The notes under the pieces: model-generated
What the model saw: only the letters and a program-made list of their open reading frames with translations
Told to the model about the DNA's origin: nothing
Database searches by the model: none
Translations under genes and position numbers: made by a program
Source: a virus
Strand: one strand, 5' to 3'
DNA: 31,872 bases
IMG/VR virus record: IMGVR_UViG_3300024985_000005
Span: 1-31,872 of that record
Shown here: positions 1 to 31,872 of the stretch, piece by piece
How positions within the stretch are numbered: the stretch's first letter is position 1
Layout: each line of letters opens with the position of its first letter

Positions 1-53
1 GTGTTATCTATCGCATTAAAAACGATTTCAACGACGCGGGTTGCATCAACCAT
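1..53 (-). CDS. Tape measure protein, N-terminal fragment (runs off left edge)
   Basis: An ATG on the minus strand at 53 opens a frame that runs off the left edge. The 17 visible residues begin MVDATRVVEIVFNAID, a pattern I recognise from the N-termini of lambda-type tape measure proteins. The gene starts 6 bp after the stop of the tail chaperone frameshift extension, which is where lambda gpH follows gpG/gpGT. Tape measure proteins set tail length and are found in the tail lumen. The call rests on the short N-terminus plus gene order. Confidence 0.7.
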   Translation of the reverse strand, partial: MVDATRVVEIVFNAIDN

Positions 54-59
54 AAAAAC

Positions 60-233
60 CTACTTTTTGCTTTTGTCTTGGTAATAGAGTACCCAGAGTT
101 CGCACTCTGTGTCAGTTAGAAAGCCTTGTGGGAAAATGTCAGGGCGGTGTTCATAAAGATAACCGCCCTTAATATCTAGCAGTGTCAGGACGGATCGGAC
201 GCTGGTATCTCGCCACAAGGCAGCGGCTTTTCC
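60..233 (-). CDS. Tail assembly chaperone -1 frameshift extension (gpT-like)
   Basis: This frame is open in the -1 register relative to the chaperone gene ending at 185 and continues past its stop to a TAG at 60-62. It has no start codon of its own. From the proposed slip site it reads about 57 codons, including KAAALWRDTSV, LDIKGGYLYEHRPDIF and CELWVLYYQDKSKK. This is protein-like sequence and fits the gpT part of lambda-type gpGT fusions, which bind the tape measure and tail tube proteins during tail assembly. The tape measure start follows 6 bp later. Homology of this segment was not tested. Confidence 0.7.
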   Translation of the reverse strand, partial: GKAAALWRDTSVRSVLTLLDIKGGYLYEHRPDIFPQGFLTDTECELWVLYYQDKSKK

Positions 234-646
234 ACTGCTTTGCCCTGCCCTGTCAGTTCAAATATTTTGTTGGATAGGTTAAAAAAGGTAATCGGGTAAA
301 CGTCACAGACTTTGACCCATACTGGTAAGCTGATTTCAGGAAAAACAATCACCAACGCTTCCAGCCGCCGAATAATATCGGCGGGTTTGTCTTTGGTATC
401 ACCCAATAATTGCCTAAGTTCTTCGATGTGATCTTTAGTCAACACCCCGCTATCAATCAGCAGTTCGATGTTTTGCCGCTTTTTGGCGGCATCGCTGCAC
501 CGTGAAAATTCAGCACCATCCAGCCCGCGTACTTCAAATTCTGGCGTTTCGTCTTCTTTGAAAAAGCTGGCTAATTCAGGCACGGGAACAAGCGCGGTTC
601 GTTGTTCAAACCGCGCTTTGGTAAAGGCTTTAGCGTCGAAGCTCAT
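185..646 (-). CDS. Tail assembly chaperone (lambda gpG-like)
   Basis: This 153-residue, mostly helical, charged protein sits between the tail tube gene (2 bp upstream) and the tape measure gene. The position, the size (lambda gpG is about 140 residues) and the overlapping -1 open frame together identify it as the G-type tail chaperone. Visible segments include RRLEALVIVFPEISLPVW and a Gly/Pro-rich end. Zero-frame termination is at 185-187 and a minority of ribosomes probably shift at 227-233 to make a longer gpGT-like protein. No clear Shine-Dalgarno precedes the ATG, so translation is probably coupled to the tube gene. Confidence 0.75.
   Translation of the reverse strand: MSFDAKAFTKARFEQRTALVPVPELASFFKEDETPEFEVRGLDGAEFSRCSDAAKKRQNIELLIDSGVLTKDHIEELRQLLGDTKDKPADIIRRLEALVIVFPEISLPVWVKVCDVYPITFFNLSNKIFELTGQGKAVEKPLPCGEIPASDPS
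227..233 (-). promoter_or_regulatory. Candidate -1 ribosomal slippery heptamer
   Basis: On the minus strand the chaperone gene reads GTG GAA AAG CCG here, giving the heptamer GGAAAAG. It resembles the lambda G/T slippery heptamer GGGAAAG but has an imperfect first half: the Lys codon re-pairs on AAA, while the Glu codon would have a mismatch. It lies 13 codons before the zero-frame stop, inside the overlap with the -1 frame. The exact slip point is inferred. Confidence 0.5.
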
Positions 647-648
647 GA

Positions 649-1632
649 CTAGGCGATCACGTTAACAGCAGGCTTAAACGGGCTGATTGTACAACTGGCT
701 GTGATGTTATCGGCTGCTGGCAAGGTCCGTGTTAGCCCTAAAATGCCTTGGCAGATAATGTAATCTGACTGGTATTTATCTGGATAAAAGCGAAAGAACA
801 AGTTTTTACCTGCCAGTCCAACAATAGAATCAGACACCGCACTTTTTAAATACGCTGTAAAACTACCCTGTGTCAGTGATTTGGAGCTATTACCGACAAT
901 GCCGCCATAAATAGCAGTTGATGACGATGAGTAACTTTGTTCAGGTGGCACAAAATCAGTCACGTTAGATAATTCGGCAAAAATAGGCTCTGCATAGCTT
1001 GCAAATACTTTTTTAGGCAATGAACCTGTGTGAATCAATGGTAATGCAGCAATAAAATTGACTGTACCGTTAAAGTTATCCTCTTCAAAAATTGGATAAT
1101 CCCAGCGTTCTTGACTGTAACCCACTACCTGTGTGATTTGACTGGCAGTAATTACGCCTGCAGTGATTGATGTTAATCTAACCTGCGCTATCTCAATGCT
1201 ACCCACTGGAATAAATGGGGGACCACCGGCCGCGCCGCGTGTTTCTGAAAATGCAGTGGTAGCAGTGCCTGCCACTACCGCAATCGCACCTGCACTGGTT
1301 ACAGTGATTGAATTGATAATATGCGTATTGGATGTTGCACCGCGCGTAATAACTTTATCGGTTGTTGCATTGACTGTGGTTTTTACGCCAGATAAATAAC
1401 AGGTCAAAGCGGCGGTATCAACCATATCATTGGTTGCGCTAACCGCAGGAGTAACAGCACCGCCGGTGATTAAGCCATTGGGCTTAATGACAGCTGTATA
1501 ACCTGCCGATCCGCTGAATTGATCGGCAAGAGTGGTGTATTTTTTATGATCGCCACTGTCGGTAATTTCCGACATCGCAGTAACCGTTTGGCCTGCTTCA
1601 TATTCTAGTTTTGCGTCTTGAGCTGAAGGCAT
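649..1632 (-). CDS. Major tail (tube) protein
   Basis: This 327-residue protein is rich in Ala, Thr, Ser and Val, as expected for a beta-structured tail tube subunit. The N-terminus MPSAQDAKLEYEAGQ is typical of lambda gpV-type tube proteins, and a second region (about residues 175-327, from SQERWDYPIF) continues the fold. It sits between the gpU-like tail terminator and the tail chaperone, as gpV does. An AAGGA Shine-Dalgarno lies 7-8 nt before the ATG, and a hairpin with a T-run (1656-1678) lies just upstream. It is longer than lambda gpV (246 residues), perhaps because of a middle insertion. The family call rests on gene order and character. Confidence 0.8.
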   Translation of the reverse strand: MPSAQDAKLEYEAGQTVTAMSEITDSGDHKKYTTLADQFSGSAGYTAVIKPNGLITGGAVTPAVSATNDMVDTAALTCYLSGVKTTVNATTDKVITRGATSNTHIINSITVTSAGAIAVVAGTATTAFSETRGAAGGPPFIPVGSIEIAQVRLTSITAGVITASQITQVVGYSQERWDYPIFEEDNFNGTVNFIAALPLIHTGSLPKKVFASYAEPIFAELSNVTDFVPPEQSYSSSSTAIYGGIVGNSSKSLTQGSFTAYLKSAVSDSIVGLAGKNLFFRFYPDKYQSDYIICQGILGLTRTLPAADNITASCTISPFKPAVNVIA

Positions 1633-1655
1633 GATTTGTTTCCTTTTTAGTAAGC

Positions 1656-1678
1656 AAAAAAAACCGCTTTTCAGCGGC
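1656..1678 (-). terminator. Intrinsic terminator-like hairpin inside the late operon
   Basis: Read on the minus strand, GCCGC-TGAAAA-GCGGT is followed by a run of eight T. It lies between the gpU-like gene and the tail tube gene, where transcription must continue. It may therefore be a partial terminator passed by Q-modified polymerase, or a processing or stability hairpin. Confidence 0.55.
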
Positions 1679-1699
1679 GGGTGTTTGGTTTTAGGTGTA

Positions 1700-2134
1700 T
1701 TACGGCGCGAGTGTAAATGGATCGCCTTTTTTCGTGGTGTAAATGATGTTAAATGTCACAAATACCGTGCTGTAATCGCTGCCATCCATCGGATAGGATG
1801 GTGCGGCACTGGCTAAATTCATCGCGCTGGCTAAATTGCTGAATGTATGGCTACCGGTAAAAATGGTTTTGATAACATTACCCATCAGCGCATTGGCTGC
1901 AACACTGGGATTTAATGGGCCAGCTTTATAAACACATTCAAGCACAATGGGAAACTGCATTTTCTGTATGCCATAACCCGCTTCAAGTGCCTGATCTTCC
2001 CCGTCCCAAATGCTAATAAACTTTTCATTGGTTTCGCCGATTGACCGCAATGCGCGTTCAACGGGTAAATCGCTTAGACTTTGAGCGCGGGCTGCGAAAG
2101 CCTGAATGATTTGTTCTCTAATCGTATTGGTCAT
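1700..2134 (-). CDS. Tail terminator protein (lambda gpU-like)
   Basis: This 144-residue protein begins MTNTIREQIIQAFAAR and contains a WDGEDQALEAGYGIQKMQFPI stretch and a C-terminal FVTFNIIYTTKKGDPF strand. These are typical of the gpU-like minor tail proteins, which form a hexamer that caps the growing tail and joins it to the head. It lies between the gpZ-like gene (4-bp ATGA overlap at 2131-2134) and the tail tube gene, as in lambda. Length is close to lambda gpU (131 residues). Confidence 0.75.
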   Translation of the reverse strand: MTNTIREQIIQAFAARAQSLSDLPVERALRSIGETNEKFISIWDGEDQALEAGYGIQKMQFPIVLECVYKAGPLNPSVAANALMGNVIKTIFTGSHTFSNLASAMNLASAAPSYPMDGSDYSTVFVTFNIIYTTKKGDPFTLAP

Positions 2135-2748
2135 GGGAGTGCTTGCTGTGATAGTAAATAAGTGATTTGGCGGTTTAGTTCAGTCATCAACCGATTTGCA
2201 GCATCAGTTTCAACACGCTGTGCTAACGTTGGTGTATTCAAATACGTTTCAGTGACTGCTGTCCCCACCAATTCAATGATTTTGTTTTTCCCTGTCCTAG
2301 TTTTTATATAGTTTCCACTGGCATCACGGTCATGTTTATAAATGCCTTTGTGCCCACTACCTAAATTTAGAATAAAAAAGTGCCTGAATTTTGTAACGCC
2401 ACCGCTTTTATAAATCTTGACGCTAACACCTTTTTTAAGTTTGTTGGTTTGATACTGACTTAAAGCTGTCCAGTAATTTGCACGCCCGCGATTAAATCCC
2501 GCGTTAATGGTAATCTTGCCAGAAACACCAAATGAAGTATCGACTTCTAAATTAGAAGTGATACAGCTTTTGATATAGGCTGATTTCAACGTTACTACGC
2601 CACTTATTTCTTTGGCAACCTGCGTTTTTACCCCTGTGACCGTGCGACTCACTGACCGTTTTAGTGCTGTTTTTGATTGTGTGCCGATAGAAGCCAATAG
2701 CCGCTTAATCTCATCAAGCTGTGCTTGATTGATGTTAACCGTTGCCAT
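2131..2748 (-). CDS. Minor tail protein Z-like
   Basis: This 205-residue basic protein has an N-terminal helical part (KRLLASIGTQSKTALKRSVSRT) followed by a beta-rich part. It matches the prophage minor tail protein Z pattern (Pfam family Phage_tail_Z), and lambda gpZ is about 190 residues. gpZ acts late in tail completion and connects tail to head. Its start overlaps the upstream head-tail joining stop by one base (TAATG), and its end overlaps the gpU-like start by four bases, so the set is translationally coupled. Confidence 0.75.
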   Translation of the reverse strand: MATVNINQAQLDEIKRLLASIGTQSKTALKRSVSRTVTGVKTQVAKEISGVVTLKSAYIKSCITSNLEVDTSFGVSGKITINAGFNRGRANYWTALSQYQTNKLKKGVSVKIYKSGGVTKFRHFFILNLGSGHKGIYKHDRDASGNYIKTRTGKNKIIELVGTAVTETYLNTPTLAQRVETDAANRLMTELNRQITYLLSQQALP

Positions 2749-3044
2749 TATCTGACTGCCAGGCGGATATAAACACCATCGTTAGCGATAACAGAATCTA
2801 CGGTAAAAGTGGTATCTTTCTCTTTGATGGTATCACCGCGCAACGGATAAAAAGGAATATCGGCTTTTATGAACTCGATTTCTGTGCGAAGTTCAGGAAT
2901 ATAGCCATCATTACCCACCCGTTCAACATTGCGATCAACAATGGCTTTTATGGCGTAGGCTTGCTGACGGTGCGTATAAATAATATCATCGCCTAGTGCT
3001 TCGATTAAATCAGCATCGGGAAAGTTATCTGAAAAACTTGCCAT
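2748..3044 (-). CDS. Head-tail joining protein (gpFII-like)
   Basis: This 98-residue protein contains AIVDRNVERVGNDGYIPEL, then EIEFIKADIPFYPLRGDTI and an ending GVYIRLAVR. This pattern is shared by phage head-tail joining or attachment proteins (lambda gpFII type), which form the interface between the portal ring and the tail. It lies just upstream of gpZ- and gpU-like genes, the usual place. Lambda gpFII is 117 residues. Confidence 0.75.
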   Translation of the reverse strand: MASFSDNFPDADLIEALGDDIIYTHRQQAYAIKAIVDRNVERVGNDGYIPELRTEIEFIKADIPFYPLRGDTIKEKDTTFTVDSVIANDGVYIRLAVR

Positions 3045-3046
3045 AA

Positions 3047-3364
3047 TTACCGCTCAACTATTTCTAAATAAAATGTCCTATCATCAACACGGATACCACC
3101 GCCGGCGACTGTTGCTGTCATACGAATAGTAAATGAGGCTGTTTCCCCCACGGTACCCCCGCTGATTATCACAGTCACTACACCATTTAAATGTGAGTCA
3201 GAATCTATGATGATGCTGCCTGTTTTTGAAACGGCGTGGATTGAATAAGTTGCGCTGATCCCAGCAAGCCAGGAATTCCAGTCTATCGGGTAATCAAGTA
3301 TCGCATTAGGGTCTTTTAGACCAATGGGTTTTATTACATCAAATTCATTCCAAAAATCACTCAT
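3047..3364 (-). CDS. Small structural protein, fibre-tail adaptor type
   Basis: This 105-residue protein has the pattern KDPNAILDYPIDWNSWL, a middle beta-rich part with ISGGTVGETASFTIR, and an ending RTFYLEIVER. I recognise this as a small Ig-like protein common in lambda-like prophages, usually placed between a fibre gene and the head-tail joining gene and often labelled fibre-tail adaptor. The gene overlaps the repeat-fibre C-terminal frame by four bases (ATGA, 3361-3364). Function is by family label and position only. Confidence 0.6.
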   Translation of the reverse strand: MSDFWNEFDVIKPIGLKDPNAILDYPIDWNSWLAGISATYSIHAVSKTGSIIIDSDSHLNGVVTVIISGGTVGETASFTIRMTATVAGGGIRVDDRTFYLEIVER

Positions 3365-3564
3365 ATAACATAGCCTCTGTTTTCTGCTTTCACAATGTAT
3401 CCCCTTTGCTCTGCTTGAATGGCGTAATATCTTGGGTGTGTTGCATCTTGTATCTGTGAACCGATAACAATTTTTGTGCTTTGTTGCTGTAAGCTGCCAC
3501 CGATAGCATTGATATTAACCAAGGCAGCGGCATAAACATTTTGTGCTTGTGAACTGCCACCCAT
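3361..3564 (-). pseudogene. Detached C-terminus of the repeat fibre gene
   Basis: This 67-codon frame continues the fibre repeats (GGSSQAQNVYAAALVNI, then NAIGGSLQQQSTKIV) and ends in a distinct tail, RYYAIQAEQRGYIV plus KAENRGYVI. Upstream of its ATG, the same frame reads YAVGTVTTEQTPVM through the second copy of a 38-bp tandem duplication, so it was evidently joined to the large gene at 3585-5351. No Shine-Dalgarno precedes the ATG at 3564. Separate translation is unlikely unless coupled, although a -1 frameshift could rejoin the two parts. Confidence 0.75.
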
Positions 3565-3565
3565 T

Positions 3566-3641
3566 ACAGGGGTTTGTTCGGTTGTTACAGTACCGACTGC
3601 ATAGCAGGGGTTTGTTCGGTTATTACCGTACCGACTGCATA
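3566..3641. repeat. 38-bp tandem duplication causing a frameshift
   Basis: Two adjacent 38-bp copies, 3566-3603 and 3604-3641, differ at only three positions (copy positions 15, 20 and 38 on the minus strand). Because 38 is not a multiple of three, the second copy is read in another frame and reaches a TAA at 3585-3587. With one copy, the frames at 3585-5351 and 3361-3564 would form one gene. The differences argue against a simple assembly duplication. Confidence 0.9.
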
Positions 3642-5351
3642 GGCATTTTGGAATTGATCCGTAATGCCGAGGGCATTGATAATAATTCCCGATGATAACC
3701 CTATTGCTGTACTGTTTTGTGACTGTTCAGATTTTCCTATCGCATTAACAGTAATGGATGAAACAGAACCGACTGCGCCTGCACTCTGTGTCTGGCATGA
3801 ATCACCGACAACACCTGATAATGCTATTGACCCTGCTGCATAAGCTGATTGTGCCTGTGTCGAATGAGCTATGCCATTAACAGCGGCAAAACTATTTGAT
3901 GCTACTGCATAGGCTAATTGATTTTGTTTAGCCTCACCAACGCCGTTTACATTTGCAAAGATAATAGAGACTATCGCGCTTAAGCCTTGTGTTTGCTCTG
4001 ATTTCCCAATACCATTGATGGTTAATGAGGCAACGCTAGGAACGGCTTGTGTGCTTTGTTGCTGTAAGCTGCTACCAACGCCATTAACATTAACCAAGCC
4101 TGTAGCATAAGCACTTTGGGCTTGTAAACTACCACCAATGCCGTTGCTCCCTACAGCAGTTGTCGAACCGATGGCACTGGCATTTTGTGTCTGTTCAGAT
4201 TTTGCTGTGCCATTAACTGCAATAGAGTCAATATTTCCGATTGCGCTGGTGCTTTGCGCCTGTTGGCTTTGTCCTATGCCATTGACTGACGCGAATGCGA
4301 CTGAACTCGGTGCGCCTACTATTTGTTGCTGATAACTTTTGCCTACACCAAAAACCTGTATAGAGTAGACCGTGCTAATTGCTTTGGCGTTTTGATACTG
4401 ACTGCTTTCGGCAATGCCATTTACCGTTAAATTACTTATGGTGGCTGTTGCGCTGGCATTTTGTAACTGTGCAGAATAACCGACACTATTAACAGTTAAT
4501 GCGGAAACTATACTAACGGCTTTTGCTAATTGACTTTGCTCTGACTTCGCTACACCATTAACGGTAATAGATGAAACGGTGGCTTCAGCACTAGATAATT
4601 GACTTTGAACGCTTAATACTGAACCATTAACACTAATAGGACCGCTGGCAGGCAGCGAAGGAATAAAAGCACGATAGGATTTAAAAATCTGCCATGGATT
4701 GTCTGAGATAGACTTTATTTCTAAAACAGTTAATGCTCGTTTCCAGATTAAGACTAAATCTAATTCATTCTTACAATATTCAGTTGTGTCATAACCAATA
4801 CCGAGACGCGTTGTTCCGGCACTGAATATACCGCCAAATGTGCCTGTCGGTGCTTGTGCTACGCCATTTACATATGATGCAAGTGTCGATACTTCCTTTT
4901 TGATTACTAATGTCTGGCTTTTACCTGCCGTTATTGCTCCATTTCCAGATAATGAACCCTCTGTGCCAGCACTATAAAAATATATTTTCCCAGCGGTTGA
5001 TAGTGGTGCATAAAGAAAGAATTTATTATTAAACGATACTGGTGACTGGTTATTGGCTGCATTACTTTTATAATTCTGGATAACCAGAATAGTGAAGTCA
5101 TCAGTAGACGCTGGACACTTTGTTCTAACAAAATTATAACTGGCAGTATCAAATAACTTACCTTCTAAACCGCATGAAGATGAAGGTGTTGCCGCTATAC
5201 CTGTTAATGTTGGGACCTCACCATTTACCGCATTACGAACAATACCATTTTGCAGGTTGACTGCTAAAATTAGGTCTTTTCCAAGGCCTTGTCTTATAGT
5301 CTCTACATAAGCTTTAGGTTGAAATCGCCGCTTGTTATCAACGGGAAACAT
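3585..5351 (-). CDS. Repeat-containing fibre/appendage protein with N-terminal LamG-like domain
   Basis: This is a 588-residue protein. Residues about 25-235 look like a concanavalin/LamG-type jelly roll (FDTASYNFVR, DDFTILVIQ, ASYVNGV, DLVLIWKRAL, ending in NPWQIFKSYR). Residues about 240-588 are some 15 degenerate repeats of about 23 residues with consensus NGxGxSxQxQxAxAxxSxxxxxV, suited to a long beta-helical or fibrous stalk. The gene belongs to a fibre block between the capsid cement and head-tail connector genes, so it may decorate the head or neck and bind a surface glycan. A 38-bp duplication truncates it. The start overlaps no gene but lies 2 bp after the upstream stop, consistent with coupling. 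Confidence 0.75.
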   Translation of the reverse strand: MFPVDNKRRFQPKAYVETIRQGLGKDLILAVNLQNGIVRNAVNGEVPTLTGIAATPSSSCGLEGKLFDTASYNFVRTKCPASTDDFTILVIQNYKSNAANNQSPVSFNNKFFLYAPLSTAGKIYFYSAGTEGSLSGNGAITAGKSQTLVIKKEVSTLASYVNGVAQAPTGTFGGIFSAGTTRLGIGYDTTEYCKNELDLVLIWKRALTVLEIKSISDNPWQIFKSYRAFIPSLPASGPISVNGSVLSVQSQLSSAEATVSSITVNGVAKSEQSQLAKAVSIVSALTVNSVGYSAQLQNASATATISNLTVNGIAESSQYQNAKAISTVYSIQVFGVGKSYQQQIVGAPSSVAFASVNGIGQSQQAQSTSAIGNIDSIAVNGTAKSEQTQNASAIGSTTAVGSNGIGGSLQAQSAYATGLVNVNGVGSSLQQQSTQAVPSVASLTINGIGKSEQTQGLSAIVSIIFANVNGVGEAKQNQLAYAVASNSFAAVNGIAHSTQAQSAYAAGSIALSGVVGDSCQTQSAGAVGSVSSITVNAIGKSEQSQNSTAIGLSSGIIINALGITDQFQNAYAVGTVITEQTPAMQSVL

Positions 5352-5353
5352 AG

Positions 5354-5869
5354 TTATGCGTTAGTAAAAGTGATTGCTCTATAAGCTACTACGCAACCTG
5401 TGCTAAGTGCCGCCCCACAATTGTTTCTAATGACTACACTAAATGCGTCCGGTAATGCACCTTCGCACAATTGACTCAATTTAAACCACTTCTGAATGCG
5501 TTGTGAAGTAATGGCATAAGGAATAACAACTGGCCCTAACATACTGTTAGGGTCTGTTATTGAAGCGGTCCCCTCTGTACCTGTTGGTAATGTTGTGGTG
5601 CTAAAGTTGCCTCCACATATCCAAGTTGTACCGCCATCGGTGGAAACCCAAGGTACAATGTACACATAAACCGCTTTATCATTAGCGGGTGCAGTTGCGG
5701 CTGTTGATAAGTCAACAATAATCTCATAATCAATTGCCAGTGTTGACAGATTACTTACCCTAGCCGATTGCCAACCAGCGTAAGGGTCTGCCGTATCAAT
5801 AGCCAAAGACTGTAAATTAGTGACTGTTAAAGCTGTATAAGTCCCATACGCTTGGTTGACAGTAGTCAT
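5354..5869 (-). CDS. Putative phage appendage protein
   Basis: This 171-residue protein is rich in Thr, Ala and Val and looks beta-structured (LAIDYEIIVDL, VYVYIVPWVSTDGGTTW, FSVVIRNNCGAAL). I do not recognise a named family. I chose the ATG at 5869 because it overlaps the upstream stop (ATGA) and has a GGAGG Shine-Dalgarno 8 nt upstream. A longer in-frame start at 5887 lacks these features. It lies between an unknown structural gene and the repeat fibre, so it is probably part of the same appendage or a baseplate for it. Confidence 0.6.
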   Translation of the reverse strand: MTTVNQAYGTYTALTVTNLQSLAIDTADPYAGWQSARVSNLSTLAIDYEIIVDLSTAATAPANDKAVYVYIVPWVSTDGGTTWICGGNFSTTTLPTGTEGTASITDPNSMLGPVVIPYAITSQRIQKWFKLSQLCEGALPDAFSVVIRNNCGAALSTGCVVAYRAITFTNA

Positions 5870-6444
5870 GGTAATAAACCTCCCCAAACGTCTGATATTT
5901 CTTGTTGCCCGATTGCGCCTTGCACAGTGTAATTAACTGCTGACACTGGTCCTGTTGCTACAGGTGCGCTGGCGAACATAATCTCAAGCCGTGACGAAAC
6001 ACGAGTACAAGCATTCAAAACATTAACGCCGCCAGTACCACCTGCACTAAGATTAGCTCCTCCCGTGCCAGATGGTATCGCTATAACAGCATCTCTTAAG
6101 CCTGCTCTTATGCCTGCTTTTGATGCGTCAATAGTTGATCTGCCATTGATTATATTTTGCAGGTTGAACTGTTTGATACCAATAACAAGCGCACGATTAG
6201 TCTGAATTGCTGTGCCGTCGGTTGCATCCGTTGGTGTGTAAGATGTCCATGTGATAGCGTCAATAATTGCGTTGGTGTGCGTTTCTGTATTCCACCCCAT
6301 TACCTGCGCTACAGGACTTGAATTGTAATAATTAGCAATAAATTGAAAATCTTCGGTAGCAATAGCTGTCTGTAATGGCTGTCCTACTTGTGATAGTGCA
6401 ACCATATCTGCCCTGAGTGTTGCTCTTTGTGTGCTATTTAACAT
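5866..6444 (-). CDS. Putative phage structural protein in fibre block
   Basis: This 192-residue protein begins MLNSTQRATLRADMVAL and has a helical N-terminal half followed by a Gly/Ala-rich second half (IPSGTGGANLSAGGTGGVNV). The pattern recalls small proteins found next to phage tail fibre genes that begin with a Thr/Leu/Lys helix, but I cannot name a family securely. An AGGA Shine-Dalgarno lies 6 nt before the ATG. It overlaps the next gene by four bases. Structural role is inferred from position. Confidence 0.6.
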   Translation of the reverse strand: MLNSTQRATLRADMVALSQVGQPLQTAIATEDFQFIANYYNSSPVAQVMGWNTETHTNAIIDAITWTSYTPTDATDGTAIQTNRALVIGIKQFNLQNIINGRSTIDASKAGIRAGLRDAVIAIPSGTGGANLSAGGTGGVNVLNACTRVSSRLEIMFASAPVATGPVSAVNYTVQGAIGQQEISDVWGGLLP

Positions 6445-6490
6445 TATTATTCCTAAAACATATTAATAAATAACTGCCTGTAAGATTTTG

Positions 6491-7132
6491 TTACTTATCT
6501 ACTTTAACCGTCAATTGACCAGTCAAAATAGAGAATGTGTTGGTGTTTAATACGGACTGTGCAACAGTAAAGCCGCCGTATCTAACTAAATTTCCTGCCG
6601 TTGACGCATCATACAAAGCAAAACCCCAGATTTTTTCAGGATCAGTTGTCCAGTTTGCGGTTGCCTGTGTCCAGGTGATTGCCGCATTATTGGATGTGGT
6701 TGCGTTTGTTCCGCTTGATGCTGTAGTTGTACCCGCACCTTGTGTTCCTGCCCAGGCAGATAATGAACACGCTACCGTTACCCGACCATACGCACCGCCA
6801 GACACCTCATTCATAGAGGTATTAGCTTCAAGCGCAGCCGCTTGCTCGGTTAAAACTGCCGTTCCATCGGTAATCGCTTCATCAGCAACGCCTAAATAGG
6901 AGGGCGCACCTGCTGCCGTTGTGCCTGCCGTTGTTACCTTGTAAAGATGGTTAAAGCCATCGGGTGTTACAAAGCAAACCGTATCATTCAATGAATACGC
7001 TGTTGACCGCGCAACCGTGCCTTTAGTGCATTTTAATAATGCCACATAGACATTGGTTAATGCGGTATAAGTTTGCCCGCGCAAAGTGGCGTCGAGATAT
7101 TTGTTTTGTTCTGCATTTGATGTGCCGCTCAT
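6491..7132 (-). CDS. Phage tail/head fibre-like protein
   Basis: This 213-residue protein has the pattern YLDATLRGQTYTALTNVYVAL, NEVSGGAYGRV and W...DPEKIWGFALYDA, shared with small phage fibre proteins. A middle insertion (about residues 42-90: STAYSLNDTVCF, HLYKVTTAGTT, DGTAVLTE) looks like a carbohydrate-binding module of the kind inserted in fibres. A TAGGT Shine-Dalgarno precedes the start. It is the first gene of the fibre block. It probably forms or carries an appendage; whether on head or tail is not decided by sequence. Confidence 0.65.
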   Translation of the reverse strand: MSGTSNAEQNKYLDATLRGQTYTALTNVYVALLKCTKGTVARSTAYSLNDTVCFVTPDGFNHLYKVTTAGTTAAGAPSYLGVADEAITDGTAVLTEQAAALEANTSMNEVSGGAYGRVTVACSLSAWAGTQGAGTTTASSGTNATTSNNAAITWTQATANWTTDPEKIWGFALYDASTAGNLVRYGGFTVAQSVLNTNTFSILTGQLTVKVDK

Positions 7133-7145
7133 TTTTTTACCTACG

Positions 7146-7391
7146 TTAATAAATTTGGATATAGCCGTTTTTATTCAGCCAATACATAATTCCGAGTAAT
7201 GCAACGCCCATTAACTGGAGTAGTTTGGATAACAGAGTTTTACCTGCTTCCTGATAAATGCCATCCTTGATTAAATTGACGGCTTTTACCGCCGCTTTTT
7301 CGGATACTTTTTCAGCGATTTGTTCAGCCAGTAAATTAAGCTGTTCAGTGCTGATACTTAATGCTCGCCGCTCGTGTGGCTCTGGCATCAC
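7146..7391 (-). CDS. Small membrane protein with amphipathic N-terminus
   Basis: This 81-residue protein has a charged helical part (LNLLAEQIAEKVSEKAAVKAV) followed by one predicted transmembrane segment near the C-terminus (LQLMGVALLGIMYWLNKNGY). The family is unknown. It overlaps the preceding small membrane gene by four bases (7388-7391), so the two are co-translated. A pair of small membrane proteins inside a head gene cluster could be a holin/antiholin pair or serve virion entry. No endolysin gene is next to it, so lysis remains a guess. Confidence 0.5.
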   Translation of the reverse strand: MMPEPHERRALSISTEQLNLLAEQIAEKVSEKAAVKAVNLIKDGIYQEAGKTLLSKLLQLMGVALLGIMYWLNKNGYIQIY

Positions 7392-7660
7392 TCCCCCTTG
7401 TTCAAGGCACTATCCGCCGTCCAACCCGCCATAAATACCAGACTGATATTTTCCCTCGTCAATTCTAAAAGTATGCCTGACCCTTGCATCGTGAACATCG
7501 CAACCAGTAAAGTAATTAAAGTGACAAAGGTGTTTTTCGGTTCAACGATTAAATAACGGGCAAAACTGCATGATAATTGGTCACGGGCATATTTTTTAAA
7601 CCAGTGGCAATACACGCCGCTGAACGCGATTAAATAAAAAATAATGTCTGTCTTTGTCAT
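7388..7660 (-). CDS. Small membrane protein, possible holin partner
   Basis: This 90-residue protein has a hydrophobic N-terminal segment (DIIFYLIAFSGVYCHW) and a second one in the middle (TFVTLITLLVAMFTMQGSGILL), suggesting two membrane spans. A GAGGT Shine-Dalgarno lies 6 nt before the ATG. It follows the capsid cement gene after a strong hairpin and is coupled to a second membrane protein. Family not recognised. Lambda-type holins also have two or three spans, but no other evidence supports that role. Confidence 0.5.
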   Translation of the reverse strand: MTKTDIIFYLIAFSGVYCHWFKKYARDQLSCSFARYLIVEPKNTFVTLITLLVAMFTMQGSGILLELTRENISLVFMAGWTADSALNKGE

Positions 7661-7679
7661 TTAGTTACCTCTATTAATA

Positions 7680-7710
7680 ACCAAGCCGCTATCAATGACA
7701 GCGGCTTGGT
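7680..7710 (-). terminator. Strong hairpin after capsid cement gene
   Basis: This is a perfect 11-bp stem (ACCAAGCCGCT / AGCGGCTTGGT) with a 9-nt loop, 6 bp downstream of the cement gene stop on the minus strand. Only a broken T-tract follows. It may act as a weak terminator or as a 3' end that protects abundant capsid mRNA. Confidence 0.6.
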
Positions 7711-7715
7711 ATTGG

Positions 7716-8393
7716 TTAGGCGATCGTTGAATTAACTAATGCCCAGGCTGTGCCGGTATTAATAAAACATGCCCAATCATTATTGGCATCCAATGCGGCA
7801 TGAGTAGCACCGCCTGCGATAAGCTCTGAGGCGTTTGGGTCTAATGTGATAGCCGCTACATCCGCACTGGTTTTCCGCACGGTGAGCTTTCTGCTGATTG
7901 GAATATTTGCGACAGGAGGTAAATTAATAGTTTTTGCCGCTGTATTGGGAACAAAAACTACCAGGTCACCACCTACAAAATCACCGACACCAAGCGTCTC
8001 TGTACCTGTTGCCGCGAGTGTTAATACCCGTGTCCCTTCTGCTGAAAATTCTTCCAGTATGACGTTGACGGTAGTTGCCGCTGTTAAAGCGGCTTCGCTG
8101 GCAAAACCTAAAAAATAAGTATTTTTTGCCGGTGCATTGACAACATAGCCGTTTGTGGCATCCCACCAAACACCCGCGCCTTGTGCGATTGCCGCACCTG
8201 ATACCGCGCCGTATTTGGTTAATTGCCAAACGCCTTCGACTGCCACTGCACCTGACGCAGAAATGGCAATATCAACCAGTGCGATTGCCATACACCAAAT
8301 GCCAAAGGCAACGGGTACTTCGCTGGCAATTGCCGCGCCGGTACTATTCAGCCATGATAGGACTTCGCCGTCTTGAATATAATTTTTAGCCAT
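7716..8393 (-). CDS. Capsid cement/decoration protein (DUF2190-type) with extra C-terminal domain
   Basis: This 225-residue protein starts MAKNYIQDGEVLSW and contains ALVDIAISASGAVAVEGVW and AIAQGAGVWWDATNGYV, the pattern of DUF2190 capsid cement proteins that trimerise on the outside of the head. DUF2190 proteins are usually about 110 residues. Here residues about 115-225 (LEEFSAEGTRVLTL, NIPISRKLTVRKTSA, ending TGTAWALVNSTIA) form an added beta-rich domain of a type seen on surface-exposed virion proteins. It follows the capsid gene directly. Confidence 0.75.
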   Translation of the reverse strand: MAKNYIQDGEVLSWLNSTGAAIASEVPVAFGIWCMAIALVDIAISASGAVAVEGVWQLTKYGAVSGAAIAQGAGVWWDATNGYVVNAPAKNTYFLGFASEAALTAATTVNVILEEFSAEGTRVLTLAATGTETLGVGDFVGGDLVVFVPNTAAKTINLPPVANIPISRKLTVRKTSADVAAITLDPNASELIAGGATHAALDANNDWACFINTGTAWALVNSTIA

Positions 8394-8436
8394 TGTTTTA
8401 TCTCTATTGTTTATGAATGATTAAATCACGCTGTGA

Positions 8437-10434
8437 TTAATTAGGGTTTTTAGCTAACGTTCTGAAGTCCAACGCCTTGACACCGGCATCCATACGCACT
8501 TTGAAAACTGCCCCATCGGTAGTAAAACCATCTTGCTGTTCAAGGTAGGGGGTTTGAATGCCGTCTAAATAAGTGACTTCGACCGTATCGAATTGGCCTG
8601 GATTTGCCGCACCGTACCAATTAGTCGAGCTTGCCGCATCCAGTCTGGCATCGGCAATGACTTCAAAAGTGTTTTGTACAACATTGGGGGCTGTATTAGC
8701 CATTTTTGTATCCGCATCACCGACACGATACTGTGAGGTGCGGATGGTGTTAGCCAAACCGCGCAACGCTAACGGACAAATAATGTAAGACAATGGAATG
8801 TTTAAACCTTTGGCATTAGCACCGCCATCAGTTTGTAAACCCATTGCCACTGCCATTGCATCGATTGATGCAGTTGACATTACAGCCGATGTTAATAGGT
8901 TTTTATGAGTGCTATGGAATAATGCCACACCGTCAGCCATTGCTGCATTTGCTGTTAACACCGCATAAACCAAATCGCCAATAGTACGAATGGCCGCTCT
9001 GCCCATTTTCATCGGGATTTTAGTGAATGCGTTTAAATCATCGTTGATGATTGCTTCGCGGGTAATACTGAATAATTTGCCATAAGTAGCAAGCTGGACA
9101 GTTTCCCCACGATCCCCGATCGTTCCATATTTATATTCAGCACCTTCGCTCACATTATCCAACGATGGAAAAGTATTCAAATCAACGCGGCTAACTGGCT
9201 TAAAATCCCCTGCTGATCCAGCTGTTGTCCACAGTTGGAAAGTTTCCTGTGCTTCATCATAGCCTTTCATCATTGCTTTTTCGGCAACATTGGCTAACAA
9301 ATTACCAAAGTCACTGGATGAATGGGTAAAAGCGGCGGATACCATTTGCTGTTTGCTCATAGAGTGCGTATTAATGCCCTGGATATTCAACGACTTTTCA
9401 GCCAGCATTAATAAACTTGAACCGCGTAAAATACGACTTTTTTCGCTATCTTTTTCAATACCGGCACGGGCTGATAAAGACGCAGTAACCAGCATTTTAA
9501 AAGTATCGGTTTCATCAGCACCCATTTGAATATGATGTGATTTACCTACTGGTTGCTGGTTTTCGCCGATTTTCGCCAGAATTTGTTCACGGGCTTTTTC
9601 TTCGGTGATGCTGGCATCAATTAACATGGTCGGTAATAGCGCATGAATATCAGTGCGGTCAACAGGCACATGCGCATAAATCGCTTTAATGCTGGTTTGT
9701 CGTTCGGTTTCTTTAGCTTTCGCTGTGATTGAGTCATCAATCACAGCTTGTGGTGTGGGTGTGGTTTCTGAATTAGGTTTTTGTTCTGTGGGCATGGGAG
9801 TATTTCCTTGTAGTTGATTTTGTGCAAGCCACGCTTGCGGTGGTTTAAAACGGGTGGCGATGGCGGCAATTTGAATGCTGGCTGCTTCATTGATCGCATC
9901 AATAAAGCCTTCTGCCTTGGCTTCTTCGGCGGTAAAGTAATGATCTAAACCATCTTTTAATAACGCATCAATCTCATCTTTGGATTTTCCTGTTTTTTCC
10001 ATGTAACTATGCGCCATTGCGTCCGCATATTTATCAAGGGTATCCGCATCAATGCGGAATTGCTCAGCATTTCCTCTGCTAATTGTTGATGGTGCATGAA
10101 TCATAAATAACGCATTGGCGGCCATAATGACGGTATCACCAGCCATTGCTATTAAAGACGCGGCTGAAAATGCTACACCATCAATGAATACGGTGATGGT
10201 TGCTGCATGACGTTTCGCTGCGTTATAAATAGCAATTGCATCAACAACACTGCCACCATTGCTATTAATGCGAATATGAATGTCTGGCGTGCTGATTGCA
10301 TCGAGCTTAGCGACAATGCTTTTTGCATCGTTTGATTCTTCTGCCCAAAAATCTTCGCCAATATCGCCGTAAATCAATAATTCAGTAACCGTCGGGTTAT
10401 TGGCTAAGGCTTTGATGGTATGTTTAATACTCAT
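8437..10434 (-). CDS. ClpP-like prohead protease / major capsid protein fusion
   Basis: This is a 665-residue protein. Residues about 15-190 are a ClpP/S49-like prohead protease, with catalytic Ser90 in DGVAFSAAS, His113 in MIHAP, and a candidate Asp before HYFTAEEAKAEGFID. Residues about 214-330 are charged and helical and may act as a scaffold. Residues about 335-665 look like a major capsid protein (WTTAGSAGDFKPVSRVDL, GDRGETVQLATYGKLFSITREA, FHSTHKNL, ending ALDFRTL). Protease/capsid fusions of this kind are a known family. An internal ATG at 9795 with its own Shine-Dalgarno could give a separate 452-residue scaffold-capsid product. It lies between portal and cement genes. Confidence 0.85.
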   Translation of the reverse strand: MSIKHTIKALANNPTVTELLIYGDIGEDFWAEESNDAKSIVAKLDAISTPDIHIRINSNGGSVVDAIAIYNAAKRHAATITVFIDGVAFSAASLIAMAGDTVIMAANALFMIHAPSTISRGNAEQFRIDADTLDKYADAMAHSYMEKTGKSKDEIDALLKDGLDHYFTAEEAKAEGFIDAINEAASIQIAAIATRFKPPQAWLAQNQLQGNTPMPTEQKPNSETTPTPQAVIDDSITAKAKETERQTSIKAIYAHVPVDRTDIHALLPTMLIDASITEEKAREQILAKIGENQQPVGKSHHIQMGADETDTFKMLVTASLSARAGIEKDSEKSRILRGSSLLMLAEKSLNIQGINTHSMSKQQMVSAAFTHSSSDFGNLLANVAEKAMMKGYDEAQETFQLWTTAGSAGDFKPVSRVDLNTFPSLDNVSEGAEYKYGTIGDRGETVQLATYGKLFSITREAIINDDLNAFTKIPMKMGRAAIRTIGDLVYAVLTANAAMADGVALFHSTHKNLLTSAVMSTASIDAMAVAMGLQTDGGANAKGLNIPLSYIICPLALRGLANTIRTSQYRVGDADTKMANTAPNVVQNTFEVIADARLDAASSTNWYGAANPGQFDTVEVTYLDGIQTPYLEQQDGFTTDGAVFKVRMDAGVKALDFRTLAKNPN
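9793..9809 (-). promoter_or_regulatory. Internal ribosome binding site and start for scaffold-capsid part
   Basis: On the minus strand AAGGAA lies 8 nt before an in-frame ATG (Met214, MPTEQKPN) at the linker between the protease domain and the rest of the fusion protein. The Shine-Dalgarno match is better than that of the full-length start at 10434. This resembles the nested lambda C/Nu3 arrangement. Use of the site is inferred. Confidence 0.55.
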
Positions 10435-10451
10435 GTGTTTCTCACTGGCAT

Positions 10452-10472
10452 AAAAAAACCGCTTTACGCGGC
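10452..10472 (-). terminator. Short terminator-like hairpin at portal/capsid junction
   Basis: On the minus strand CCGC-GTAAA-GCGG is followed by seven T. The stem is only four to five pairs and overlaps the portal stop codon. It is similar to the hairpin at 1656-1678. A weak or antitermination-sensitive terminator inside the late operon is possible. Confidence 0.45.
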
Positions 10473-11936
10473 TTGGTTTGTATTATCTGTCGGTTCTTTT
10501 TGAAAGGTGGTAAACCACATTTGTTTTTTCTTAACCTTGGCCTGCCATTCGGCTTCCTGTTCCAGCACCTGATCTGGATTACCGCCTTTTTCGCGAATAA
10601 TTTGCGGTGTGGATTTTATACCGTTGGCAATATAGGTTTCGCTGGCGTTGCTGTCTTTGTTTGGGTCAAGTTCTGGCATGGCCGGTGAAAAATAACCCGC
10701 ATCGAAAAGCGTGTCTAAATCCAAATCTTTCGGTATTTTGTAAACGCCTGCCAAGATACCCATTTCAATATGCTTTTCATAAATGGGCTTAGTCATTTCC
10801 TTAATGAATTCGTGGGCATCCGCTTCATAATTCTTTTGGCTGTCAATCCGCTCAGCGCGTTTGCTGATATAAGTGCCATCATAATTGTTAGTGACATTCG
10901 ACCAATTCACGCCAACCGCACCGCACATAAACTTAGTTACTAAATCGACAAAGGGCGTGCTGGCTGAATTGGGACGGTTTGAGCTGACTACATCGAGTGA
11001 TTCACCAGGTAATAAATCGTCAATAACAGTACCTGAGTCTAGTCCCATCATGCGCTTGCCATTGCTGTCGGTCTCGCTATCATAAGCATCTGGATTGCCT
11101 TTTTTGATAACGACGGCAAACATGGATGCTGTTAACGCGGCAATGGCTTCACTTCGTAAATAACTACCGATCCATTCTAAGGACTTAATGATTTGTGCGA
11201 ATAATGGCACGCCGCGTGACTGTTTAAAACGTGTTACGCGTTTCAAATGCAACATGCGACTGGCTGGAATAATGCGATAATCCAAGCTGTTGCGATAACT
11301 GATTCCTTCAGGATGGTCTTTTAGCACATGGTAGTTAATCGCCTGCCCCCATTCGTTACGCTCGATGCTTTGCTGTACACGGCTGGTTAAGCTACTATTC
11401 CAGACAGGCAGGTAATCGCGCTCAATAAGCTCAATTGAAAACGGAATTTTCCAGCCATGCCGTAGCGTTGGCAGTTCGCCGACTATAAACTGTACAAAGC
11501 ATTCTCCATCGCGCTGTTTTGTCCAGTAAGCTAACCGCTCACAATCCGCATAGCTTAATGATTTTGTCACCTCTGGATTATTGCTCCACTTTTCCCAGCC
11601 AGTCAGCAGGATTTTTTTAAACTCACTGTGAATAGTGCCGTTTGTGCGTAATGGCATGGGTTCAACGTTAATGCCTTTTGCACCAATGACGTTATTGGTT
11701 TTTGTCAGTAAAATCGAGTAACAAAAATCATTGTTTTGTTCTAAATGGCGGCTAAAACCGTGTAAGCCATTACCCGCTTTTTGCGTAAGTCGGTCTGCAC
11801 TGGAATTGTCAATTTTACCTGTGCGGGTTCTATCTGGCTTAGCGGCTTCATAAGCGGCTTGCACGGCACGATAACGGCTGCGTTCAAAAGCGGCTTTAGG
11901 TGAGAAAATGCCGATGATTTTGTCTAGTACATTCAT
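10464..11936 (-). CDS. Portal protein (lambda gpB family)
   Basis: This 490-residue protein matches the lambda-type portal family (Phage_portal_2). Visible patterns are AAYEAAKPDRTRTGKIDNSSAD near residue 30, LTKTNNVIGAKGINVEP, IELIERDYLP, RIIPASRMLHLKRVTRFKQSRGVP and a conserved C-terminal part with MCGAVGVNWSNVTNNYDGTY. Portal proteins form the dodecameric ring at one vertex through which DNA enters and to which the connector and tail attach. Lambda gpB is 533 residues. It lies 10 bp after the gpW-like gene and before the protease/capsid gene, as in lambda. Confidence 0.9.
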   Translation of the reverse strand: MNVLDKIIGIFSPKAAFERSRYRAVQAAYEAAKPDRTRTGKIDNSSADRLTQKAGNGLHGFSRHLEQNNDFCYSILLTKTNNVIGAKGINVEPMPLRTNGTIHSEFKKILLTGWEKWSNNPEVTKSLSYADCERLAYWTKQRDGECFVQFIVGELPTLRHGWKIPFSIELIERDYLPVWNSSLTSRVQQSIERNEWGQAINYHVLKDHPEGISYRNSLDYRIIPASRMLHLKRVTRFKQSRGVPLFAQIIKSLEWIGSYLRSEAIAALTASMFAVVIKKGNPDAYDSETDSNGKRMMGLDSGTVIDDLLPGESLDVVSSNRPNSASTPFVDLVTKFMCGAVGVNWSNVTNNYDGTYISKRAERIDSQKNYEADAHEFIKEMTKPIYEKHIEMGILAGVYKIPKDLDLDTLFDAGYFSPAMPELDPNKDSNASETYIANGIKSTPQIIREKGGNPDQVLEQEAEWQAKVKKKQMWFTTFQKEPTDNTNQAA

Positions 11937-11946
11937 GGATAAATTT

Positions 11947-12165
11947 TTAGGTTAAATCGCTAAAATCGGCATAAGCAAACCGTGATTTTTGACTAGTTTT
12001 GTTACTTTCGGCTTGTACTTTACGCTCCCATTCCTGCCGGCCTGCGCGTATCATCGATAAATCCTCTCTAACGACTTTACGACCATTAAGCATAAATTCT
12101 TTACCGCTCAAAACCGCGATTTCAGCGTTGGTATAAAGAGCAACCATTTCGCTTGCTGTTGTCAT
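11947..12165 (-). CDS. Head-tail connector gpW-like
   Basis: This 72-residue protein (MTTASEMVALYTNAEIAVL, then a GKEFMLNGRKVVREDL hairpin and a helix) has the fold pattern and size of lambda gpW (68 residues), which plugs the portal after packaging and prepares it for tail joining. I chose the ATG at 12165 because it overlaps the terminase stop as ATGA. A longer in-frame start at 12192 would overlap the terminase by 31 bp. It lies between terminase and portal, as in lambda. Confidence 0.8.
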   Translation of the reverse strand: MTTASEMVALYTNAEIAVLSGKEFMLNGRKVVREDLSMIRAGRQEWERKVQAESNKTSQKSRFAYADFSDLT

Positions 12166-14351
12166 AGCCAATCCCCTGTTTGATTTAGCCAACTATTTGT
12201 TGGCTGGTTTTTTGGTTGTGCTGGTTTTGTTTTTGGCATGTTGAGTAAGTCGGTTTGTTTCATGGGTTCATCGGGTTTTGTTGGTATTGGCTTTGGTTCT
12301 GTATCGATTATCTGTGAGTTTTTATCCCATGTTGCAGCCCATGCTGGTGGGTTATCCCAGTCTAAGTCTTTTTTTCTGTCTTCAATCAGCTTGGCCGCCA
12401 GTACCGCTTCGGCATAACCGAGTTGGTCAAACAGTTCATTCTTTTTGCCGCGTGGCTGTATCCAGCCTAGAACATCATCACGGTATTCAACAGTAAGCTC
12501 TTCATAAGCCGATGACGGCAACCATGAGGGGAAATGAATATAACGCGGTGCGTGACGGTCTTTTTTTAGGTCGCTTGATAAAGTGTCTTTCACCATGGTG
12601 GTATTGACTATCCATATCGGTATTTCCTTTTTCGCATTTGCGCCTTTAACATCGCGTGCGGTTTGCTTTTCTGGGTATGACTTTCTAACTTTCGGCTTGT
12701 AAACGCCAGGCTTTGGTCGTTCGCCTTTTAGTAGGAAAAAGTTTTGATTCAGGCGTTGTTTTCTGAGTACCCGCCAGAAGTCATAAGCGCGTTCTGTCAC
12801 GCCTGCTTCGCCGTTGCTGTCACTGCCAACAGCTAACACTTTCATGTGTCTGCCTGAACCATCAGACAACGGATAAATGGCCGTCATGACTTTATCACGA
12901 ATAACTAGCCAGTCTTCAAGATAGACGGACGGCTTCATATTCAAATAACGATCATCTTCAATGCGGGCTGATAACCGTATTTCATAACGGTCGATTAGCC
13001 AGCGTTCATAATGCACACCGTAGCCAATGACTAAAACCGAAAAGCCCCACGTTTGCACATCGATTGAGGCAATAATAAATCGCACACCTAACGGCACAGT
13101 TTTTTCGGGTATTTCTTCCGCACGTTTTTCGTAATCGCCAGCGTTGTATTCAGCGACTCGTTGCCGCGATAAATACGGTGATCCAAAATCCAGATTAAGG
13201 ACGGCTTGTAGTGTGTCTTCAGTGCCGGTAATATCATATTCGCGTAAGCCATCCAAAAAGGCTTGTGCCATTTTTTCCGCGTTGGAATAGGCGGCGAAGA
13301 TTCCAGGTAACCAGAATGAAGCGATACGGCTTGAGCTGACTATTTCATCTTCACTTAAATGCGTTTGGTGTTCAACGGGTTTACCAATGATGTTGCCATC
13401 AATGATGACCTCCCCTTCTTTCAGCCACTTGCCGCTGGCGATCATATCCTTTTTGTGTTTGATGTCGATTAGGCAACCGTTAGCCGTGCATACAAATTTA
13501 GGTTTGCGCGTCAGTTTGGCAATAGTGACACCGAATAAATCTTTGTCGATTGGAAAATCCAAGCCGCTGTGATCGATTGGAGGCAGGTAATGCTCGCCAC
13601 ATTCTGGACATTGCACATAAAACCGCCGTCTATCCCCCATATTGTAGAGGCTTAACCCCTGCGATTCACAGGGTGGTGCTTCGTGTGGACTTTCCAGCGT
13701 TGGCCGCCAAGTTGGATCGGTTATTTTTCCACTGGGACTTGTTTCTGCCAACGACATTCCCTTGCTTAAAAAGGTCGTGGTTCGTTTTTGGCTGAGCTTG
13801 AATATTGAGCCTTCGCCGTCGATTGCATCCATGCGATCGTAATCGGTCATACAAATGAACTGTAAGGCTTTTCCGGATAGTTGGTTTACTGTTGGCCATG
13901 AGATAAACATCAGTTGGCCGTTTTTAAATTCTTTGACAAAAGTATTATCAGCACGGCTGCCAGCGGCCATTTGCTTTTTTAATTCTGGACTGTTGCGTAT
14001 GGTCCAGCCGAGTTCTTTACGCTCAAATTGTCCAGCGGTGTCTTTTGTCGTTTGCACAACCATAAAATCAGATTTACTGCTTTTGATGCTGTAGGCCATG
14101 CCGCCTAAGACTAATCCTGCTGTCTTGCCGGATTGCGCTGAACTGATAAAGATGACTGCATCATAGTCTCGACTGGCCAAGCAGTTAAGAGGTTCAACGA
14201 TGTAGGGTGTTAGCTCTGCATTCCAGTCTTCAGCACCGCCTGATTTTGATTTTACTTTGAGATATTTTTTAGCGGCTTCAGCAGGAGTTATTTTTTCGCC
14301 TGGCCTAATTAGGTCTGCTATGTCATGTGCGAGTTCGCTACCTTTTCTCAT
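12162..14351 (-). CDS. Terminase large subunit (lambda gpA family)
   Basis: This 729-residue protein is the packaging motor and nuclease. The ATPase domain has Walker A SAQSGKT at residues 71-77 and a Walker B-like segment FICMTDYDRMD. A zinc-binding part follows (CPECGEHYLPP, then CTANGC). The nuclease domain begins at IASIDVQTWGFSVLVIGYG, with the acidic Asp conserved, and ends with GWIQPRGKKNELFDQLGYAEA. Lambda gpA is 641 residues; the C-terminal 60 residues here are Pro/Gln/Lys-rich and probably flexible. It overlaps the small subunit gene by four bases and gpW by four bases. Confidence 0.92.
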   Translation of the reverse strand: MRKGSELAHDIADLIRPGEKITPAEAAKKYLKVKSKSGGAEDWNAELTPYIVEPLNCLASRDYDAVIFISSAQSGKTAGLVLGGMAYSIKSSKSDFMVVQTTKDTAGQFERKELGWTIRNSPELKKQMAAGSRADNTFVKEFKNGQLMFISWPTVNQLSGKALQFICMTDYDRMDAIDGEGSIFKLSQKRTTTFLSKGMSLAETSPSGKITDPTWRPTLESPHEAPPCESQGLSLYNMGDRRRFYVQCPECGEHYLPPIDHSGLDFPIDKDLFGVTIAKLTRKPKFVCTANGCLIDIKHKKDMIASGKWLKEGEVIIDGNIIGKPVEHQTHLSEDEIVSSSRIASFWLPGIFAAYSNAEKMAQAFLDGLREYDITGTEDTLQAVLNLDFGSPYLSRQRVAEYNAGDYEKRAEEIPEKTVPLGVRFIIASIDVQTWGFSVLVIGYGVHYERWLIDRYEIRLSARIEDDRYLNMKPSVYLEDWLVIRDKVMTAIYPLSDGSGRHMKVLAVGSDSNGEAGVTERAYDFWRVLRKQRLNQNFFLLKGERPKPGVYKPKVRKSYPEKQTARDVKGANAKKEIPIWIVNTTMVKDTLSSDLKKDRHAPRYIHFPSWLPSSAYEELTVEYRDDVLGWIQPRGKKNELFDQLGYAEAVLAAKLIEDRKKDLDWDNPPAWAATWDKNSQIIDTEPKPIPTKPDEPMKQTDLLNMPKTKPAQPKNQPTNSWLNQTGDWL

Positions 14352-14833
14352 AGTTTTTCAAGTTCGTCAGCCCATTGGTGACGTAAGGTATCAAAGCGTT
14401 TTTCTATATCGGCGATTATCTTTGGTGACAGGTTATAATCGCGTTCTAAATTGTCGGGTATTGAATCAAGAAGCTGCAAGCCAGGCTTGATAATTTCAGC
14501 GACGGTTTGTTTTACATCCGCGTAGTTGAGTAATTCGCCTTGTTCTTTTTCAACGGCTATTTTTGCCTTGGTACCTTCGTACCAGTCTTTTCGTTCTTTT
14601 GCGGGTAATTTTTCCGGATCGGAATAATCAAGATTAACAGCCGTTGGCAATAATATTGCCCGCGCGGCCTCCCAAATATCAAACACAGGGAAACCATCCC
14701 GCACTTCTGCTGCTGTCACACCGGCATCATTCAAACGACGTTGCACCGTTTCACGAGATACACCAGCTAATTGTGATATTTTATTTAGCGAGTAATTACG
14801 CCAACTTCCAATATCAGCTATTTTTTTATCCAT
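14348..14833 (-). CDS. Terminase small subunit (Nu1/DUF1441-like)
   Basis: This 161-residue protein has an N-terminal winged-helix DNA-binding part (SLNKISQLAGVSRETVQRRL) and a helical C-terminal part (DWYEGTKAKIAVEKEQGELL) that likely oligomerises and contacts the large subunit. Small terminase subunits recognise the packaging site, often near their own gene. A GGTGA Shine-Dalgarno lies 6 nt before the ATG. It is the first gene of the late operon, coupled to the large subunit by an ATGA overlap. Confidence 0.8.
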   Translation of the reverse strand: MDKKIADIGSWRNYSLNKISQLAGVSRETVQRRLNDAGVTAAEVRDGFPVFDIWEAARAILLPTAVNLDYSDPEKLPAKERKDWYEGTKAKIAVEKEQGELLNYADVKQTVAEIIKPGLQLLDSIPDNLERDYNLSPKIIADIEKRFDTLRHQWADELEKL

Positions 14834-14872
14834 AAAAAATCACCAATGTAAAATCATTATTATATTTAAAAT

Positions 14873-14907
14873 CAATGACTTAAATCATTGTTGTTGAGTC
14901 TATAGAC
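14873..14907. other. Symmetric elements upstream of terS, candidate packaging (cos) region
   Basis: The gene-free stretch 14834-15146 contains an inverted repeat CAATGA-N6-TCATTG (14873-14890) and a perfect 10-bp palindrome GTCTATAGAC (14898-14907), plus several ATCATT copies near 14852. Lambda-type cos/cosB sites lie next to terS and combine a symmetric nick site with repeated small-subunit binding sites. That these elements are cos is inference only. The rest of the stretch holds the late promoter and terminator listed separately. Confidence 0.3.
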
Positions 14908-15028
14908 ACTGGAAATTTTCGCCATAAATGCGAGCATTTGTACCCGTGTGGCTTATTTTTTGGCAGTAGTACCTTTTTATTTTTAAAAGACACTTTGAAT
15001 ACATTAATTTATTGATTTATTTCAGGCA

Positions 15029-15067
15029 TAAAAAAAGCCCGTTTCGATTGCTCAAAACAGGCTTTTA
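15029..15067 (-). terminator. tR'-like terminator between late promoter and terS
   Basis: On the minus strand a stem AAAAGCC / GGCTTTT, extended after one mismatch by GTTT / AAAC, is followed by a run of seven T. It starts about 16 nt after the predicted start of the late promoter and lies before all structural genes. This is the arrangement of lambda pR'-tR', where Q is needed to read through. The complementary strand also gives a weaker terminator. Confidence 0.75.
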
Positions 15068-15089
15068 TGCGATACCTCTATTGTGGTAA

Positions 15090-15119
15090 ATTATATGCTC
15101 ATATTGGTATTATTGTAAA
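15090..15119 (-). promoter_or_regulatory. Late promoter (pR'-like)
   Basis: On the minus strand, -35 TTTACA (15114-15119) and a perfect -10 TATAAT (15090-15095) are separated by 18 bp. Predicted transcription starts near 15083. It lies between the Q-like gene and the terminator, facing the late genes. It is the best sigma70 match I found in the window. Confidence 0.75.
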
Positions 15120-15146
15120 GCACTAAAAATAATCATATTCAATTTT

Positions 15147-15683
15147 TTAAAACTTAGCGAAATGCAATCGCTTTAATACCGCGCTATCCAGGCCATTTAC
15201 ATAATCAAAAACTAACTCATAGCGTGTTTTCCACACAGACAACCATTGCGCATTTAAAACACCAATCCGCCCAGCCTTACCACGACCACTTATAGACCTG
15301 TGTCCGATACCATTACATGACTTGCATAGCCGTATCATGCTGGCCATACCAGTACCATGACATTTATCACATAGCCCACCATCAACGACCTCATGAATAG
15401 CCAGCAATGCCATAGCTATTAACACATCACGATTGCGAGGTTTCCACCCCTCACGCACTGCCAACTCACATACCCATGCTTGGACATTCACACATAACCG
15501 ATCACGCGATAACCCGTCATCACCATATTTTGCCAGCGCAATATTCATTTCAGCAGGTGACAGCTTTGCCAGCACGCCTGCCAGTTCTGCTTTGCTCAAT
15601 GAATCAACCGCTTTGCTAGTGCGTACTGAATCAAACCGCATAACACCTGCACCCATTCTTCCAATCAATTCCGCACTCGCCAT
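15147..15683 (-). CDS. Q-like late antitermination protein with zinc finger
   Basis: This 178-residue protein has a DnaJ-like zinc-binding motif, CDKCHGTG then CKSCNGIGHR, followed by a basic HTH-like part (GVLNAQWLSVWKTRYELV). Lambdoid Q proteins of the Antiterm family share CxxCxGxG motifs of this type. It is the last gene of the leftward early operon and sits directly before a strong promoter with an immediate terminator, the exact context of Q. I chose the ATG at 15683; a GTG at 15692 is also possible. Q proteins load on paused RNA polymerase at the late promoter. Sequence family plus context give good but not complete support. Confidence 0.72.
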   Translation of the reverse strand: MASAELIGRMGAGVMRFDSVRTSKAVDSLSKAELAGVLAKLSPAEMNIALAKYGDDGLSRDRLCVNVQAWVCELAVREGWKPRNRDVLIAMALLAIHEVVDGGLCDKCHGTGMASMIRLCKSCNGIGHRSISGRGKAGRIGVLNAQWLSVWKTRYELVFDYVNGLDSAVLKRLHFAKF

Positions 15684-15713
15684 CACACTCACCGCTTTAC
15701 TTAATTATTATAT

Positions 15714-18700
15714 TTAAGCCGCATCTGCCACTTTTTCACACACTGATTTATACAGATTCTGAATAGTTCTACGCCTAACTATCACATCAATCCGTTCATT
15801 TGTTTTCAGCGTATAAACCCTGTCACCTTTGCGCACGCCTTTACTTAATTTATGCCCAACAAGCGCATACCCGAAATGCTCAAGGAACTGATTAACAGCC
15901 CGCACTGGGTACTTTGATAGCTTGGCGTAATTACCTAACCCCAACGCCGCAATTTCAGCGTGGTTTTTTTGCAAATACTCACACACAACAACCGCGTGAT
16001 ACTGATCAACAGTCCGATCAGTCAGCATCATCATTAACACATCAATATGAAACCCTTTCGCCACCGACTTAAAGCCTTTCGACTTATCGTCTATCGCTTC
16101 CCGTTGCCATAATTCAGCTTCGGCAATCTCACGGTTATGAATAGTCTTTACCGCACGACCGCTATCAAAGAACACCACGTCATCTTCTGTCATGGTGTTT
16201 TTGCCCTCATTCGTGCTGGGCAAGCCAAACTCATACTGAACACTGTATTTTTCTAATTTATAGCTATCTTCCTGCGTTACGCTTTCAGCCTTTTCCAGTT
16301 TATAAGCATCCATTGCTGATATATCGGTGGCAGATAACACCCCCTCACAATGCACCGCACGCGCTGATTTACGAGCAATCGATAATGTTTCATTCGATTC
16401 ATCACCCTCAAAACGGCGCATTTCATACCCTTTCAAACGCATCAATAACAACGACTGCACCGCTATATCATTCAGCGAGTCGTTATGTCGGGAGATAATC
16501 TTCATGCGCAAACGGTCGATTGCTTCAATAATCGGCTCACCATCAACCACCCGCGCCCGTGCAATCACCTCACCATCGAGTAACGTTTTGGCAGAATTGC
16601 ATCGGTTTTTCGTGTGCTTATCATTAAACCCACAGACAATCTTTGCGCTATTACGGTTACGACCAATCATTTGCAATACTTCATTTTCAGCCAACACGCC
16701 ACGAAACAGCGCATAGTGAGCTTTGATATGGTCACAAGTAATAGACACGCCAGAGCCGATAACAGGGCTATGAATCACTACGTCATAATTAACGATCTCA
16801 TTATTCGGATTGCGCAAAAACTTCGCCTGATTTTCATCGGCTTTATTTTCAGAATTGACCAGCAGAACTTTAAGATGGGGTCTATTGACCGCTTGAAAGA
16901 TAGCCTTGCTTGCTTTGATGCTATCGGATTGAATCAGCGTAGGCACGCCAGATAATGCGCTTTTAACGGCGGCATTGAATGCAGGCACATAATGCCCATA
17001 CTCGATGACAGGCTCAGGATTAACCGCTGCACATGACAGCCCATAAAACGCTTTATCAGGGAAATTATGTTTAAGCCAATCGACCGTCAGTTGATTAAGG
17101 TCAGCATCACTGCCCAGCACATAGTCAGCAGTCTTTATCGCCAGAATCAGCGCGTCATAAACGGCTTTGCGCTCACTGGAAGAAATAGAACCAATGGCAA
17201 CGTGTTCAAGCGTTTGCCGAATTTCATCAATAAAAATAACGTTGGAAAATTGCGTGACGTGCGAAGAAAAACGCGGATTGATAATGGAATTGATACACAC
17301 CGCGACTGTATCTTCGCCTTCCATTTCTTTGCGATTGGCAATGTTTTTATAACTGACCGCGCGGATACGCTCACTGGAATTGGCAACCAATGACTGACGA
17401 TGACAAATATACGAGGCAAACAGACCGCGCTGAATAGCCAACGCCAACACAGCCCCCATGAGTTCAGTCTTACCTGTCCCCATTGGCCTGTCATCCAGCC
17501 AGATACCCTTGTTAGCCAAAATATCAACCGCAATCGAGGCATTATTACGACCCGTCGTATCAATAACGGCATTAAATCCTGCAAAACTGGCTTTGTTTTT
17601 TGCTTTGCAACGTTTCAGCGCATAAAACAACGCCTTTTTCATCACGCTATCAACCTGCGCCACATCGACATCAACACCACGTTGTGCCAATACATCACTC
17701 ACCTGTGCCGCCGCGTCATCCAAACCTAATAAAAACTGATTCGATACCGCTGTCGCACAGCAAAACCAGATGTGCTTTTTAATCACATTCAACTGACAAA
17801 GCTTAAGCAACTGTACTGCACCATCAAACGCATTGCGCTCTGGCACAATCTCAAACGGGTTTTTTCTAAAAACAAGCTGCTTTTTAAGCTCAGGTAAACC
17901 CTTTGCCAACATCACATCGTTAAAATCCGCTTTTACACCATCTAAATCAGCCACAAATATCCGCGCGGTATGCGCCTTTGCTGCTTTCAATGCCGCAAAC
18001 AGACCTGTATTGCCTTTGCCACCCGTATCATTATCAGCGGCAATGACAGGACGCTTAAAGCCCATCGCCTGCACCGCCTGTAAAACAGGTGCCAAGTTTT
18101 GCGCATCGCCAGCAACAAACACGGCTTTACCCGTAGCAAGATAGACACTTAAGCCAGTAGCAAAGCCTTCCGTGACAAACACATAATCATCAAGTTTGTT
18201 AGCCACACCCAGGCGAATAAATGAGCCTTTTTTAGCATCCGGTAAAAATCGATAATCTTTATTACGGCCGGTGTCATCAATCGCCACATCATAAATTTTT
18301 TGATACCCCGCCACTTTGCCGTTTTTATGCGACATACGAAGTATTAAAAAATCCCCTTTTTTATCATGCCCATGCTTAACGCCAGCAGCCGTGGCAACCA
18401 CCGCCGCATCACTTACTAAATCAGCAAACTTGGCTTTTAAATACAGTGATCCGGCCAGATAATCAGAACCATTGGCATAATCATCGCCCCACAATTCAAT
18501 TTGACTTTCACTCCACAGAGCCAATTTCAAATCGTCTGCCGCAGCTTTTTTAGGATTTATCTGAACAAATTTAGGCTTAACATAATCATCAATCGAGGTG
18601 TTTGATTTATATAAATCCCAAACAGCACTATATACTGAGAAACTCTCATAAAATCCCCCACCTTTATTAGTATAAAAACGGAAATAAGGAAATTTAACAA

Positions 18701-18992
18701 CAATACGGCTATCACCTTTACCGAATTCTTTTTCCTGAATATTAACAAAAGCGACTACTGATCCTTCGGGTGTGCCTTTTACAGTTTTAAAGCAAAATCG
18801 ATTGCCATTATTGCTGTATTTTCGAGAAAAATTAGGGTTAATATCATTAATTAACAAATTAATACCAACCACACTCGCCGCTGAACATATCGAGTCAAAA
18901 AAATAATTATAGGAATGCTCAGGATCATCGAATTTATTATCAACAAGCCATTGCGCAAACCCTACTTTAGTAGAACTAGACACGGCGTTCAT
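15714..18992 (-). CDS. Replication protein: Toprim primase-like plus helicase (origin-binding type)
   Basis: This 1092-residue protein has a Toprim domain near residues 270-330 (FVTEGFATGLSVY with the catalytic Glu, then VIAADNDTGG). It is followed by a superfamily 2-like helicase with Walker A PMGTGKTEL near 503-511 and a DEIR Walker B near 589-592 (VIFIDEIRQTLEHV), in the style of origin-binding helicases. A late motif LQMIGRNRNSAKIVCGF resembles the helicase QxxGR motif. It probably primes and unwinds phage DNA at the origin. The ATG at 18992 overlaps the dNMP kinase stop (ATGA); a GTG at 19004 is possible. It is the largest early gene. Confidence 0.78.
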   Translation of the reverse strand: MNAVSSSTKVGFAQWLVDNKFDDPEHSYNYFFDSICSAASVVGINLLINDINPNFSRKYSNNGNRFCFKTVKGTPEGSVVAFVNIQEKEFGKGDSRIVVKFPYFRFYTNKGGGFYESFSVYSAVWDLYKSNTSIDDYVKPKFVQINPKKAAADDLKLALWSESQIELWGDDYANGSDYLAGSLYLKAKFADLVSDAAVVATAAGVKHGHDKKGDFLILRMSHKNGKVAGYQKIYDVAIDDTGRNKDYRFLPDAKKGSFIRLGVANKLDDYVFVTEGFATGLSVYLATGKAVFVAGDAQNLAPVLQAVQAMGFKRPVIAADNDTGGKGNTGLFAALKAAKAHTARIFVADLDGVKADFNDVMLAKGLPELKKQLVFRKNPFEIVPERNAFDGAVQLLKLCQLNVIKKHIWFCCATAVSNQFLLGLDDAAAQVSDVLAQRGVDVDVAQVDSVMKKALFYALKRCKAKNKASFAGFNAVIDTTGRNNASIAVDILANKGIWLDDRPMGTGKTELMGAVLALAIQRGLFASYICHRQSLVANSSERIRAVSYKNIANRKEMEGEDTVAVCINSIINPRFSSHVTQFSNVIFIDEIRQTLEHVAIGSISSSERKAVYDALILAIKTADYVLGSDADLNQLTVDWLKHNFPDKAFYGLSCAAVNPEPVIEYGHYVPAFNAAVKSALSGVPTLIQSDSIKASKAIFQAVNRPHLKVLLVNSENKADENQAKFLRNPNNEIVNYDVVIHSPVIGSGVSITCDHIKAHYALFRGVLAENEVLQMIGRNRNSAKIVCGFNDKHTKNRCNSAKTLLDGEVIARARVVDGEPIIEAIDRLRMKIISRHNDSLNDIAVQSLLLMRLKGYEMRRFEGDESNETLSIARKSARAVHCEGVLSATDISAMDAYKLEKAESVTQEDSYKLEKYSVQYEFGLPSTNEGKNTMTEDDVVFFDSGRAVKTIHNREIAEAELWQREAIDDKSKGFKSVAKGFHIDVLMMMLTDRTVDQYHAVVVCEYLQKNHAEIAALGLGNYAKLSKYPVRAVNQFLEHFGYALVGHKLSKGVRKGDRVYTLKTNERIDVIVRRRTIQNLYKSVCEKVADAA

Positions 18993-19546
18993 ATCCCTAT
19001 CCACTGTGCAACAACCAGATTAACATCCATGATAAAGTCTTCCAGTGATCCGTCATTATCAATAAACTCATCACCATCCGCATTGTTAATGCCTACCTCG
19101 CTAGCATGAGCATCAACATCTTCACATAAACGGTCAACATGTACGATTAACCCGCCCATGTCGCGAATCATCGCCGCCTCATTCTCAAACCGCACATCAT
19201 CAAATACCAGATAACGATCCGCCATCATGCCAAGTCTGTTGCGCATGACAATCACCCATAAATCAGAATGAATCAGCTCACGGCCCCATTCAGTACCCAA
19301 CGTTTGCAAAATTTCCCGCAAGGATTTACCGATTTCAGCAATCACTAGCTCTTTATCGCCGGTCATGATTTCAAACACTTCCTGTTTGGTATAACCACAT
19401 TGCAGCAACAACAAAGAAGCCATATCTTTAATGCCATCCGCAAACGACACGCGCGTAAATCCTGATTTAACCAACTCAGCGGCCGCCGTACTTTTTCCTG
19501 ATTGCTTCTTACCTGCGAAGCCTATTATTATTTTATTGTTAGTCAT
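18989..19546 (-). CDS. Deoxynucleoside monophosphate kinase
   Basis: This 185-residue protein has an N-terminal P-loop GFAGKKQSGKST, then RVSFADGIKDMASLL and LREILQTLGTEWGRELIHSDLWV and VFDDVRFENEA. This pattern is typical of phage dNMP kinases (T4 gene 1-like), which phosphorylate dNMPs to feed phage DNA synthesis. I chose the ATG at 19546, which shares one base with the upstream stop (TGATG). It is coupled to the replication gene downstream by an ATGA overlap. Confidence 0.82.
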   Translation of the reverse strand: MTNNKIIIGFAGKKQSGKSTAAAELVKSGFTRVSFADGIKDMASLLLLQCGYTKQEVFEIMTGDKELVIAEIGKSLREILQTLGTEWGRELIHSDLWVIVMRNRLGMMADRYLVFDDVRFENEAAMIRDMGGLIVHVDRLCEDVDAHASEVGINNADGDEFIDNDGSLEDFIMDVNLVVAQWIGI

Positions 19547-19683
19547 CACACGCCCCAATCCGAAAAATTATCGTTGTCATCAACTACAGGGAAAAACCAT
19601 TTCCAGGTAGATTCAACTGCGATACACAACCCGAAAAAACCAATTGCACCCAACGCAATAATCCAAAATAAAACTGCTTTCAT
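19546..19683 (-). CDS. 45-residue single-span membrane protein
   Basis: This short protein begins MKAVLFWIIALGAIGFFGL and has one predicted membrane span, then an aromatic/acidic tail (WKWFFPVVDDNDNFSDW). I chose the ATG at 19683 because AGAGGT lies just upstream and the ATG shares a base with the stop of the preceding tiny gene (TGATG). Starting upstream would extend it into that gene. Function unknown. Its chain of overlaps places it firmly in the early operon between regulator and dNMP kinase. Confidence 0.6.
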   Translation of the reverse strand: MKAVLFWIIALGAIGFFGLCIAVESTWKWFFPVVDDNDNFSDWGV

Positions 19684-19796
19684 CACACACCTCTGAATAC
19701 TTTGTTTAAATAAGCCAACAGCCAATCCACGACGACATACAGCCCCCATGTAATGGTTAGCCCGATGGCGGTTAGCACTTCTTTAATGAACTTCAT
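19683..19796 (-). CDS. 37-residue single-span membrane protein
   Basis: This small protein reads MKFIKEVLTAIGLTITWGLY and continues with VVVDWLLAYLNKVFRGV: two basic residues, one membrane span and a basic end. Its ATG lies inside the last codons of the HTH gene (14-bp overlap), and its stop overlaps the next ATG (TGATG). It is below the usual length cutoff, but the overlaps and hydrophobic design support it. Function unknown. Together with the next gene it forms a pair of tiny membrane proteins. Confidence 0.55.
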   Translation of the reverse strand: MKFIKEVLTAIGLTITWGLYVVVDWLLAYLNKVFRGV

Positions 19797-20064
19797 AACT
19801 GGCCGCCTTGACAGAGACTGTCATCACGCCATAAGCAATCGCCCTAACCAATGCCGCCGCACGCAAATTAATAGAGGCATTGTGCAGCTGTAATTTGCGG
19901 TAAATACGTTCGTTATAAGCACAAATTGCACTTGGACTGATACCCAATTCACGGGCCATCATTTTGTCGGTTTTGCCTTCTGCATCCGCCAATAAAACCT
20001 GACATTCGCGCGGTGTTAACAGCTGTTTACCTTGTTCGGTAATGGTTAATTCAATATCGTTCAT
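19783..20064 (-). CDS. LuxR-type HTH regulator
   Basis: This 93-residue protein is essentially a LuxR/GerE helix-turn-helix: LLTPRECQVLLADAEGKTDK, MMARELGISPSAICAYNERIY and RKLQLHNASINLRAAALVRA. It lacks a receiver or sensor domain. A GAGG Shine-Dalgarno lies about 7 nt before the ATG. It is the second gene of the leftward early operon, after the Cro-like gene, in the position where lambda has cII. It may be an additional lysis/lysogeny or timing regulator. The target is unknown. Confidence 0.75.
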   Translation of the reverse strand: MNDIELTITEQGKQLLTPRECQVLLADAEGKTDKMMARELGISPSAICAYNERIYRKLQLHNASINLRAAALVRAIAYGVMTVSVKAASYEVH

Positions 20065-20166
20065 TGTGATACCTCATTAAGTAGCTGACAGCATTCACAG
20101 CTAAGCAGTGAATGACTGTGGTGAGTGGTAAAAATACCTATACTGAAAAAAATACCAACATCCGTG

Positions 20167-20403
20167 TTAGTCAGTGGCTTCAGAGGTAGGCTGAATTGGT
20201 TTAAAACTGTCAGAACGCAGCTGCTCTATTGATAGACCTGTTAGCTCAATTAATGCTGGTAAAACTTTGATTGATGGTTTTCTAGTTCCATTCCGCCAGT
20301 GTTTTACACATGAATTAGATACACCTACTGATTTGGCAATATCTGCCATCACAGAGGTTCGCTCTTTTTGTGGAAATGAATTTATATAGCTGTTGAAAGT
20401 CAT
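20167..20403 (-). CDS. Cro-like HTH repressor
   Basis: This 78-residue HTH protein (VMADIAKSVGVSNSCVKHWRNGTRKPS) resembles Cro/YdaS-type regulators. It is divergent from the CI-like repressor and first in the leftward early operon, as Cro is. An AGGAG Shine-Dalgarno lies 6 nt before the ATG. It probably binds the GATAC-N5-GTATC operators and shuts off repressor synthesis at induction. The C-terminal tail is Pro/Thr-rich. Confidence 0.8.
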   Translation of the reverse strand: MTFNSYINSFPQKERTSVMADIAKSVGVSNSCVKHWRNGTRKPSIKVLPALIELTGLSIEQLRSDSFKPIQPTSEATD

Positions 20404-20423
20404 TTATTACTCCTTTTTGCATG

Positions 20424-20452
20424 ATGATACATATCGTATCTATAAAAAGCAA
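20424..20452 (-). promoter_or_regulatory. Leftward early promoter (pR-equivalent) with operator
   Basis: On the minus strand, -35 TTGCTT (20447-20452) and -10 TATCAT (20424-20429) are separated by 17 bp. A palindromic operator GATAC-ATATC-GTATC (20426-20440) overlaps the spacer and -10. Repressor binding there would block the Cro-like operon. Confidence 0.65.
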
Positions 20453-20474
20453 GCAATAGCTACAAAATGTGTCA

Positions 20475-20502
20475 TTGTTTATTTATATACAATCGGTATC
20501 AT
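20475..20502 (+). promoter_or_regulatory. Repressor promoter (pRM-equivalent) with operator
   Basis: TTGTTT (20475-20480), 16 bp, TATCAT (20497-20502). An operator variant TATAC-AATCG-GTATC (20486-20500) matches the consensus GATAC-N5-GTATC at nine of ten arm positions. The predicted start falls at or next to the repressor ATG at 20509, so the mRNA could be leaderless, as lambda cI is from pRM. Confidence 0.5.
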
Positions 20503-20508
20503 CTAATT

Positions 20509-21219
20509 ATGAAATGGTTTGATAGAGCAAAAAAAATAATGAAAGATAAGGGCATCACTCAGGATGACCTTATCGTATATTTAGGCGTGAAAACACGCGG
20601 CGCAGTAGGGCATTATTTAACAGGAAGACGTGAACCAAATGCTGAACAATTAGCTGTACTTGCTAAAAAATTAGACTGTTCTTTAGACTGGTTAGTCACT
20701 GGGAATAGTGAGCAAAAAGAAACTAATCATATAAAAGAACGACATAAAACTTATGATATTAATAGTTTTGATGTATGGGATAGCACAACGCCATTGCGTG
20801 ATGACGAGGTAGAGTTACCGTTTTTTAGAGAAGTAGAGCTTTCAGCAGGCACAGGACGGCATGAAGTGATAGAAAATCATGGTTGCAAGCTGCGTTTTTC
20901 AAAATCAACACTGAAAAGGAAAGGCATTGACGCAAAACATGCCGCCTGTGTCACCGTATCGGGTAACAGCATGGAACCTGTGCTACCTGATAAATGTGTT
21001 GTTGGTATTGATACAAACGCAACCGCTATAAAAAACGGCGATATGTACGCGATAGACCACCAAGGCGAACTCAGAGTAAAGATGCTTTACCGCTTGGTAG
21101 GTGACGGTATCAGACTAAGAAGCTATAACGAAGATTATCCCGATGAAATGTACACCCATGACGCGGCAAAAAATATCAAGGTGCTAGGACGTGTGTTTTG
21201 GTGTTCATGGCTTGTGTAA
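20509..21219 (+). CDS. CI-like prophage repressor (HTH plus S24 peptidase)
   Basis: This 236-residue protein has an N-terminal HTH (ITQDDLIVYLGVKTRGAVGHYL) and a C-terminal LexA/CI-type S24 domain. The catalytic Ser154 is in GNSMEPVL and Lys191 in LRVKML, and an Ala-Gly pair (ELSAGTG, residues 113-114) is suited to self-cleavage. It should maintain lysogeny by binding the shared operators and be inactivated by RecA-stimulated autocleavage during SOS. I chose the ATG at 20509; an upstream in-frame start at 20467 would cross the promoter and operator. It is divergent from the Cro-like gene. Confidence 0.88.
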   Translation: MKWFDRAKKIMKDKGITQDDLIVYLGVKTRGAVGHYLTGRREPNAEQLAVLAKKLDCSLDWLVTGNSEQKETNHIKERHKTYDINSFDVWDSTTPLRDDEVELPFFREVELSAGTGRHEVIENHGCKLRFSKSTLKRKGIDAKHAACVTVSGNSMEPVLPDKCVVGIDTNATAIKNGDMYAIDHQGELRVKMLYRLVGDGIRLRSYNEDYPDEMYTHDAAKNIKVLGRVFWCSWLV

Positions 21220-21233
21220 AAAACAAGAATATT

Positions 21234-21260
21234 CAGTTGTTAAGGATTACTTAACAACTG
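21234..21260. repeat. Perfect 11-bp inverted repeat after repressor gene
   Basis: CAGTTGTTAAG-GATTA-CTTAACAACTG lies 14 bp after the repressor stop and 19 bp before the nuclease start. No T-run follows, so it is not a standard intrinsic terminator. It could be an operator for the nuclease gene, an RNA stem limiting readthrough, or a processing site. Confidence 0.7.
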
Positions 21261-21279
21261 CACATACGAAGAAATTATC

Positions 21280-21897
21280 ATGAAAAAAATCATTATTCTA
21301 ACGCTAATATTATTAACAAAATTAACACTGGCATCAGACATAGCAGGCGATATAAATAATGATGGTATCCTCTCTGGCGAAGAACAATTCCTGCTTAATA
21401 ATCCACCGATAGAAAACAGTACACCAATAGAAAATGAAGATGAATTATTAACCGAAGACCCAATACCATCACCATACAAACATAATTCAGCAGGAATTGA
21501 GCGGGATGCAGACGGACGGATAAAAAGGAGTTCCGCCGCGAAAAATGATTTTAAACAATCAAACCCATGTCCAAATGGGGTAAGGCGTTCAGGATCATGC
21601 CCTGGATATGTTATAGACCATATTAATCCATTAGCGTGTGGTGGTGCCGATGCTCCCTATAACATGCAATGGCAAACCGTCCAAGCGGCTAAAGCCAAAG
21701 ACAAAACAGAACGCGACAACTGCCAACCACACAAAAATAAAACGCGCTATAAACCAGGCACTGTTTTATATGACAGTGAGCGTGATACAAATAGAGAAAC
21801 CTACTCTAATAGCAGAGAAATTCACATAGGTCCGCGTAATGGTCATTACACCATATCACCAAGCAGTGGTAAAAAGGTATATATAAAACGCCGTTAA
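21280..21897 (+). CDS. Secreted HNH nuclease with Ca-binding EF-hand-like segment
   Basis: This is a 205-residue protein. Residues 1-18 form a signal peptide (MKKIIILTLILLTKLTLA). Residues 24-35 are an EF-hand/dockerin-like loop (DINNDGILSGEE). A low-complexity acidic part follows. Residues about 75-133 are an HNH nuclease, with a DADGRIKRS lead-in, a Cys pair (97, 107), core Asp113-His114 in GYVIDHINPLACGG, and Asn128 in NMQWQT. The C-terminus (GPRNGHYTISPSSGKKVYI) is a basic module seen at the ends of other nucleases. It lies next to the repressor, away from lytic operons, so it may be expressed in the lysogen. Possible roles are superinfection exclusion or attack on neighbours; neither is proven. 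Confidence 0.75.
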   Translation: MKKIIILTLILLTKLTLASDIAGDINNDGILSGEEQFLLNNPPIENSTPIENEDELLTEDPIPSPYKHNSAGIERDADGRIKRSSAAKNDFKQSNPCPNGVRRSGSCPGYVIDHINPLACGGADAPYNMQWQTVQAAKAKDKTERDNCQPHKNKTRYKPGTVLYDSERDTNRETYSNSREIHIGPRNGHYTISPSSGKKVYIKRR

Positions 21898-22000
21898 ATC
21901 AAGCCTACTAAAAACTCAGCATGGGAAACCCTAATAAGTATTTTGTGTTCAGGGTTTATATAAATAATTTGCTTGCTTACTATAAAAATAAGAGACAATA

Positions 22001-22072
22001 ATGACAACCGTTAAAGCACATGTTCCGCCTAAACGAATTCCTGTACCAAAACCACCCAATCCGCCCAAATAG
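22001..22072 (+). CDS. 23-residue proline-rich micropeptide
   Basis: ATG to TAG gives 23 residues, MTTVKAHVPPKRIPVPKP then PNPPK, with seven prolines and basic residues. An AGAGA lies 6 nt upstream of the ATG. Its stop TAG overlaps the Shine-Dalgarno AGGAGG of the next gene (start at 22081), so it may act as a leader that controls that gene by translational coupling, or make a small peptide. Too short for homology. Confidence 0.4.
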   Translation: MTTVKAHVPPKRIPVPKPPNPPK

Positions 22073-22080
22073 GAGGCGTT

Positions 22081-22548
22081 ATGGACAAAACTAAAGATCA
22101 ACTCAAAGGTGAAATTCGCTATGTGATTCGCCTTTGTCAACGCCAATCCCGTTTTTATCGCCGCATTCAGTCTATAGGATTATTCCTGTCCATTATTGGC
22201 GGCAGTGCTACCTTTTCTATTTTATCAACTGCATTACCACAATGGCTATCATTTGCAGGAGCGGCTTTATTAGCCTGCTCAGGTGCCGCGCTACTCACTA
22301 TAAAACCCGCTGAAAAAGCATTATTAAATGACGCAGATGTAAAACGTTATCAAGCAATACTACCCAAGTTTAATCTACTTAATGAGGAAGAACTAGAAGC
22401 CGCTATTAAAGAAGCCAGGATAAATGATACCTATGAAATAGAGCCATTAAGAAACATCGCTTTCAATGACGTGATGCACGAAATAAACCGTGAAGATGAG
22501 CTGATAAAACTAAATACAACTGAAACTATAATGGGTATATTGGCTTAA
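22081..22548 (+). CDS. Two-TM membrane protein (SLATT-like character)
   Basis: This 155-residue protein begins with a basic helix (RYVIRLCQRQSRFYRRIQSI), then two close membrane spans (IGLFLSIIGGSATFSILSTAL and FAGAALLACSGAALL), then an acidic helical cytoplasmic part (LLNEEELEAAIKEARIND). The basic helix plus two spans resembles SLATT-type 2TM effector domains found in defence systems and some phages, but I cannot confirm membership. A strong GGAGG Shine-Dalgarno lies 5-6 nt before the ATG. An intrinsic terminator follows. Candidate superinfection exclusion or abortive infection protein. Confidence 0.6.
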   Translation: MDKTKDQLKGEIRYVIRLCQRQSRFYRRIQSIGLFLSIIGGSATFSILSTALPQWLSFAGAALLACSGAALLTIKPAEKALLNDADVKRYQAILPKFNLLNEEELEAAIKEARINDTYEIEPLRNIAFNDVMHEINREDELIKLNTTETIMGILA

Positions 22549-22572
22549 TAACCTATAAAACTATCAGTAAAC

Positions 22573-22604
22573 AAAACCCGCACTGGCAGCAGTCGCGGGT
22601 TTTT
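22573..22604 (+). terminator. Intrinsic terminator after two-TM gene
   Basis: The stem AAACCCGC / GCGGGTTT is continued by an inner ACTG / CAGT pair, and the tail is TTTTT. It lies 25 bp after the stop of the two-TM gene. The outer stem is the same as that of the terminator at 23192-23224. Confidence 0.85.
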
Positions 22605-22646
22605 GTGTTTATGGCTTGTATAAAAATAACAACTGCCAACGACTTT

Positions 22647-22671
22647 GCACTGTGCAAATTTTGCACAGTGC
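22647..22671. promoter_or_regulatory. 25-bp perfect palindrome, candidate operator
   Basis: GCACTGTGCAAA-T-TTTGCACAGTGC, two perfect 12-bp arms about a single base, 18 bp before the start of the anchored coiled-coil gene. There is no T-run. It differs from the immunity operators, so it may bind another dimeric regulator (phage or host), or fold in the mRNA leader near the ribosome binding site. Confidence 0.65.
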
Positions 22672-22689
22672 TTTACATAAGGAACCGTC

Positions 22690-23175
22690 ATGAAAAAATT
22701 TATTCTGTTTATAGCATTGTTCCTTGCCTGGATTACATCGGCAATTACCGATAAATACAACGATGGAAAACGAACAAATAGAATAAAAAGCGTGCAACGC
22801 ATTGAACAACAAAAAAAAGACGAACAACAACAAAATAATTATGAACAAGAATTGAGAGACAAAATAGAAAGACAAAATCAATTATTAGCTGAAAAAAACC
22901 AACAATTATTAAAACTTTATCAAAATATCAAACCACCGCTTAATAAACGTGATTACTTGTTCGCTATAGAAAGTTATTTGCAACCAAAAGGAAATACAAT
23001 AAATAACATCGGTGAACCACAGCGTAAAGTGGTCATAAAAAACGACTTTGGTTTTGAGAAAGGCGATGAAATTGAGACCGTTGAAGTAATATATACAACA
23101 CCACAAAATCAAAAACGTCTTTGTTTTTTTATTTTTAGAGATAAAATTTTTATAAAAGCAATAGAATTCAATTAA
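22690..23175 (+). CDS. Membrane-anchored coiled-coil protein of unknown function
   Basis: This 161-residue protein has an N-terminal signal peptide or anchor (MKKFILFIALFLAWITSAI), a Gln/Lys/Glu-rich coiled coil at about residues 35-75 (EQQKKDEQQQNNYEQEL, IERQNQLLAEKNQQLL), and a mixed C-terminal domain (KRDYLFAIESYLQPKG, FIFRDKIFIKAIEFN). Family not recognised. An AAGGAA Shine-Dalgarno lies before the ATG. Terminators on both sides and a palindrome upstream make it an independent transcription unit, typical of a lysogen-expressed moron gene. The base composition is more AT-rich than in the structural genes. Confidence 0.65.
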   Translation: MKKFILFIALFLAWITSAITDKYNDGKRTNRIKSVQRIEQQKKDEQQQNNYEQELRDKIERQNQLLAEKNQQLLKLYQNIKPPLNKRDYLFAIESYLQPKGNTINNIGEPQRKVVIKNDFGFEKGDEIETVEVIYTTPQNQKRLCFFIFRDKIFIKAIEFN

Positions 23176-23191
23176 TAAAACCTAATACATT

Positions 23192-23224
23192 AAACCCGCA
23201 CGGGCAACCGTAGCGGGTTTTTTA
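23192..23224 (+). terminator. Intrinsic terminator after coiled-coil gene
   Basis: AAACCCGC-ACGG-GCAA-CCGT-A-GCGGGTTT followed by TTT. It lies 16 bp after the stop of the coiled-coil gene and isolates that gene from the early promoter at 23278. Confidence 0.85.
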
Positions 23225-23277
23225 TTGTCTAAAATTTATTTTATCTATTTTTTTTGCTAAAAATATACATTTTGTGC

Positions 23278-23306
23278 TTTACAAAGATACAAAACGTATC
23301 TAATAT
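23278..23306 (+). promoter_or_regulatory. Rightward early promoter (pL-equivalent) with repressor operator
   Basis: -35 TTTACA (23278-23283) and -10 TAATAT (23301-23306) with a 17-bp spacer. The spacer contains a perfect operator GATAC-AAAAC-GTATC (23286-23300), the same motif as at 20426-20440. The CI-like or Cro-like protein should therefore repress this second early operon as well. Confidence 0.78.
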
Positions 23307-23366
23307 AAGCACAAAGGAAAAGTAAAGCGTATCGCCACAAAACAAACCACCACCGAGGCTAAGACC

Positions 23367-24078
23367 ATGATCACATCAACCGCACCAGTTAACCAAAACG
23401 ACTCAATTTATCCAGAAGAACCAGCCACCGAGCTGTGTTTTATCACCCCACTGAATTATCACCCCACTGAATGGCGTTAATACCGTAGTCACCACCAACT
23501 TCATTATCAGCCGCATGTTCGGTATCTATATTGAGCGGGTAAATGCACTGATAGGTCTTGCCAAAGAACTGCCCGCAAAAAATATAACTAATTTGGATTT
23601 TGAATATATAGATGATGGTGCCGGCTGCATCATCATGACCCGTGAATTTTTCCTGACTATTCCATTTTTGCGCAGCATCTATATAAAAGAATTATTCCTG
23701 AACGCATTTGATGAAGTTGAAAGCGCATTGTTATTTATGAACGAGTTAAACGAAAACGAAGCATCGGCACAACAAGAATTAGACAACCTACTGACTAAAT
23801 ACCTGAGCGGTATGCAACTGGAAGAAATGATTTGTTTGCATGATGACGGCTTAATATCTGCTACCTCCTTATTAAGCGAACTTTACATGGCAGTCAACGA
23901 CGGCTGTCTTTTTATCGCTGACCGTTGCCCATTGGTCAACTACCCAGTTATTAAACAATTCAAAGACGCGGTGAATGATATACCTTATTTTTTCACCGAA
24001 ACGCGTCTGTCTACCATGATTCGCCTTTACCCGTCGAAGCTGTATGACGATGAACTAATTACCGATACCGATTTTTAG
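23367..24078 (+). pseudogene. First gene of rightward early operon, frameshifted by 16-bp duplication
   Basis: The ATG at 23367 (GAGG Shine-Dalgarno 8 nt upstream) reads MITSTAPVNQNDSIYPEEPA, then TELCFITPLNYHPTEWR and stops at 23480. The remaining frame, open from before 23457 to 24078, reads PLNGVNTVVTTNFIISRMFG and on to ITDTDF. Deleting one copy of the 16-bp duplication joins them into one protein of about 231 residues. The in-frame ATG at 23515 could give 187 residues but has no Shine-Dalgarno. The product is acidic, mostly helical and unrecognised. Its place right after the repressed early promoter is where lambda has N and where anti-defence genes often lie. Confidence 0.75.
23441..23472. 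repeat. Exact 16-bp tandem duplication
   Basis: The 16-mer TATCACCCCACTGAAT occurs twice in direct contact (23441-23456 and 23457-23472) with no mismatch. It shifts the frame of the gene starting at 23367. The perfect identity suggests a recent event or a reversible slippage site. Confidence 0.95.
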
Positions 24079-24091
24079 CAGGTGACGTGTC

Positions 24092-24367
24092 ATGACAGAA
24101 AGCCACCGTTATTACCTAAGTTATCTAAAGTCAAAAGTATGGAAATCAAAACGCTTAGCCAGGCTGACAAAAGACCGTTGGCAATGTAATGACTACCAAT
24201 CAATAGAAAGCCTGTAAGTACACCACTTATCCTACGAACGTTTCGGCAATGAAGACATAGACGACTTAATCAATCTATGCCACCCCTGCCACGTTATAGC
24301 CCACAAAATTAAGGACATAAGCCATGAAACAAACCCTACGCCAACACAACGCCTTGATCATGATTGA
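24092..24367 (+). pseudogene. HNH endonuclease broken by an in-frame stop
   Basis: The frame from ATG 24092 reads MTESHRYYLSYLKSKVWKSK and RLARLTKDRWQCNDYQSIESL, then TAA (24215-24217). It continues in the same frame as VHHLSYERFGNEDIDDLINL and CHPCHVIAHKIK. This is a clear HNH domain (VHHLxYERFGNE and CxxC near the end), found free-standing in many phages. The first zinc pair is also damaged: CNDY where CxxC is expected. A CAA-to-TAA change would explain the stop. Probably inactive. The next gene starts inside its 3' end. Confidence 0.8.
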
Positions 24368-24530
24368 TCAAAAAAACGCCCACCCATCACCTAACTGTGT
24401 GCTGCCAGTGGATGAAAAAGCCGATCAATATGAAATTACCCTGTCCTTTGAAAAGTTGCCTGTGCTGTGCGCAATACTGACAGGTCTTTGTATCGGTGCG
24501 GTTACCACCGCACTGTATTTAACCGCGTAA
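24324..24530 (+). CDS. Small membrane protein
   Basis: This 68-residue protein has a hydrophilic N-terminal half (MKQTLRQHNALIMIDQKNAH) and one C-terminal membrane span (LCAILTGLCIGAVTTALYL). An AAGGA motif lies about 10 nt before the ATG. It starts inside the 3' end of the broken HNH frame. Function unknown; an early phage membrane protein. Confidence 0.5.
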   Translation: MKQTLRQHNALIMIDQKNAHPSPNCVLPVDEKADQYEITLSFEKLPVLCAILTGLCIGAVTTALYLTA

Positions 24531-24547
24531 TTAACCAGGCTACCACA

Positions 24548-24841
24548 ATGCCAGACAACATCATAAAAGCCCTTATCAAAGGCGCATTGGTTGAAATAGA
24601 CCTTGATAACGCGGTTATTCATTGCGTGACCAATTTAATTACCACGTCCGTAGAGCTGTGCATCGAAGTACCTCCCGATGGTGAGTTACTCCCGTTCGCA
24701 AAGATAAAACTGTATGACGATTACCGCTATTTATCAGCATTCAAAACGCTCGATGACGCGGCTAAATTAGGCAATAGGCTGATTAATTCATTATTGGCAG
24801 TTAAACAAACCCAACCCATTGCAGGTACCCATCATGAGTAA
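24548..24841 (+). CDS. Hypothetical early protein upstream of ssb
   Basis: This 97-residue protein begins MPDNIIKALIKGALVEIDL and contains FAKIKLYDDYRYLSAFKTLDD. It is mixed alpha/beta with no recognised family. I chose the ATG at 24548; the longer frame from 24467 would overlap the membrane protein gene by 64 bp. Its end overlaps the ssb start by eight bases, so it is likely co-translated with SSB. Confidence 0.55.
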   Translation: MPDNIIKALIKGALVEIDLDNAVIHCVTNLITTSVELCIEVPPDGELLPFAKIKLYDDYRYLSAFKTLDDAAKLGNRLINSLLAVKQTQPIAGTHHE

Positions 24842-25268
24842 CTCACTAAGTTTTGCAGGCAACCTTGGTGGGGATGCCGAAGTTCGCTACACGCTTTCTG
24901 GAACAGCAGTGCTGTTATTCAGTGTCGCCATGTCCAGTGGCTATGGTGACAATAAAAAAACCGACTGGGTCCGTGTATCCATGTTCGGCAAAGTCGCCGA
25001 ATCGACGCTAAAAAACTTCCTGCGTAAAGGCACGTCGGTCTTTGTCAGCGGCGAATGCTCAATCAACACCTACCTTTCCCACGACGGCACCACTAAAGCA
25101 TCCATCAACCTGATTGCTCATAGCGTTGATCTGGTTGGCAAGAAACAAGAAACAGAAACCAACACAGAAACACCAGCAAAACCCAAAAAATCTGCAAAAC
25201 GAAAAACAGCAGAAACACCAGCGACTGTTGGCAATGATGTGCCTTTTGATAATGATATTCCGTTTTAG
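24834..25268 (+). CDS. ssb: Single-stranded DNA-binding protein
   Basis: This 144-residue protein has an OB-fold: LSFAGNLGGDAEVRYTLSGT, VLLFSVAMSSGYGDNKKTDW, RVSMFGKVAE and GTSVFVSGECSIN. A Lys/Thr/Pro-rich linker follows, and the acidic C-terminal tip NDVPFDNDIPF is the SSB tail that recruits replication and repair partners. It should coat phage ssDNA during replication. I chose the ATG at 24834, which overlaps the upstream gene by eight bases. It resembles bacterial SSB but with a shorter tail. Confidence 0.9.
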   Translation: MSNSLSFAGNLGGDAEVRYTLSGTAVLLFSVAMSSGYGDNKKTDWVRVSMFGKVAESTLKNFLRKGTSVFVSGECSINTYLSHDGTTKASINLIAHSVDLVGKKQETETNTETPAKPKKSAKRKTAETPATVGNDVPFDNDIPF

Positions 25269-25276
25269 GAGTCACC

Positions 25277-25450
25277 ATGAAAACTGCCGCCCAAATTTCC
25301 GCCGATAAACGCAGCAGGTCCTTAACACTGGCCTGCATAAAAAGAACCACACCTAAAGCACATCAACAGTTTGTTATTACACCAAGAAATCTAGCCATAC
25401 TGCCCTTAATAAACTGGAAGATACTGGACCAAACGAGAATAAGACAATGA
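25277..25450 (+). CDS. Small basic early protein (57 residues)
   Basis: The ATG at 25277 has a strong AGGAG Shine-Dalgarno 7 nt upstream. The 57-residue product begins MKTAAQISADKRSRSLTLAC and is basic (many Lys, Arg, Gln). Its stop overlaps the next ATG (ATGA at 25447-25450). Spacing and ribosome binding site support a real gene. No family is recognised. The charge suggests nucleic acid or protein binding. Confidence 0.6.
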   Translation: MKTAAQISADKRSRSLTLACIKRTTPKAHQQFVITPRNLAILPLINWKILDQTRIRQ

Positions 25451-25665
25451 CCTTAACTGATAAAACTCTGACCGCACTCTGTGTGCAAATGTACAACAAA
25501 CCCGCACGCCACCGCCGTGAAGTGGCATTTGATCCACATTGTTTTGATGACATCGGCAATACCAACACCGAAGCGAAATTATTAGCTAATGATACGCTGG
25601 TTATACTTGGCTTTGCCGCGCTAACCTGTGTGCTAGTTGTCGCTGTTAATGCTGTATTTTCATAA
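25447..25665 (+). CDS. Small protein with C-terminal membrane span
   Basis: This 72-residue protein has a hydrophilic first part (MYNKPARHRREVAFDPHCFDD) and a C-terminal span (TLVILGFAALTCVLVVAVNAV). It is coupled to the preceding gene by an ATGA overlap. Tail-anchored topology likely. Unknown function. Confidence 0.5.
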   Translation: MTLTDKTLTALCVQMYNKPARHRREVAFDPHCFDDIGNTNTEAKLLANDTLVILGFAALTCVLVVAVNAVFS

Positions 25666-25675
25666 GGATAAAACT

Positions 25676-25999
25676 ATGCCAGTAATTAAAAAAAGAAATG
25701 CCTATGTAGAAGTCAAGTGCTTAAGAGGACTACAAAAAAGCGCACTAGGCTTTTGGTTAATAGATACTGTTGATGGAAAACAGTCATCAATAGTATTTAT
25801 GGCATCAAAAAATGGAGATATTCCCAATATTGAATCTATTGCTGATCATTGTACTAGCTTTGCTTTTGAAGATGATGAACAAATAGTATTAACTGCCAAA
25901 GCAGAAAATGTAACCATCATGCACAACGACGGCGATCTAGTAGTATTTAAAATAAAAGCAACAATATCACGCCTAGTACCACAGGAAATAAGAGCCTAA
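25676..25999 (+). CDS. Hypothetical early protein
   Basis: This 107-residue protein (MPVIKKRNAYVEVKCLRGLQ, then KNGDIPNIESIADHCTSFAF) appears to be a beta-rich single domain. I chose the ATG at 25676 because AAGGA lies 7 nt upstream; an in-frame start at 25637 would overlap the previous gene. No family recognised. Confidence 0.55.
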   Translation: MPVIKKRNAYVEVKCLRGLQKSALGFWLIDTVDGKQSSIVFMASKNGDIPNIESIADHCTSFAFEDDEQIVLTAKAENVTIMHNDGDLVVFKIKATISRLVPQEIRA

Positions 26000-26002
26000 A
26001 CC

Positions 26003-26233
26003 ATGCCACTACACATCATCAAAAACTATTCTGGCAAGCCGTTACAACGTGACGGCATCGTGATAGACAGCACAATAAAAGCAACCAGAATCTGTAAAAA
26101 CACCATTACCTATAACCTGCGTTTAGGCGATCCAGCGATCATCACTGTTATCGTGATCAGCCCGCATATTTTTCGCCACTTCGGCGCATTTTTAGAGCAT
26201 CCAGACGTATCAATGGAAGGAGTACAGCCATGA
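26003..26233 (+). CDS. Hypothetical early protein
   Basis: This 76-residue protein (MPLHIIKNYSGKPLQRDGIV, then YNLRLGDPAIITVIVISPHI) starts 3 bp after the previous stop and ends with an ATGA overlap into a very small gene. It is probably beta-rich. No family recognised. Translation is likely coupled, since no clear Shine-Dalgarno is present. Confidence 0.5.
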   Translation: MPLHIIKNYSGKPLQRDGIVIDSTIKATRICKNTITYNLRLGDPAIITVIVISPHIFRHFGAFLEHPDVSMEGVQP

Positions 26234-26319
26234 GCAAACGTTACAACAACTACGAACGCGCACAAAAAATGATCTGCCGCGCCTACCGTTGCATCCTCTC
26301 TTTTAGATGCAGAGGCTAA
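26230..26319 (+). CDS. 29-residue basic peptide
   Basis: ATG at 26230 overlaps the previous stop (ATGA) and has an AAGGAG Shine-Dalgarno 7 nt upstream. The peptide begins MSKRYNNYERAQKMICRAYR and ends CILSFRCRG, strongly basic with three Cys. It is followed after 4 bp by the zinc-ribbon gene. Such tiny genes occur in phage early operons, but function cannot be given. Confidence 0.4.
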   Translation: MSKRYNNYERAQKMICRAYRCILSFRCRG

Positions 26320-26323
26320 TGCC

Positions 26324-26752
26324 ATGAACTTGATAACCCATTACTGCACCGTACTTGATAGAGTGAAAATAATAACACCATCAGGTATTAAATTAATCAA
26401 CCATACGACTGAAGACGATATTCTTGATCCTGAAGACGATATTCTTGATCCGCGTGATGTGACATACGCATACAAACTATCATCGAGATTTTGCGCGTGT
26501 GGTAAACAGTTAATGAATTATCAGGAACATCACTGTTCAGTGAAATGTCTGCACATTTATAAAAAGAAAACGCCATCAAAAAATGTACAGTACAGAGAAT
26601 GCCCAGTTTGCAATGAAATAAAACTGTTCAAGCTTGCCAAGCAGATTGTATGCAGCAAAGCCTGTGCAGCAATACGAGGCAACGAACAAAGAGCAAAGAT
26701 ACCACCACAGCCTATCGTGTATAAACCTTGCCCTGTATGCAATAAAACATAA
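26324..26752 (+). CDS. Tandem zinc-ribbon protein, third ribbon cut by a stop
   Basis: This 142-residue protein has an N-terminal part with a duplicated EDDILDP (a 21-bp in-frame repeat), then zinc ribbons: CACGKQLMNYQEHHCSVKC and CPVCNEIKLFKLAKQIVCSKAC. A third begins CPVCNKT and meets TAA at 26750-26752. Beyond the stop the same frame reads PLKYAKQIFFSTLCAAM, a decayed copy of KLFKLAKQIVCSKACAA, and ends at 26833. The gene was probably longer, or grows by ribbon duplication. Zinc ribbons of this kind usually bind nucleic acid. Confidence 0.6.
   Translation: MNLITHYCTVLDRVKIITPSGIKLINHTTEDDILDPEDDILDPRDVTYAYKLSSRFCACGKQLMNYQEHHCSVKCLHIYKKKTPSKNVQYRECPVCNEIKLFKLAKQIVCSKACAAIRGNEQRAKIPPQPIVYKPCPVCNKT
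26411..26452. repeat. 21-bp in-frame tandem duplication
   Basis: Two adjacent 21-bp copies (26411-26431 and 26432-26452) differ only in the last base. Each encodes EDDILDP/R and the frame is kept. It is the third short tandem duplication in the window. Confidence 0.92.
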
Positions 26753-26834
26753 CCTTTAAAATATGCGAAGCAAATATTTTTCAGCACATTATGTGCGGCT
26801 ATGTCATTAAATATGAAAATGAGGAAAATTTAAA

Positions 26835-27200
26835 ATGATAAAAATAAAGCCAGAACCAACAGAATATTTTATTAGAGGCTATGAATATAACTATTGGATT
26901 ACACAAATGGAACAAGAAAAGCCAATAAATCATATCGAATCAGAATATGAGCAAAAACGCAATGCAGCTCTTATAAAGAAAGGTATTAAAACAATTAATA
27001 AAAATTGGTATATATGCTGTATGCGTGATGATTTAAGAACTATATCTAAATTTGATTTTCAAAATTCTTTTTTTGGCTTTGTAAATGGCTTTGAATCATT
27101 AAACGAAGCACTATATATTCTTGAGTTTTATATAAACAAAGAATTCGATGTTTTAATATGGCTTGGTGGAATGAATAGATGGTCAACTTATAAAAAATGA
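26835..27200 (+). CDS. Hypothetical early protein
   Basis: This 121-residue protein has a charged first half (YEYNYWITQMEQEKPINHIE) and a mixed second half (FDFQNSFFGFVNGFESLNEA, IWLGGMNRW). It is very AT-rich compared with its neighbours. A GAGG motif lies about 11 nt before the ATG. Its end overlaps the next gene by four bases. No family recognised. Confidence 0.55.
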   Translation: MIKIKPEPTEYFIRGYEYNYWITQMEQEKPINHIESEYEQKRNAALIKKGIKTINKNWYICCMRDDLRTISKFDFQNSFFGFVNGFESLNEALYILEFYINKEFDVLIWLGGMNRWSTYKK

Positions 27201-27460
27201 AAGAATTTAAACAGACAACCATGCCAATATCAACAGTATTAGCATATATCCCACCAAAAATAAAAAAATACAGGCCACTGCTTGATCCAAAAACCTTAAC
27301 AACAGGGCAACGCAAAGCACTATGGGCTGGTATAAAAAGAGATAGCCCAGCACTAGCTGAAATGCTAACCAATGATCCAATAATAGACGCACTAAAAACA
27401 ACATTCAATGCCAGTGTCATGTTTTACGCAGACGAAGCCATTGACTACATGAAAGATTAA
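27197..27460 (+). CDS. Hypothetical early protein of phage type
   Basis: This 87-residue protein contains IPPKIKKYRPLLDPKTLTTG and QRKALWAGIKRDSPALAEML, a pattern I associate with small phage early proteins but cannot name. It is helical and charged. Coupled to the preceding gene by ATGA overlap (27197-27200) and followed 20 bp later by the PrtN-like gene. Confidence 0.55.
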   Translation: MKEFKQTTMPISTVLAYIPPKIKKYRPLLDPKTLTTGQRKALWAGIKRDSPALAEMLTNDPIIDALKTTFNASVMFYADEAIDYMKD

Positions 27461-27480
27461 AAATAAAAATAGGGATTGCT

Positions 27481-27750
27481 ATGAGCCTACAAACCTCAAC
27501 ATTTTACGCACTGCTTGCTGAATTCAATGCCATCACCATTGAATTGAATGCAGTGTGCAAAAAATACTTTGGCTTAAACCCTCCAGAAGCGGCAAAGCGG
27601 GCAAGCCTAAACCAACTGCCAGTCCCTGTATTCCGCTGTGGAAGCCAAAAAGCAGGATGGATGATCCATGCCGCTGACCTAGCGAAACACATCGACTCAC
27701 AACGCCAAGCTGCACTCCAAGAATGGAAAAAAATGAATGGTGATTTATGA
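27481..27750 (+). CDS. Pyocin activator PrtN-like protein
   Basis: This 89-residue protein matches the PyocinActivator (PrtN) family: LNAVCKKYFGLNPPEAAKRA, LPVPVFRCGSQKAGWMIHAA, DLAKHIDSQRQAAL. PrtN in Pseudomonas activates pyocin genes during SOS. Small PrtN-like proteins are also common in phage early operons, where they probably bind DNA with a MerR/winged-helix-like fold. AGGGA lies before the ATG. The end overlaps the next gene by four bases. Its target here is unknown; a role in early-to-late switching or excision is possible. Confidence 0.75.
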   Translation: MSLQTSTFYALLAEFNAITIELNAVCKKYFGLNPPEAAKRASLNQLPVPVFRCGSQKAGWMIHAADLAKHIDSQRQAALQEWKKMNGDL

Positions 27751-28283
27751 ACTACATAGAAAAGCAAGTAAGGCTGGCAATTGAAGAATTTGGCGATAAA
27801 GCGCATGAAATATTCTGGTATAACTTTGGCGAAGGCAGTTATACACCGACATCTAATGACATGCTGTTAAAAAATATTGACATAACAAATCTTGAATTAA
27901 TTCCATTGAGCTACTTATTTGAATACGATGTTAATGAGTATGGCGATAACGCGCATTTGATGTGGGAGTGGCAATATAAAGACCGTTCTCATTTAAACGA
28001 CTGGTTTCAATGCGATAGACCATTAACTTTTAAACCATTGTTAAATTACAGACGAAAAATATCAGCCGCTCTACCATTTGACCTTGATCGTGCGAAAGCT
28101 GGTGATGTGGTTGAGTGTTATTTTGAGCAATTAGGATGGATTAATTGTGAGTATATCCCATCGCCATCAGTAACATTATTTCCAGTTACATTTGCTAGTT
28201 TTGATACACATGATAGTGAATTTTTAACTGCAAATAGATTACGAATGAAATATCCAAAGGCGGTAAAAAATGAGCATGGCTAA
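27747..28283 (+). CDS. Hypothetical early protein
   Basis: This 178-residue protein has an acidic first part (MNYIEKQVRLAIEEFGDKAH), a Trp-rich middle (HLMWEWQYKDRSHLNDWFQC) and a C-terminal segment FDLDRAKAGDVVECYFEQ that looks like a small SH3-like or beta domain seen in other phage early proteins. No family named. Coupled to the PrtN-like gene by ATGA, and its end overlaps the next small gene by 14 bases. Confidence 0.55.
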   Translation: MNYIEKQVRLAIEEFGDKAHEIFWYNFGEGSYTPTSNDMLLKNIDITNLELIPLSYLFEYDVNEYGDNAHLMWEWQYKDRSHLNDWFQCDRPLTFKPLLNYRRKISAALPFDLDRAKAGDVVECYFEQLGWINCEYIPSPSVTLFPVTFASFDTHDSEFLTANRLRMKYPKAVKNEHG

Positions 28284-28434
28284 CGGATTCCCTTTTGAGC
28301 AATACACAAAAACAACTTATACTTTTAGAGTGGCTTATTGTTGTGATGAAAAACCAATTGAGCTTAAACAAAAGCCAAAGAAGCACTGGGAGCATTTGAA
28401 TAAGCAGGCTTATAAAGGCGGTAAAAATGACTGA
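28270..28434 (+). CDS. Small early protein (54 residues)
   Basis: ATG at 28270, inside the end of the previous gene, gives 54 residues beginning MSMANGFPFEQYTKTTYTFR; the C-terminal half is Lys-rich (ELKQKPKKHWEHLNKQ). The stop overlaps the next start by eight bases. The start sits in AAAGGCGGTAAAAAATG, nearly the same leader as the next gene has at 28414-28429. An alternative start is 28276. Unknown function. Confidence 0.5.
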   Translation: MSMANGFPFEQYTKTTYTFRVAYCCDEKPIELKQKPKKHWEHLNKQAYKGGKND

Positions 28435-28699
28435 ACAAGAAATAATGAATTTAAGCCGACATGAGCTTGATAATGCAGTTTTGGAAATAGAAAAAAGGAA
28501 AGAAGACAAATATTATTATAGACCGACAACAAACGGAAATCAGTGCATGGAAATAATGGAACGTGAAAGAATCGATTGCGTTGTTGTTTTTTGTAATGAT
28601 GGTATCAAATGGAAAGCAACAAATAATAAATGCACTGTAACGGGAAAAACCCCTCAAGAAGCAATCATGCGCTGTTTTTTATTGAGCAAACAGCAGTAA
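28427..28699 (+). CDS. NinX/DUF2591-like early protein
   Basis: This 90-residue protein begins MTEQEIMNLSRHELDNAV, then has YYRPTTNGNQCMEIMERERI, a WKATNN stretch and TPQEAIMRCFLLSK. The order YxPxTNxxQ, IxERExI and PxxAxMRCFxxSK is that of NinX/DUF2591 phage proteins. Role of the family is not established. It is the last gene of the rightward early operon, before a terminator. Confidence 0.6.
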   Translation: MTEQEIMNLSRHELDNAVLEIEKRKEDKYYYRPTTNGNQCMEIMERERIDCVVVFCNDGIKWKATNNKCTVTGKTPQEAIMRCFLLSKQQ

Positions 28700-28769
28700 A
28701 ACCTTATAAAGAAACATTATTATCTCTAAAAATCCTACACAACAAATAATAAAAATGTAACAAACTGTT

Positions 28770-28934
28770 TTACAAGTTATTTTTATTATTATCTATCCAA
28801 TCCAACATCGGGGCTATGCTAAAAACATTAGCCCTTTGTTTTAGTGCTTTCTCTTTGCTATTCATGGCACCTATTGCATTCAATTCTGTTTTATTGTCGC
28901 TCATTTCCTGCTTATTATTAGCTTTTTTATCCAT
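28770..28934 (-). CDS. Possible 54-residue protein opposite the early operon end
   Basis: A minus-strand frame from ATG 28934 to TAA 28770 gives 54 residues beginning MDKKANNKQEMSDNKTELNA and containing KALKQRANVFSIAPMLDWID. It looks protein-like and would be divergent from int. No good Shine-Dalgarno was found, and the terminator hairpin at 28810-28842 lies inside it, so this is uncertain. An excision or directionality factor is imaginable but unsupported. Confidence 0.3.
   Translation of the reverse strand: MDKKANNKQEMSDNKTELNAIGAMNSKEKALKQRANVFSIAPMLDWIDNNKNNL
28810..28842 (+). terminator. Terminator of rightward early operon
   Basis: GGGCTA / TAGCCC stem with an additional TG/CA pair across a bulge, loop CTAAAAA, followed by TTTGTTTT. 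It lies 110 bp after the NinX-like gene and before int. The remaining gene-free sequence between 28700 and 28980 is AT-rich; attP could lie here, but I see no distinct core. Confidence 0.7.
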
Positions 28935-28980
28935 GTGAGTGCTACTATAATCCTACTTGAAAATTGGTGTAGGACTAAAT

Positions 28981-30006
28981 GTGGCGAGTATTATTAAACG
29001 CAAACGCAAAGACGGCACGATGGCCTATCGCGCTGAGATTCGCTTGAAGCGTAATGGGGCTATTATACACAGTGAGAATAAAACATTTGATCGGCAGGCT
29101 CTGGCCAAGGCGTGGGCAAGTAAACGTGAACTGGAGTTACAGGAAACCGAAGCCTACGGAAAACCTAAAGGCATACTGATAAAAACGCTGATTGACAACT
29201 ACATCACACAGTTTTCTTGGCAATATGGCAGGTCGAAAAATTATGATATTCGGCGTTTGCTGAATTATCCGCTGGCTGACTTGGATGCTTACGCGCTGGA
29301 AGCCAAGCACATTATTCAGCATTGCATCGAGCGCAATAAACAAGCCAAGCCACAGACGGTACACAATGACGTAATCTGGTTGAGGACGATCATGAGGACT
29401 ATGCGTGATGTGGAAGGGCATAGTTATAGTATGGAAGTATTTGACACAGCCACGCAAATGTTAAAGCGGGAAAAGTTGATAGGGAAATCTAAGGTGCGTG
29501 ATCGTCGCCCTACTCCATTGGAGTTATGGCGGCTATCACGTTTTTTTGGCAGGAATAAACGGCGCACAGTACCGATGTTACACTTAATGTGGTTTGCCAT
29601 CTATTCGGCACGGCGGGATAGCGAGATTTGTCGGTTGCGTTGGCAGGATAATAACGAGGACAGGCAAACAGGTATGGTGCGTGATTTGAAACACCCGACG
29701 CACAAAACAGGCAATCACAAGCGGTTCAAGTACCCTAATTCAGCATGGACAATCGTCCAAAAACAACCGCGTGTTGCTGAACATATTTTTCCCTACAATT
29801 CCCGTACCATCAGTGCCTACTTTGCCAATGCCTGTAAGCTGTTGGGTATCGAGGATTTGCACTGGCATGATTTACGCCATGAGGCGATCAGCCGCTTGTT
29901 TGAAAAAGGCTTACGCATTGAGCAGGTGCAGTTAATAAGCCTGCATGAAAACTGGCAAACCTTGAAACGCTATACTAATTTGAAGCCAGAAGACTTGGAG
30001 GTATGA
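28981..30006 (+). CDS. int: Tyrosine integrase
   Basis: This 341-residue protein has an N-terminal arm-binding-like part (VASIIKRKRKDGTMAYRAEI), a core-binding domain, and a tyrosine recombinase catalytic domain: Arg212 in YSARRDSEICRLRW, a Lys region LKHPTHKTGNHK, His296-x-x-Arg299 in HDLRHEA, His322 in SLHENW and Tyr331 in LKRYTNL. It should catalyse site-specific integration and excision at attP. I chose the GTG at 28981 because AGGA lies 6 nt upstream and the protein then begins like other integrases. A TTG at 28957 is also in frame. It lies after the early operon terminator and converges with the late-strand gene at its 3' side. Confidence 0.9.
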   Translation: MASIIKRKRKDGTMAYRAEIRLKRNGAIIHSENKTFDRQALAKAWASKRELELQETEAYGKPKGILIKTLIDNYITQFSWQYGRSKNYDIRRLLNYPLADLDAYALEAKHIIQHCIERNKQAKPQTVHNDVIWLRTIMRTMRDVEGHSYSMEVFDTATQMLKREKLIGKSKVRDRRPTPLELWRLSRFFGRNKRRTVPMLHLMWFAIYSARRDSEICRLRWQDNNEDRQTGMVRDLKHPTHKTGNHKRFKYPNSAWTIVQKQPRVAEHIFPYNSRTISAYFANACKLLGIEDLHWHDLRHEAISRLFEKGLRIEQVQLISLHENWQTLKRYTNLKPEDLEV

Positions 30007-30021
30007 TTATTTTCCAGACAG

Positions 30022-31872
30022 CTATTTTTCTACCAGTTGGGTTACTGATAATGGGAAAAATCTGGCTACCTTAACGTGATTTTCATCAAAAACAAAATCA
30101 ATATCAACCCGATAATCAAGAATGCTATAACTTAATTGCGTTTTTGTAATGTCTATAATAATTGTTTTCCCATTATCATTATCATCACCGGTAGGATAAA
30201 AAGCCAAAATAAATAATTTTCCATCAAACGCATAATCATATTTTTTATACATATCGATATTAGACGGACCTGATCCAGAAGAATTACCGATTGTATTGGG
30301 GAGCATTATAAAAGTATCTTGCTGTATAACATTTATTAATATGTTTCTTAAAAAAACAACTGTTTTATTGTTTTTAAATTCAACAGTTAACTTTGATGTT
30401 CCTGCTATATTAATAATATACTTATCTAATTCAACAGAATAATTATTATTAGTAACTGTATTTTCATCAAAATAGATACTTAGATTTTTAGTTTTATCAA
30501 AAAATACTAATTCTCTTGTTGAATAATTTGCTGTTTTATTATGAGAGTATCCAGCACCACTGCTTGCTGTTTCATTTGCACTTGATGTAACAAACAATGA
30601 CATCACTATGTTTGTTAGAACGCTATCTTTATATTCATATAATTTTACAGAATTATTTTCTTTTATAATGTCATTTCTGTTTTCTATTAAATAATCAGAG
30701 CTGGCTGTATAATTTATATACGATTCAGATTTCTTTTGCTCTGCGACTACATAAACAATGTCTTTATCAATATAAAATACTGTCGGGCTATTTGTTTGTG
30801 AAGCAATATAAGTGTTTGTTATCACAGTCGGGTTTAAAAACTCTGTGCCATTATTATAAAAACTGGCTGAAAAATCCCCTGTTCCAGATAACGCCTCCTC
30901 TTTACTTTCAGTTTGATAATCAGCGGCGAATCTGAATACATTAAACACGCTTTTACATGAGTTTTGTAAAAACATTATAGCGACCAATGTGGTTGCATCC
31001 GTTAAAAATGCAGCCTGTACTATGGTGTCATAATTATTAATATTAGTTCCAGCACCGGTAAAAAATATCCGTGAACTGCTTAATGAAAAAGTAAAGTTAC
31101 TTTCTTCATGCAAGTAAGTATTGATTGAATAATGGTTAACTGAATCGAATTCTACTGTTATAAGGGTTTTGTTTTTATAGGCACAGCAAATTATTTTATT
31201 TGCTGTTAAAACAAAATAGTCTCCCTTCCAATAAATAGTATCTTTATACCAACTTATAGCCATCCCGCCTTTGCTTATCCAGTAATCTTCACCAGCAAAA
31301 AAATTGTTTTTTACAATAGGGGTTACAATACCTTTCTTATAAACAATCCTTTCTGATTTATTCCAGCACCAAGGCGGATTATCAATAAGTGTATTTAATC
31401 CACTGCTCAATTTATTAGTATAAGTGATAAATATCGGTGGATCACAGCGACGAGGATTTGATTCAAAGCCCACCACAGTAATTTCTTTTGGCCTGGTATC
31501 CGTGAACTTTTTTAATTTAGCTGATTTGGCTTGCTCTTTATTTTCCAGTTCCTGAAGCCTGATAATTTCGCCTTCTATCCCTGTTACCCTGGTTTCAATG
31601 CCGAATTTTTCATCCTGCAATTTAATCAGCTTTTGCGTTTCATAAACGATTTTTTCCAGAATGTAGCGTAATTCATCTTTTGCCAGCGTGGTTTGTGATA
31701 ATAACGGGATTAATAACGCCTGTTTGTCGCTTTTTTCTTTTTGCACGCTGCGGAGATTGATTTCTGAGTCATTCAGCGTGGCCGTAGCATCAGCAAGAAG
31801 CTGTGACGCGTCCTGTAAATCCTGATTTATCGCGATCAGCTCATTAATGGCTAACGTAATCTGTAATTCTTT
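30022..31872 (-). CDS. Large unrecognised protein, possibly virion-associated (5' end beyond window)
   Basis: The frame is open from the right edge to TAG at 30022-30024, giving at least 616 residues; an internal GTG at 31746 is probably not the start. The visible N-terminal 120 residues are coiled-coil-like (KELQITLAINELIAI, DASQLLADATATLND, IVYETQKLIKLQDEKF). The rest is beta-rich, with many Asn, Thr, Ser and Tyr (HYSINTYLHEE, FTGAGTNINNYDT, IYFDENTVTNNN), suggesting a beta-propeller or fibre-like body. No family recognised. It is on the strand of the late genes and converges with int (15 bp apart), where lambda has its distal tail fibre genes. It is more AT-rich than the other late genes. 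Confidence 0.6.
   Translation of the reverse strand, partial: KELQITLAINELIAINQDLQDASQLLADATATLNDSEINLRSVQKEKSDKQALLIPLLSQTTLAKDELRYILEKIVYETQKLIKLQDEKFGIETRVTGIEGEIIRLQELENKEQAKSAKLKKFTDTRPKEITVVGFESNPRRCDPPIFITYTNKLSSGLNTLIDNPPWCWNKSERIVYKKGIVTPIVKNNFFAGEDYWISKGGMAISWYKDTIYWKGDYFVLTANKIICCAYKNKTLITVEFDSVNHYSINTYLHEESNFTFSLSSSRIFFTGAGTNINNYDTIVQAAFLTDATTLVAIMFLQNSCKSVFNVFRFAADYQTESKEEALSGTGDFSASFYNNGTEFLNPTVITNTYIASQTNSPTVFYIDKDIVYVVAEQKKSESYINYTASSDYLIENRNDIIKENNSVKLYEYKDSVLTNIVMSLFVTSSANETASSGAGYSHNKTANYSTRELVFFDKTKNLSIYFDENTVTNNNYSVELDKYIINIAGTSKLTVEFKNNKTVVFLRNILINVIQQDTFIMLPNTIGNSSGSGPSNIDMYKKYDYAFDGKLFILAFYPTGDDNDNGKTIIIDITKTQLSYSILDYRVDIDFVFDENHVKVARFFPLSVTQLVEK

Follow-up and report, generated by a model that had tools for sequence, protein, structure and literature searches.

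The locus examined here raises the question of why the first gene behind the early promoter of a putative lambda-like temperate phage is divided over two reading frames at a short tandem repeat, and whether this state reflects a recent loss of function, a reversible switch, two separate genes or an error of contig assembly. The window, meaning the whole stretch of DNA analyzed, is a virus record of 31,872 bases; all coordinates refer to it.

The 16-bp Tandem Duplication and the Interrupted Early Gene

The unit TATCACCCCACTGAAT occurs twice on the plus strand, head to tail and with 0 mismatches, with copy 1 at positions 23441-23456 and copy 2 at positions 23457-23472; since period-16 identity holds over 17 bases, the array given by the repeat scan spans 23440-23472. 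The exact repeat is far beyond chance, as 20 simulated sequences matched to the window in length and dinucleotide composition contained no perfect tandem run of period 12-60. Gain or loss of one 16-bp unit changes the reading frame. As it stands, the frame starting at ATG 23367 (23367-23480, plus strand) encodes 37 amino acids and ends at the stop codon TAA at 23478-23480, while the downstream frame of 187 codons (23515-24078, plus strand), which belongs to no known family, is open in the upstream direction only as far as a TGA within copy 1. Removal of one copy joins the two frames across the remaining unit without a stop, giving 30 + 14 + 187 = 231 residues.

Coding potential was scored with the codon usage of the phage itself, taking its shifted frames as the contrast. 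The 30 codons 5' of the repeat reach +11.2 bits in the frame of ATG 23367 and -16.9 and -7.1 bits in the other frames, the reference being the starts of nine other genes in the same phage, which score +4.2 to +12.2. Past the repeat, the downstream frame scores +3.9 over the 14 codons that lead up to ATG 23515, where both other frames are negative, and +73.7 over the 187-codon body. Coding signal of the kind looked for in a pseudogene persists on either side of the lesion, in two frames shifted against each other. The only good ribosome binding site of the two parts, a GAGG motif at the proper distance, precedes ATG 23367, and no similar site was found before ATG 23515. Because the codon statistics agree on both sides and the ribosome site is present at 23367 only, the locus reads best as one 231-codon gene cut by the duplication, and a single original gene, broken by the 16-bp repeat, is supported by these sequence features. 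The body of the gene contains no further lesion.

The initial annotation had described an exact back-to-back duplication that interrupts a single gene, with a stop-free product of about 231 residues once one copy is removed; the repeat and the joined frame hold, and the single gene is supported. Its further suggestion of a very recent loss finds support, as regards recency, in the identity of the two copies and the otherwise clean frame.

Repressor Control and Layout of the Early Operon

The early operon has a sigma-70-type promoter, TTTACA-17-TAATAT (23278-23306, plus strand), which ends 60 bases 5' of ATG 23367 and whose spacer holds the operator GATACAAAACGTATC (23286-23300). A palindrome search detected the matching operator GATACATATCGTATC at 20426-20440, between a gene for a Cro-like helix-turn-helix protein (20167-20403, minus strand), judged from its sequence, and a gene encoding a CI-like repressor (20467-21219, plus strand) with matches to the HTH_3 and Peptidase_S24 domains. 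Within the window, the palindrome GATAC-N5-GTATC is present at these two positions and nowhere else, against 0.04 occurrences expected. The repressor/Cro region and the early promoter therefore share one operator, as in a CI-controlled operon, and control of the early promoter by this operator is well supported by the sequence. The earlier placement of the interrupted gene as the first behind an operator-controlled early promoter is thus upheld.

Replication and structural genes lie leftwards, and a second operon ending in genes for a single-stranded DNA-binding protein (SSB) and an integrase lies rightwards; this layout is lambda-like. The accessory stretch between the repressor gene and the early promoter includes a gene at 22081-22548 with a weak match, below curated cut-offs, to SLATT / 2TM effector proteins, which is a possible superinfection-exclusion or defence gene.

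Directly downstream of the interrupted gene is an HNH-type pseudogene (24092-24320, plus strand) that is interrupted in frame by TAA at 24215-24217 and carries tyrosine in place of a zinc-ligand cysteine that is retained in an intact relative (L010:716-982), which has 88 amino acids, is 52% identical and contains no stop. Since both defects of this neighbour are point lesions, the end of the operon appears to be decaying; such lesions are untypical of assembly errors, so the decay is probably real, and it also agrees with the first gene having lost its function.

The Predicted Protein and Searches for Relatives

The 231-residue product is acidic, with a pI of 4.15. N-type antiterminators are small and basic. 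The product shows none of the small, strongly basic, arginine-rich make-up of that class at its 231 residues and pI of 4.15, and no PHROG or Pfam match; the anti-termination or anti-defence role proposed in the initial annotation is suggested by position alone. No relative of the 187-residue protein was detected by tblastn of phages and plasmids at E values up to 1, and the protein had no match in Pfam, PHROGs, NCBIfam, PADLOC or the PDB. DNA searches for near and distant copies of the locus in phage, plasmid, viral and genome collections gave no other copy, a DNA pattern spanning the junction had no match, and peptide-pattern scans of viral and genome contigs were likewise negative for the 187-residue frame, for the longer one and for the N-terminal piece. 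The gene was not found in related loci or their full records. Used as scan anchors, the repressor and a RepA-like protein returned no relatives, and the terminase, SSB and HNH proteins returned relatives, none of which carries the broken early gene; no host genome emerged when the genome collection was scanned with an alignment of terminases. Structure prediction for the 187-residue fragment, run without an alignment, gave a mean pLDDT of 32 and is unusable.

Further Tandem Duplications and the Sister Contig

Two further short tandem duplications were detected in the window. An exact, in-frame 21-bp duplication (26409-26451, plus strand) repeats seven residues of the gene at 26324-26752, the product of which resembles a Cys-rich zinc-ribbon protein. 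The other, a 38-bp duplication (3567-3642, minus strand) with copies differing by 2 bases, shifts the frame of the tail-fibre-like gene at 3361-5351, which stops at 588 codons and leaves its last part as a separate 67-codon open reading frame. With three such duplications (16, 21, and 38 bp), the window exceeds the density of the comparison set roughly 20-fold: this set, 671 kb from other viral contigs and not a random sample, contained about three comparable cases (unit of 15 or longer, at most one mismatch, one collagen-like repeat left out), so that 0.14 would be expected in the window (P about 0.0004).

The sister contig IMGVR_UViG_3300024895_000017 differs from window positions 1-14951 by a single SNP outside the 38-bp repeat. 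It has one 38-bp unit and an intact tail-fibre-like gene (window 3361-5351 compared with L007). The left of the two copies in the window is identical to the sister, and all differences from it (3622, 3627, and 4988) lie right of the junction, a pattern that fits the joining of two strain haplotypes, whether the assembler made the join or co-infecting phages recombined unequally. The 38-bp case is accordingly either a copy-number polymorphism of the tail-fibre-like gene or an assembly error. The sister leaves 14952-29713 uncovered, which includes the 16-bp site, and breaks off on either side of the early region.

Regarding strain mixing, comparison of 31171-31389 with the sister (L008) revealed 19 differences clustered in about 220 bp, mostly synonymous; recombination between strains seems to be real, and this cluster may be the sign of an exchange with a diverged strain. 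The gene concerned is a tail-region gene of 1027 amino acids in the sister and is cut by the end of the window. The sister also runs past the left end of the window across 8.6 kb that carries tail and lysis-like genes (L008 2215-10803) and re-enters at the right end, which implies a genome of about 40.5 kb that is circular or circularly permuted.

Origin of the 16-bp Duplication

A recent, real duplication that broke a dispensable early gene is our first choice, ahead of an assembly artefact, and we hold it with about even confidence. Under this explanation, the first gene of the repressor-controlled early operon of a lambda-like temperate phage would once have specified a single acidic product about 231 residues long, and an accidental and recent 16-bp duplication after codon 30 would have shifted its frame. 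Translation from the only good start would then end at codon 37, with the 187-codon remainder left without a proper start, and the change would be an ordinary loss-of-function indel in the dispensable, decaying end of an operon. A recent event fits the absence of further lesions in the body of the gene. Reversion by loss of one copy would be possible, as for any tandem duplication, and nothing indicates upkeep as a switch. The sequence shows the exact repeat, the two frames, coding signal on either side of it, the operator with its promoter and the decayed neighbour; that the duplication is genuine and no product of assembly, that it happened recently and that the phage has lost the protein is what we infer.

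Assembly error, which the initial annotation left out of account, is a serious rival, and we consider it possible though less probable: the phage would have one copy and an intact gene, and contig pieces with a short overlap would have been joined unmerged, leaving the second copy. Suspicion is raised because the three duplications exceed the density in the comparison contigs about 20-fold, with three in one contig against the 0.14 expected from the 671 kb, and because the only one that can be checked, that of 38 bp, is single in a near-identical genome, with all differences to the right of the junction as in a haplotype join; the ends of the sister contig on each side of the early region point the same way. 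However, the unit lengths are unequal, no N bases are present at the duplication joins, and unequal recombination of co-infecting strains could also give the 38-bp pattern, strain recombination being seen elsewhere, at 31171-31389. An assembly error of constant overlap (fixed k) was rejected, as the three unit lengths differ.

The reversible phase-off state proposed in the initial annotation, in which slippage between one and two copies would turn the first early gene on and off as an evolved phase-variation switch, is not supported and appears unlikely. One unit gained or lost does alter the frame, a second frame-breaking duplication (38 bp) differs in copy number between near-identical genomes, and pneumococcal capsule genes use short tandem duplications reversibly (Waite et al., 2001, 2003, cited by PMC4022640), but the repeat has two copies only and forms no simple-sequence tract, no other state of the site and no second copy of the locus were found in the phage, plasmid, viral and genome collections, point lesions, which are irreversible, disrupt the adjacent HNH gene, and tandem duplications in Xenorhabdus lrp are plain mutants (PMC6786866). 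It is quite improbable that the phage population turns two or more of its genes, one in the early operon and the tail-fibre-like one, on and off by short, non-simple tandem duplications; if it did, early functions and host recognition would vary within one clone. The least probable explanation, to which we give hardly any weight, is a native layout in which a 37-codon leader frame precedes an independent 187-codon gene that reinitiation might serve to translate. In its favor, each frame is open in the present sequence, and ATG 23515 is 34 bases past the stop of the first. Against it, the coding signal of the downstream frame extends upstream to the repeat, the frame changes precisely where the exact repeat lies, and ATG 23515 lacks a ribosome site; a two-gene layout was rejected on the codon statistics and the missing site.

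If the 16-bp duplication is real, it adds another case in which an accessory early gene of a phage was recently lost through tandem duplication. The 38-bp case is the more useful one, as a frame-breaking duplication that one of two near-identical phage genomes has and the other lacks. It may be a true polymorphism in a tail-fibre-like gene; otherwise it is a warning about contig joins in viral metagenomes. If it is a join error, false frameshifts may mimic pseudogenes or switches in such data.

Comparison With Known Systems

The early region resembles the lambda-type early left operon, in which N lies downstream of cI, in having a CI-like repressor gene followed by accessory genes, then an operator-controlled promoter and early genes that lead to SSB and integrase genes on the same strand. 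It differs in its first gene, which is acidic, of 231 codons, not N-like, and has no relative in the collections searched.

Regarding the lesion itself, the pneumococcal capsule genes cap3A, cap8E, and tts undergo phase variation through spontaneous short tandem duplications, according to the work of Waite et al. (2001, 2003) as it is quoted in PMC4022640. In those genes, as here, a short head-to-tail duplication within an open reading frame disrupts the gene it lies in and might, in principle, revert by loss of a copy; phase variation is reported there, whereas a single state of the site is known here. In lrp of Xenorhabdus nematophila, tandem duplications of 26-116 bp were found, for which reversion was examined and which do not represent phase variation (PMC6786866). 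The likeness to the phage gene is that a short tandem duplication stands among several kinds of loss-of-function lesion, and the difference is that reversion was examined in lrp, whereas the early phage gene is known from its sequence.
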